Assembly (NCBI RefSeq): GCF_964355755.1
Contig: NC_092678.1
Location: 7,970,922-8,034,921, forward strand
DNA from: Antedon mediterranea
Taxonomy: Eukaryota; Echinodermata; Crinoidea; Comatulida; Antedonidae
DNA length: 64,000 bases
Reading direction: 5' to 3'
A program made the position numbers and the translations under genes. Of the stretch, positions 1 through 64,000 are shown one piece after another. Position 1 is the first letter of the stretch. Each line of letters begins with the position of its first letter. The notes beneath the pieces are model-generated. The model searched no databases and had not been told where the DNA came from. It was given only the letters and a program-made list of their open reading frames with translations.

Positions 1-129
1 CTCCTCCCCTAGACAGTTGAAATATAGTAACTTTTCCTAGTACAATTCCAAGCATATAGGCTACTTCATTACGCCAATATTTTCGCTCTTCCACCTCCCC
101 CTACAAACACACCCCAGATACACTGGGTG

Positions 130-1080
130 ATGTGTTGAAGACGGTTCCAGTACAAATTATGTTATTATCACTCCCAACCAATAATCCCTCAGTGGCAGTT
201 TTTAAATGTAGTTTAAAACATTCCAAATACAGTTTCGGTCATGGTGATAGGCCTACATCCCCACCCCAAACTCCCAGCCGCTTCCCAGGAATAATTAAAT
301 ACTTTAACATTTTTCAAACACAATTCTGGTCTAAGCAAAACCCCCACTATCCCCTGAACCACAACTCCCAACCCCACTCTCCCACAATGGACGTTTTTTC
401 CTTGGAGGCATCGTTATGTAGTTGAACACAGTAACGGTAAACAGCGTGTGTATGTTCACACAGGAATGAATGTCTGTAATGAGAAAATCCAAGAGACCGA
501 TACATAGCTGGATATGGTTAAAGTACTTTGCTAAATGTGTAATTGAATAGGTGTCATATTGGTTAATGAATAAAATATGTATATCTATATACGCCTTGCT
601 GAGGATAATTAAAATACTGTAAAACTGTTGTAGTATAATTTTACAATTCGATAGCCTACAACCCCGAGCCCTAGCAAAAAATGACATCACAAACCACCAC
701 ACCACCCCCCGCCCCCACCCCTCCCACAAAAACCCCAGGAGTCGGGGGAATTTTTTTAAATGTAGTTTAAAACCTTCCGGGTACAATTGCCATCCGGGTA
801 CAATTGCCATCATTTTGATACCCCATACGTATGGTTACGTGCAGAAACAGAAATTTGTATAACGAACAAACATCGAAAGTGGGGGTTTTGACCACATTTT
901 GGTCCCTAACATGGATCCTAGGTGGCGGATGATGTTGAATTATAGCTTAGAACATTCCCGGTACAATTGCGGTCATTTTGATACCCCATATGTAAGATTA
1001 CGTGCAGTAACAAAAATTTGTATAACGAACAAACAAACAAACAAACAGACAGACAGACAAACTCTCTCACTTATAATATA
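130..1080. repeat. Diverged dispersed/tandem repeat block
   Basis: Three related stretches (around 200-260, 750-850 and 930-1020) share a sentence-like core: a run resembling TTTAAATGTAGTTTAAAAC, then a GGTACAATTGC-type block, a CATTTTGATACCCCATA block and a TTGTATAACGAACAAAC block. The last copy runs into an (AAAC)n(AGAC)n microsatellite at about 1026-1060. No coding sequence is convincing here; the 97- and 160-residue open frames have no recognisable domain. The block abuts Helitron-like sequence on the right and may be part of the same element. Confidence 0.55.
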
Positions 1081-1914
1081 GATATACACATTAGATGTAC
1101 AAAATGGTATGACGTCATCATTTGGCCACATGAATTTTTAAAATAGGGTTTTTTCCACTTTTGTCATAGACCACTATATTCAACAAAGTGCAACTCGCTT
1201 ATCTGTGATCGATTTTCTTTTAATTTGTAATATATTCTACCTCAACCAATTATGTTACTTATGAGTTACCAAGATTTTCATTTGGATGACGTTATCACGT
1301 CTTAAAATTTAAATAACGGTGGTTACGTAATTTCACCTACAAGATAAATTTGAATACATTACAGCTCTTCTGAATTAAAGTTGACCTTGATGTTTATAAC
1401 TTATTATGAGAGCTGGTGAAATGTAGATATTAATTCATATAAAAATTAAGCCTACCGGATGTTGTGACGTTATCATATGGTCAGTTGAAGTTAAAAAGTA
1501 GTATTTTCATCGCTTTCGTAAAAGTTATACAATTTTTATATAGCGCGCACCGCCGTTCTACGTGCCAAATTTTCTTCCAATTGTTATATTTTATTACTCA
1601 ATTCAATATCTTTCGATATTGTTATCTTCAAGTTTATTTTGACAACGTCATCATACCAAAAAATAAGAACATGATTTGGGTCCCGTAATTTCACCTATGC
1701 TACACTGTATATAGATATACACAGTACAGTATTGTACATATTGTATATGGCATATAATAGGCACAACTCAGCACTATAAGCGTATAATAGGATGGCATAC
1801 ATCCAAATTTTCCGATTGTATGTTAACATACGTGCATGTTTAAAAAATATGAATGTCAATAAAATGATAAAAATGATCACCTATAATTCGTCAAAGTGAC
1901 GAATTAAATTCTAG
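1080..1914 (+). mobile_element. Helitron-like element, 3' portion
   Basis: The right end has the structure of a Helitron 3' terminus: a perfect 9-bp stem hairpin (AATTCGTCA, loop AAG, TGACGAATT; 1885-1905), a short AT spacer and the terminal CTAG at 1911-1914 followed by T. The upstream body (repeated GTGACGTCATCATATGG-like words, a TATATAGATATACACAGT run, an AATAGGCACAACTCAGCACT-like stretch) matches the better-defined element at 42766-44133. The left boundary could not be placed. No Rep/helicase reading frame is visible, so this would be non-autonomous. Confidence 0.55.
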
Positions 1915-2620
1915 TTTAGTTTTGTTATTGGTATTGACAAACTTTTCTTAATCGTTAATTCTCAACAGAGTTTATTCAATAACGAACGAAGGCTTTTGAA
2001 TTATTATAATTATTCCATTGTTTACCTTAACATATCATAATTCATAATTATTATCCTAACAGTATCTTCATTGCAGTACTTTGATTAATATGAATTAACA
2101 AACGCTTTCTTGGTAGCTGTATAAATTATTTACAGTTGCTTTTAGCGATATGATTTACACATCCGTTGCTGTAATAGCAATCAATGCAAGCCAATCTGAA
2201 CTTTAAATTTCCAACAAAGTCTAGTAGTTTATTTGATCAAAATAAAACAACGTAAATTTGAAAATTAAATTCTCCAGACAGTAATTAAAGACACGAGGCC
2301 TACGTTTCTTTGACCTAATTTAAGGACCTTACACAACTACATTTTATGTAAAAATAAATATTATATGGACCTATTGTGATATTTTTTCGTCTTTAAACAG
2401 TTAAAAATGTAAAAAATAAGTCGATTCTAATAATTTTAGCGGCCCATTAGAAATCCCACCAATACATATCGCGCACGGATTGATATTTTCATATTTTTAT
2501 GTAATGCACCCACTTCGACCGATCCAATGAATGAATAACCAAATAAAAGAACCGTAACTTTTAAGCGAAAATATTAGGTCTTCTCCGATTTATTTTAACA
2601 GATTCTGCCAAAAAAGGAAA
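1915..2620. repeat. ~0.7-kb repeat, copy 1 (second copy near 62.33 kb)
   Basis: The stretch beginning TTTAGTTTTGTTATTGG is repeated in the same orientation at about 62328-62960 with many small differences. Shared landmarks include TTATTCAATAACGAACGAAGG, a TTTACACATC(C/T)GTTGCTGT block and AGCGGCCC(A/G)TTA. A shorter relative lies at 60553-60600. Neither copy has an open frame, so it is a dispersed repeat or an old segmental duplication rather than a gene. Confidence 0.6.
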
Positions 2621-3030
2621 TTTTAATTTTAATTTAGCAACGAGATGTCAGGCTAGGCCTATAGCTAGCATTCGATGGTCATACCAGCTAGGCCTACAAA
2701 ACTAAGCCTAACTAAGCTAGGCCTATAAATATCTAAGAAAGAACTTTCGAAGCGAGCTACTTAGGTAGTGTTGTTTTTCTTTCTTTTTATCATGTTTTAT
2801 GTTTTATGTTTTATTGTTTTGTTTTATGTTTTATTCAATTTTCAGGCACAACAATACATGACAATACAGCGGTGCAGCACCCTGAGGATTGCCATGAGTG
2901 CAAAGCACTATCGAGATGGCTCTCCATATACTGCACTAGAACATATAAGACAAACATATACACAAGATGCTCTACATAAACAAAGACTTAATATTAAGTC
3001 TTTGGGAGTGGAGTTGTAAATTGTCATGAG

Positions 3031-3118
3031 AAAAAAACCCTGACATATGACAGGACTTGTACCCAGGACCCTTAGATTGGTAGCCAAGCATCATAACCAC
3101 CAAGCCACAGCTCCACTC
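3031..3118 (-). mobile_element. tRNA-derived SINE head
   Basis: On the minus strand this reads as a tRNA-like RNA polymerase III unit: an A-box-like TGGCTTGGTGG near the 5' side and a B-box-like GGGTACAAGTCC (complement of 3053-3064), followed by a T-run that could end transcription. It is too diverged to be a functional tRNA gene by eye; a SINE promoter head or a tRNA relic is more likely. Confidence 0.5.
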
Positions 3119-4180
3119 CTAATCATAATTAGAACACACATTTAAGACAAGAAATGACCTGGTTTAATGTTTTTAAAAATTAAAGTTATATATTATTTTT
3201 ACAAAAACTAAAGAATTGCAGGTCTAGTGTCTTTAATAGAAACATCAACAAAATACTGGAAATACAAAACTAGAACCACAAACAGTTGTATAGATATGGT
3301 ATACAGATATATTGTTTGATTTTTAACATTTTGTTATTAAAACCAGTTTTTGTTTCTTCTTTATACTGTGTGACCTCTTAAGTGACCTCTTTAATCAAGG
3401 ACTGCACTCCAAGAGGGCACAGTAGCCTACTCACACTGGCTGTGATGTAGGCTAGGCTACTAGTACACCGGGGTAGGCCTAACCCCCTACTCGTCTCGAA
3501 AGATGTACTAAGTTCTTTAAAGTGCACACGAGCATTTTGTGTACATTGGACTACAATTTACAGTCCCTCTAATAGTTAGTAAATGTAATGAACGTTTAAA
3601 ATATCTTCTGCTATCAATTTGATATGTATAAGTCAATACAAAGCCTGCATTAAACTATATAGAGAAGAGAACACTATTCAGTAAGAGAGGGGTTTTTTTT
3701 AGGGGGGGGGGGCAGAGGTCACACGACACCATGACATCATCTCTAAATGAAGGGGTCACATACATTATATAAACTATACTAAATGTCTTTGTTGATTTAG
3801 TAGCACTGATCTCAATGGAGCGTATTACAAATGAAACATATTAAAATTATTATAGGCTAAAATATTATGTATTTTGTATAAATGATATTAGAATATATTA
3901 TAAGATGACTAAAACTAATGTTATCAATATGTTTTTTGTAAATTTATATTCAACACCATTATGAAACATGTTAATATTATTAATAATCATTGATCACACT
4001 GTTATAAAGTATATTAAATGTTCATACAGTACAACCTGTATTAATATGACAACTCCAGGTCCAAACAAACGTTTATCCTTAATACGGCCGTCATGTTAGC
4101 AGACATATCGCTTCTAGTTCATTTTAATGGGAAATTATCTCCTAAATAGGGGATGTTACAAAGATTATTTTAAGCGGTTA

Positions 4181-4340
4181 ATGTTACCCTTTATGAGATA
4201 GGAGTTCAGTATGTTACCCTTTATGAGATAGGAGTTCAGTATGTTATCCCTTATGAGATAGGAGTTCAGTATGTTACCCATTATGAGATAGGAGTTCAGT
4301 ATGTTACCCCTTATGATATAGGAGTTCAGTATGTTACCAG
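4181..4340. repeat. 30-bp tandem repeat, about 5.3 copies
   Basis: Units start at 4181, 4211, 4241, 4271 and 4301 with a partial unit at 4331. Each reads ATGTTACCC followed by TTATGAGATAGGAGTTCAGT with one or two differences. Noncoding minisatellite. Confidence 0.9.
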
Positions 4341-4402
4341 TATGTTATACTTTATTGGATAGAGTGTTATACCAAAGCCAGTATAGTGAATTAATTATAC
4401 TA

Positions 4403-4436
4403 GATGGTACGCTCGCTTCGCTCGCGTACCATCTAG
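4403..4436. repeat. Short perfect hairpin with CGCTCG core
   Basis: CTAGATGGTACGC is followed by a CTCGCTTCGCTC-type core and its reverse complement GCGTACCATCTAG. The 13-bp arms are perfect. A second hairpin (arms AAATGAGTCCAAAT / ATTTGGACTCATTT) lies at about 4624-4656. Such hairpins are typical of ends of non-autonomous transposons, but no matching other end was found. Confidence 0.5.
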
Positions 4437-5342
4437 GTCGTGCCCACAGATGGTTCTCGAATACACAGTAATTTCAGCGTAGCAAAACTGGCGATTTCAA
4501 ATGTACGTACCGCAGGACTATAATACTTTGTCGTTTACAGAAACGAATAAATAGACACGATGATTTATGTAGTCAACTATAATTAGCACCCTGGGAATTA
4601 CTTCCGAAGGAGAAACTTATCAAAATGAGTCCAAATCAAAAATTTGGACTCATTTAAAGAACCCCAATTTGTGTTTTGTATGTAACATTAGGGTTGAGGG
4701 ATGGCAAAGCGGATAGGTACAAAGAGGAACACATTTTAAATATATTCTTTATCCACTCAGTAACGAAATATTTTTTTCATGTTTTATAGGCCTATAAATA
4801 CTATACCTGTAAATACAGTAAAACATTTGCGATTTAATAAATAATACTTTGTTAAAACTGTCACTGTCATAATCGATTGAAATATTAAAGTACGTCACGA
4901 TACACCACTACGACGTTTATATTTTTGGTAATTATTAATTAATACAAACGTTGAGAAGGAACTGTCAGTATAAAGTTTATTTGTATATAATAACGTGTTT
5001 ATATATCTAACAGTAGAGCCTATTCACAATCTCAGTAATAAAGTTTATTTGTATATATTTTTATATTAAATCTAACAGTACGAACATTCACAGTAAGAAA
5101 TGTTTGCCCGAATGTTCGATTCAAATGAGGACCAACAATAGTTAATAGGTATTTACAGTATTGTCAAAGTATTGCAAGTTTATTCTCAAAGGGCCCATAT
5201 ATTTACCTACCGCATGTGTTAAACCAAGGGCTCATAAATTTACCTACTTGTGTTAAACCAAACTCTGGCAGACTGAGAGATTGGGATGTTCCATTTATCG
5301 CAAATCAATACATTTGTATTATACAGATATTGACTGCTTAGA

Positions 5343-5487
5343 GGTTAAATATAAGATTTGACATCCCCGAGGGAATGATATTAAGTTCGAGGGAATATAT
5401 ATTTCCCGAAGCGCCAGCTGAGGGAAATATATATTCCCCGAGAACTTAATATCATTCCAGAGGGGATGTCAAATCTTATATTTAACC
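5343..5487. mobile_element. Foldback element, 65-bp near-perfect inverted repeat
   Basis: The left arm 5343-5407 (starting GGTTAAATATAAGATTTGAC) is repeated as its reverse complement at 5422-5487 with few mismatches, leaving a loop of about 14 bases. Weaker complementarity extends outward (ACAGATATTG on the left, CAATATCTGT on the right). It has no coding capacity; a foldback/MITE is the most likely explanation. Confidence 0.75.
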
Positions 5488-5962
5488 GATATAAAAGGCA
5501 ATATCTGTTATATTATATAGCCAAGAACAAGTCTGCTGGGTTGGGTGAAGCTAGGCTAGGCCTCCTATAGTATTTGTATTGTATTTAAACAAGCCTGCCT
5601 AGACACCTTACCTTGCGAAGAATAATATACAGATAATTACTAATTAATGATTCCATGGCAATAAAATATTCACTTAGGCCTAGCCTAGGTCGTTTAAATT
5701 AACAGAAGAATTTCCATCAATAAGCCTATTAAAAATAATAATATTATAATCAGGTAGGCCGAATAAACAATTCGTCTTCTTTTCTCGATCTTCGAGGAGC
5801 CGAATCACCGGATGTTCAGCGCGTACTAGTTACTAGGTTACTACTGTGAGTATTGACCAATCACAAACGGTGTTTCATCACATTTAGGGTGGACTTATAA
5901 CAAATGAGGGCGCTATGTATGCATAGTTTAAATAGTTTAGATGATTAATTTCTTCAAGCAAT

Positions 5963-6035
5963 TTCCGTGGCGCAGCGGTTGAAGCGTTGTCTTGCGATGG
6001 AGTGACAATTCCACCCGAGTTCAAGATCGAGTAGA
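5963..6035 (+). mobile_element. tRNA-derived SINE head
   Basis: CCGTGGCGCAGCGGTTGAAG gives an A-box-like segment (TGGCGCAGCGG at 5968-5978) and GAGTTCAAGATC at 6016-6027 a B-box-like segment, at ordinary tRNA spacing. It continues into a short tandem duplication (GCGAAAATTACACAGTCAAT-like words at about 6077 and 6148). A tRNA gene is unlikely because the acceptor stem does not pair by eye; a SINE is the simpler reading. Confidence 0.5.
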
Positions 6036-6699
6036 TGACTTTTGTTTATTTATCGGCAACGCGAGTGTTGGCACACGAAAATTACACAGTCAATATCATC
6101 GTACTCGAGAATCTATATGTTTAATGACAGGGGACACGATAATTACGCGAAAATTACACAGTCAATATCATCGTTCTCGAGGATATATACGATTTACGAT
6201 CCTCGCAGCGGTAGTCATGTGATGCAGTTTCAACCAATCACGTTAGCGTATTTACATAGGCTATGTAATATAAACGTATATTAAATCTATCAAAATAGTA
6301 TTTTTTAAAGAAAATCGGCCTGTCTTCAACATTATGATGCTGTACTCTAGCTGTTCAACCGGTTTTCAGCCATTAAAAACAATTATCGTAGGAGGAGATA
6401 GGAAAATGCGAAGCCTCCTCGCATTTTTGTGGCGGGTATTTTTCAAGATGGACATCCATTAGATAGTGTATACCACGATCGGAAAACACCCCTATTTGGG
6501 GCAAATCGTTGAACCTAAATTCGTTTTAATCGTCAATAACTAATTATCTAACTTAATTTAATTAGTAAACAGGGTTATAGTGTAGGCCACTATGTAATTT
6601 CGTGTCATTGTTTTGTTAAAAGCAAAATTCCAGCTGATTTAGTGTCTTTAGGATGTAAAGTAATGAAAAAAATATGTTGCCATTTTTTAAAAAAAGCTT

Positions 6700-7070
6700 A
6701 AGGGTGTCAAATCCAAGATGGCCGCCAATACGTAAAATATCCAATAAATGTACCATATTGGACAAAGTAACACCCATTATGAATAATATTCAAAATGGCC
6801 GCCATTTTTTAAAAATGGATTAAATTTCTTATTAAAACATGTGCAAGTTATGACGTGGATTGAAATCACATAAAATGATAGGCCTATGACAACAACATTG
6901 GTGATTAACACAAAATGGTGGCCATTTTGAATTTTAAAATGGCCGCCATTTTTTAAAAATGGGTTAAATTTCTTATTAAAACTTGTATAAGTTAAATAAA
7001 ATTAGATTGAAATACACAAAATGATATGCTTATGACAACAACATGGTGATTAACACAAAATGTTGACCAT
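6700..7070. repeat. ATGGCCGCCAT-rich repeat with ~150-bp tandem duplication
   Basis: AAAATGGCCGCCATTTTTTA begins two similar units at about 6794 and 6940. Each continues with a TTAAATTTCTTATTAAAAC block and ends with a GGTGATTAACACAAAATG block. Related sequence in inverted orientation occurs at about 9830-10185. The core resembles the AAGATGGCGGC word bound by YY1, but here it recurs as part of a dispersed repeat. Confidence 0.6.
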
Positions 7071-7079
7071 CAGGAGGTC

Positions 7080-9800
7080 TACAGTACTGACAGTACACTT
7101 CTTCATATTAAAACATCTTATAAACTTCTTCAGTTAAATGACAACTAACTCTGCCAAAGTCCTTCAATGAAATATTTCTAATCTTGAATGTGATACAGTA
7201 AGTTGACCTTCCTTCGTTCTCTACTACTGTATCCATCAAACTTCCACAGACTGATCTGCGTTCCCAACAACCTTGTTCAGAAACAAATTGGCAAAATAAC
7301 TGAAATACCTCATTTCACCGGCAAATAATCTCTATAGGAGTCCTCTTTTACTTTGATAAGTTTGTGACCTGTATTCACCGTCATATATATTTTTTGCCAA
7401 TATTCGTCTTTTTCTTAGGATACCATATAGACAGTTTGCCTTCTACAAGCTTTTACCAATGCCTCAAACATTTTCTGTCCAATTTCATTATGCCATGGCC
7501 AACAAACACCTTTGTGCGAATTGCAGCATTCTTCATTAATCGGGATATCATCTCTCTTTAAATGTTAACTAGATTTGCCAGCTCTGATGAAATCATTAAT
7601 TTGTGTTATTTCAATTATACCACGCTCAATGACCCTGATCAATTGATGTAAATCCAGCAAGTCCCACACATACATGTCCTCTCACATACATATAGGGATA
7701 TAGTTTAACCACATCATTTAGATTTCGTCGACTCTCTGTATTCAAGTTAATATCTTTATGATCAGCCTCTTTCAACCAAAATGATACTTAACTTAGAATC
7801 TCTTTCTCTGTCTGCATTTGTAGAAGCAAGTTGTAGAGAGAAAGCAGAATTAGTGTGCTTCTGTCCTTTAGAGATGTTTTCCATTTAAGATATTTGTGGC
7901 ATAGGTAATACAAGTTCAGTTTCAACCAAAGCACTTGCCTCAACACTATTTTCACAATGATACATGTCCAAAAGCCATATAGTTCACCGGGTCGACATAA
8001 TAATTGCTTTTTGATGTCATCTCTGTCCACCTCCACTCATCTCGGGCAAGAGTCATCACCAGGCATTCTTGTCTTTCCCTAGTACATGAGTTTTTATACC
8101 ACAACCATGTGCACTCATCAAACGAGTGTATAATGCTGGTCTGTCTTTAGGGGGTAGGCCTACATATCTAATGAAATTGGTTGAGATTGTAGAAGATGAG
8201 AAGTAGGAGTTCATTCATTTACAAGGTTATTTATAGGCAGAGCTGTATCTGTATTTCTTTCAAGCTTCTACCAAAAGTTGACAGGTTGAAAACTTACCAA
8301 CCATACTGGTGACTATGGCCCTGAAGGTTCAGACATTGAATTACATAGCAATAACGCATTTATTATTTAACATATTTATACAGGATTTCACAATAAGGTA
8401 TAAATGCACTTGTTTTATATTGTGGTCCTGTCTCCTGTCAAGTTTCAGTTTCATGAAAAGAAATGAGATCTGTAATTATATATTATATATAAATTATGGT
8501 TAATTCTGACATAGGCGAGCACAATGGAAAAACTTTGGAACAAATTTCTGCCTTGGATACCTACCTGAACTATCTTAGGTGTACCGCAAAATGTAAAAGA
8601 GTTTTCACTATTACGATATTGTTCCATATTTCTATCTTAGAAATATATTATAAAGAGTTTTAAAACAAAATTTCTGATTCATTGGTAGATTTTCAACTCA
8701 ATTTCAATTGTACGCGGTCAAAGTAATTTCCGGATTCACGATGAGTTCACAGGTTCACCTTGCAACAACTACCTGGTTTCAGTTAAGTTGGTCGTTAGTG
8801 GCTATAGTAATTTTAGTTTTTTTTTTATTTTCGGATCGGACCGCGCGTGTGAAGGTACAGTAGTTAAAAAATAAAATGCCGATACCCGAGTTTTATTGAG
8901 TAAGCTGGCAGGAATAACTGTAGGCTATCTGTGTCCCATTAGGGCCCATATTGCAAGCCGTCTAAAACATCTTCCTTCTTGGGCCGAAACGGCCTATACT
9001 GTCGCGGAAGTTAGTTTCAAAAGATGTTTAAATTAAATAATGTATTATGATGGTATTTATTTGAATAAACGCCTCCCCAATAAAATATCACTTTGAATAA
9101 TAATCGCCTACACCCGCCCCCCCTCCTACTCAACTATCTAATAAACGCCCATCCACATTTATACACACAATATTGTATATACTATTTATAATAGAATTCA
9201 TTACACTGTTAACTATAATTTACCAAGCATTTATTATAATTTTTTACCACTTTTCATATCTATTAGAAGATTTTATTTGATTATAAATGTTACGATATTA
9301 TTAAAACTAAAAAATCCCTCGAATAAGCATCTCCCTCAAATGAACTCTACCTCCCCACCTCCGCCCTATAAAACAATAAACACTATACTTTAAAATGTTA
9401 TTAATCATCTAAGACACTGTGGAACAGAGTAGGTTTAGTTTTTCGAATGTCAAGCATTTTCAATAATGGTAACCGACAGAAAACGTATAAGGAGAACGTC
9501 CTTCTAAATCCTTTTTACCCGAGTCATTTTCATTCCGAGAACCTTCGTTTACACTTCCTAGAGAGGAGTGAGCGAACTAGAGGTCTAACCCTCTAGTTAG
9601 ACGTAATTGTTGTTGAATATTTGATATAAATTGTTAAGTTGTTCCATACTTTTGCAACTCCAACTTTGAACGATTATTTAATTTAATAGTCATAGTGGGG
9701 TATTATCTGTTATATAGAGGACATTGACAACTTTAGACAGCCTTATATTTACAATTTACAATCCTGTGAGAAGTGACAATTTTAGAACATTGTGTACAAA
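7080..9800. other. No gene recognised
   Basis: AT-rich sequence with short open frames only. On the minus strand 8036-7788 and about 7690-7590 are open but give no recognisable family and have no convincing start or splice signals; they could be decayed transposon coding sequence. AATAAACGCC-type words near 9060-9160 and a short palindrome (AACTAGAGG / CCCTCTAGTT, about 9575-9600) are the only patterns noticed. Confidence 0.4.
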
Positions 9801-9829
9801 CAACAATTTATGCACACATATTTAACAAA

Positions 9830-10190
9830 AATTATTTAAAGAATTTAATTTTTAGTGGCGGCCATTTTGAAATCCAAGATGGCCGACAGATTATCGCTTT
9901 ACATAGTTAGGATTGTATAATGGGTACAGTAATACCATCAAAACGGACTTGTTCCACATTCATAATTTGTATTATAGGTGATATTCTGATTTTTAATAGG
10001 GTTATTTGAATGTTGGCGGCCATCTTGAATTTGGTCATTTAAATGTCTTTTGAAAAAATGGCAACATATTTTTTTTCATTCCTTATATTATCAAGATATG
10101 AAATAAAGTCAAAGTTTGCTTTTAACAAAAAATATACACGACATTCATATAAACGACATACCAGCCTACACTATTACATCAGGTGGTTAA
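9830..10190. repeat. Inverted relative of the 6.6-7.0 kb repeat
   Basis: AATGGCAACATATTTTTTTTC and the following GCTTTTAACAAAA and ACACGACATTCATAT-like blocks correspond, in reverse complement, to the stretch at about 6570-6690. GGCGGCCATTTTG and CCAAGATGGCCG occur just upstream. Dispersed repeat, noncoding. Confidence 0.5.
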
Positions 10191-11252
10191 AATCAATACC
10201 GAAAGTACGAACCAACTTTATATACCATCGAGTACAAATTCTAAAAGTAAGGCGCGATTTACCGAATTTTGCCCTTACGTAAATTTATATATAGAAACCA
10301 ACCACAATACCCAAACCAGTGGTAATAATTAAACTACAGTAAATACATTGATGATGATGTGATGTTTTCTATTCTATCTGATTCCATTAATATGAATTTT
10401 TCACCGTGACGTTATCAAAACTAATAAATCTCGTACATCATGCATGCCGAAAAAATGAAACACTATAATTTTTCAAAACCCGAAGATGAGTAAGAGGTCC
10501 GTATGAAGAGTGGGCATATGTGTGTCTACTTACCGGCTTGGGTGGCTGAGACTGGATTCCCTCCTTTAAGAATGTCAAAGGTAAATAAAACAGGTTTACA
10601 TGTAAGTGGAACTCATGCAGAATTTGACAAAAAATAACTAACATATGTTTATACGTAGTGGTAACAGATGTAAGGTATACTAAATTACAAGAAGAACATA
10701 AAGAAAAATAATAATATTGAAACATGCAGTTGTAAAGAGTTTATAGTACTGTACATTATAAAAATATAATTTGTTAGTGCTAAGTTTAATGTCATGATTT
10801 ACTTTGTGTTTCTATTTTTGTGCCTGTGTGAGAATTTGAATTTAAATAAAAATAAATAAACTAAATGGTGGAAGTTGTACATAAAAGTTTCTAGTGTGTT
10901 GCTACAAATTAAGAAATAATATATAATCATTTTTTTGTTTAGCAATCATGTATTTGACTACTGTATAGTTGCATCCAATAATTTTTTCAGCTTCCTGTGG
11001 TGGGGCCTTGTGGGATATACTAAGTTTATCCATAGTGTTTTTATAAAATTACGGCGATACGGGTTATCCAAAAATGATAACATTAGTATTTGTAATTAGC
11101 CAAATATGGTAATAATGTTGATAATTAAATCCCACTCAGAATTTCACTGAACAAAATACTTTTACAGAATTTCTGATTTTTTGTAATGTAAAAATTATAA
11201 TATTATTATCAACACGTTGATTTCAAATGCAACATACTTATTGACACAAAAT

Positions 11253-11580
11253 GGTAAAAGTTCGTAAAAGTCAGTTACTTATTCGCCGTAGAGGGCGTAG
11301 ATACAAAAAGTTCGCGGAACTGGGGTGGCAAATGGTAAAGTAGGTCAAGGGTTATCGATTCATACCAAAACATTGTGAAAAAAATTAAGTAGGTCAAGTG
11401 TTATAACGTTCGTAAAGCCAGTTACGTATTCGCCGTTGAGAGCGTAGATGCAAAAAAGTTCGCGGAACTGGGGTGGCAAATGGTAAAGTAGGTCAAGGGT
11501 GATCGATACATACCAAAATATTTTGAAAAAATTAAGTATGTCAAGTGTTACAAGCCAGTTACTTATTCGTCGTAGAGAAA
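11253..11580. repeat. ~148-bp tandem repeat, about 2.2 copies
   Basis: TTCGTAAA(A)G begins units at 11261 and 11409. Both contain GTTCGCGGAACTGGGGTGGC and AAAGTAGGTCAAGGGT; a third, truncated unit starts at about 11551. Copies differ at several positions, so the duplication is not very recent. Confidence 0.85.
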
Positions 11581-12159
11581 TCTGTTTTTTTAAATATTTG
11601 TGAATGTCCCTTTAATAGAATTTGAATAAGAAACTAGGAACTATAGTAACCAACTTCACAGACATGCAATGATGACGTACGCGTCGTGACGTTTGCTCCC
11701 AAACCCTTCCAATCATACATTGTGCAACGATGACGTTCCTCGCGAAATCAAGCTATTTTCAATAAACCTTATGAAAAAACTATCAACTTAGCATTTATGC
11801 TTAAATAACTATCAAGAAAGAACGAAGTGTAGTCAACTATCAATACATCATAGCGATCTTATCTTACACATACTTTTACATAAATGCATCGGATGATCTA
11901 ATTCCTCACGTAAACTTGATTAAATACGATCAATGAAGACATGAACATGTTGGCCCTGTTTACGCGCGCACAACAAGGAGGCGCGCGTGCACAACTGCTG
12001 CACGTTATGCCAAGTCATATCAACATCTTATTTTACGAATAGCTCGGACATTAATTTAAACTATTAACTATATCAATCAAATCAGTAGTATAACCAGAAC
12101 ATTACTACTTACAATTATAAACATAACAAATACTATACACAGATTAAATTTTTATATAA

Positions 12160-12725
12160 TACCCCTTTCACACCAAAAGCAAAACTCCGGAGACACCCCG
12201 GAGTTGACGTCCCGCTGTTTGGTGTGAAAGGTAAAATCAAGCAACTCCGGAGTTTAAAACTGCGGGGTTGAACAGCTGAACATTCTCCGGAGAGCGAACT
12301 CCGGGGACACCCCGGAGTTTTGGTGTGAAAGGTACCAACATCAAACTCCGGAGTGTTTCGGGTCAAAAGGTCATCCTCACACGATCACTCATTGCTTTAG
12401 TTTTATTTCAAAATACTTTAAATATTTGTAAAAAATATATAGCGGGTCTAGAAAATAATAAGTAGTATCAATAAAATGTTATATTACTTCTGAGACTTTT
12501 GAAAGTAATTATTAAATTAAACATATTATTAATTAAAATGATTCTAATGATCGTCGCTATGTAAACAAACAAAATAGAGGGCGACATTTACAATTTTATT
12601 TTATAAACCCTGGAGTTGCTAGGTTGGTGTGAAAGGGGTATCTCCGGAGTTTCTCGACGTTTTGAATGGTCATAAACCCCGGGGTGTCTCCGGAGACACT
12701 CCGGAGTTTTGGTGTGAAAGGGGTA
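12160..12725. mobile_element. MITE with hAT-like 8-bp target duplication
   Basis: Terminal inverted repeats TACCCCTTTCACACCAAAA (12160-12178) and TTTTGGTGTGAAAGGGGTA (12707-12725) bound a 566-bp element. The flanking eight bases are TTATATAA and TTATATAT, a 7/8 match that would suit a hAT-type duplication. Inside, GGTGTGAAAGG recurs at about 12220, 12321 and 12625, and ACTCCGGAG / CTCCGGAGT palindromes occur many times, so the element looks composite or internally duplicated. No transposase frame is present. Confidence 0.7.
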
Positions 12726-12894
12726 TTATATATAGATTTCTTCACTTCGAAATCTGTAAACATCCTCGCAATAACAACTGTGTTACCGCTTAACCTCTCT
12801 CCTTTGCCAGAAATTCTCCCAATAATTAACAAAATGTATTTAGCGTAACGCTCGTTACATAGGCCTTATAACTACATTGCAAAGAACTTATGCT

Positions 12895-13400
12895 ACATTG
12901 TTATAATATATCTTTCTAAAATTTGAAGTGTGGGCCAATGTTCATTCCTGTTTTTTTTTTCATTCGTAGTGTGTACAAAATCGGCTTATCGACTATGCCA
13001 CTTGTATTTTAACAATGGGAATGCGAATTATTCGTTTAGGTGACTACCTTATGCTACGTTTTTATTCTAAGTATACTCTAGCATTATTACCAATCAGAGA
13101 AGTGTCGATAGGATAGGGTTAAGTACAAGAAAAGCCCGGATGTGGTCGTGGATTACTTCAGTCTGAGTTCACTTCCATTTGTAATAACATTTATATTATA
13201 TGATGATTTATGTAGGCTATATAACTATTATTGTTATATCTTTCTAAAAATTGAAGTGTAGGCTCTATGTGTATTCGTTTTTCTTGCGTGCAAACGTACA
13301 TTAGCTATGCCACCTGTATTGTAACAATGGGAATGCGAATCATTACTATAACCTTATGCTATGTTTTTATATTCTATGCGTACTCTAGCTGTGGAGGTAA
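12895..13400. repeat. Direct repeat pair, ~170-200 bp
   Basis: The stretch from about 12895 to 13090 recurs at about 13225-13395. Shared words include ATCTTTCTAAAA, TTGAAGTGT, CTATGCCAC, TGTATT and TAACAATGGGAATGCGAAT. Differences are frequent, suggesting an old duplication. Confidence 0.6.
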
Positions 13401-13710
13401 GTTAAACAACTTTTGAACCAGAAATTTCGATACCTTACCTTCAAAGAGGTAAAAAATAAATAAATAAATAGTTTTTAACCTCCATGCTCTAGCCTTGTCC
13501 GTCCCAACACAATCCCATGTTATACATGAGGTTTGAACGTAGTATTCTTCTTCTACTACTCCGCCGAATAATTACCAGCTTATACTGCAGACTCTTAATT
13601 ATAATTACGGCTACCCTTTGACGCCTCTCATTGTTTACTCTGGATTTTCTAATTTTTAATCAACAAGTATGTTCATTTTAATTTTAATTTGCAGTGTTTA
13701 CATCGGTTTA

Positions 13711-13818
13711 CATGAGGGATACTGTACCTACAATTCCCATTGTATCATGAGGGATACTGTACCTACAATTCCCATTGTATCATGAGGGATACTGTACCTA
13801 CAATTCCCATTGTATCAT
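13711..13818. repeat. 35-bp tandem repeat, 3 copies
   Basis: CATGAGGGATACTGTACCTA followed by CAATTCCCATTGTAT is repeated at 13711, 13746 and 13781 almost without change. Noncoding minisatellite; the small open frame across it is a by-product. Confidence 0.9.
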
Positions 13819-14224
13819 CGTATTCGAGATTGTCAACATTGTTACACCACCCGAGTCTGCTAATTTCTAAGTTTATTGATCAGTATAGTAACGTAATTGT
13901 TATAAAACGTCACACGCCTTAACAGTTTGTCCCCATATACTGTAGCTTATGTTGATTTCAATTTTTGTCTATCCAATCCAAGTACACTTTTTTAAATAAA
14001 AGTCCTACAGTTAAATAAGTGTTAATGTATAGCCCATGATGGAGTAATTTATAGTTCTTCATAAGCTTCCTAATTACATGAATACAGTCAAGATAAAAGC
14101 GTCAAATTGTATATCTTATTTGTTTTGTGTAGGCCCTATTTTTATTGTATTTCAGTAATAAACGGCTATTGTTTCTATTGGAAATTAAAAATGAAAAACG
14201 GTTTTCTTGGAAACCGGTTTCGGC

Positions 14225-14700
14225 AGTTGTTTTCGTAGAGTCTTCCTTGGCTTTTGCGCGTGCGGTCTTCTCTCTGCTGCATGGTCTTAGCTTCAATAGA
14301 GGGCGACATAAAAAACAACATTATGCAAATTTGTTTTCAGGTATTTAGATTTTTTTCATTGGTTATCCGCACTTACTTGGCGGACAACCCATTGTTATTG
14401 TCAAGATCTTTTTGGTTATCCGCTCTTGGCGGATAACCCCTTGATATTGTCAGGATAAAATGTTTACTTTACAGTTTTATGGTTTGTGGATCAAAATCGA
14501 AAGACTAAAAACGAAATGTGTGATTTGTAAGTAAATGTACGGTACGGTGTAATTTAATTTGCATGATTTTTAGTGGTGTTTTGTGCACAATACCATTTCG
14601 TAAGGTCTTCCTTGGCTTTGTGTTTGCGGTCTTCTCTCTGCATGGTCTTAGCTTTAGAAACACCCATCAATATAGGGCGACATTTAAAAAAAATATATAG
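14225..14700. repeat. Repeat pair with two Helitron2-like left-end hairpins
   Basis: GTCTTCCTTGGCTTT, CGGTCTTCTCTCTGC, GGTCTTAGCTT and AGGGCGACAT occur at 14229-14308 and again at 14606-14673. Between them are two stretches beginning TTGGTTATCCGC at about 14360 and 14413; each folds as a hairpin against GCGGA(C/T)AACC, as at the left end of the element at 42766. They look like orphan or nested left ends of that family. Confidence 0.55.
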
Positions 14701-15784
14701 GCCTACAAATTAATTTTTGGTATTTAGGCCTAGATTTTTTTTGTTTATGGTTGTTTTCATGGTTTTTTTTCGGTAATTAGACGAACCCCAAAACAGTTCA
14801 ATAAGTATGATTTGTGGGCCGGAGATTCAAATTCAATACATAAGTTCGGCAGTACTGCTGTACTTTTGCACCTAACTTGAAATCGCTGCTGCAAATAAAG
14901 ATTACAACCGCGCAATGCCGAGGAGAGGGTGAATGTTTTGGGTTGAGATTGAGGTGCGAATAGTAGCGGCCATGATTATTGTGTTGCAAAAGGAAGACAA
15001 ATGTCATATTACGTGAGTTGACTACCATATGCGGTTTTGGTATCATATATGTTCTTCCATACCGCATAGTCAAAATGAGCAAAATAAATATTTCATCAGC
15101 GGCACACTAATGATGAATTTGGTGTATGGACTGAACGTCATCGCTATGCTCCATTACTTGGACAGGACTGCTAATTAGTAAAAATGTTATGTAAGTATTT
15201 CTCTATCGCCTCCTGATTGTTACCTATGTCTGGCTGGTTAAGGCAGCTAGGCCAGATTTTTATTATTTTTTTTTATTAGATAAAAGATCTATCAAATGAA
15301 ACCCATTCATTCACCTAGGAATATTAAATATTTTGCATTATTCTGTAAAACCAGGAGTTCGTTAGTTAGGGATAGCAGGTAAGCGAAATAAATATAGTTT
15401 CAGTTTATCTTCCTGTAAGAGCAGATCCACGCTGTACAGTATAAAGTAAGGTATAAAATAACAAAATGATATTAAATACAGGCCTTGTCTTTTGAAAATT
15501 ATAGGTGTTCTACAAATTGCACTCCTCAATACATTCAGGGGTGCTGTAGGTGTGCTGTTTGTATTTTGGTGTGTAGAAGTTTACCAAATTTAAGTGTGTT
15601 GTAAATCACACTCCTCAAGGGCATTTTATAGGCGTGTGTTAAGTGAGTGATCGCACTCGCTCGCCTTAAAAGACAAGGCAGCTGCAATGTCTAATGCTGT
15701 CATGCATTGTTAACTTTTACAAACATTCTGATATCCTATATAAACTAGTTTTCCCAGTTAAAAAAGTAGTACAGTAGCAGGAAA

Positions 15785-17780
15785 ATGGAAGATGGCAACT
15801 TCCGTATACGAGATGCAAGACCGGAGGATTGCGCTGCGATAATGAAGATGATTCTGGAATTGGCAGTGTTTGAAAATTCTGAAGATCAAGTTGAATACAC
15901 TACTGAAGGTATACTTTACATTACATTAAAAATACAAAATACAAGGAGTAGTGTAGTATAGGTATCATGCCACTGAACTTAAATCTTGCTCTTTTTAACC
16001 ATAATCTCAAACTTTTTTTCAAATTATTTGATGCCTTGAATGAATCACCGATCCTTGGCCACAACAGCGTAAAAATCAACTTTTTGGGGAGTACAGTAGT
16101 ATGTTAATGAATTAGAAACATTTCATCCCAAGACCATTTTGGTTCTTGGCGTTTTGACCAAGGGGGTTGGAGATTGGAGTCATATTTGGGAAATTTTAAG
16201 CCAGTAAAAACCCCAAACTTAGAATGTATGCTTACAGATTAAACATTATTACATTACACAATTTAAGCTGGAAAATTTTCAAATATTATTTTTTTCAAGA
16301 AGGAATTTAACATAAAAATCAATGTTCTACTGAGATTTACTTGTTCAATTTACTTGCACAGTGATTTGACCGCTGGAACTAACCCATGGACGATAATTTA
16401 ACCACTGGATGAACCTACCATTATATGACTACTGGGTCCTACGCACGGACTGGTTAACCAACTTATAGTATGACCCTGCTGTAATGTACACATTAGGAAG
16501 ATCCAATTTAATATCAGCGGCGCAGATCCGTTTTTAATAGTAGGGGGACGTATAAAAATGAAATACTTTGTGAGCAAAGGCTGGGGACCGCCAAGGGCCC
16601 GCGGAAGCCTGGCTCTTTGAGCAAGTTATAGATTGTTTTAATCGATTTCTGAGCACATAAAAATTCCGCCAAGAAGAATACAATTATTTTAGGTACGCAC
16701 TTTTTAGGCACTGGTCCTGATGCGCCACTGGTTATATTCAGGCAAAATCTATTCTTTATATATATTGTATTTTCTTAAATTACATACGATACGTCATGCG
16801 TGTCATGGAAGTCTTACTGTCTTTTCATTTCAACAATTAATCTGCGTCGGTGTTTAATACTATAAAGGTTTGTGCAAAAAAGTTTACATAATTAAAACTC
16901 GCACTTGCACTGCACTTGTCATCTGAAATGTAGCTTTCCTGTGAGATGTTTATTGAACTTGTTAAAATTCTTGTTTTTTTTAGGTCTACAGAAGGATATA
17001 TTTGAGCCAGGAAGCATTGTGTCTTGCATAGTAGCGGAATATAAAAGACCAGAAGTAGAGACATTTGAAGTAATTGGTTACAGTGTTTTCTTCTATACAT
17101 ACAGTACTTGGAAGTGAAAGGTGGTTTATATGGAAGACCTGTATATCATGAAAGAGTTCAGAGGTAAATGACCTACTAACTGACCTATGACCTACTACTA
17201 ACTGACCTTTAAGGTATCTGAATGCATCCAAAGATTTTGATTGGTTGCAATCGCTTAAAATTAAACTGATGTATTTCTAAATATGTTATTATTATATTTC
17301 TCTGCTGTAAACTGAACATTCTTAAAAGTTGAAATCAAACCAAAACCACAAAAATGGTTTTAATATTTAAAAAATGCTTTTTGGTAATATCAACCAAATT
17401 TCAATAAAAAGTCAATTAGCATGTCACAAAAAAAGAAAATATCAATGTTATTCTTTACTTAAATTTTATAGGAAGAGGTTACGGACGAATTATGATGAGA
17501 AGGGTTGCTGAGGTAATTATGTCAAAAAATATCTGAAAAACGTGAATAAATGAATATATTAAATAATATAAATAATTTCTTACTCATAACAACGTTCTAA
17601 TTTTTTCAGATTGGTTTATAGAAAGGTTGCCAGAGAATGCATTGGGCAGTGCTGGGTTGGAATAAACCAGCAATTAATATGTATAAAACAATCAACTCAA
17701 TAGATTTAACAGCAACTGAGGACTGGCATATGTATACAATGTTTAAGCCTCAATTGTTAACATTTGTGACTAATTCTTAA
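15785..17780 (+). pseudogene. Diamine (spermidine/spermine) N1-acetyltransferase homologue with two in-frame stops
   Basis: Four exons with consensus GT-AG introns and matching phases, 15785-15908, 16984-17163, 17472-17512 and 17610-17780, give 171 codons plus stop, the same length as human SSAT. The N-terminus IRDARPEDCAAIMKMILELA, a VAEYKRPE segment, the (Y/F)xMEDLYIMKEFRG strand and the acetyl-CoA loop RGRGYG, then NKPAINMYKTI and a DLTATEDWH tail follow the GNAT fold of this family. The family acetylates polyamines from acetyl-CoA in the cytosol. TGA at 17115-17117 (codon 86, where a glycine GGA is usual after the tryptophan) and TAG at 17619-17621 (codon 119) interrupt the frame. Both are single-base changes from sense codons. 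An unprocessed pseudogene is the direct reading; assembly error, a polymorphic null allele or readthrough are alternatives. Confidence 0.85.
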
Positions 17781-17834
17781 TTTTTCTATTTAAACACAAT
17801 TTTCAGTTTAGAAATGTTAGTATAATAATGTAAT

Positions 17835-18219
17835 ATTGTAATGCCTTTTCAACATATTTTGCTGGCTGCTTTCCATGCGGCTACGTATGATTCGTTTACG
17901 TGAGACATGTGGCTACGCGCATATCACGTTTATTGTAATGCCTTTTCAACATGTTCTGCTGGCTGCTTTCCATGCATGATTCGTTTACGTGAGACATGTG
18001 GCTACGCGCATATCACGTTTATTGTAATGCCTTTTCAACATGTTCTGCTGGCTGCTTTCCATGCATGATTCGTTTACGTGAGACATGTGGCTACGCGCAT
18101 ATCACGTTTATTGTAATGCCTTTTCAACATGTTCTGCTGGCTGCTTTCCATGCATGATTCGTTTACGTGAGACATGTGGCTACGCGCATATCACGTTTAT
18201 TGTAATGCCTTTTCAACAT
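17835..18219. repeat. 89-bp tandem repeat, ~4.2 copies
   Basis: Units begin ATTGTAATGCCTTTTCAACA at 17835, 17932, 18021, 18110 and (partial) 18199. The first is 97 bp because of an extra GGCTACGTATG-like insert; the later ones are 89 bp and nearly identical. It lies just beyond the stop of the acetyltransferase relic. Confidence 0.95.
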
Positions 18220-19435
18220 TTAATTTGCCGTATCAGACTGGAGAATGTGTGAAAGACCATTCATTAATCCGGTCAAACTACGGTTTGACCTAGACAAAAT
18301 TAGAACAGAATTTATTTTTGTTGTACTGTACTTCCTAAGACCCATCTGAACAACATATGAAAAATGGAGAAAAAAGGAAGATGAAGAAAAATTGCTAATT
18401 TGCATATAACTAAAATGGCCGTTTTCTCTCAATTTTACACAAATATCAGTATTAAAGCATCCGATTTTGGCAAACATATATTTTGCAAGAAAATCACTGG
18501 AGATATTTAAAAAATAAATTGTTCAACTTTTAAAAATCCAAGATGGTTTAAAATATACTTCAAATATGGCTGCCATTTTTCTTATTCTGTATAAAACACC
18601 AAATCAAGTCTTTCAAAATTGTCTGTCATAGGTCGTAGTCACGTATAGATTTTGCTTTTAGAAGCAGTCCTCATGAAACATTCATTTCCAGTATTAATAT
18701 TGTAAATTTTTTAAAGTAAAAGTTGGTCCTATTGTCACCAATGGGAGTTTACGAATTAGCTGTCGCATTTATAAATTCCAAAACAAAAATGAAATACTTA
18801 GATTCAACAAATATTATTTAATTTTACTTTTTTGATAAAATCAGATTTCTTTTCATGTTTCAAACAATGTTAGACAAATTTAACTATGTTTAATGGAGTA
18901 CTTAACTCAAAACATAGCTTAAACTAAAACTTGACTAGATTGACTTATCATGTATTTAAGATACTGAAAGTTTTTCAGACAAAAAATATTTATAAAAACC
19001 AAATTACCATAGATGTAAATAGATAAAACTAGTTACCAATTAACAATAATTTACAACTATTAATGAATAAATTAGTTTGAATCTATGAAACATCCACATA
19101 TCAATAACGAAATTACTAATTAGAAATAGAGGAATTTCTTTAAAATCGTGACAAAACTTAAAATAACTTGAATGAATTATATACTGAAATCTTGAAAATT
19201 TAATTTATCAAACTACATTGATGAATTCATTAAATATTCTACAATCTTGACAAAATTAAAATTAATTTTTTTAGCACAAACAAAAATATGAATTGTACAA
19301 GAAAATGCTTTTAAATGATATTAGTAAAAAGTTTACAGGTCTACAGTGATAAAAAATGTGATTAAAACAAGATCAAAGCAGAGAGTTGTTAATTGCAACT
19401 CCCTGATCAAAGATTGAATGCAATAAATAGCCAAA
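18220..19435. other. Convergent intergenic region, no gene seen
   Basis: AT-rich spacer between the acetyltransferase relic (+) and the receptor gene (-). It must contain the receptor's 3' untranslated region and poly(A) site, but no single AATAAA could be assigned. Two ATGGC(C/T)GCCAT-like words lie near 18415 and 18568. Confidence 0.4.
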
Positions 19436-20459
19436 TCACAATGTATTAAGTGGAATCTGTACAGGTGCCGGTTGACGCACTTTGCAGTTAAAAATATAAG
19501 CAATTGTGTAAAGATACGGATTGACTGAGGAGTTGATGGGGATGATAAATGTCGCTGCCCAAACATATATGTCATCAGGAATCGTCATCCAACCCGTCTC
19601 GGAACCAATTGCCATTACTATAATCGGGGCCCAGCAACAGAAATCAGTGAAAACTATTAAGCCTAGTTTTCTCGCCATTTTTAACTGTTCTTTCCTCCTC
19701 TGTCTTCTATTGACAGTGGCCCCCGATCTTTTCACTGACAAGAAAATTGTCAGATAACTAAGTACAATTAAAAAAAAACCGACGCCATTAAAGGCAACAA
19801 AAATAGCAACAGCATACTCCCAACCTGGCCACCGACTTCTGGTTAAAGGTAGTGCAAGGCACACACTTTCCTTTCCATAATAATTGTCACCAAAATACGA
19901 TAAGTTTAATTCATTGGCTGTCACTGGAAGAAAACTCAGCACAATCCAGAATAGCCATCCGAAGCTGATAATGATTCGACATTTTGTACGGTTGAGGCGT
20001 TTCGTACTAAATGGATTAACAATGTTAATAGCTCGATCGACACTCAGCAGCATCAGTGTAAACACTGAGCATTGCCCAGAGAGTGTAGAAATAGCCCCTG
20101 CAAAACTGCAAAGGACACTATTTCTCCAATCTCTGGAAACCTTTCCGTATCTTCCTCTGTAATGTATATCCGCACTCGCAATGATGATCAGGTAGACTGC
20201 CATCAGCAGGTCAGACACGGCGAGGTTGGTGATAAGTGTGGTTTGGACTTTATTAACATTGTTAATATCATTATCTTTTTTAAACTTTCGTGAAACGATA
20301 ACAACAACATTCCCAATGACCGAAGATAACCCGATAATCATCATCAACACACGGAGAAGTTCATTTTTTAGCAAGTCTTCACACGATGCAAATGCATCTG
20401 AAGGCTCGCAGACATCGATGGGGCCAACAAGGCAACAGAGACTAGAGTATTCCGAGTAC
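19436..20459 (-). CDS. LGR exon: hinge plus seven-transmembrane domain
   Basis: The acceptor TTTTAG precedes 20459; the stop TGA is at 19438-19436. The exon encodes 340 residues. Residues 1-28 are the Cys-rich hinge (SSLCC, VCEPSDAF, SCED), as in relaxin receptors. Then come TM1 with GNVVVI, TM2 with LAVSD, TM3 following a conserved Cys (VLCSFAG) and ending VDRAINIVNPF in place of a classical DRY, TM4 with a Trp, an extracellular-loop Cys (ESVCLAL), TM6 with FTDFCCWAPI and TM7 with PINSSVNPYLY (NPxxY). The FTD-x-x-CW-x-P and LPINS-like segments are characteristic of the RXFP/GRL101 branch. The cytoplasmic tail is only about 20 residues, shorter than in vertebrate RXFP1/2. Positively charged KRSGATVNRRQRRKEQ forms the third intracellular loop. 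Confidence 0.95.
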
Positions 20460-23400
20460 CTAAAAGAATCAAATATAGCAACATAATAAGTGCTAAGTTA
20501 TTAAATGTTGGGATGTTTTAAATAGTTCAGGACCAACATTTTAAAATTTTGCATGTTATCTGCATATCTTTTGCAATATTTTTAAGTTTGACCTAAGTCT
20601 GTATTTATTGTCTTGTTTACGTTAGCCCACCACTTGATGTTTAAGCTCAAGTAGTATACGTATGAAATGCCATATGTAGCAAAATGTTTCTCTTTTTATG
20701 AATAATAAGTAGAAGTTGTGTAGATCTATCAATACTTACAATTCTTTTAAGCCTGTAAATTGCTGAAAAGTTCTATCTCTGTAAACCTTTAACTTGTTGC
20801 CTCTTAACTTTCTAAAAATAGCAAATTTAAACACTAAATTAAACATTGTTAAGAATGTACAAGAAGAATTACCAGAGTTGCCAAAATTATTATTTCTGAG
20901 GTGGTTTCTTTGTATCAACTTTTTTTTGTCTAGAACTGTGTATGTTTCACACTTTCTCCTCTTTCATTCATTACTAGCTTAATATATCTATGTTGTATAC
21001 ATAACATTTCTTATTATAATAATATAAATTAATAATAATAATATAATATAATATTGTACAGAACTAATAATATGTTTAGATTCGAGTGTTTAGTTATTGT
21101 AGCTTGGTATTTTTAAAGTTGGTTTTATAAAGTAACTAACACTAAATGTCTTCAATTTTTTAAAAATAAATCAATTTCTGCAATATATAACCATTTAAAA
21201 ATGTCGATGAAATTGAATTGAAAAATTTAACAGAGTCGAGCAATTATCAAGTATTTGGATCTATGATTTCTGAAATTGAAGAGCACATTAATAGATTTTA
21301 GGGGTAAATCACATGTGCATAAACACAATTACTGTTTATTAAAAATAGGTCAAAGTGATAAGGATGATTTAATTGAGCCAATCAAAGGTGGATGTTTGAT
21401 CCTGATATAAATCATACCAATTTAGGTTATGGACAAATTGCACAGTGTTAACTTACAAAATCGAAAGTGATGAAACAACAAAAGAAAATGCCTCAGGATC
21501 TATGGTAGTTATAGAGTTGTTATCTAAGTTCCTGTTAAAAGATAAATCAACAGACCCTTAATTATATGATTAGCTTAACCAATTAATATACTATAATTAG
21601 TAAGATTTACAGTAGGACAGCTCTACTCAGGAGACACTTTCCGCAAACGAGGGGCAATATATGTTATAACACAATGGCCAACCCCTAAGAGGACAATATT
21701 TTTTCCCATTATAAAAACAATAAACACGTTGTTGGGTTTTGAAGGTGTCCCATTAATATGGCTTTTACTGTAATTTAAAATATAAAAGTACATGAACAAG
21801 AGAAAACACTTACAGTGTTGTCAATGCTGTCAAACCATTAAATGCATTAGCTGGCAATGTACTGATTTTGTGACCATTCAAACGCCTTCAAAATAAAATT
21901 GTCATAGTAAAGTAAAATTATTATATCATAGTTGTTTGATACAGAAAAATAATTCATAGTATGGAAAATCCAAGTTGTTTGATACAGTATTATGGTGTAA
22001 AAAAAAAATTATTGACAAAAGAGATCTTTGAATCAAATAATCATGTATATAAACAATAATATAATTAATTCATATTGTTTCTCTGATCTATAGATTGGCA
22101 CCGGTGTTACAGCAATGTTAGGGCAGTCTATGACATACAGTATCAACTGGAATAATTAGAATAGTTCTAAAACGACAATAAATAAAGTTTCTTTTGAAAT
22201 TAAGAAGTTTGTAAAAGTATTGAAAAAATACTCACAGTTCTGTCAATGATTTCAAACCAGAAAATGCATTGGCTTCCAATGTGTGTATTTGGTTACCTTC
22301 CAACCGCCTTAAATGATAAATAATGCACAGTATAATGGTCTTGCTAGCTTAGGCTTGAGCAGGTAAGTTAATTGCAAATTATCTATTGAGTTCTACAGTA
22401 CATTTTATATAATTGTGGGGTTTGCTCATGTCCAGTCCGAGTTTCCAAACACTCATTTTTTCAGCCTTAGTAAGCTATAAGCTTCCGCATGGTAATTGTT
22501 TCTGTCCTCTTGAATATAACTGCCTAAAGGAGCGGCGCAAAAAGAAGCCCATCTCAAAATTGAGCACATCTAGAAAAGAAGCTCACCCAAGAATCCAAAA
22601 GTAAGAAGCAGAAATTGCCTTCTTTTCAATGTTTTATGATAATACATAATAATCTGAAATTGTTAATTCTACATGTATGATTTAATTTAGTGAAATAATA
22701 TAAATTAGTAAACGTAGCAAATAGTATGAAAAAACTCACAGGTCTGTCAAAGCTGACAAACCATTAAATGCACTGGCTGGCAATGTACTGATTTGGTTAC
22801 CATCCAACCTCCTACGAAGGAAAAAGAATGAACAGTATAATAAAATTACAATATTCAAGAAGGTTGATTTTTTTCCTAATATGGTAATACAGTATGGTAC
22901 TACAGTTACTCTATAGGACCATTACATTAAAATGTGCATACTGTTAGAAAATTGTAATACATTATTTTATTCTGGTACAAGAATTGAATTGACATTTAAC
23001 TATAATATAATAAGGAATTCATAATTACAAATTAAGAGACGTTTACTACGTATACTGTTTCGTGTGAAACAGATATTTATTTAGTTAACATTGAGGGCGT
23101 CCTTTCTTGTCTCTAATAAAACAAGCGTAGATCCCTATGGAACGCCGGGAGTGCCACTTTCGGCGACCTTTTAATGCGGCTCATGGCATTCAGCAGCGAC
23201 TTTTGTCATTAGCGGCAGCTACACCATCCGGCGACTTGTGTATTTTTTTTTCTCTTTTGTGGCGCAAACACCACTTTTATTCACATTCATATTATCTCAT
23301 ATTACATAAAATCAGTACAGTACAGTATTATTTAACTTGTAAATGTCGTTACAGTTCATACAGTAAGTAACATTTTTACATATATGAATTCTGTATTACT

Positions 23401-26400
23401 CCTTTTTTCATTAATTTTCTTATATTTTGTTATACACTTGACAGGATCATCATTATCATCTATCCCGTTTTAAAATAGTTCACACATTTTCATTTGTTTG
23501 TTTTTATTTTACAACCCGGATTATACAATATATTTATATACATGATAAAAAAAACAATAATAGCTCAGTACCACCAGTAACCCGTATCACTGTAATTCTT
23601 TTTCTGTTAATCGTATCAAATTAGAAATTATATTATCATAATCGTATTTCTTAAAGCTACCCATTTTTCTATACTTGTTTCTTTATTGTTATATGTTTCA
23701 CATTCAATGTTATATAACATATTGATTTTAAATGAATTCCATAAAGATTTACCCACTGGCTTATTTAGTGCAGATAACATTTTTATTCTATAAATAGTAA
23801 ATGCTGCAAAAGTGTAAATATAATCTATTAGCTTATCTCCCGTTCCTAGTATTAATTGTTTAAATGATATATTATTGTGATTTAAACTTACAAAGATACT
23901 AAGCATTTTCCTCCAATATTTCTGAATAAATCTACAACTAAAAAACAAATGATTTTCATTTTCAATTTCTCCACATTTGTCACACGTTTGTGTTTCCTTA
24001 ACTTTCCACTGATACAGCCGTTTGTTGGTAGGCAGTATTCTATGTAACATCTTATAATTGAATTGTGCTAGTTTCTTATCTTTCATTTTACATACTTTCC
24101 GTAACCAAGAAGTTTTCCAATCAATGTTGTTATCATTGAAGTACTCTTCCCATTTTAGTTGTAACATTGGAATAATGAAATATTCTTTCACAAACCATGA
24201 GTATATTAGTTTGGTAGTATTAATCTCATACTTGGTCCCAACTAATTCATCATTATCATCACAATTGAAAATATCTACCTCCTTAATAATACGTTTCCAT
24301 TGAATTGGTATTGCCTTAATAATGCACAAATACTCATTTAACCAGTTTGTTTTACATTGTAGTTTCACCAGTATTTCGTTTGATGTTAAAAAAGCGTTCT
24401 TATTAACAATGTCTTTAATACTGATAATGCCACTGTCAATCCAATGCTTGTAGAAAAGCGATTTTTTTTTTAGTTTAACGTAGTGGTTTCCCCACAGTTG
24501 CTCATTCATTATATCGTTATAAGTTTCAGGTTTTTTTTAGAGATTCTGTTATAATTTATGTTGGCTTTTATCATATTTTTGTAAAACAGTGGAATTTTAT
24601 CAGAATTAACATCAATAATGTTATAACATGACATATTATGTAAAACATTAACATCACATATTTTTTTAATATAATACATTGGAATATTTTTCCATTTACC
24701 ACCAGTCTAGCCTAGTTAGAGATATATAGGCGGACGGCTAGAGAGAGGCCAGCTTATTCTACTACTAAATAAAAGACAAACAAAAATCCTTACATTTTCT
24801 CTTTCAAAATTGACATGAAGATGTCCTAAATTAATTTCATCAAGAATTTCACGCAACGTTTTCATTTTGAAGGTGCTTTCATAAAGATGTACACATGAAT
24901 AATAATAAAATTCGTAACAAAATACTAAATGAATCAACACTCTGGCATGTGCTGCATGCAACAAGGTATTTTGATCCTGATAAGTTGTTTAGCCTTTTCC
25001 TTCCAGACGTTACAAAATGTCCCGTAACCTTCCAAGGTTAAGCTGTTATCGTTGCGCAATTAGTCGGCATACAAAAAAGCTGCCTAATCCTTAAGTCGCC
25101 AAATAAAGAAGTCACCGACAAAGTTATTCAACCCAAACAAAGTCGCCACATTAAAACAAATTGTAACCAAATGTTAAAGTCGCCGAGTCACCGCATGAAA
25201 ATGTTGCAGCTGAATGGTAAAGTCACCGAGTCACCGCATGAAAAAGTTGCAGCTGAATGGTAAAGTCGCCGAGTCGCCGCATAAAAAAGTTGCAGGTGGA
25301 TGGTAAATTCGCCGAGTCGCCGCATGGAAAAGTCACATTATGGGCTGCAATGTTATTAAGTCTTTCCGGCCTTTTAGCGAATCTGCTTGCAATAGATTTG
25401 GTCAATGGATAACATCACAAGATTGGCATGAAATACTGGAAACCGACGACCTTGATGAAAAAGTAAATATTTTCGAATCAACATTATGTCTGGCATACGA
25501 ACGTTGTTTTCCAAAGCGCAGAATTAAAGTTCATTCAAATGACAAACCATGGATCACACCAAAAATAAAAGGACTTTGTAAGGAGAGACAAATTAGCTTT
25601 CATAAATATGGAAAAATGTCCCGCCATTTCCGTACACTTAGAAACCAAGTAATTTGGGAAATCAAACAAGCAAAGATTAAATACTACAAATACGAAGTTA
25701 ACAATCTGCAAAACACTAACGCAAAGCAGTGGTTCCAAAAAGTTAACCAAATATGCGGTACGAATAAAAAGAAATCTGTGTTGAATCTAGAAACTGAAGA
25801 AACCGATCCGCTTAAAATTTGCCAACTAATAAATAGCTACCTAGCGAATATATGCCAGAAGATTGAACCCCTACAAACTAATAGTCTACCATCATACCTT
25901 CCTTGTGGCTATGCACCGACACTCAACTTCTGGCAGGTGTATCATCAGCTTCAGAAAATAAACTGCAACAAATCAGTTGCCCCGGGTGATCTACCGCCTC
26001 GCGTCATCAAAGAATTCGCATTTGAAATTGCATCACCGTTAGTTGACATCTACAACGCATCACTCTCGCAAGGCATAGTCCCGCGCAAGTGGAAAGAGGC
26101 GACCATAACCCCACTTCCTAAAGTGAAAAGACAGGTTAACTTAAATCAAATCAGACCCATATCCATTACACCAATTTTTGTACGCATGCTAGAACACTTT
26201 GTCTCGTCATGGATAAAACCCAAGATCGCGCCTAAATTAGACGAAATGCAATTTGGAAATCGCACAGGAGCGTCTAAAAGTCACTATCTTACTAGCATGT
26301 TACACTATTTACTTCAAGGTCTTGATAAACCTGGACACGAAGCAACGGTTATTGCAGTTGATTTTCGTAAAGCGTTTGACCTAATTGATCATACAATCGC

Positions 26401-29400
26401 TGTCAAGAAGTTAATTGATATTGGAGTTCAACCTGAATTGATGCCGTGGATTTGTGATTTTCTGAGCGAACGTAAACAGAGAGTGAAACTCAATGGCGGT
26501 TTTTCAAACTGGCAAGGAATAACTTGCGGAGTTCCTCAGGGGACGAAACTGGGTCCCTTAATTTTCCAAGTAATGGTTAACAATTCGCTTAGAGACTTTC
26601 CAAATCGGTGGAAGTATGTAGATGATTTGTCAATATGTGAAGTTCACAAGAAAACCCCGCCTAATGTTCAAGATCAATTAAACGAACTATCACAATGGAC
26701 CAAAGACAATAATATGATAATTAATATTGAAAAAACTAACTTTATGAACATTTCTTTTGCCAAATCTCAACCCATTGTTAAATCATTTACGATAAATAAT
26801 ATAAAAATAACCAATGTTGAATGCTTAAAGTTACTTGGGGTTCAGATCACTAATGATCTGAAATGGAATATGCATATCCACGATGTTGTTAATAGAGCCA
26901 GTAAGAGATTACATATGTTGACATGTTTAAAAAGATTTGGAATGCCTTGTAACCATCTGCGTCAAATGTATATTAGCCACATAAGACCTGTAACTGAATA
27001 TGCGTGTCCGGAATGGCACTCTGCCTTAACCATAGCACAATCCATGGAGCTTGAATCTATACAGAAACGCGCATGTAGAATAATTCTCGGACAAAAATAT
27101 GCATCCTATGATCAAGCAATTAAACTACTTAATCTTAAATTTTTAGATCAAAGAAGAGAAGATATTCTTCTTGATTTTGCTAAAAATCTTAACAAAATCG
27201 TCCCTAACGCACTTCCTAAATTGAGAGGCGAAACGTGTGGCAGGATACTTAGAAATGCTAAGAAGCAAAGTGAAATATATGGCAATACTAAAAGATTCAA
27301 CAACTCATGTTTCCCAGCACTGTGTAGACTAATTAATAAACCAAAATAAACACAACAATAATAATAATAATAATAAGTAATAAGTACTTTCATCAGTTTC
27401 TTCCATGTGTAATATATCCTTTTTAAAAATATTTCTTTTTTAAACTTTTTAACTTTTTAATGTTGTAAATTTTGATGTTTGAAAGCTTGTACCAATTTTA
27501 TATGTAAATCTCTCGCAATTCAGTTTTATTTTATATATACTGCAAAGAGAAATTTTAAATAAAAGCAGAATGAATGAATGAAGATATTTATACTGTGATG
27601 TTTAGGGTATGTGTTCTTTATCTGAATACTGTTACTGATTTAACGTAGACTTTTATACAATTTATGTAATTAATGATTATTGATCAACATTTTGTAGCAT
27701 TGAGAGCATGTGTTATTGCCGCTACGAAAGCCTTTGTTAGGGCTTCGTTTCTATATATCCAGAATTTCATGGATGCTTTTTGAGTTAATTTACCGACTTA
27801 TATAGTGTAATCTAGAATTATTGCGGTCATAAGATATTATGTAATGTTATAGGTAATTTTTATATGTTTTAAGAATAATGGTATTATGATGTAGATAATT
27901 GATTTCAATGAGTTTTCAACTTAGAAAATATCAGTATGGACCATTTGCTAAAGCACGTCACATAGCCGCTTGTTTTAATGACTAATGAATATTCATGAGT
28001 TGTACCTTGCTATCTGCGCATTGGTTACATAATACTGTAGGAATGTTATCTGACCTTCCTTTGTTCTTGCATAGCTTTTTTTATGGGTTTTGTATGGCTG
28101 TTTTCAGCTGTAAACAGATTTGTGTATATGTATTTAGACTGTAGTTCTTAATATTATAGGATCTACCAACTGTTAATCTGCTTAAGATACTGAAGTTAAT
28201 CAGAGACTTGTTTAAATGTTAATTACATCCGGTCAAAGTAGTAAGTTTCCATTGATTATGCTTTATAATATTATGTTTGAATTAATGAATCAGAATTGAA
28301 CATGAAAAGAATAATGTTAACTATCTAATGACAAGTCATTATTGAAAGGGTTGATGATTATGGATGCATTAATCTAATATTGAAATAATGTTTTATGTAT
28401 GTTTTCTATTTACATGAGCTTTTTAGTCAGGTTGACTTTTACTGTAACCTTTGTTTTTTATTCAATCTTTACAGAATTGAATGGTGTTAAATAAACACTC
28501 ATACATTAAGATCGGTTGTGATATTGTACTTTACTTCTGTCCGCCTCGCCACAATTCAATTTACTATTGTAAACCGCTGAGGAGTGATGGAGGAAAAGAA
28601 ACTGAAGAGACGAACAAGTAAGTCCAGATTCACCAGGCAGAAGAAACACCTGGACAACCTGGTTGATCATGATGAATCCGTTGAGGAAATCCAAACAGAA
28701 TTTGGAAAACTGGAATTGGCCTTTCATGGACTACAAGACAGACACGATGAGTATTGCGAAATGATTAAAGATGAAGAAGCATACAACAAGGAGGAGGAAT
28801 ATATTCAGGCATGTATGGATGAGTTTTTAGCAATTAAGGCTAAATACAAAATGGCTCTGAAAAAAAATCCACCTCAACTTCCGTTACCAGTACAAGTACA
28901 CGGACTGTCTAATCAGTCACCGCCTGCTTCGATTAATTCTGCATCCCTGTCAGATCCAGTTAGTGAAGTCATCGAGTCTTTGAATTCATCATCAACTGTG
29001 CAGACACGCCAGATAAAACTGAAACCTAGGGTTGAAAAACCAAAGTTACCTGTGTTTAGTGGAGACGTCAGAGAATACTGGACCTTTAGAGATGACTTTA
29101 AACACATGATTGAACCTGTCTATGAACCAAGAGATGCTGTTTCAATACTGAGGACCAGTCTAACAGGCAAACCATTAGAGTTACTAAAGGGAATAGGAAC
29201 CGACTATGTTGCATGCTGGAAGTACCTAGATCTATATTATGGGGATCCAAGAATAATTTCAGATGCTGTGACGCAAGATATATGAAAGTTTAGAGTGCTT
29301 AAAGAAGGAGAAGATCAGCGCTTTTGTGAGTTCTCACACCTAGTCAGAAGATGTTTGAACATACTAAAACAAGTTGGTAAGGAAGCGGATATGAACAATA

Positions 29401-32400
29401 ATCATATGCTAGCCCTAATTGAGATGAAACTAACCACAGAGGATAGGAAAGTGTATGCAAGATGTCTGCAACAAAAAGAAGAAGACGCCTCCTTAGAAGG
29501 TTTGCTTAAGTTTCTTGAAGTAGAAATGAGGTCTAGAATGAGAGCCACTGCAGCCGTCCGTAGTACACAGTCACCTGCTCAAGGTAAAGTTAATATGGGA
29601 CAGCAGGAAATAGATGGTCAAGCCAAACCAGATAACCAACATAAATCCAATCAACAGAAGTCAAACCAACATAAGTCTACATGGAAGAAATGCTGGGGTT
29701 GTAACACCAATGACCATTGGCCAGACCAGTGTACCATGATATCAGGATTACATGCAGCAGCCCGTCTAAAGATGGCGAAAGAAGTACATGCCTGTTTTAG
29801 TTGTCTGAAGAGAGCCGCCAAAAACCACAACATGAGGACTTGCAACCGGCGAAAGCAATGCAGCCAGGACAAGTGCGAGTCATACCATCATATACTTCTT
29901 CACCAAACTCCTACTAATTATTTAGCTAGTGTAGCTGCAAATGCCAATGATGTTGTGTTACCTGTAATTACTGTGAGGTTAGGTGTTGGTGACAATCACA
30001 TAGCTGGTAATGTCATGCTCGATTCGGGAGCTAACGTAACATTAAACCGACAAACTGTAGCAGAGGGATTCAACCTGGAAGGAAAACCAATAAGTATTGA
30101 CATTGGTATCCTAGGAGGTGAAATTCAAGCCCATCAGACCAAAATCTACCGAGTCACAATCTTAGCTCGCCAGAAAGAGCATACGATATCTGCTATTGAA
30201 GTTCCTGAGATAGCCAATGTGAAAAAGCCCAACAAGAATGTCATTAAGAGTTTAGAACGAGAGTTAGGCTGTACGTTGAGCCGAGGAGATGGTGCGGTTG
30301 ATGTTCTAATTGGTGTAGACTATCCTATGATGCATAGTGGAAAGACCAGGCAAGTAGATGGCTACTTACTCAGAAAATCACCATTAGGCTGGGTAACATT
30401 CGGGTCATCCAACAACCACCACAAACATAATATGACAGTGTTAACGATCAACTTAACTGAGAAGACCGATCTAACTAAGTTTTGGAGAACAGAAGAAATG
30501 GGGGTTCAGTTGCCAAATTGTTCCTGTAATCAATCACCATCTCATAAACTAAAGTTGACACCTTCAGAGAGACAAGAGTACAACGTGATGTGGAGGTCCT
30601 GTAAAAAGGTCGGAGACAAGTGGCAAATACCATACCCATGGAAAATGGATGTTTCAAAGCTAATTGACAACCAACTGCTTGCCGAGAGAATGCTAGTCTC
30701 GACTGAAAATCGACTAAAGAAAGACCTATCACACCTGAAATGCTATCAGCAACAAATGGAAGAAATGGTACAATTAGGTTTTTCCCGGAAACTGTCAGAG
30801 AATGAAATAGCGACTTATGATGGACCAATATGTTACCTGCCACACCACGCCATTATCAGATCAGATAAAAAAATCGACACCTGTAAGAATTGTATTTAAT
30901 GCATCTGCTAAATTTCAGGGCCAAGCACTAAACCAATTTTTGGGAGAAGGGTCCTGACTTACTTAATAATCTGTTTGGAGTTCTCTTGCGATTCAGGCAA
31001 CAAGAAATCGCTCTAGCTGCTGATATTTCGAAGATGTATCATCGTATATCTATACCCGAGAGCGACCAGCAAGTTCATCGATATCTATGGCGTGACTGTA
31101 ATCAAACAAAGAGGGCCGACATATATGTTAAAACTAATGTCACCTTTGGCGACAAACCAGCTCCTGCCATGGCTCAAGTAGCGTTGAGAAAAACAGCTAA
31201 AGTTAATGAGGAGACTTATCCAGAGGCAGCTCAAGTTATCACCAATGACAGTTATATGGATGACATACTGACGTCAGTGTCCGATGTTAAATCTGCCGAA
31301 CAATTGTCAACAGACATCGACCATGTGCTGAAAACAGGAGGCTTCCAAGTCAAAGAATGGATATTCAATGGTCAAATTCACAACTCGCCTACCAATCAAC
31401 AACTAAATGACAAATCGGTCCTGAATGACGAGTTAGAACAGAAGGTTCTAGGGGTAGTATGGAACCCTACCACCAACCTATTGCTTTATAAAGTTAAACC
31501 TGCCTCATTTCCAGCAAATGTTCTTACAAAGAGAATTGTTCTCAGTGAGCTGGCGAAAGTTTTTGATCCGATTGGCTTTGCTACGGCATTCCTGATAAGG
31601 GGAAAGATTATGATGCAGAAGCTATGGCAACAAGGGTGTGACTGGGATGATGACTTAAATGAAAATAGTAAAGCCGAATGGAGACAATTCTTTACAGAAT
31701 TAGCAGACTTAGATAAAGTTTCCTTTCCAAGATGCCTGTTGTCTAATTCCAGCCTCAAACCACCTGAACTAATTGTCTTTTGTGATGCTTCTGAGAATTA
31801 CAAGCTGCTGTTGTTGCATCACGACTGTACAGTACGATTAAAGAAGAAATGACAGTGAGTTTTGACCGAGTTGTATTCTTTTCGGATAGTATAATAGCTT
31901 TGTCTTGGATCCGACGAGGTCAGTCTAGACTCTACAAGTCATTTGTAGCAAACAGAGTTGCTGAAATTCAGGGTCATAAAGATCCATCTGATTGGCGTCA
32001 TATACCAAGAGAAAACAACATCGCCGACCAAGTATCCAGAGGTATTAATATAAAGAACCTGGAGAATGAATGGAAGAATGGACCAGCCTTTCTGAAGTTA
32101 CCGGAAGAACAGTGGCCAAAGTCTATTCCTAAAGCGGACACTAAAGAAATAGATCAAGAAAGGAAGAAAGATAAGACGGTATTAATGGTAAGCGCAGAGA
32201 AGAAAGTCGTCATCGACAGCGAAAGGTTTTCCTGCTGGAGGAAGTTAATCAGAGTCACGGCGTATGTTTTTAGATTTATTGCTAACCTGAAGGCGAAATG
32301 CAGTATAAATGAGGGTTCACTTTGCGCGGAAGAATTAAACATGGCGGAAGAGTACTGGATTTTTGATGCTCAGAAACAACTTAATGCCAGAATTCAGAAA

Positions 32401-35400
32401 GGAGAGTTGAAATCCTTAAGCCCGTTCCTTAAAGATAAGTTACTATACGTAGGAGGAAGAGCTTCTAAAAGTCTATTGTCGTACGACCAACGTCATCCAG
32501 TATTACTACCGAGCGATAACCATATTTCCTATCTGATTACCCGGTATGTTCACGAGCGGGGTCACTACGGAGTTGCTACCACAGCTGCTAAAGTCCGAAG
32601 CAGATACTGGATAATTGGTGTGACGAATTTAGCCAAGACGATTAAATTTCGTTGTGTAAAATGCAGAACCATGGAACACCAAACTGAGACGCAATTTATG
32701 GCTGATCTTCCTGTAGAAAGAATGGCTTCTGATACACCACTTTTTCTATTATACAGCATGCGACTATTTCGGGCCATATATTGTCAAAATTAGCCGAAAC
32801 AAGACAGCAAAACATTATGGAGTCATTTTTACTTGCCTCAACACCCGAGCTGTACACCTGGAAGTAGCAACCGATTGTTCTACGATGGAGTTTCTGTTAG
32901 TACTTAGACGATTCTTTGCAATCCGAGGAAAGCCGAAAATGATCCAGAGTGATAATGGTACACAGTTTATTGGTGCTGAAAGACAACTGCGACAAATGAT
33001 CCAAGGTTGGAGCAAAGAGGAATTAAAGAAATTTTGTGCTGAACAACAAGTAATCTGGAAATTCACCACCCCACTCGCTCCACACCAAAATGGGTGCGCA
33101 GAAGCACTAGTAAAAGGCTGCAAGTTGGCACTGAAGAAGGCTGTAGGTGAACAGAAACTGACACCATTTGAGCTTCATACATGTTTTCAAGAAAGAGCCA
33201 ACCTAGTCAACGAACGTCCTATTGGAAGAATTCCAAATGATCCAGATGATGGTAAATATATCTGCCCCAACGATATCTTGTTAGGTCGATCATCTAGTAG
33301 AGTACCTCAAGGACCATTCCGGCCAAGCAAGAACCCGAGAGAAAGATTAGAATATGTACAGAAGATAGGTAATGCATTCTGGAAGCGGTGGACTAGAGAC
33401 GTCTTTCCACTGTTAGTCCCTCGACGCAAGTGGAATGTAGACAGAAATTAAAAGTGAATGATGTGGTAATACTTTCAGACCCGAATGCTATTCGTGGGAA
33501 GTGGCACCTTTGAAGAATCACCGAAGTGTATCCCGGAGCCGATGGTCCAATCCGCAACATTAAAGTAAAAACTGCCACCGGACATTTCAGCCGACCTATC
33601 AACAAGATAGCTGTAATATGCCCAGCCGAAGGTTATTAGTATTGCAATGTATGCTAGATTTGATGCAACATTGTCGCATCGTGGGGGAGGATGTTTCGTT
33701 TGAAACAGATATTTATTTAGTTAACATTGAGGGCGTCCTTTCTTGTCTCTAATAAACAAGCGTAGATCCAGCATGGCGAGCAGCTGACTCGCATCGATGT
33801 TTTTATAAGTATTTTAATTCTGTTAATTTACCAGTTTTTAGTAAATATCATTAAGATATTTATACTGTGATGTTTAGGGTATGTGTTCTTTATCTGAATA
33901 CTGTTACTGATTTAACGTAGACTTCTATACAATTTATGTAATTAATGATTATTGATCAACATTTTGTAGCATTGAGAGCATGGGTTATTGCCGCTACGAA
34001 AGCCTTTGTTAGGGCTTCGTTTCTATATATCCAGAACTTCATGGATGCTTTTTGAGTTAATTTACCGACTTATATAGTGTAATCTATAATTATTGCGGTC
34101 ATAAGATATTATGTAATGTTATAGGTAATTTTTATATGTTTTAAGAATAATGGTAAATGATGTAGATAATTGATTTCAATGAGTTTTCAACTTAGAAAAT
34201 ATCAGTATGGACCATTTGCTAAAGCACGTCACATAGCCGCTTGTTTTAATGACTAATGAATATTCATGAGTTGTACCTTGCTATCTGGGCATTGGTTACA
34301 TAATACTGTAGGAATGTTATCTGACCTTCCTTTGTTCTTGCATAGCTTTTTTTATGGGTTTTGTATGGCTGTTTTCAGCTGTAATCAGAGACTTGTTTAA
34401 ATGTTAATTACATCCTGTCAAAGTAGTAAGTTTCCATTGATTATGCTTTATAATATGTTTGAATTAATGAATCAGAATTGAACATGAAAAGAATAATGTT
34501 AACTATCTAATGACAAGTCATTATTGAAAGGGTTGATGATTATCGATGCATTGATCTAATATTGAAATAATGTTTTATGTATGTTTTCTATTTACATGAG
34601 CTTTTTAGTCAGGTTGACTTTTACTGTAACCTTTGTTTTTTATTCAATCTTTACAGAATTGAATGGTGTTAAATAAACACTCATACATTAAGATCGGTTG
34701 TGATATTGTACTTTACTTCTGTCCGCCTCGCCAATTATTATTTTTAAATTATTATGTATTACACAAAAATAAAGTTCATTCATGTTGGATGAACTAAAAA
34801 CTAGCGATTTGTAAAGATATTTTATATTTTTTATAAGGTCACAAATTGTGAAATTATATAATAATATTAATCCATTATCATTGTATAACCAACAATGTAA
34901 AATAATTTGTAATTTAATTTCTAAATTTAAACCAAATTGATAAAAGTAAGCAAACATAAGCAATACACTTACAGTGTTTCCAATGCTGTCAAACCAGCAA
35001 ATGCATTGGCTGGTAATGTACTTATTTGGTTACTGTAGAAAAACCTTAAAAGTAAAAAGAATGCACAGTATAAGTAAATCACAATATCCAAGTTGTTTTA
35101 AATTATTTTAGTTTTTCTGTCATCTCAAATGTTAAAATCTCTACATTCCTGTACATTATACAGTAGTTATACTGCATGTACTCTATTGTATGTACTTTAG
35201 TGATGTCAAAATATACTATGTTAAAATAAAAAGGTGATATATTTTAACTTATTTTGTTAAAATAAAATTTCTGCAACAAATCAAAAATTGTTTGTTAGCA
35301 ACCATATAATAAATGTATTATCTAATATGTAATACAGATTCAGTTTCTATTGTTATATCTTACAAAAATAAATAGTTCAATCATGGTGGATACATTTTAA

Positions 35401-38400
35401 AAATGTTGATTTTTAAATTGGTTTTACTGTAAATAATCATGGAATCATAAGGTACATATTATTAGTCCATTATTACAATTTAACCTACAATGCATGCACT
35501 GTATTGTATAAATATTTTAATAATGTCAAAATATAAAATATATATTTATATTATTTTAATCATTTTTATTTTCATAAAACAGAATCACTACATAAACAAA
35601 TACTAATTATTTAGTATACAATCATTATAATGATATTTATATTGTGAAATTTTACATTTAAGATTAATTTTTAATTATTATGTATTACACAAAAATAAAG
35701 TTCATTCATGGTGGATGAACTAAAAACTAGCGATTTATAAAGATATTTTGTATAAGGTCACAAATTGTAAAATTATGTAATAATATTATCCATTATCATT
35801 GTTTAACCAACAATTAAAAATAATTTATAATTTAATTTCTAAATTTAAACCAAATGGGTAAAAGTAAGCAAACATAAGCAATACACTTACAGTCCTTTCA
35901 ATGCTGTCAAACCAGCAAATGCATTGGCTGGTAATGTACTTATTTGGTTCCTGTACAAAGACCTTAAAAGTAAAAAGAATGCACAGTATAAGTAAATCAT
36001 AATATCCAAGCTGTTTTTAAATTATTTTAGTTTTTCTGTCACCTCAAATGTTGAAATGTCTACATTCCTGTACATTATACAGTAGTTATACTGCATGTAC
36101 TCTATTGTATGTACTTTAGTGATTTACAAAATATACTATGTTAAAATAAAAATGTGGTAAATATATTTAAATGACTTATTTTCACAAAAGAAAATTTTAC
36201 ACCAAATTCAAATTGTTTGTTAACAACCATGCAATAGATGTATTATCTAATATGTAATACATATTTAGTATCTTACACAAATAAATAGTTCAATTATGGT
36301 GGATACATTTTAAAGTTGTTGCTTTTTAAATTGGTTTTACTGTAAATAATCATTGAATCATAAAGTACATATTAGTCCATTATTACAATTGAACTTACAA
36401 TACATGCACTGTATTGTATCAACATTTTAATGTAAAAATATAAAATATATATTTAATAATTTTTATTCTCATAAAACAAAATCACTACATAAACAAATAC
36501 TAATTATTATAATGATATTTATATAGTGATTGATTTTGAATTATTATTATTATTTTTAATTATTATGTATTACACAAAAATAAAGTTCATTCATGGTGGA
36601 TGAACTAAAAACTATTGATTTATAAAGATATTTTGATTAGATCACAAAGTGTACAATTATGTAACAATAATAATCCATTATCATTGCTTAACCAACAATG
36701 TAAAATAATTTTATATTTAATTTCTAAATTAAAACCAAATTGTAAAAGTAAGCAAACATAAGTAATATACTTACAGTGTTTCCAATGCTGTCAAACCAGC
36801 AAATACATTGGCTGGTAATGTACTTATTTGGTTACTGTACAAAGACCTTAAAAGTAAAAAGAATGCACAGTATAAGTAAATCACAATATCCAAGCTGTTT
36901 TTAAATTATTTTAGTTTTTCTGTCACCTCAAATGTTGAAATGTGTACATTCCTGTACATTATACAGTAGTTATACTGCATGTACTCTATTGTATGTACTT
37001 TAGTGATGTCAAAATATACTATGTTAAAATAAAAAGGTGATATATTTTAATAACTTATTTTATTAAAATAAAATTTCTGCAACAAATTAAAAATTGTTTG
37101 TTAGCAACCATATAATAAATTTATTATCTAATATGTAATACAGATTCAGTTTCAGTTGTTATATCTTACAAAAATAAATACTTCAATCATGGTGGATACA
37201 TTTTAAAAATGTTGATTTTAAAATGTGTTTTACTGTAAATAATCATGAAATCATAAAGTACATATTAGTCCATTATTACAATTGAACCTACAATGCATGC
37301 ATTGTATTGTATCAATATTTTAATGTCAAAATATAAAATATATATTTATATTTTAATAATTTTTATTTTCTTAAAACAAAATCACTACATAAACAAATAC
37401 TAATTATTTAGCATAACAATCATTATAATGATGATTTATATTGTAAAATTTTACAATTTCAGATTAATTTTGAATTATTATGTATTAATTTTCTAATAAT
37501 TTTTATTCTCAAGACAAAATTACTACATAAACAAATATTGATTAGGCCTACTTAGAAATATTTTGTCATTTTTTATATAAATGTGGTAAATATAATTTAA
37601 TAACTTATTTTCTTAAAATAAAATGTCTTCACCAAATGTAATTGTTTGTTAGCACCCATGTAATAAATGTATTATCTAATATGTAATACAGATTCACTTT
37701 CAATTGTTATGTCTTACAAAAATAAATAGTTCAATCAGGGTGGATAAATTAAAAAATTGTTGCTTTTTAAATTGGTTTTTACTGTAAATAATCATAAGGT
37801 ACATATTATTAGTCCATTATTACAATTGATCCTACAATACATGCATTGTATTGTATCAATATTTTATTTTAATGTCAAAATATAAAATATATTTATATTT
37901 TAATAATTTTTATTCTCATAAAACAAAATCACTACATAAACAAATACTAATTATTTAGCATAACAATCATTATAATGATATTTATATTGTGAAATTTTAC
38001 ATTTAAGATTAATTTTGAATTATTATGTATTACACAAAAATAAAGTTCATTCATGTTGGATGAACTAAAAACTAGTGATTTATAAAGATATTTTTTATAA
38101 GGTCACAAATTGTGAAATTATATAATAATATTAATCCATTATCATTGTTTAACCAACAATTTAAAATAATTTATAATTTAATTTCTAAATTTAAACCAAA
38201 TGGGTAAAAGTAAGAAAACATAAGCAATACACTTACAGTGTTTCCAATGCTGTCAAACCAGCAAATGCATTGGCTGGTAATGTACTTATTTGGTTACTGT
38301 ACAAATACCTTAAAAGTAAAAAGAATGCACAGTATAAGTAAATCTCAATATCCAAGCTGTTTTTAAATTATTTTAGTTTTTCTGTCACCTCAAATGTTGA

Positions 38401-41400
38401 AATTTCTACATTCCTGTACATTATACAGTAGTTATACTGCATGTACTCTATTTTATGTACTTTAGTGATGTACAAAATATACTATGTTAAAATAAAAATG
38501 TGGTAAATATATTTAAATGACTTATTTTCACAAAAGAAAATTTTACACCAAATTCAAATTGTTTGTTCGCAACCATGCAATAGATGTATTATCTAATTTG
38601 TAACACATATTTAGTATCTTACACAAATAAATAGTTCAATTATTTTAAAATTGTTGCTTTTTAAATTGGTTTTAAAGTAAATAATCATTGAATCATAAAG
38701 TACATATTAGTCCATTATTACAATTGAACTTACAATACATGCACTGTATTGTATCAACATTTTAATGTCAAAATATAAAATATATATTAAATAATTTTTA
38801 TTCTCATAAAACAAAATCACTACATAAACAAATACCGTAATTATTATAATGATATTTATATAGTGATTGATTTTGAATTATTATTATTATTTTTAATTAT
38901 TATGTATTACACAAAAATAAAGTTCATTCATGGTGGATGAACTAAAAACTATTGATTTATAAAGATATTTTGATTAGATCACAAAGTGTACAATTATGTA
39001 ACAATAATAATCCATTATCATTGCTTAACCAACAATGTAAAATAATTTTATATTTAATTTCTAAATTAAAACCAAATTGTAAAAGTAAGCAAACATAAGC
39101 AATATACTTACAGTGTTTCCAATGCTGTCAAACCAGCAAATACATTGGCTGGTAATGTACTTATTTGGTTACTGTACAAAGACCTTAAAAGTAAAAAGAA
39201 TGCACAGTATAAGTAAATCACAATATCCAAGCTGTTTTTAAATTATTTTAGTTTTTCTGTCACCTCAAATGTTGAAATGTGTACATTCCTGTACATTATA
39301 CAGTAGTTATACTGCATGTACTCTATTGTATGTACTTTAGTGATGTCAAAATATACTATGTTAAAATAAAAAGGTGATATATTTTAATAACTTATTTTAT
39401 TAAAATAAAATTTCTGCAACAAATTAAAAATTGTTTGTTAGCAACCATATAATAAATTTATTATCTAATATGTAATACAGATTCAGTTTCAGTTGTTATA
39501 TCTTACAAAAATAAATACTTCAATCATGGTGGATACATTTTAAAAATGTTGATTTTAAAATTTGTTTTACTGTAAATAATCATGAAATCATAAAGTACAT
39601 ATTAGTCCATTATTACAATTGAACCTACAATGCATGCATTGTATTGTATCAATATTTTAATGTCAAAATATAAAATATATATTTATATTTTAATAATTTT
39701 TATTTTCTTAAAACAAAATCACTACATAAACAAATACTAATTATTTAGCATAACAATCATTATAATGATGATTTATATTGTAAAATTTTACAATTTCAGA
39801 TTAATTTTGAATTATTATGTATTAATTTTCTAATAATTTTTATTCTCAAGACAAAATTACTACATAAACAAATATTGATTAGGCCTACTTAGAAATATTT
39901 TGTCATTTTTTATATAAATGTGGTAAATATAATTTAATAACTTATTTTCTTAAAATAAAATGTCTTCACCAAATGTAATTGTTTGTTAGCACCCATGTAA
40001 TAAATGTATTATCTAATATGTAATACAGATTCACTTTCAATTGTTATGTCTTACAAAAATAAATAGTTCAATCAGGGTGGATAAATTAAAAAATTGTTGC
40101 TTTTTAAATTGGTTTTTACTGTAAATAATCATAAGGTACATATTATTAGTCCATTATTACAATTGATCATACAATACATGCATTGTATTGTATCAATATT
40201 TTATTTTAATGTCAAAATATAAAATATATTTATATTTTAATAATTTTTATTCTCATAAAACAAAATCACTACATAAACAAATACTAATTATTTAGCATAA
40301 CAATCATTATAATGATATTTATATTGTGAAATTTTACATTTAAGATTAATTTTGAATTATTATGTATTACACAAAAATAAAGTTCATTCATGTTGGATGA
40401 ACTAAAAACTAGTGATTTATAAAGATATTTTTTATAAGGTCACAAATTGTGAAATTATATAATAATATTAATCCATTATCATTGTTTAACCAACAATTTA
40501 AAATAATTTATAATTTAATTTCTAAATTTAAACCAAATGGGTAAAAGTAAGAAAACATAAGCAATACACTTACAGTGTTTCCAATGCTGTCAAACCAGCA
40601 AATGCATTGGCTGGTAATGTACTTATTTGGTTACTGTACAAATACCTTAAAAGTAAAAAGAATGCACAGTATAAGTAAATCTCAATATCCAAGCTGTTTT
40701 TAAATTATTTTAGTTTTTCTGTCACCTCAAATGTTGAAATTTCTACATTCCTGTACATTATACAGTAGTTATACTGCATGTACTCTATTTTATGTACTTT
40801 AGTGATGTACAAAATATACTATGTTAAAATAAAAATGTGGTAAATATATTTAAATGACTTATTTTCACAAAAGAAAATTTTACACCAAATTCAAATTGTT
40901 TGTTCGCAACCATGCAATAGATGTATTATCTAATTTGTAACACATATTTAGTATCTTACACAAATAAATAGTTCAATTATTTTAAAATTGTTGCTTTTTA
41001 AATTGGTTTTAAAGTAAATAATCATTGAATCATAAAGTACATATTAGTCCATTATTACAATTGAACTTACAATACATGCACTGTATTGTATCAACATTTT
41101 AATGTCAAAATATAAAATATATATTAAATAATTTTTATTCTCATAAAACAAAATCACTACATAAACAAATACCGTAATTATTATAATGATATTTATATAG
41201 TGATTGATTTTGAATTATTATTATTATTTTTAATTATTATGTATTACACAAAAATAAAGTTCATTCATGATGGATGAACTAAAAACTAGTGATTTATAAA
41301 GATATTTTTATTAGATCACAAAGTGTACAATTATGTAACAATAATAATCTATTATCATTGCTTAACCAACAATGTAAAATAATTTTATATTGAATTTCTA

Positions 41401-44400
41401 AATTAAAACCAAATTGTAAAAGTAAGCAAACATAAGTAATATACTTACAGTGTTTCCAATGCTGTCAAACCAGCAAATACATTGGCTGGTAATGTACTTA
41501 TTTGGTTACTGTACAAAGACCTTAAAAGTAAAAAGAATGCACAGTATAAGTAAATCACAATATCCAAGCTGTTTCAAAATTATTTTAGTTTTTCTGTCAC
41601 CTCAAATGTTGAAATGTCTACATTCCTGTACATTATACAGTAGTTATACTGCATGTACTCTATTGTATGTACTTTAGTTATGTCAAAATATATTATGTTA
41701 AAATAAATATGTATATTTTAATAACTTATTTTATTGTCTACAACAAATTAAAATTGTTTGATAGCAACCATATAATAAATGTGTTATCTATAATGTAATA
41801 CAGATTCAGTTTCAATCGTTAGATCTTACAAAAATAAATAGTTCAATCATGGTGAATACATTTTAAAATGTTCACTTTAAAATTATTTTTACTATAAATA
41901 ATCATGAAATCATAAAGTACATATTATTACTCCATTATTACAATTGAACCTACAATACATGCACTGTATTGTATCAATATTTTAATGTCAAAGTATAAAA
42001 TATATATTTATATTTCAATAATTTTTATTCTCATAAAACAAAATCACTAAATAAACAAATATTAATTATTTAGTAAGATTTGTTATAATAATATTTATAT
42101 TGTGACAGTTACAATAAAGATGTATTTTGAATTATTATAATATTATTCAAAAAAATAAAGTTTGTTAAAGTTGGATGATCAAAAAACTATTGATTTTGAA
42201 AGTTTTTTTATAAGATCACAAATTGTGAAATTATATAATAATATTAATCCATTATCATTGTTAAACCAACAATGTAAAATAATTTGTAATTTAATTTCTA
42301 AATTAAAACCAAATTGGTAAAAGTAAGCAAACATAAGCAATATACTTACAGTGTTTCCAATGCTGTCAAACCAGCAAATGCATTGGCTGGTAATGTACTT
42401 ATTTGGTTCCAGCTCAAATCCCTTAAAAGTAAAAAGAATGCACAGTATATTTAGTAAATCACAATATCCAAGTTGTTTTAAAATTATTACATTACAGTAC
42501 TTTATGTGGTAAACATATTTTAAATTATTATTTCTAATTCTGCACCAAATGTTATACAGATTCACTTTCAATTGTTATATTTTACAACAATAAATAATTC
42601 AATCATAGTAGATACATTTAAAAAAAAATGTTGACTTTAAAGTTCTTTTTACTGTAAATAATTAAATTATGGAATCATAATGTACATGTTAGTCCATTAT
42701 TACAATTGAACCTACAATGCATGTACTCTATTGCATAAAAATGTTAATGTCAAAATATAAAATAATTGGTTATCCGCACTTGGCGGATAACCACTTGTTA
42801 TTGTCAGGATCTTTTTTTTTTTCTATCTTATTCTTCTTTCTTTCCCAGAATTTTGTGTCACGTGTATCTCATATTCTTATCAACATTACATCGTATAACT
42901 TTGTCAGAAGATTGACCTTTAACTGTAGAAGTCCAGGACATTTCGTTTTTCCACTTTAGAGTCGCGCAGCGTAAGTTACGCGCAATTTGATGAATTTCAA
43001 TGATTGATCATAGATTAAAAACCAAAAGTCATTTTATATTGACGCTTGGTGAAAATTTAAGTCATATCAAGAGCAAACTTTCTATGGATTAAAAATGGCA
43101 TGTTTCACAAAAAGTTACGCGCGCACGCACGTTTAAAATTTCAGAATGCGAAAAATCAATTTCTAATCAACTTTCTACGCATTTCATGTCATTTTAAGCA
43201 TGTCAAAAATTCCCACGTGAGCGCATAATTTTACGCGCGCGGTGCGCATGTAGCGCTAAAAACCTCTTTTTTCGCATGATTTATGTTTTTCGAGTCTTTT
43301 CTAGTAATTTGACCAATTTTCTAACAATTTCGATTTAAAATCACGTCATACGAGCACGTCAAATTGGACAATTTGCGCACGTTTTGATGAAAAAGTTAAA
43401 AAAACAGTCATAGATTCTAAACTACGCGGTGAACTTTTTTTTAATTACATATTCTGGAAGTTGATGAGTTGTAGATATCGGATCATGGATCAATATGGCT
43501 AACTAGACATTGTGACGTCATCATATGGCCACTCTAATATAAAATATAGGATTTTTGTCTTTTTCGTCATAGCTCATCACATTTAATTCCTTTTTCCATT
43601 TCCCTCCGTTTTTATATTGTCTTGTTCAATCATTTATCTTTCGCATGATATCATGATTAAAACGTTTTCTGGAAGCTATTGGATTGTAGATACGAATTCA
43701 TGTGAATATTTTGCCAATTAGATGTTGTGACGTCATCATATGGCTAGTTGAGTTCAAAAAGTCATATTTTCATCTCTTGCGTAAAAGTTCATTGCGTTTA
43801 AACGAGAGCGCATCTCACTTTTATAATTATCTTCTAAAATTGTTATCTTTATATGTCAATTTGATGACGTCAATGTGTTAATAATTGGATTTAAAAGATG
43901 GGTCTCGTAATTTCGTCTATGCTACACTGTATATAACATATAGGCCTACAGTTTTTTCTGTAAATACTGTAATATGCTGTATGCTACATAATAGGTACAA
44001 TTCAGCACTGTAAACATATTTATTTCATGTCATAGGATGGCATAATAATTGTCGAGGTTCATATGGTTAAGTATGTGCATGTTGCGTTTGCGCGGATAAC
44101 CCGAACTCGTCAAAGTGATGAGTTCAAATCTAGTTATATATTTATATTTTAATAATTTTTATTCTCACAAGACAAAATTAATACATAAGCAAAGTAGAAA
44201 AAATGAAGTTCTTTCATGTTGGATGAACTAAAAACTAGTGATTCATAAAGATATTTTTTATAAGGTCACAAATTGTGAAATTATAGAATAATATTAATCC
44301 ATTATCATTGTTTAACCAACAATATAAAATAATTTATAATTTAATTTCTAAATTAAAACCAAATTGATAAAAGTTTGCAAACATAAGCAATACACTTACA

Positions 44401-47400
44401 GTGTTTCCAATGCTGTCAAACCATCAAATGCATTTTCTGATAATGTACTTATTTGGTTATAGCTTAAATCCCTTAAAAGTAAAAAGAATGCACAGTATAA
44501 GTAAATCACAATATCAAAGCTGTTTTAAAATTATTACATTACTTTATGTGGTAAACATATTTTAAATTATTATTTCTAATTCTGCACCAAATGTTATACA
44601 GATTCACTTTCAATTGTTATATTTTACAACAATAAATAATTCAATCATAGTAGATACATTTAAAAAAAATGTTGACTTTAAAGTTCTTTTTACTGTAAAT
44701 AATTAAATTATGGAATCATAATGTACATGTTAGTCCATTATTACAATTGAACCTACAATGCATGTACTCTATTGCATAAACATTTTAATGTCAAAATATA
44801 AAATAATTATATAGTTATATTTTAATAATTTTTATTCTCACAAGACAAAATTAATACATAAGCAAAGCAGAAAAAATGAAGTTCTTTCATGTTGGATGAA
44901 CTAAAAACTAGTGATTCATAAAGATATTTTTTATAAGATCACAAATTGTGAAATTATAGAATAATTTTAATCCATTATCATTGTTTAACCAACAATGTAA
45001 AATAATTTGTAATTTAATTTCTAAATTTAAACCAAATGGGTAAAAGTAAGCAAACATAAGAAATACACTTACAGTGTTGTCAATGCTGTCAAACCAGCAA
45101 ATGCATTGGCTGGTAATGTACTTATTTGGTTATTGCTCAAATACCTTAAAAGTAACAAGAATGCACAGTATAAGTATAATCACAATATCCAAGCTGTTTT
45201 TAAATTATTTTAGTTTTTCTGTCACCTCAAATGTTGAAATGTCTACATTCCTGTACATTATACAGTAGTTATACTGCATGTACTCTATTGTATGTACTTT
45301 AGTGATGTCAAAATATACTATGTTAAAATAAAAATGTATATTTTAATGTATATTTTATTAAAAAAGAATGTCTACAACAAATTAAAATTGTTTGTTACCA
45401 ACCAACCAACCAACCATATAATAAATGTATTATCTAATATGTAATACAGATTCAGTTTCAATTGTTATATGTTACAAAAATATATACTTCAATCATGGTG
45501 GATAAATTACAAATAAAAATAATGTTGATTTTAAAATTCTTTTTACTGTAAATAATCATGAAATCATAAGGTACATGTTATTAGTCCATTATTACAATTG
45601 ATCCTACAATACATGCACTGTATTGTATCAATATTTTAATGTCAAAATATAAAATATATATTTATATTTCAATAATTTTTATTCTCATAAAACAAAATCA
45701 CTACATAACCAAATAGTAATTATTTAGTATAACAATCATTATAATGATATTTATATTGTCAAATTTTACATTTAAGATTAATTCAGAATTATTATGTATT
45801 ACACATAGCAACTATATAATAATGTATTATCTAATACAAAAAAAAATAAATAGTTCAATCATGGTGGATACATTTTAAAAATGTTGATTTTAAAATTGGT
45901 TTTACTGTAAATAATTATGAAATCATAAAGTACATATTATTAGTCCATTATTACAATTGATCCTACAATACATGCACTGTATTATATCAATATTTAATGT
46001 CAAAATATATATTTATATTTTATTAATTTTTATTATCATAAAGCAAAAATCACTAAATAAACAAATACTAATTATTTAGTAACATTTGTTATAATAATAT
46101 TTATATTGTGACAGTTACAATAAAAATGTATTTTGAATTATTATAATATTATTCAAAAAAATAAAATTTGTTAATGTTGGATGAGCAAAAAACTATTGAT
46201 TTTTAAAGTTTTTTTATAAGATCACAAATTGTGAAATTATATAATAATATTAATCCATTATCATTTCTTAACCAACAATGTAAAATAATTTGTAATTTAA
46301 TTTCTAAATTAAAACCAAATTGGTAAAAGTAAACAAACAGAAGCAATACACTTACAGTCTTTCCAATGCTGTCAAACCAACAAATGCATTGGCTGGTAAT
46401 GTACTTATTTGGTTAGTGTACAAATTCCTTAAAAGTAAAAAGAATGCACAGTATAAGTAAATCACAATATCAAAGCTGTTTTAAAATTATTTTAGTTTTT
46501 CTGTCACCTCAAATGTTGAAATGTCTACATTCCTGTACATTATACAGTAGTTATACTGCATGTACTCTATTGTATGTACTTTAGTGATGTCAAAATATAC
46601 TATGTTAAAATAAAAATGTATATTTTATTAAAATAAAATATCTACAACAAATTAAAATTGTTTGGTAGCAACCATATAATAAATGTGTTATCTATATGTA
46701 ATTCAGATTCAGTTTCAATTGTTAGATCTTACAAAAATAAATAGTTTAATCATGGTGGATACATTTTAAAAATTTTGATTCTAAAATTTGTTTTACTGTA
46801 AATAATCATGAAATCATAAAGTATATATTATTAGTCCGTTATTACAATTGATCCTACAATGCATGCACTGTATTGTATCAATATGTTAAAGTCAAAATAT
46901 ATATTTATATTTTATTTCTAAATGGTAAATATAATTATTTAAAAAAAATTATTTTTGCAAATCAATTATTTGTAGCAACCACATAATAAATGTATAATCA
47001 AATATGTTAAACAGGTTCAATTTAAATTGTTACAAAAATAAATAGTTCAATCATGGTGGATAAATTTAAGAATTGTTGTTTTAAAATTATTTTTACTATA
47101 AATAATCATGAAATCATAAAGTACACATTAGTCCATTATTACAATTGAACCTACAATGCATGCATTGTATTGTGTCAACATTTAATTGATGCCAAAATAA
47201 AAATTATTAAAAGTAAATATTCATCTCAAAACGTATGAATGTATAGTTCTACGTGATATTGTTCACTATAGGTTTAATTAAGGTACTCTGCACCTTATAT
47301 CTTAATTTGGGTTTTATTTAGCGTGATCCCTTTGTTCTTATAATTATGTGATGCCACTGCCCTTTTTTAACACTCAAACAAATAAAGACTTGGTTATACT

Positions 47401-50400
47401 TATCGGTGTGATAAATGTTTATTTATTGAAGTCCGTGACATTTGTTGAATTTGAATAAAATTATCAATTTTTATTCTCACAAGAAAAAATTACTACATAA
47501 TACTAGTTATTCAGTAACAATGATTATGATATTTATATTGTGAAATTATACAATAAAGGATTTTGAATTATTATATCTTCCAAAAAAAAAATTTCACTCA
47601 TGAACAAGAATGTGAATTGTTTTTAGAGTTATTTTTATAAGTATAAATAATTATAATAACATTACATAATATGAATCCACTATTATCAATGTAAAATAAT
47701 GTGCAATTGTATTCATAAATTAAAAACAAACTGGTTAAAATAATCAAACATGTAAAGTTGCCCTTGTTCCACACACAATAGAATCACAAAAAAACTGGTC
47801 AAAAGGAGACTTTTCGATGATAAAAATATAAAAATCACAAATACAAACAATATAGTTTAAACTAGCAAATGTGAAAAACTAAAAAAATAGAAATAATTCA
47901 GAGCATTCCACTCTCATTTAGGATGTACACGTCACATTACTTATTTTAACTACCTTTTGTATACTGTATATTCCAAGATTATTGACCTATTCGGAGCATG
48001 CACAGTATAAGTAAAATACAATATCCAAGCTGTATTTAAATAATTTTAGTTTTTCTGTCACCTCAAATTTTGAAATGTCTACATTCCTGTACATTATACA
48101 GTAGTTATACTGCATGTACTCTAGTGTATGTACTTTAGTTATGTCAAAATATACTATGTTAAAATAATTAATGTTATTTATAGTCTACTATCAAATTACG
48201 TAAAATGTCGTATACGGAAATTGACCAGATTACTGATGAAACGACCTAAATATACTGTAGACCGCCACAAGACCAGTAGTTCCACATTAACAAATTCCAC
48301 CCACTCCCCCTCTGTTCAATATTATCATGATTCTGCTTTATAAATAGCATGGACCTATATTATCTAAGAAATATAAATTGTAGATTTTGCTCACTGTATG
48401 ACATTAATTTAGTAAAAGTTACTTACAATCTTGTTATTGGATCATACACATTGTAATTAACAAGCTCCGTATGTATATTTGCATTCCATTGAGTACATCT
48501 AGTGTTATTATAACAACTTGCTGAGTAACACGTCCGGACATTACATGTGCAATGTCTTGGGCATCCGACTATAATGATTTTGTTAAAGAAAAACAAAAGC
48601 AGTAAATAATATAATTCAGTAGGCTAATTCATGTAAAACAACAACATTATCAAGTACTTTATTTCTATCTTACATAGTAGAGATAATGATGAATACTGGT
48701 GGTGTTATAACAATGAGTATTTTAAAGAGGAACATAAATTCTTATAATTCGATACAGGTGAAATAAAAATATATTATATGTAAACTTCAATATTACACTG
48801 TTTAATTTAATGGTATTGTTTATTTCGTCGTGTTAAACAATGGAATATTTAATATATAAGGAAAATAAGCGACGCCAAATGTAGCTTTAACTTTTTTTTC
48901 TCTCTAAATGGGTAAAACTATTGAAAATAGAACTTATTTTTATATAATTAATCCAGTGTATTGTATTATCGTCTGTTAGTACAGACGTTTGTATTTAGTG
49001 TGTCAAATTGTCCTTACTTTGACAAATAACACTAGCATCCTCATCGTGTCCACAATCGTGTACCCTCATTCCATTACATTTTAAACAATTACAATACAAG
49101 TTTAAAACATTTCTTTATTTACATGCTTACTGCTATTAATCTTAGTTGAGTGTTAGTAGCAATTGCAATATTGGCGGCGACCAAAACATGCCGAATCTAC
49201 TCAAAAAGTTACAATCCCCAAAACTAGTACTTTGGAACACACCCTCTTACAAGTTTGGAGCGAAGGGAGGGGAAGCACTGCACTCTCTAGTGACTACACC
49301 CTCTTACACGTTTGGAGCGATAGGAGGGGAAGCACTGCACTCTATAGTGACTACACCCTCTTACACGTTTGGAGCGATGGGAGGGGAAGCACTGCACTCT
49401 GTAGTGACTGCACCCTCTTACACGTTTGGAGCGATGGGAGGAGAGGCACTGAACTCCGTAGTGACAAGATCCTGGTCGAGTATTCGAGGAAACCAGAACA
49501 TTTGAATATAAATGAACATTTTGCAATAATACAGATGGTAAATTTAAGTAGATGTTTTACTGTGATATGATTTATTAAGGTAAAAATTTGTAATTTAATC
49601 TGATACTAAAAAAAATGTTAATTGTATTACTTTAACGAAAACAGGGTGTTGTGTTTGCTTACACCTGAATAATATGTAAATTAGCTTCATATAATAGTAA
49701 TTGTCTCCGTTTTTCTTGTAACCATATAATAGACCTACACAGTAGACACAGTACTGTCTGTCTGCGACGGTTTGCGACGACCGACGACGAAAATGATGTC
49801 ATTTTATTCATAGTAGGCATGCGGGGAAATTGGGAGAACATGAAATCGAATGTGACAAGCGTCAGTCGATTTTCAACTCCAAACGCGTTGAATGCGGAAC
49901 TTTCGGAGCCTCTGCGCATATAAATTTACTTCAGTTAATTGTTACTAACATTCGAACCAATGTTTGTTTAATTTACTAAAACAAAATATTTTAGGTAATC
50001 AACAATTTGTATGTGAAATTAAAATTGAAGCTTTATCTTTAAAAGTTTCCTGATAAAACAAATCTTATCGTCTTAAATGTGAAGTCCGTTCCGATACTAT
50101 TATATACCTTTAAATTATTAAGAAGATGGACCGAGGAAAATTATCTACATTATGGAAATGTGGAAACATAGAGGACATATCTAACTTTATATTCAGTTGA
50201 GATGCATTGCAATGTATAAGAGAAGAACAAATAAAAAAACAAGATTTAATTTAGAATAATGAGTTAGATGTATAGGAAATATTCTGCACCAGTAACAATA
50301 ATGATAAAATGTTATATATTCTGGGAACTACAATAATACTTTAAGGTGTTTTGACAAATTTATAAAATGATTTAAAACTGTACAGCTCGCAGACAGCTTA

Positions 50401-51056
50401 TAAATGCAATATATAGGCCTAGTGTATGTTATCTTTGCAGTTGTTGCTCCCCAACATGAGCAACTTTTTCAAGTTTAGCGCGAATCGTTTCGGTTTGACG
50501 CTTGGCGCGCGTGTAAAGTGCTCAGTGTGAACCGGCCTTAAGTGTGTGGATGCATCGAAAGGTGAACAAATTAGTGCAAAATATTAGTTTATGAACAAAT
50601 AGGAAAAACTCTTGCAATTCAAATTTCACTATTTTTTCTTTAAAAGATAAACTATTGACAACATTAGCTAGAGAATTTGATTACAGTATAATTAAGATAA
50701 AGCTAAAATGCATATTCGAATAATGAAAGTTCATAAAATTGATGTTGATAAAAATATAAAATGTATATTTAAATGAACTTACACCACACAATTCAACATA
50801 TTTCTAAAATGTATAGTTCGAAAAATTATTCATTTCAATAAAACTAGAATAATAAATGTTGTAAAATAGGAATGGTTAGACCTAGCCACAAATTCTGAAA
50901 AGATCCATGATTAATATAATGCCCTACAATATTATAATATCTATTAAAAATGATAAATATTAAGAGATAAGTAATCATACCGGAATTTGAACCAACATCA
51001 GCACAACTAGAAATCGATAACTCCACCAATATTATTACCACTTTAAAGACAAACAT
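19436..51056 (-). CDS. LRR-containing G-protein-coupled receptor gene (relaxin-receptor/GRL101-like LGR), whole gene
   Basis: Read from right to left: signal-peptide exon (51056-50981), SRCR-like exon (ends 49018), Cys-rich LRR N-cap exon (48568-48427), fifteen LRR exons of exactly 72 bp, then one exon with hinge and seven helices (20459-19436). Every LRR exon begins with the third base of a leucine codon and ends with the first two bases (TT or CT) of the next, so any number can be spliced in frame. The family comprises plasma-membrane class A receptors whose LRR ectodomain binds peptide or protein ligands; the ligand here is unknown. The link between the first exon and the SRCR-like exon is not phase-consistent as drawn, so at least one exon there is missing or misplaced. 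The rest of the model is well supported. Confidence 0.85.
20740..20811 (-). CDS. LGR exon: LRR 15 (last repeat)
   Basis: 72 bp, acceptor TTTTAG and donor GTAAGT. It reads KLRGNKLKVY and ends in a Leu codon split with the seven-helix exon. It is the most diverged repeat of the series: it lacks the STLP motif and has TFQQFTGL. Confidence 0.9.
21814..21885 (-). CDS. LGR exon: LRR 14
   Basis: 72 bp with donor GTAAGT. It reads RLNGHKISTLPANAF and ends GLTALTTL. Canonical LRR spacing. Confidence 0.92.
22236..22307 (-). CDS. LGR exon: LRR 13
   Basis: 72 bp with donor GTGAGT. It reads RLEGNQIHTLEANAF and ends GLKSLTEL. Confidence 0.92.
22740..22811 (-). CDS. LGR exon: LRR 12
   Basis: 72 bp with donor GTGAGT. 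It reads RLDGNQISTLPASAF and ends GLSALTDL. The intron upstream of it (22812-34972) is enlarged to about 12 kb by the BEL/Pao element and LINE fragments. Confidence 0.92.
23056..23134 (+). repeat. BEL/Pao 5' LTR, left fragment
   Basis: Matches the first 78 bases of the 3' LTR (from 33692) with a G/T difference in TGTTTCGTGTGAAACAG and one extra A in the AATAAAACAAG run. It stops abruptly after GTAGATCC. Confidence 0.85.
23628..24509 (-). pseudogene. L1/Tx1-type LINE ORF2, C-terminal part (5'-truncated copy)
   Basis: The 293-residue open frame matches the C-terminus of the longer LINE protein at 53651-56008 almost residue for residue. It includes the zinc-ribbon-like CDKCGEIENENHLFFSC. Homology continues upstream, past a frame break in the T-run near 24530, to about 24704, where it stops: a typical 5' truncation. 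The element's 3' end is the CACAAAAGAG plus A-run (complement of 23240-23265). The copy lacks reverse transcriptase and is dead. Confidence 0.9.
25160..25335. repeat. 43-bp tandem repeat, ~3.7 copies
   Basis: Units contain GCATGAAAA(A/T)GTTGCAGCTG and AATGGTAAAGTC(A/G)CCGAGTC. Successive copies alternate between CACCG and CGCCG variants. The array ends a few bases before the LINE open frame at 25340; it might be an internally repeated part of that element or local sequence. Confidence 0.8.
25340..27349 (+). CDS. CR1/jockey-group LINE ORF2 (reverse transcriptase), 5'-truncated
   Basis: A 669-residue intact frame. It begins in the linker after the missing endonuclease (FGQWITSQDWHEI). Reverse transcriptase motifs follow in order: KSVAPGDLPP, ATITPLPKV with IRPISITP, VIAVDFRKAFDLIDH, GVPQGTKLGPLIF and the catalytic KYVDDLSI, then KLLGVQITNDLKW of the thumb. 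The C-terminal segment has HIRPVTEYACPEWHSAL and QKRACRIILG, typical of this group. The first in-frame Met is not necessarily a real start, because the element is cut off upstream. A poly(A)-signal-like AATAAA precedes the 3' microsatellite tail at 27559-27580. The open frame suggests fairly recent insertion. Confidence 0.9.
   Translation: MGCNVIKSFRPFSESACNRFGQWITSQDWHEILETDDLDEKVNIFESTLCLAYERCFPKRRIKVHSNDKPWITPKIKGLCKERQISFHKYGKMSRHFRTLRNQVIWEIKQAKIKYYKYEVNNLQNTNAKQWFQKVNQICGTNKKKSVLNLETEETDPLKICQLINSYLANICQKIEPLQTNSLPSYLPCGYAPTLNFWQVYHQLQKINCNKSVAPGDLPPRVIKEFAFEIASPLVDIYNASLSQGIVPRKWKEATITPLPKVKRQVNLNQIRPISITPIFVRMLEHFVSSWIKPKIAPKLDEMQFGNRTGASKSHYLTSMLHYLLQGLDKPGHEATVIAVDFRKAFDLIDHTIAVKKLIDIGVQPELMPWICDFLSERKQRVKLNGGFSNWQGITCGVPQGTKLGPLIFQVMVNNSLRDFPNRWKYVDDLSICEVHKKTPPNVQDQLNELSQWTKDNNMIINIEKTNFMNISFAKSQPIVKSFTINNIKITNVECLKLLGVQITNDLKWNMHIHDVVNRASKRLHMLTCLKRFGMPCNHLRQMYISHIRPVTEYACPEWHSALTIAQSMELESIQKRACRIILGQKYASYDQAIKLLNLKFLDQRREDILLDFAKNLNKIVPNALPKLRGETCGRILRNAKKQSEIYGNTKRFNNSCFPALCRLINKPK
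27581..28551 (+). repeat. BEL/Pao 5' LTR, right fragment
   Basis: Resumes at AAGATATTTATACTGTGATG and matches 33853-34733 except for point differences and a segment of about 95 bp at 28112-28207 absent from the 3' LTR. It contains AATAAACACTC near 28491 and ends CCGCCTCGCCA. Confidence 0.9.
28587..29285 (+). pseudogene. BEL/Pao gag, first part (ends at an in-frame TGA)
   Basis: The start ATG is at 28587, 36 bases after the LTR. A coiled-coil-like, charged N-terminus (KSRFTRQKKHLDNL and an acidic run) is followed by the conserved gag segment LPVFSGDVREYWTFRDDF found in BEL/Pao polyproteins (DUF1759 type). The frame stops at TGA 29283-29285; the downstream frame continues without a shift, so this is one nonsense change within gag. 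Describes an inactive copy. Confidence 0.85.
29286..30899 (+). pseudogene. BEL/Pao gag C-terminus, protease and start of reverse transcriptase
   Basis: Same frame as the preceding segment. It contains a CCHC knuckle (CWGCNTNDHWPDQC) and a second Cys cluster (CFSCLKRAAKNHNMRTC), then an aspartic protease active site (MLDSGANVTL) and the RT entry segment ending at YLPHHAIIR. The frame is lost in an A-run at about 30867-30873 and stops at 30899. Confidence 0.85.
30874..31852 (+). pseudogene. BEL/Pao reverse transcriptase and start of RNase H, frameshifted
   Basis: A further frame change lies near 30944-30952; the frame then runs from about 30950 to the FCDASE motif at about 31778-31797. It carries the RT palm motif ADISKMYHRI and the catalytic SYMDDIL. 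Just after FCDASE the middle of RNase H is missing and the frame changes again, so the end at 31852 is artefactual. Confidence 0.85.
31800..32793 (+). pseudogene. BEL/Pao RNase H C-terminus and integrase N-terminal region
   Basis: Continues in a new frame: FFSDSIIALSWI and WRHIPRENNIADQVSRG (end of RNase H), then the integrase zinc-binding region with RYVHERGHYGVATT and RCVKCRTM. The frame is lost again near 32735-32745, before the first catalytic Asp. Confidence 0.85.
32746..33640 (+). pseudogene. BEL/Pao integrase catalytic core and C-terminus
   Basis: Contains the integrase DDE core: the first Asp lies in a DYFGP-like segment around 32761, the second in QSDNGTQF and the Glu in NGCAEALVKG. 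A stop at 33449-33451 and a frame change just before it separate the C-terminal strand region, which runs to a TAG at 33637-33639 but contains a further TGA near 33514. The purine tract and 3' LTR follow. Confidence 0.85.
33692..34733 (+). repeat. BEL/Pao 3' LTR
   Basis: 1,042 bp, TG...CA, preceded by the purine tract at 33681-33691. AATAAA lies near 34672. It lacks a ~95-bp segment present in the 5' LTR, indicating a deletion after insertion or divergence between copies by recombination. Confidence 0.9.
34973..35044 (-). CDS. LGR exon: LRR 11
   Basis: 72 bp; acceptor ACTTTTAAG, donor GTAAGT. It reads FFYSNQISTLPANAF and ends GLTALETL. Confidence 0.92.
35891..35962 (-). CDS. LGR exon: LRR 10
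   Basis: 72 bp. It reads SLYRNQISTLPANAF and ends GLTALKGL. Confidence 0.92.
36775..36846 (-). CDS. LGR exon: LRR 9
   Basis: 72 bp. It reads SLYSNQISTLPANVF and ends GLTALETL. Identical in protein to LRR 7 and LRR 5. Confidence 0.92.
38237..38308 (-). CDS. LGR exon: LRR 8
   Basis: 72 bp. It reads YLYSNQISTLPANAF and ends GLTALETL. Same protein as LRR 6. Confidence 0.92.
39112..39183 (-). CDS. LGR exon: LRR 7
   Basis: 72 bp. It reads SLYSNQISTLPANVF. Duplicate of LRR 9 within the 2,337-bp duplication. Confidence 0.92.
40574..40645 (-). CDS. LGR exon: LRR 6
   Basis: 72 bp. It reads YLYSNQISTLPANAF. Duplicate of LRR 8. Confidence 0.92.
41449..41520 (-). CDS. LGR exon: LRR 5
   Basis: 72 bp. 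It reads SLYSNQISTLPANVF. Same protein as LRR 7 and 9 but with more diverged flanking intron. Confidence 0.92.
42350..42421 (-). CDS. LGR exon: LRR 4
   Basis: 72 bp. It reads DLSWNQISTLPANAF and ends GLTALETL. The Helitron-like insertion lies in the intron on its upstream side. Confidence 0.92.
42766..44133 (+). mobile_element. Helitron2/Helentron-like non-autonomous element
   Basis: The insertion is defined by comparison with the neighbouring paralogous intron: AAATAA|TTATATAG near 44801 is the empty site, and here AATAA and TTATAT flank the element. The left end TTGGTTATCCGC folds into a perfect 10-bp hairpin (GGTTATCCGC / GCGGATAACC, 42768-42792). The same GCGGATAACC recurs at 44093-44102 near the right end, giving asymmetric inverted repeats. 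It is followed by the terminal hairpin (GAACTCGTCA, loop AAG, TGATGAGTTC; 44103-44125), AAAT and CTAG. No Rep-helicase frame is visible in its 1,368 bp. Confidence 0.75.
44400..44471 (-). CDS. LGR exon: LRR 3
   Basis: 72 bp. It reads DLSYNQISTLSENAF and ends GLTALETL; SEN replaces the usual PAN. Confidence 0.92.
45073..45144 (-). CDS. LGR exon: LRR 2
   Basis: 72 bp. It reads YLSNNQISTLPANAF and ends GLTALTTL. Confidence 0.92.
46356..46427 (-). CDS. LGR exon: LRR 1
   Basis: 72 bp. It reads NLYTNQISTLPANAF and ends GLTALERL. It joins the N-cap exon in the standard split-Leu phase. Confidence 0.92.
47240..47440. mobile_element. Possible small solo-LTR-like insertion in the array
   Basis: Array homology is interrupted here by about 200 bp starting TGTATAG and ending GTGACA, with CAAATAAAGAC inside. 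TG...CA ends and a poly(A)-signal-like word would suit a short solo LTR, but no target duplication is visible and no internal part is present. Confidence 0.3.
48427..48568 (-). CDS. LGR exon: cysteine-rich LRR N-cap
   Basis: 142 bp; acceptor TTATAG, donor GTAAGT. It encodes GCPRHCTCNVRTC, then SCYNNTRCTQW and a YDPITRL end that leads into LRR 1. CPxxCxC is the signature of an LRR N-terminal cap; the number of cysteines is higher than usual. Both exon phases match their neighbours: the first two bases TC complete an Ile codon after the SRCR-like exon, and the last TT begins the split Leu. Confidence 0.88.
49018..49110 (-). CDS. LGR exon: SRCR-like C-terminal half-domain
   Basis: The donor GTAAGG after CAAA fixes the lower end at 49018, in phase with the N-cap exon. 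The frame reads CNGMRVHDCGHDEDASVICQ, very close to the end of scavenger-receptor cysteine-rich domains (HxCGHxEDAxVxC). Upstream it is preceded by LNLYCNCLK and then a stop, so the 5' boundary is uncertain; the N-terminal half of the domain (WGTVCDD-type) was not found. An unusual LDLa module, which relaxin receptors carry in this position (CNG..DCG..EDxxC), is the alternative. Confidence 0.6.
49239..49466. repeat. 57-bp minisatellite, 4 copies
   Basis: Units begin ACACCCTCTTAC at 49239, 49296, 49353 and 49410 and contain GTTTGGAGCGATGGGAGGGG and AAGCACTGCACTCT. Because 57 is a multiple of three and the unit has no stop, several frames remain open on both strands; these give 19-residue repeats and should not be read as protein. 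Confidence 0.9.
49470..50975. other. Receptor first intron, no further exon recognised
   Basis: The missing first half of the SRCR-like domain should lie here if it exists, but no WGTVCDD-like or other Cys-rich frame with splice sites was seen on the minus strand. Short open frames around 49659-49919 have no recognisable content. Confidence 0.4.
50981..51056 (-). CDS. LGR exon: start codon and signal peptide
   Basis: ATG at 51056-51054 opens MFVFKVVIILVELSISSC followed by ADVGSNS and the donor CCG|GTATGA at 50981. A charged/hydrophobic/small-residue pattern with a likely cut after SSCA makes a good signal peptide for a secreted-side N-terminus. An upstream in-frame ATG at 51128 would add 24 residues before the hydrophobic stretch and fits a signal peptide less well. 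The exon ends in phase 1; the SRCR-like exon as drawn does not start in phase 1, so an intervening exon is probable. Assignment to the receptor rests on strand, position and the need for a signal peptide. Confidence 0.65.
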
Positions 51057-51566
51057 CTTGTTACGCAATTCAGTACCGTGGTGTGCGTAGTAAACTTTAT
51101 CTCCCAAAGTCATTTCAACGTTTGACATAATATTGTTTCTTTTAGTATTGTTGCAAAAGAGTTTTAAATAATTAAGATAAATCAGTTCACCAGCTGTATT
51201 ACTTTGCTTAGTGGGGTTGATATTAATATTTAATTGTTTTTGTTAAGTAATTACATATATAGATTGAAGATAACCAGTAATTATTGTGAATTTACTATTT
51301 GTACTATTGATTATTTTCTAAGAAAGTGTATAGAAAGGTTTTTTAGAACAAAGGATAAATGCAATTATAGGTAACGTAATTGTTTAAGAATGTTTGCAAG
51401 AATTGAACATTCTAAATGAGAAAATGAATATAATTGGAATATAACAGGAGTATTAGTTAGACACTGGTAGTGTACAAACTCTTGTTTACTTATGTATTTT
51501 ATGCATATAAAGCATAATATATATATATGTATAGGAAGAGAGGCACACACCAAACCAAAGAGAGAA

Positions 51567-52400
51567 AAAAAATGATTTGCAACAACTTATAGAGCAATAA
51601 TACACACATTTGTCGAAAAATAAAAGGGTCGAAATTTTGCCATTTTCTGAAAAAATCCCCAAAATATCGACTTTTTAAAATTCAATAATTATGCGATAAT
51701 ATCTCTATAATATATACGCATATATTGCTTTGCAACAACTTATAGAGCCATAATACACACTTTTGTCGAAAAATAAAAGGGTCGAAATTTTACCATTTTC
51801 TGAAAAAATCCCTGTACTATACTGTAGTACAGGGATTTTTTCGAAAAATGCCCAAAATATCGACTTTTTAAAATTCAATAATTATGCGATAATATCTCTA
51901 TAATATATACGCATATATTGCTTTATAACAACTTATAGAGCCATAATACACAGTAGTTGTTTTGTCAAAAAATAAAAGGGTCAACATTTTGCCATTTTCT
52001 GAAAAAATCCCTGTACTATAGTACAGGGATTTTTTTCAAAAAAGGCAAAAATATCGACTATTTAAAATTCTATTATTATGCCATACTATTGCCATATATG
52101 CACATAATATGCATTATCATCATCTTATAGAGTCATAGTAACTAGTTATGTCAACAAATAAAAGGGTCTAAATTTGGTAATTTTTCGAAAACAGGGATTT
52201 TTTCAAAAATGGCCAAAATATCGATTATTTAAAATTAAATTATTATGCAATAATATTGCCATATATGCACATATTATATTGCTTTATCATCATCTTTATA
52301 GAGTCATACTAACTGTAGGTATGCAATAATATTACTATATATGCGCATATGTTGCGTTATCATCATCTTAGAGTCATAGTAACCAAAAAAATCACCCCAA
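51567..52400. repeat. ~165-190-bp tandem repeat with embedded palindromes
   Basis: The anchor CAACTTATAGAG(C/T)(C/A)ATAATAC recurs at about 51572, 51735, 51927 and, more diverged, at 52116, 52284 and 52363. Each unit contains AAATAAAAGGGTC, CATTTTCTGAAAAAATCCC and AAAATATCGAC. Two units carry a palindrome AATCCCTGTACTATAGTACA-type hairpin (51803-51840 and 52004-52037). Noncoding. Confidence 0.85.
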
Positions 52401-52799
52401 AACATGGCGTTTTTTTAATTTCATTTAATATGCTCTAATATATGCATGTATATTTCCATACTTTCTAGACTTTTTCTCAAAACAGAAAGGTCGAAATCGT
52501 ATACGATTCTGCGCATGTCACTGCAATGTCAAAATGGGTCGACATTTATTGCATGTCAATTTTTCGAAAATGTTTATGGAATTTTTTATATATAACAATA
52601 TTATGGCATAATTTAATTTTTTAATTTCATTTTTTTTTGTTGACATAATTGCTTATATGACTCCATAAGACAATGATACCTTAATATTATGTGCATATAG
52701 TACTATTATATTATCGTTTTTTCCTTCCAAAGAGGCCTACCTAAAATGTTTAATTGCCAAATTTCGGCAAACAAAATGTAATATTCATTAAAAAAATTA

Positions 52800-53260
52800 G
52801 ACAATAACAATATGAGGCCTATACAGTTGAACATTCCGTAAGCGACCGCCCTCGGGACCGGAAAAACTGGCCGCGTACGGCAGGTGACCACTTACGGGAT
52901 ATCCGATTATAACTCCGATATAACTTTGCTAGGTCTCAAGGCGATATCTGATATAATGACAAGTCAATCTGTAAGATTGTATTTAACTCTGATTGAGAAA
53001 AGAGTGAGTGAATTATACAGTTTTCGCAATACATATTGCGCACTTTAATGTAAATTATGCTAAACATACTGTCAAGGCTCTGTTTACACACGGTCACCAA
53101 TCACAGGCATAAATCAAATCCCCTGTTCACACGCATAAAATTACTGACGTCATTTTACCGGTAACCCTGATTTGCAATACATACTAGGGCTGATCAAAAT
53201 CGGTTTCCAATAATAACAACCAGATTCTGATTAGTCGACTATTGGTTCACACTAGAGGCA
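52800..53260. other. Intergenic, repeat-like fragments
   Basis: A GC-richer stretch at about 52835-52905 (CCGCCCTCGGGACCGG, CCACTTACGGGATATCCG) resembles a transposon end, but no partner end was found. No gene is seen. Confidence 0.35.
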
Positions 53261-53275
53261 CACAGCAAGCGAGTT

Positions 53276-56200
53276 TTTTTTTTTTTTTTCTCTTTTGTGG
53301 CGCAAACACCACTTTTATTCACATTCATATTATCTCATATTACATAAAATCGTATTATTTAACTTGTAAATGTCGTTACAGTTCATAAGTAACATTTTTA
53401 CATATATGAATTCTGTATTACTCCTTTTTTCATTAATTTTCTTATATTTTGTTATACACTTGACAGGATCATCATTATCATCTATCCCGTTTTAAAATAG
53501 TTCACACATTTTCATTTGTTTGTTTTCATTTTACAACCCGGATTATACAATATATTTATATACATGATAAAAAAAAACAATAATAGCTCAGTACCACCAG
53601 TAACCCGTATCACTGTAATTCCTTTTCGGTTAATCGTATCAAGTTAGAATTTATATTATCATAATCTTATTTCTTAAAGCTACCCATTTTTCTATACTTG
53701 TTTCTTTATTGTTATATGTTTCACATTCAATGTTATATAACATATTGCTTTTAAATGAATTCCATAAAGATTTACCCACTGGCTTATTTAGTGCAGATAA
53801 CATTTTTATTCTATAAATAGTAAATGCTGCAAAAGTGTAAATATAATCTATTAGCTTATCTCCCGTTCCTAGTATTAATTGTTTAAATGATATATTATTG
53901 TGATTTAAACTTACAAAGATACTAAGCATTTTCCTCCAATATTTCTGAATAAATCTACAACTAAAAAACAAATGATTTTCATTTTCAATTTCTCCACATT
54001 TGTCACACGTTTGTGTTTCCTTAATTTTCCACTGATACAGCCGTTTGTTGGTAGGCAGTATTCTATGTAACATCTTATAATTGAATTGTGCTAGTTTCTT
54101 ATCTTTCATTTTACATACTTTCCGTAACCAAGAAGTTTTCCAATCAATGTTGTTATCATTGAAGTACTCTTCCCATTTTAGTTGTGACATTGGAATAATG
54201 AAATATTCTTTCACAAACCATGAGTATATTAGTTTGGTAGTATTAATCTCATACTTAGTCCCAACTACTTCATCATTATCATCACAATTGAAAATATCTA
54301 CCTCCTTAATAATACGTTTCCATTGAATTGGTATTGCCTTAATAATGCACAAATACTCATTTAACCAGTTTGTTTTACATTGTAGTTTCACCAGTATTTC
54401 GTTCGATGTTAAAAAAGTGTTCTTATTAACAATGTCTTTAATACTGATAATGCCACTGTCAATCCAATGCTTGTAGAAAAGCGTTTTTTTTTTAAGTTTA
54501 ACGTAGTGGTTTCCCCACAGTTGCTCATTCATTATATCGTTATAAGTTTCAGGTTTTTTTTTAGAGATTCTGTTATAATTTATGTAGGCTTTTATCATAT
54601 TTTTGTAAAACAGTGGAATTTTATCAGAATTAACATCAATAATGTTATAACATGACATATTAAGTAAAACATTAACATCACATATTTTTTTAATATAATA
54701 CATTGGAATATTTTTCCATTTAGCACCATCATCATTCATAATTCTTTTTAACCAGCCACACATGAGTGCGTTAACATGAAGAGTAAAATCAGGCATTTTA
54801 ATGCCTCCCATCTCAACATCACCAATTAGAGTTTTTCTTTTTATCTTTTCCCTTTTATTGTTCCAAATAAAATTATATATTAGATTTGTAACTTGTGTAT
54901 ATACATATTTTGGAACATCAGTGATATTTGCAGCATATGTTAATTTAGATAGTGCAAGTCTTTTCAGGATTATTATTCTACCAAAAATTGAGAGATTTCT
55001 AGCATTCCATTGTTTTAAAGTCTTTTCTAGCTCTATTAATTTAACATTCCAGTTTTTTCTGGTACATTCTTCTGTATTATACCCTACATATATGCCTAAA
55101 ATTTTGATCGGGTGTTTTACCCAATTTAATTCTAAAGGTCTATCTATTCTGTTCTTCCACTTACCAATCCAAAAAGCATTGGTTTTTTTTTTATTTAGTG
55201 TCATTCCAGATACTTCACCAAAACGTTCAATTACACTGACTGCTGACTTAATACTTTTGTCATTACCAACATACAAAACAGTATCATCGGCTAATTGGCT
55301 TATTCTAGCTTCTATGTTATTTTCATTATTTGGAAGTTTAATACCCTTATAGTCATCTTTGTTTCTTATTCTAGATGCCATTACTTCAACCACTAAAATG
55401 AATAACAGAGCAGATAGAGGACAACCTTGTCTAATACCTCTTTCCATTTTAAAATTGTTTGAAACCCAACCATTGTTGACTGTGACACATTCAACGTTAT
55501 TGTATAATACTTTTACCCAGTTACAAAAGAACATTCCAAAGTTAAACTTTTCTAGAACATTGAACATAAAATCTCTACTAATAGAGTCAAAAGCCTTCTT
55601 AAAATCTACGGTAATTATTGCCCCTTCGATATCATTACACTCTGTATAATAAAGCAGGTCTTCTATTAACCGAATGTTTTCACCAGCGAAACGGCCTTTT
55701 ATATAACCTTTTTGGTCTGAACTTACTATTGATTTAATAACCATTTTAAGTCTGTTACTTAATACATGTGCAAGAATTTTGTAATCGGTGTTTAAGAGGG
55801 TAATGGGACGCCAATTATTCAAATTTTCTCTTTCTCCATCCTTGAACAAAAGGGTGATTACACCTCGTTTTTGCGAAAAGGATAATTCTTGAGAATTATA
55901 ACTTTCATTTAACGCATCGCAAATTAAATGTTTAATATTATTCCAAAAGAACACATAAAATTCAACACTTAGACCATCCGATCCTGGTGTTTTATTTTTT
56001 TCCATCATTGAAATGGCCTTTTTACATTCATCAATAGTGACGTAACCTTCACAATTTTCTTTTTCTATTTCTGAAAGCTTGTTTATAATAGAATTACAAA
56101 GGTATTTATTAATTTTTCCAGGGTTTATAACATTTTTTGCGTATAAACCTTCGAAATGTTGTATTTGTTCCTTTAAAATATCAATTGGGCTCGTTGCTAA

Positions 56201-56473
56201 GCTCCCATCTTTAGTAATTAAACTTTTTATGTGTTTCTTTTTACTTTTGGATCTTTCTAACCCAAGAAAGTATTTTGTATTCCGCTCGCCTTCCTCTATC
56301 CATTTTACTCTGGACCTAATTTGCGCGCCTTTTGCTTCTACATTATAAATGTTTTCAAGCTCTATTTTTTTGTTTTAAATTTTATTTTCAATGGTTATAT
56401 CACAATTTTGAGTATTCATAATTGTTTCATTTAAGTTTTTTATTTGTTTTTGTAATTTTTCTTTCTTTTTATT
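53276..56473 (-). mobile_element. L1/Tx1-type LINE, 5'-truncated, with 13-bp target duplication
   Basis: CAGCAAGCGAGTT occurs at 53263-53275 and 56474-56486, exactly flanking the element: a target-site duplication. The 3' end is an A-run (complement of 53276-53292) after CACAAAAGAG. The 3.2-kb body contains ORF2 without its N-terminal endonuclease, so the copy is 5'-truncated. Confidence 0.92.
53651..56374 (-). pseudogene. LINE ORF2: reverse transcriptase and C-terminal zinc ribbon
   Basis: The frame is open from just after a TAA at 56377-56375 down to 53651, about 907 residues. It contains EEGERNTKYFLGLE upstream of the palm, MEKNKTPGSDGLSVEF, the RPITLLNTDYKI motif, AIITVDFKKAFDSISR, GIRQGCPLSALLF and the catalytic QLADDTVLYVGN (LADD in place of the usual YADD), then RIIILKRLALSKLTYAA and a CDKCGEIENENHLFFSC zinc ribbon near the C-terminus. 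The same frame continues upstream of the TAA to the element's truncated end, so that stop is a nonsense change. L1/Tx1 group by motif order; exact clade not resolved. Confidence 0.9.
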
Positions 56474-56639
56474 CAGCAAGCGAGTTAACCAATCGACAGT
56501 TCGAATAATCCATCGCTTGTGATTGGTCAAATCACTTATGTTGCGTTACGTCCTTGTGTTGCGTCTCGAGTGGAACCAAGCATGAAAATTGAGATCGCCC
56601 TATAAGATCGATAATTTCTTACACAGACTGACACGATTC

Positions 56640-56831
56640 GGTACCCTGAATCTAAAAGTCTTCATTACTGTTTTTGTCCTGTTTCCGGTTCCCGTGTTGT
56701 CCTGTTTTTTTTTCATTTTCTATGGGCTGCCTTATACAAGCTTTGCTTTTTAGGAATGTTGCCCCTCTTATTTTAATAATGTTTACTGTTAATTTTTATT
56801 TTCTATGAAAGACAAGAGAAATAAATGTTAC

Positions 56832-56862
<31 letters not shown>

Positions 56863-56865
56863 AGT
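56640..56865 (+). mobile_element. LINE 3'-UTR fragment with (GATT)n tail
   Basis: GAGAAATAAATGTTACTTTG followed by GATT repeats (56838-56862) looks like the 3' end of a CR1/L2-type LINE, whose tails are short tandem repeats. No coding part remains. Confidence 0.45.
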
Positions 56866-56869
56866 TAGC

Positions 56870-58340
56870 TCCCGATAACAACTCTCTAGCGTGAACCATG
56901 ATTCCATACAAATTTCTAGCGTGAACCAGGTCTATAAAAACACCTCTGCTCAATTTTCTTATTCAGATAAATCAGTAGTCATATGTCTACAAAAGATGAA
57001 GGCATAACAACAATGTTTGAACATATAGTCTATTGTATAAGTGGTACACATACTTGTATATAAACACGGATAGAGTTCAACATAGCATGCAATACTATTA
57101 TACTAAACATGTTTATAGTCTTAGTACAGTAATATTATACATTTATAATTATATATTATTATAATAAACAAAAACATATAATAACAAAAATAAAAATATA
57201 GGACCGAAGGAAAAATTGATAATTTTCTTTATATATAAGTTTCATAAACAAATAATTGTTTGTAACCCATCTATTGCTCGTTACAAAAAACTGTTAATTA
57301 ATCTACAATTATGAATCAGTTACTGAATTTACTAATTAATATGGGGTCACTTGGGGTCATATTGAGCACATGTAGTCTGTATTGCAGGTGGCAAAGTATT
57401 TGGTTCATGTTTTAAAAACAATGGCAGCAATTAAAAAGCAAGATATATGAAGAATCAGAAATAAATAAAAAAAAGATTTTCGGAATTACTTTAAAAAAAA
57501 TGAAAATTTAATTCCTAAAATGTGTTTATACTATGACCATAACAAAAAAACAACAACAGTATGAGAGACGTTGGCTATTCCTTATATGATTTAATGTATA
57601 TACATAAAGTTGAACCCCTTCTTTGGGACTGCCTATTTAGGGGACACCCCCGATTAAAGGGACAATTTCTTGGATCCTAACGTTGTCCCTTTAATATTGT
57701 AATTATACTATATTTCATTTGTTATGAAATACAAATTTATCAAATGTATGTATCTCTTTAATTTTAATTTCATTTTAATATGAAAAACAAATTAATTAAA
57801 TAAATGCATTTATGTTTTAGTTTTACTCTTTCATTTATTATGAAATACATATTTGTTACATGTATTCATATTTCCATTTCACAATGTATCGTGTTAGCAT
57901 CATAGTATAAACACACGAATAATTTGTTGATCTAAACCAACATTTTATATAACAAAATTATATAATATACAATGTAATTCACATCTCCAGATAAAAAATA
58001 TAAACTCACTTTCTACAGAATTACTAGCATGATCGAAAACAGGAGGATTTCTCTCAGATATTTAAACAACTCAATTACAATTTTAATTGTTTACATTAAA
58101 TTAATTGTAACTCTATCCATATAAAATGATTTAATATATGTTGTTTCAAGATATATTTCCTCCCTTGAAAATGTGTGAGGAAAACAATGATTTTGGGTAA
58201 CAATTAAAATTTTTATAATTCATTGGTAACAAATATTATTAACTAAAAACCATTTTGATACATCCTGTAAATTATGATATTTCTGATATTTTTAATGTCG
58301 CTATGATTAAATATCTTTATATTTTCTTCTTTTTCAGATC
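56870..58340. other. AT-rich intergenic region, no gene seen
   Basis: Contains long A/T runs and a GGGGACACCCCCGATTAAAGGGACAAT-like stretch (about 57639-57665) that resembles a common short dispersed repeat. No splice-flanked frame was found. Confidence 0.35.
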
Positions 58341-58349
58341 AATATTTCT

Positions 58350-58412
58350 AGTTCTTAAAAGAGCTAACTTGTATATATATATATATATACACAAGTTAGT
58401 TCTTTTAAGAAC
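58350..58412. repeat. Perfect 20+-bp inverted repeat with (AT)n loop
   Basis: AGTTCTTAAAAGAGCTAACT at 58350 and its near-perfect reverse complement AGTTAGTTCTTTTAAGAACT at 58393 flank a (TA)n tract. A cruciform-capable microsatellite. Confidence 0.8.
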
Positions 58413-58560
58413 TATATATATATATAAACAAATCAGGCAAAGAACATTAATTCTAAACCGCCCGGTGATATACTTAAATTTAATTAATTAATTTGAAACG
58501 ATAAAGATGAGGAAATCTGTGAGAATGAGAAAAAGTCGCCCCAACCGAGACTCATATATC

Positions 58561-60803
58561 TTTATTTGTCACAGTGAGCTTCACAGACTTCCCTGCAAAT
58601 ATAAAAAAAGTATAGTAGAAATAACTTTATTTCTCACTTTATCAAAATTGAATCAAAGATTTTATACAAATAAAGGCATCTACAGCAGATAATAATTGGT
58701 AAATAATTGTCAATTTTAATAAAAAACTTTTTGTTCTAAACAGCACATACTGGACTGCGGCGCTTACTAGACTGTGGCGCTTACTAGACTGTGGCGCTTA
58801 CTAGACTGTGGCGCTTACTGGACTGTGGCGCTTACTAGACTGCGGCGCTTACTAGACTGTGGCGCTTACTGGACTGTGGCGCTTACTAGACTGCGGCGCT
58901 TACTAGACTGTGGCGCTTACTGGACTGTGGCGCTTACTAGACTGCGGCGTTTACTGGACGGTGGCACTTTGTGGACTGTGGCGGTTACTTGTGTGGTGCG
59001 TACTGGACTGTTGCGCTTACTTAACTGTGGCGCTTATTGGACTGTTGCGATTTCTGAACTGTGGCACTTACTGGACTGCGGCGCTTACTGGACGGTGGCA
59101 CTTTGTGGACTGTGGCGCTTACTTGTGTGGTGCGTACTGGACTGAGGAGCTTACTAGACTGCGGCGTTTACTGGACGGTGGCACTTTGTGGACTGTGGCG
59201 CTTACTTGTGTGGTGCGTACTGGACGGCGGCGTTTACTGGACTGTGGCACTTTGTGGACTGTGGCACTTAATGGACTGTGGCGCTTACTTGTTTGGTGCG
59301 TACTGGACTGAGGAGCTTACTAGACTGCGGCATTTACTGGACGGTGGCACTTTGTGGACTGTGGCGCTTATTTGTGTGGTGCGTACTGGACTGTTGCGCT
59401 TACTGAACTGTGGCGCTTATTGGACTGTTGTGATTACTGGACTGCGGCGCTTATTGAACTGCCGCGCTTACTAGACTACTTACTAGACTGCGGCGCTTAC
59501 TAGACTGCGGCGTTTACTAGACTGCGGCGCTCACTGGCATGACTGCTTACTGGACTGTGGCGCTTACTGGACTGTTGCGCTTACTGAACTGTGGCGCTTA
59601 TTGGACTGTTGCGATTACTGAACTGTGGCGCTTACTGGACTGCGGCGCTTACTGGACTGCGGCGCTTACTGAACTGAGGCGCTTACTGGACTGCGGCGCT
59701 TACTAGACTATGGCGCTTACTAGACTGCGGCGCTTACTAGACTGCGGCGCTTACTAGCATGACTGCTTACTTGTGTGGTGCGTACTGGACTGCGGCGCTT
59801 ACTGGACTGTTGCGCTTACTGCTGAACTGTGGCGCTTATTGGACTATTGCGATTACTGAACTGTGGCGCTTACTGGACTGCGGAGCTTACTGGACTGCGG
59901 CGCTTAATGGGCTGTGGCGCTTATTTATGTAGCGCTATGTGGGTGACTACCGTACTTACAAATGGATCTGTATTTTGCTGTGTTGGTGGTCTATGTATTT
60001 GCTGTGCTCCTGCTGCATTGTATGCCATACCTGTTCTCATACCCTAGAGTAAAGAAGTAATCGACACTTGTTATATATTATAATGATTAGTTATGTCCCG
60101 TTTACACTATCACACATTTTTGTCCACACTGTTTCACATTCAATGTTGTGCCATATAATGTTACAGTGTCCCAAATAGTACCCTATAGGTCACATGGTCA
60201 TGGCAACCTATTACCTAAAAAACCAGCGTAAAGTATGCACAAATTATTATACCCCATGTCATGAACTAGTCGTGAAATGCGTGTCATTTCCCACAATAAC
60301 ATGCACGGCTGCAACCATGCTGCGTATCATTGCACAATTCAGGAATATAAATGCAGGCGTAAATATTGATGTTTGGAGATTTATTTCATGCAATGTCCCG
60401 CAACTTTCTACAAAATGGCACGTACAGTACAATTCCCACATCATTGTAATGCATTCAATGCGGGGCAGTGCAGGACACAAATATTTGTGTCAACATAACT
60501 TTAAAATCATGAACATTATTTATATAAATTTATCTATTTTGTTATGTTGAATTGATCGGGTATTGACAAACTTTATTCAATAACGAACGAAGGGAGGCTT
60601 TTGAATCATTTTAACTTTATTGTACAAATACGTTTACATGACAAAAGGAATATAGGAAATAAGCTATATATTAATTATTATTATTTTGTTATATCTACAA
60701 AACTGTGAATTTAGAAATTATTTATGAGACATACCATTTGTTGATTAGGTGCCACAAACTGTCCAGAAAAAGCTCCTGATCTCCAATCAGCTGGCTGACC
60801 TCC
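58561..60803 (-). CDS. 3' part of a Q/P-rich protein gene (three last exons)
   Basis: Exons 60803-60735 (23 codons), 60043-59960 (28 codons) and 58592-58581 (GSL plus TGA) have strong acceptors (TTGTTGCAG, TTTACTCTAG, ATATTTGCAG) and donors (GTATGT, GTAAGT), all in phase 0. The tail reads ADWRSGAFSGQFVAPNQQM, then AGAQQIHRPPTQQNTDPF and GSL. AATAAA lies just after the stop (complement of 58561-58566). DPF-type motifs in Q/P-rich tails are typical of clathrin-adaptor and other endocytic proteins, so that is a possible role, but no folded domain is in the window and the family is not recognised. The 5' exons must lie beyond the right edge or are unseen. Confidence 0.6.
58748..59938. repeat. 17-bp minisatellite, ~70 copies
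   Basis: The unit is GGCGCTTACTGGACTGT with C/T, A/G and T/C variants; longer patterns such as GGTGGCACTTTGTGGACTG recur as higher-order units. The array lies inside the last intron of the Q/P-rich gene. As 17 is not a multiple of three and the unit has no stop, long frames (up to 137 codons) with 17-residue repeats are open on the plus strand; these are not genes. Confidence 0.95.
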
Positions 60804-60809
60804 CTGCAA

Positions 60810-61785
60810 CAACAATGGAACATACCAAATACTAGTAAACTCATTTTGATTAAAAAAAACAAACTGAAAGTAATTGTAACAATAGAAGCACTAGTAGAAT
60901 ATAAAGTAGTTTTTGTGGTAGATGACTTGTCATTTTATTTTACATGATGTTAAATGGTTTAGTAAACATTAAAATATTAATTTAAAAATAATTTTTAGTA
61001 ATAATTATCATTATATCATATTGCCTTATCTTATTCAGTACTGGATTTTCATCTACAAAAATGTAAAAAAAAAGTAATAGAATATGCTAGAATATTTCAC
61101 TAAAATGATAGTTATCACTTCTTTGAACTAATATTAACATCAATTTATTTATATTCCATATTACAAAGGAAAGATTAAAAGTACAGTAAAATAAAAGGAT
61201 TATTTTCAAGGCTTAACAAATTATTATATTCGATACAAAATTAATATGATCACACAAATTAACTGAAAAAATGATTAAAATAACTCTTTATACACAATAT
61301 GTGCAGATACTGCTGAGGAATGAGAATAGGTCCATTCCTTCCATGCACTATATAGAGGTAATAATTAAAGTAGTTTGCACAGCTGCAAAGAATCCATTTC
61401 TCAACAAGAGAGGCACACAAATAATACTATTTTAGAAGAATGTTTTCACCCATAAATCCCTGTTACATCAAAGAAATTTAAATATTTGACAACTAAACAC
61501 TTATAAACATTCTTAAAAGACCATTAGAAAAGAAATTTAAAAAAAAAGAAAAATAAATTAAATTACAAAAAAATCATAATTATAGCACAAAAATAAACAC
61601 ACAATTTAATATATGTGCAGTTGATACAATATACCATACAATGTACTAGAAGTTAAAAAACACAAGGAAAAAATAGAAATTGTTGCTAATACAAAAAGGT
61701 TTAAAAGTGACATGCTAAAATCCTAAAAATAAAACCCTTAATGCAAAATTGAACAATAATTTTAAATTATTAATATTAATATCAT
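60810..61785. other. Intron or intergenic AT-rich sequence, nothing recognised
   Basis: Upstream of the last recognised exon of the Q/P-rich gene. No further exon with open frame and good splice sites was seen on the minus strand. Confidence 0.35.
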
Positions 61786-61790
61786 ATTCT

Positions 61791-61929
61791 TGGTTCCTAC
61801 TTGGATGCAACGCAAGGACGTGGGCACAACATATGTAATTTGACCAATCACGATGCGATGGATCATCCTAACTGTCGCTTGTGATTGGTCAACTCACTCA
61901 CATTCTTGCGTTACATCCTAGTGGGAACA
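61791..61929. mobile_element. Intact 139-bp MITE
   Basis: GTTCCTACTTGGATGCAACG at the left pairs with CGTTACATCCTAGTGGGAAC at the right; the middle has GACCAATCAC and GTGATTGGTC in inverted orientation. The same family as the MITE split by the LINE at 53.2-56.6 kb. Confidence 0.7.
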
Positions 61930-62327
61930 GCTTTTAGGCCTAAACCTATACGTTATGATTATTATTTAAGCTTTTTTTACTCTATTATGTCATTACATTC
62001 CAAACTAACTACAAGATTTCTGACACGTTATCATTTGTAATGAAACTTTCTAAAGTTGATTTAATATGTTTGGAAGATTTGATTCAACAAACACTTATGA
62101 TATCTTTAAAAATATAGTCTGTTTTTTAAAAAAAATATGGAATTGAATAACTTCATTAAAACTGTAAAATGGCCTATTAAAGTTTGATTTTATAAATCCT
62201 TATTTTTCATAATTTTCAGGAACAACACATCTTTAAATACAGTAAAGTTGTAGCTTAAATTGCAATTTACATTTTTCAAAAGTCAGTTGGTAAAAATAAG
62301 AATTTTAATAATATAAATATTGTTTAA

Positions 62328-62960
62328 TTTAGTTTTGTTATTGGTATTGACAAACTTTTCTTAATCGTTAATTCTCAACAGAGGTTATTCAATAACGAAC
62401 GAAGGCTTTTGAATTATTATAATTATTCATTTGTTTACCTTAACATATCATAATTCATAATTAATATCCTAACAGTATCTGCATGACAGAACTTTGATCA
62501 AATTGAATTAACAAATGCTTTCCAGGTAGCTGCATAAATTATTTACAGTTGCTTTAGCGATATGATTTACACATCTGTTGCTGTGATAGCAATCAAAGCA
62601 AGCTAGATCAAGATCTGAACTTTAAATTTCAAACAAAGTCTAGTTGTTTATTTGATCAAAATAAAACAATGTAAATTTAAAAATTAGATTCTCCAGACTG
62701 TAATCAAAGACACTAGCCCTATGTTTCCTTGACCTAATTGAAGGTTACACACTACACACAAATATTATACAGACCTGTTTCTTCATCTTTAAACGGTTAA
62801 AAATGTGAAAAATAAGTCGATTCTAATCATTTTAGCGGCCCGTTATAAATCCCAACATGCGCATCGCACACGGATTGATATTTCATGTGATGTAATGCAC
62901 CCGCTTCGACCGCGTGAAAAATAGCCAAATAAAAGAACCGTAACTTTTCAGCGAAAATAC
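62328..62960. repeat. ~0.65-kb repeat, copy 2
   Basis: Same orientation and order of blocks as 1915-2600, starting TTTAGTTTTGTTATTGG. Several indels separate the two copies. At copy 1 a Helitron-like element sits directly upstream. Confidence 0.6.
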
Positions 62961-64000
62961 CAGGGGCGGATTGCTATAAGCGGTCTATAATAGACAAGTT
63001 CTATTTCCTCTGAAATATGATGTAAGAAGCATTTTTGGGTAGAAGCTGGGATCCACTTGATTTAGGATATTTCGACCTCGCTGATTATAAGCAGAGGTCC
63101 ATTAGCTTGTTTAGAGAGCTCCCATTGCCATGTTTCTACACACTCAGCACACCAACTTTTTTTGTTAGCTAATACCCTTAGACACAATAATCACGAGGTG
63201 TGCCGTTGCAAATTTACTGCGGCCATCTTGAAATCCAAGATGGCGGCAAAAATGGCCGCCATTTTATAGTGATGCACTTTATTGTTCATAACTTAATAAA
63301 TATTTGATGTATTTTGTTGAAATTAATGTTGATTAATAGCTAATTTCATTATCTATTTAATAAAATATTTTTATTTTTATTTTATTGAAATTATATTACT
63401 TTTTTAAAGCAAAAATGTATAATTTTGGCAAAAAAATCAGCAAAATCTGTGATATGCGATATTTATTATGTTAATTAAGACACGAAGCCATAATTATTTT
63501 TATTTTCAGATATGCAAAAAAACTGACCCAATATATACTAGAAATAATGTGTAAACTACATGTGCTTGTGAAAAGGCAAACATAAGTTATTAACGATTAC
63601 GTTTGGGTACTTGTAGCGGGGATTTAATAATTTTTAGTAAAATTGTGAAGTTGAGGGCGCTATTTAAGTAAGATACAGGTACTCTATTTTCGGTTGTAAC
63701 TCATTAAATACTTAACCGATTATGATGAAAATAGATTTATTTTATAGATAATTAAACATTCTTCCTTTTTAATTATTTAAAAGGCATGTTAGATAATAAA
63801 TACATATGAAAAATGTATTATTTGTGTAAATCTAATTAAATTGTATCATCTTGTAAGCTAAAAAGAAATAGTTTAACCTGCAGGATTTGATTTTTTAAAT
63901 ATATCATGTACAGTAAGTGTATATACCGTGAAACGAATGACGATCGTGATGAGTTTGATAGAAAATTGAATGAACAATAAATTATTTTTTAAATAAATAT
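62961..64000. other. Right end of window, no gene seen
   Basis: AT-rich. GCGGCCATCTTG, CCAAGATGGCGGC and AATGGCCGCCATT lie within about 50 bases near 63220-63265, another member of the ATGGCCGCCAT repeat type. Nothing coding was recognised. Confidence 0.35.

Follow-up and report, generated by a model that had tools for sequence, protein, structure and literature searches.

The 64,000-nucleotide stretch of the Antedon mediterranea genome analysed here (hereafter the window; contig NC_092678.1, positions 7,970,922 to 8,034,921) carries a leucine-rich-repeat (LRR) receptor gene on its minus strand. Spliced in silico, the gene gives an open 16-LRR frame, free of stops, that runs from a Cys-rich N-cap (LRRNT) exon through 11 array cassettes and five further LRR exons into a seven-transmembrane (7TM) exon. 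The LRRNT exon (48427–48568) has a split Leu as its last codon, is open and continues in frame into cassette 1. The 72-bp cassettes follow in an open spliced frame at 46356–46427 (cassette 1, phase 2, concave word N-Y-T), 45073–45144 (Y-S-N), 44400–44471 (D-S-Y), 42350–42421 (D-S-W), 41449–41520 (S-Y-S), 40574–40645 (Y-Y-S), 39112–39183 (S-Y-S), 38237–38308 (Y-Y-S), 36775–36846 (S-Y-S), 35891–35962 (S-Y-R) and 34973–35044 (cassette 11, F-Y-S), with cassettes 6 to 9 lying inside a recent duplication. The initial annotation had described eleven LRR exons of exactly 72 bp in one split-Leu phase, and all eleven are indeed found on the minus strand with uniform splice signals, but the whole modelled receptor has 16 LRRs and one of its LRR exons is 75 bp long. 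The five LRR exons beyond the array (72, 72, 72, 75 and 72 bp) lie in the same open frame at 22740–22811, 22236–22307, 21814–21885, 21457–21531 and 20740–20811; the 75-bp exon, LRR 15, has a homologue of the same length in all nine genes examined. By inspection, the proximal LRR exons appear conserved.

Part of the large intron between the array and the proximal LRR exons (23600–33500) contains retroelement-like frames at 23628–24536 (minus strand), 25307–27349 (plus) and 28581–33451 (plus). A Pfam search of this intron matched PF00078 at 25307–27346 and gave no match for 29286–30896. Upstream of the array, the N-terminal exons of the modelled receptor (signal peptide and LDLa) are uncertain. 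A tentative candidate first exon with a putative signal peptide (MFVFKVVIILVELSISSC...) has an open frame at 50978–51128 on the minus strand, and an LDLa-like half module (CLKCNGMRVHDCGHDEDASVICQ) was recognized by eye on the same strand at 49018–49113, with a homologous stretch in two related genes, G and H (letters denote members of the family); a Pfam search of this 32-residue piece returned no match. Because the frame in the window is offset by 2 bp from that in G and H and no clear acceptor was found for the stretch, it may be a remnant. Homologues of the LRRNT exon occur in genes A, B, C, G, H and E at 72–89% protein identity, the E copy having an in-frame stop, and none was found in the remaining fetched regions.

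The LRR ectodomain lies N-terminal to a class A 7TM domain in a single open spliced frame (PF00001, 7tm_1, E = 1.6e-31; LRR_8, 1.9e-106), in agreement with the earlier proposal of a 7TM receptor. The last exon (19436–20459, minus strand) is intronless and comprises the Cys hinge, the 7TM domain, a short tail and the stop. Inspection revealed a Cys-rich stretch, YSEYSSLCCLVGPIDVCEPSDAFASCED, between the LRRs and the 7TM domain of this exon, which we take to be the Cys-rich hinge motif of LGRs. Among PDB chains, the 7TM part matched RXFP1 best (4.4e-46), ahead of FSHR (2.2e-31), LHCGR (3.1e-31), TSHR (2.6e-28) and LGR4 (8.2e-13), and the closest solved relatives of the ectodomain are LGR4/LGR5, not RXFP1. 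LGRs of type C are described as carrying an N-terminal LDLa module, some RXFP/LGR3-type genes as having phase 1 introns within TM2 and TM5, and some LGR4-type genes as having a phase 0 intron after TM7 (PMC11863921). The TM2 and TM5 introns are absent here, where hinge, 7TM and tail form one uninterrupted exon, and the intron after TM7 is likewise lacking from the genomic frame, which continues past TM7 until its stop without leaving the exon; with these diagnostic introns missing, assignment to the RXFP/LGR3 or LGR4 type was rejected. By its sequence, the window gene is probably a member of a large, recently expanding LRR class A GPCR family that is relaxin-receptor-like (LGR type C-like).

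The coding sequence of the ectodomain is built as a tandem array of 72-bp phase 2 cassettes that are interchangeable. All 11 array exons in the window are preceded by AAG and followed by GTAAGT, and because they begin with G and end with CT, a Leu codon is split by each intron (phase 2). Across the window and twelve fetched regions we identified 112 intact, stop-free 72-bp LRR exons, with G..CT ends in 107. Finding exons by exact length and a core motif is partly circular, and the search was therefore repeated with a profile that left length free: 112 of its 124 matches were the intact 72-bp exons, and the other 12 comprised five decayed copies, six membrane-proximal exons with another length or acceptor, and one exon truncated by the end of a locus. 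Some cassettes are thus broken. A 35-base core pattern had 151 sites genome-wide, versus none for a reversed control. For the codon-divergence, nearest-pair and linkage analyses described below, the ten exons whose donor is not GTAAGT were left out; among the 102 retained is one proximal exon, the window's LRR 14. Array B, a copy of A, was left out of these analyses and of the entropy analysis; subfamily M was left out of the entropy and linkage analyses, and pairs between M and other cassettes were left out of the codon-divergence analysis.

Duplication has affected both cassettes and whole blocks of them. At 36501–41174, a 2,337-bp unit carrying two cassettes occurs twice in tandem (36501–38837 and 38838–41174), and the copies differ by three mismatches at a fixed offset (0.13%). 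The frame across this duplication is open, so that whole LRRs have been gained without frame damage, and the array has expanded recently, both as had been proposed. (A 98% filter on BLAST matches overlooked this duplication because it was merged into a longer match.) Old, uniform divergence among units, which would have argued against active expansion, is not what we found: divergence ranges from 0.13% to about 15% among the listed pairs of window units, and the introns flanking cassettes in all arrays differ by anything from zero to more than 20%.

The genome holds at least 68 long 7TM matches, the window gene included, on contigs C1 to C11, a lower bound because 115 of 264 candidates were scored. 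The assembly also has 150 matches to the sialyltransferase family PF00777, which hints at a deuterostome, while a COX1 search, by a method whose control responds in prokaryotes only, had no match. Cassette arrays are located on three contigs. Among genes whose 7TM frames are 91–97% identical to that in the window, array size runs from about 1 to 14 cassettes: 1 in J, 5 in A and in B, 6 in C (one of them with an unusual donor), 7 in F and in H, 10 in E and in G, 11 in the window gene (W), and 14 in D and in I/K. Different arrays are joined to near-identical 7TM parts. The 7TM frame is identical in A, B and C, and synonymous divergence (pS) in this frame is zero among G, H and I; among the arrays of these six genes, only A and B have the order of concave words in common. 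The sharp breakpoint between C and A lies in the array, where the last mismatch is 67 bp beyond a cassette exon and comparison windows are 99.7–100% identical thereafter. Diversity resides to an equal degree in the residues that each cassette carries, together with exchange between roughly ten loci across three chromosomes, and in the number of repeats at this locus.

We examined variation along the cassette with concave positions predicted from the LRR motif. In 78 cassettes, entropy at codons 0, 2 and 3 was 2.36, 2.34 and 2.85 bits, whereas the 17 positions not predicted to be concave averaged 0.26 bits, with position 10 reaching 1.08 bits. Three of the six predicted concave positions are strongly variable, position 5 being mostly Q, and the Leu codon between the variable codons is near-constant (76/78). 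Codons 2, 3, 0 and 22 were the most diverged in comparisons of cassette pairs, which are not independent of one another. Among 48 disjoint pairs, codons 0, 2 and 3 showed 131 non-synonymous base changes versus one synonymous, at 0.306 changes per base versus 0.056 in introns, an intron rate that is biased somewhat low because nearest pairs were picked greedily. In the seven nearest pairs with intron divergence of 0.5–2%, two of which come from subfamily M, 17 of 63 concave-codon bases differ, all 17 non-synonymously, and the rate of 0.270 per base is 27 times the expectation from introns (0.010). The eight closest pairs (4 intron differences in 3,997 bases) had no change in the variable codons. 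Divergence at the three predicted concave-facing codons is thus far above that of introns and almost entirely at the amino-acid level, and we reject neutral drift of the variable residues because they exceed the intron rate in the nearest pairs. The remaining codons also had non-synonymous divergence (pN) above pS, by 2.5-fold, owing to the low synonymous divergence of the exons. For the 7TM exon, 45 pairs of 10 genes gave a mean pN of 0.018 and a mean pS of 0.070 (pN/pS about 0.25, with one comparison, that of A, B and C with J, at 0.96), values that indicate purifying selection.

To see whether the variable codons travel together, we examined linkage in 79 dereplicated cassettes: among codons 0, 2 and 3 it exceeded that in shuffles, modestly (p = 0.002–0.012), and none of ten other codon pairs tested reached p < 0.05. 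For 12-base words common to distant cassettes the value was 0.0108, versus 0.0075 ± 0.0016. In 10 of 11 near pairs with differing words, one has a word that recurs in a distant cassette; this comparison is uncontrolled, and such recurrence would fit templated exchange. Ten of 23 changed codons in 16 near pairs, which overlap, differ at two or three bases, changes that are hard to obtain by point mutation alone. Taken together, these results leave it undecided whether short-tract conversion carries the variable codons along in blocks.

We consider it likely that these genes form a cassette-array LRR-GPCR family in which cassettes are exchanged and diversifying selection acts on the predicted concave residues, giving rise to different ligand surfaces that serve in recognition. 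Exchange between in-phase cassettes, by unequal crossing-over and gene conversion, would rearrange the arrays, strong diversifying selection would act on the predicted concave face, and the outcome would be germline receptors that present differing ligand surfaces on one signalling module. They would most likely serve to recognize ligands that change quickly (microbial surfaces, or self/non-self or gamete molecules) and signal as GPCRs; by analogy, an immune or allorecognition use would be preferred over a hormone-receptor role. If this is correct, a hormone-receptor scaffold has given rise to a modular recognition family that diversifies rapidly, signals directly through G proteins and has converged on the pattern of VLRs, brown-algal LRR-ROCO genes and PRDM9 arrays. 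Germline recognition of changing non-self is poorly known in non-vertebrate animals and GPCRs are seldom regarded as variable recognizers; an old in-phase LRR exon architecture would here prove convertible into a diversity generator, one signalling part being joined through interchangeable small exons to many recognition surfaces, as judged from predicted binding residues. It is rather unlikely that the family amounts to an antibody-like GPCR repertoire, with constant 7TM modules distributed across chromosomes, cassettes swapped between loci and concave codons renewed by a focused process. Such renewal would go beyond selection on random point mutations and might involve short-tract conversion or mutation targeting; it might also be somatic or work by combinatorial splicing.

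VLRs of lampreys and hagfish are not known to have a 7TM domain, and their diversity arises by a deaminase-mediated, gene-conversion-like mechanism. In contrast, the modules described here are germline exons with introns, read from a germline assembly. The two systems are alike in their 24-residue LRR modules of variable number, with a concave face that binds ligand in VLRs (PMC3900441, PMC4731796) and variation at predicted concave positions here, so that the crinoid gene works like a VLR without being one. The VLR-like modular logic suggested earlier is borne out in a stronger form than claimed, because the variation is focused on predicted concave positions. The in-phase cassettes are likewise upheld, but the specialness of in-phase LRR exons was overstated, as gonadotrophin-receptor introns are described as all phase 2, with LRR exons of similar size (PMC11378527). 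This exon architecture is itself old in LGRs, and there is a comparable case in brown-algal ROCO genes. The latter are reported to encode each LRR in one 72-bp phase 2 exon, to undergo exon shuffling and to show positive selection on concave sites 14, 16, 18 and 19 (PMC11378527, citing Zambounis 2012); in our own register these four would correspond to codons 22, 0, 2 and 3, the four most diverged codons here. The algal proteins are GTPases with ROC-COR and ours is an animal 7TM receptor whose family has its arrays on three contigs; the likeness is resemblance, not homology.

Type C LGRs (RXFP1/RXFP2, LGR3, LGR4 and GRL101) have the single in-phase LRR exons, Cys hinge and class A 7TM domain in common with the window gene, but the ambulacrarians studied are described as having one orthologue of each irp-type LGR (PMC8286064), whereas this one genome has at least 68 long 7TM matches, an intronless 7TM exon and an array of near-identical cassettes with hypervariable predicted concave residues. 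The GRL101-like cluster at SudRes2 of Biomphalaria, a region associated with schistosome resistance, also consists of tandem LRR-GPCR paralogues with haplotype differences, but its receptors are described with C-type lectin and LDL domains (PMC12297450). PRDM9 zinc-finger arrays, as described, are likewise coding repeat arrays that turn over quickly and whose contact residues are under positive selection; unlike our cassettes, each of which is its own receptor exon, they form a coding minisatellite that binds DNA.

Alternatively, diversity might arise mainly at the RNA level from an alternatively spliced cassette set, as in Dscam or brown-algal ROCO genes, since the common length and phase would allow any subset of cassettes to be joined. 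The cassette junctions are compatible with one another, multiple splice variants are described for the algal 72-bp phase 2 LRR exons (PMC11378527), and ambulacrarian LGRs are reported to skip LDLa and LRR exons at times (PMC8286064). However, splicing alone would explain neither the excess of concave substitutions nor the different arrays behind one 7TM part, and we regard it as a possible but doubtful main source of diversity; it is compatible with selection on exchanged cassettes. The receptors might also be chemosensory or reproductive (gamete or hormone) rather than immune or allorecognition receptors, their concave residues tracking diversifying peptide ligands. A relaxin receptor is the solved structure closest to the 7TM part, a GRL101-like receptor is reported to be expressed in the sensory tentacles of starfish (PMC6267866), and starfish RXFP/LGR3 is described as the receptor of relaxin-like spawning peptides (PMC11863921). 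A single peptide-receptor pair, however, would not be expected to produce differing concave words in most cassettes within one gene together with arrays that differ from gene to gene, which makes this role somewhat improbable, although the receptors may still serve reproductive self/non-self recognition.

It is quite unlikely that the near-identical genes and units are an assembly artefact, i.e. haplotypes or wrongly expanded repeats set in tandem. Genes A and B, 119 kb apart, have one difference in 9,982 aligned bases and C is nearly indistinguishable from A for kilobases on the 3' side, with 99.93% identity along 4.3 kb of the 7TM end, so these genes may be uncollapsed haplotypes. Nevertheless, the other arrays lie on three contigs with 7TM synonymous sites differing by up to 18%, and the 7TM matches are spread over C1 to C11. 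If C is an allele of A, the difference between their arrays would itself be the allelic variation that the initial annotation predicted. Finally, an ordinary LGR gene under neutral concerted evolution, in which unequal crossing-over resizes the array and residue differences among cassettes reflect relaxed drift with no meaning for binding, is very improbable: unequal exchange alone would account for the 2,337-bp duplication and in-phase LRR exons of like size are also described in gonadotrophin receptors (PMC11378527), but drift should not exceed the intron rate, as codons 0, 2 and 3 do in the seven nearest pairs (0.270 versus 0.010, 17:0 non-synonymous), nor should it spare the Leu codon amid the variable ones, which is kept in 76 of 78 cassettes.

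All eleven 72-bp LRR exons that the initial annotation had assigned to a 7TM receptor at 34973-46427 were recovered there, on the minus strand, in the assembly that we searched (G000, 354 Mb in 18 contigs; the window is C9:7970922-8034921). Each exon has AAG before it and GTAAGT after it. Its first base completes a leucine codon, its last two open another, and the encoded repeat stays close to xLxxNQISTLPANAFAGLTALxx. From splice consensus and open frame we predict a gene, W, with 16 LRRs and a 7TM domain. An LRRNT exon (48427-48568, minus strand) splices into the open frame with the eleven cassettes, followed by five further LRR exons (three of 72 bp, one of 75 bp and one of 72 bp, in that order) and a single exon (19436-20459, minus strand) for hinge, 7TM domain and tail. 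The annotated region would therefore be the distal two thirds of the ectodomain.

This distal array is split from the remaining LRR exons by an intron that contains retroelement-like frames. One series of such frames lies at 28581-33451 (plus strand); the one member of it scanned, 29286-30896, had no Pfam match. A 907-aa reverse-transcriptase frame (PF00078, PF13966) lies at 53651-56374 (minus strand), and a shorter frame in the receptor's large intron (23628-24536, minus strand) is by eye nearly identical to its end; the two can be read as signs of recent retroelement activity. In the receptor gene's 5' part, 49182-49466 is taken up by a tandem repeat of 57-bp period (114-nt windows match the reference copy at 61%, 95% and 90%), and a degenerate repeat with long open frames at 58771-59474 (TVALTGLWRLLDCGAYW-like translations) is probably a minisatellite.

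The last exon of W matches 7tm_1 (1.6e-31), and among solved chains its 7TM domain is closest to relaxin receptor 1 (4.4e-46), followed by FSHR (2.2e-31), LHCGR, TSHR and LGR4 (8.2e-13). The ectodomain matches LRR_8 (1.9e-106) and has LGR4 and LGR5 as its best solved relatives. An LDLa-like stretch at 49018-49113 shows a 2-bp length change relative to the related receptor genes G and H (L009, L011) and no obvious acceptor; it is possible that the LDLa module was lost in W's subfamily. Given these affinities, and with LDLa not established, we class W on its sequence as "LGR type C-like".

The 7TM query of W had at least 99 matches in the genome. Of these, 68, among them the window's own, reached at least 42% identity and a coverage of at least 290 of the 353 residues; in 44 of the 68 the match was uninterrupted by a stop. 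The 7TM parts of nine further genes share 91-97% identity with that of W: A, B, C, D, F and G on contig C7, H and I on C5, and J on C9. Eight further LGR-like 7TM matches, each with at least one internal stop codon, cluster at G000:C8:24384662-24487350; they are perhaps decaying, or perhaps have other exon ends.

We took array stretches from the nine genes (with the far part of I's array labelled K), from E, an array near a more distant 7TM, and from M, a separate subfamily: 12 regions in all, to which the window was added. Together the 13 contain 112 intact LRR exons of 72 bp, every one free of stops; most are array cassettes, and ten, mostly membrane-proximal, have a donor other than GTAAGT. 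When length was not forced, a profile search returned 124 matches: these 112, five decayed, six membrane-proximal of other length or acceptor, and one cut by a locus end. A 35-base core pattern occurs at 151 sites genome-wide, its reversed control at 0. Array cassettes number 1 in J, 5 in A and in B, 6 in C, 7 in F and in H, 10 in E and in G, 11 in W, and 14 in D and in I/K, the last tallied as a single gene, since I and K have no other listed 7TM match between them. In subfamily M (L028-L029, C7 22.112-22.132 Mb), 12 cassettes share the 72-bp type but stand in a different acceptor context, and concave residues there also differ between near-identical units.

Across 78 cassettes, entropy at exon positions 0, 2 and 3 is 2.36, 2.34 and 2.85 bits, with a mean of 0.26 bits at the 17 positions that are not in the predicted concave set. 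By the LxxLxLxxN rule, we take positions 0, 2 and 3 to lie on the concave face. The rule is consistent with work on brown-algal LRR exons (PMC11378527). The fit to the predicted concave set is imperfect, as entropy is 1.05, 0.94 and 0.66 bits at positions 21, 22 and 5 of the set, and 1.08 bits at position 10, which is not part of it. Over 97 cassettes the most diverged codons are 2, 3, 0 and 22.

Comparison of 48 disjoint nearest pairs puts 131 non-synonymous changes and one synonymous change in the 432 bases of codons 0, 2 and 3 (0.306 per base), against 0.056 in flanking introns, 0.109 in codons 21, 22 and 5, and 0.029 in the 17 other codons. Seven pairs at 0.5-2% intron divergence are changed at 17 of 63 bases in codons 0, 2 and 3 (0.270, versus 0.010 in introns), where 0.63 changes would be expected; in the eight closest pairs, whose introns differ at 4 of 3,997 positions, these codons are unchanged. 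Relaxed constraint alone as the cause of the concave variation fails against this excess over introns. What does explain the excess is either strong diversifying selection or a mechanism that targets codons 0, 2 and 3.

Among cassette codons outside the variable set, pN (0.042) also exceeds pS (0.017); synonymous divergence here is below the intron level (0.09-0.16), as if the exon core had been homogenised. Mean pN and pS of the 7TM exon are 0.018 and 0.070. The proximal LRRs, between array and 7TM exon, are conserved in these genes as judged by eye; the first proximal exon has RLDNN or one change from it in all seven genes listed, and the 75-bp exon has [NH]L[DE]NN[AS]IT in nine of nine. Linkage among the variable codons is only modest, and none was detected with codons 10, 13 or 22. 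Among 23 codons changed between near pairs, 10 carry two or three base differences. Simple point mutation and block conversion would each leave part of this combination unexplained.

The window carries a duplicated 2,337-bp unit that includes two cassettes and shows three mismatches between its copies, and near-identical cassettes are present also within arrays F, G, H and K. With A-to-B pairs excluded, the nearest relative of 102 cassettes lies in the same array for 58 and in another array for 44, 14 of the latter on another contig. Different arrays stand behind near-identical 7TM exons: the 7TM frame is identical among A, B and C, and no synonymous site differs among those of G (C7), H and I (C5); among the arrays compared, the order of words (concave residues of successive cassettes) is common to A and B only. 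A and B differ at one of 9,982 bases, so part of the near-identity among genes may be due to haplotypes. C is 99.7-100% alike to A from 67 bp past one cassette exon toward the 7TM exon, but clearly different on the far side of this breakpoint, LRRNT included. Exchange inside the array would leave such a pattern, joining a new recognition part to an old signalling part.

In-phase LRR exons are an old LGR architecture that W shares. With phase-2 exons in phase, unequal crossing-over or conversion would add, drop or swap whole LRRs, new concave surfaces would be retained by selection, and the receptor would presumably signal through G proteins. We favour changing ligands of microbes or other individuals over a classical hormone role, by analogy with brown-algal ROCO genes and the Biomphalaria GRL101-like cluster, whose region is reported to be associated with resistance to schistosomes (PMC12297450). 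The brown-algal study describes shuffling of 72-bp phase-2 LRR exons and reports four concave sites under selection (PMC11378527). The modular concave-face logic of the cassettes is found in VLRs too, but their diversification is deaminase-mediated (PMC3900441). Our searches of open-licence papers, mostly at the level of titles and abstracts, turned up no hypervariable arrays of LRR cassettes in any animal GPCR family, and Veenstra 2021 gives each irp-type LGR one orthologue per ambulacrarian species (PMC8286064). Separately, the sialyltransferase family PF00777 is unusually large in this genome, with 150 exon-level matches (not genes) on several contigs, clustered on C1, C3, C5, C7, C9 and C11.
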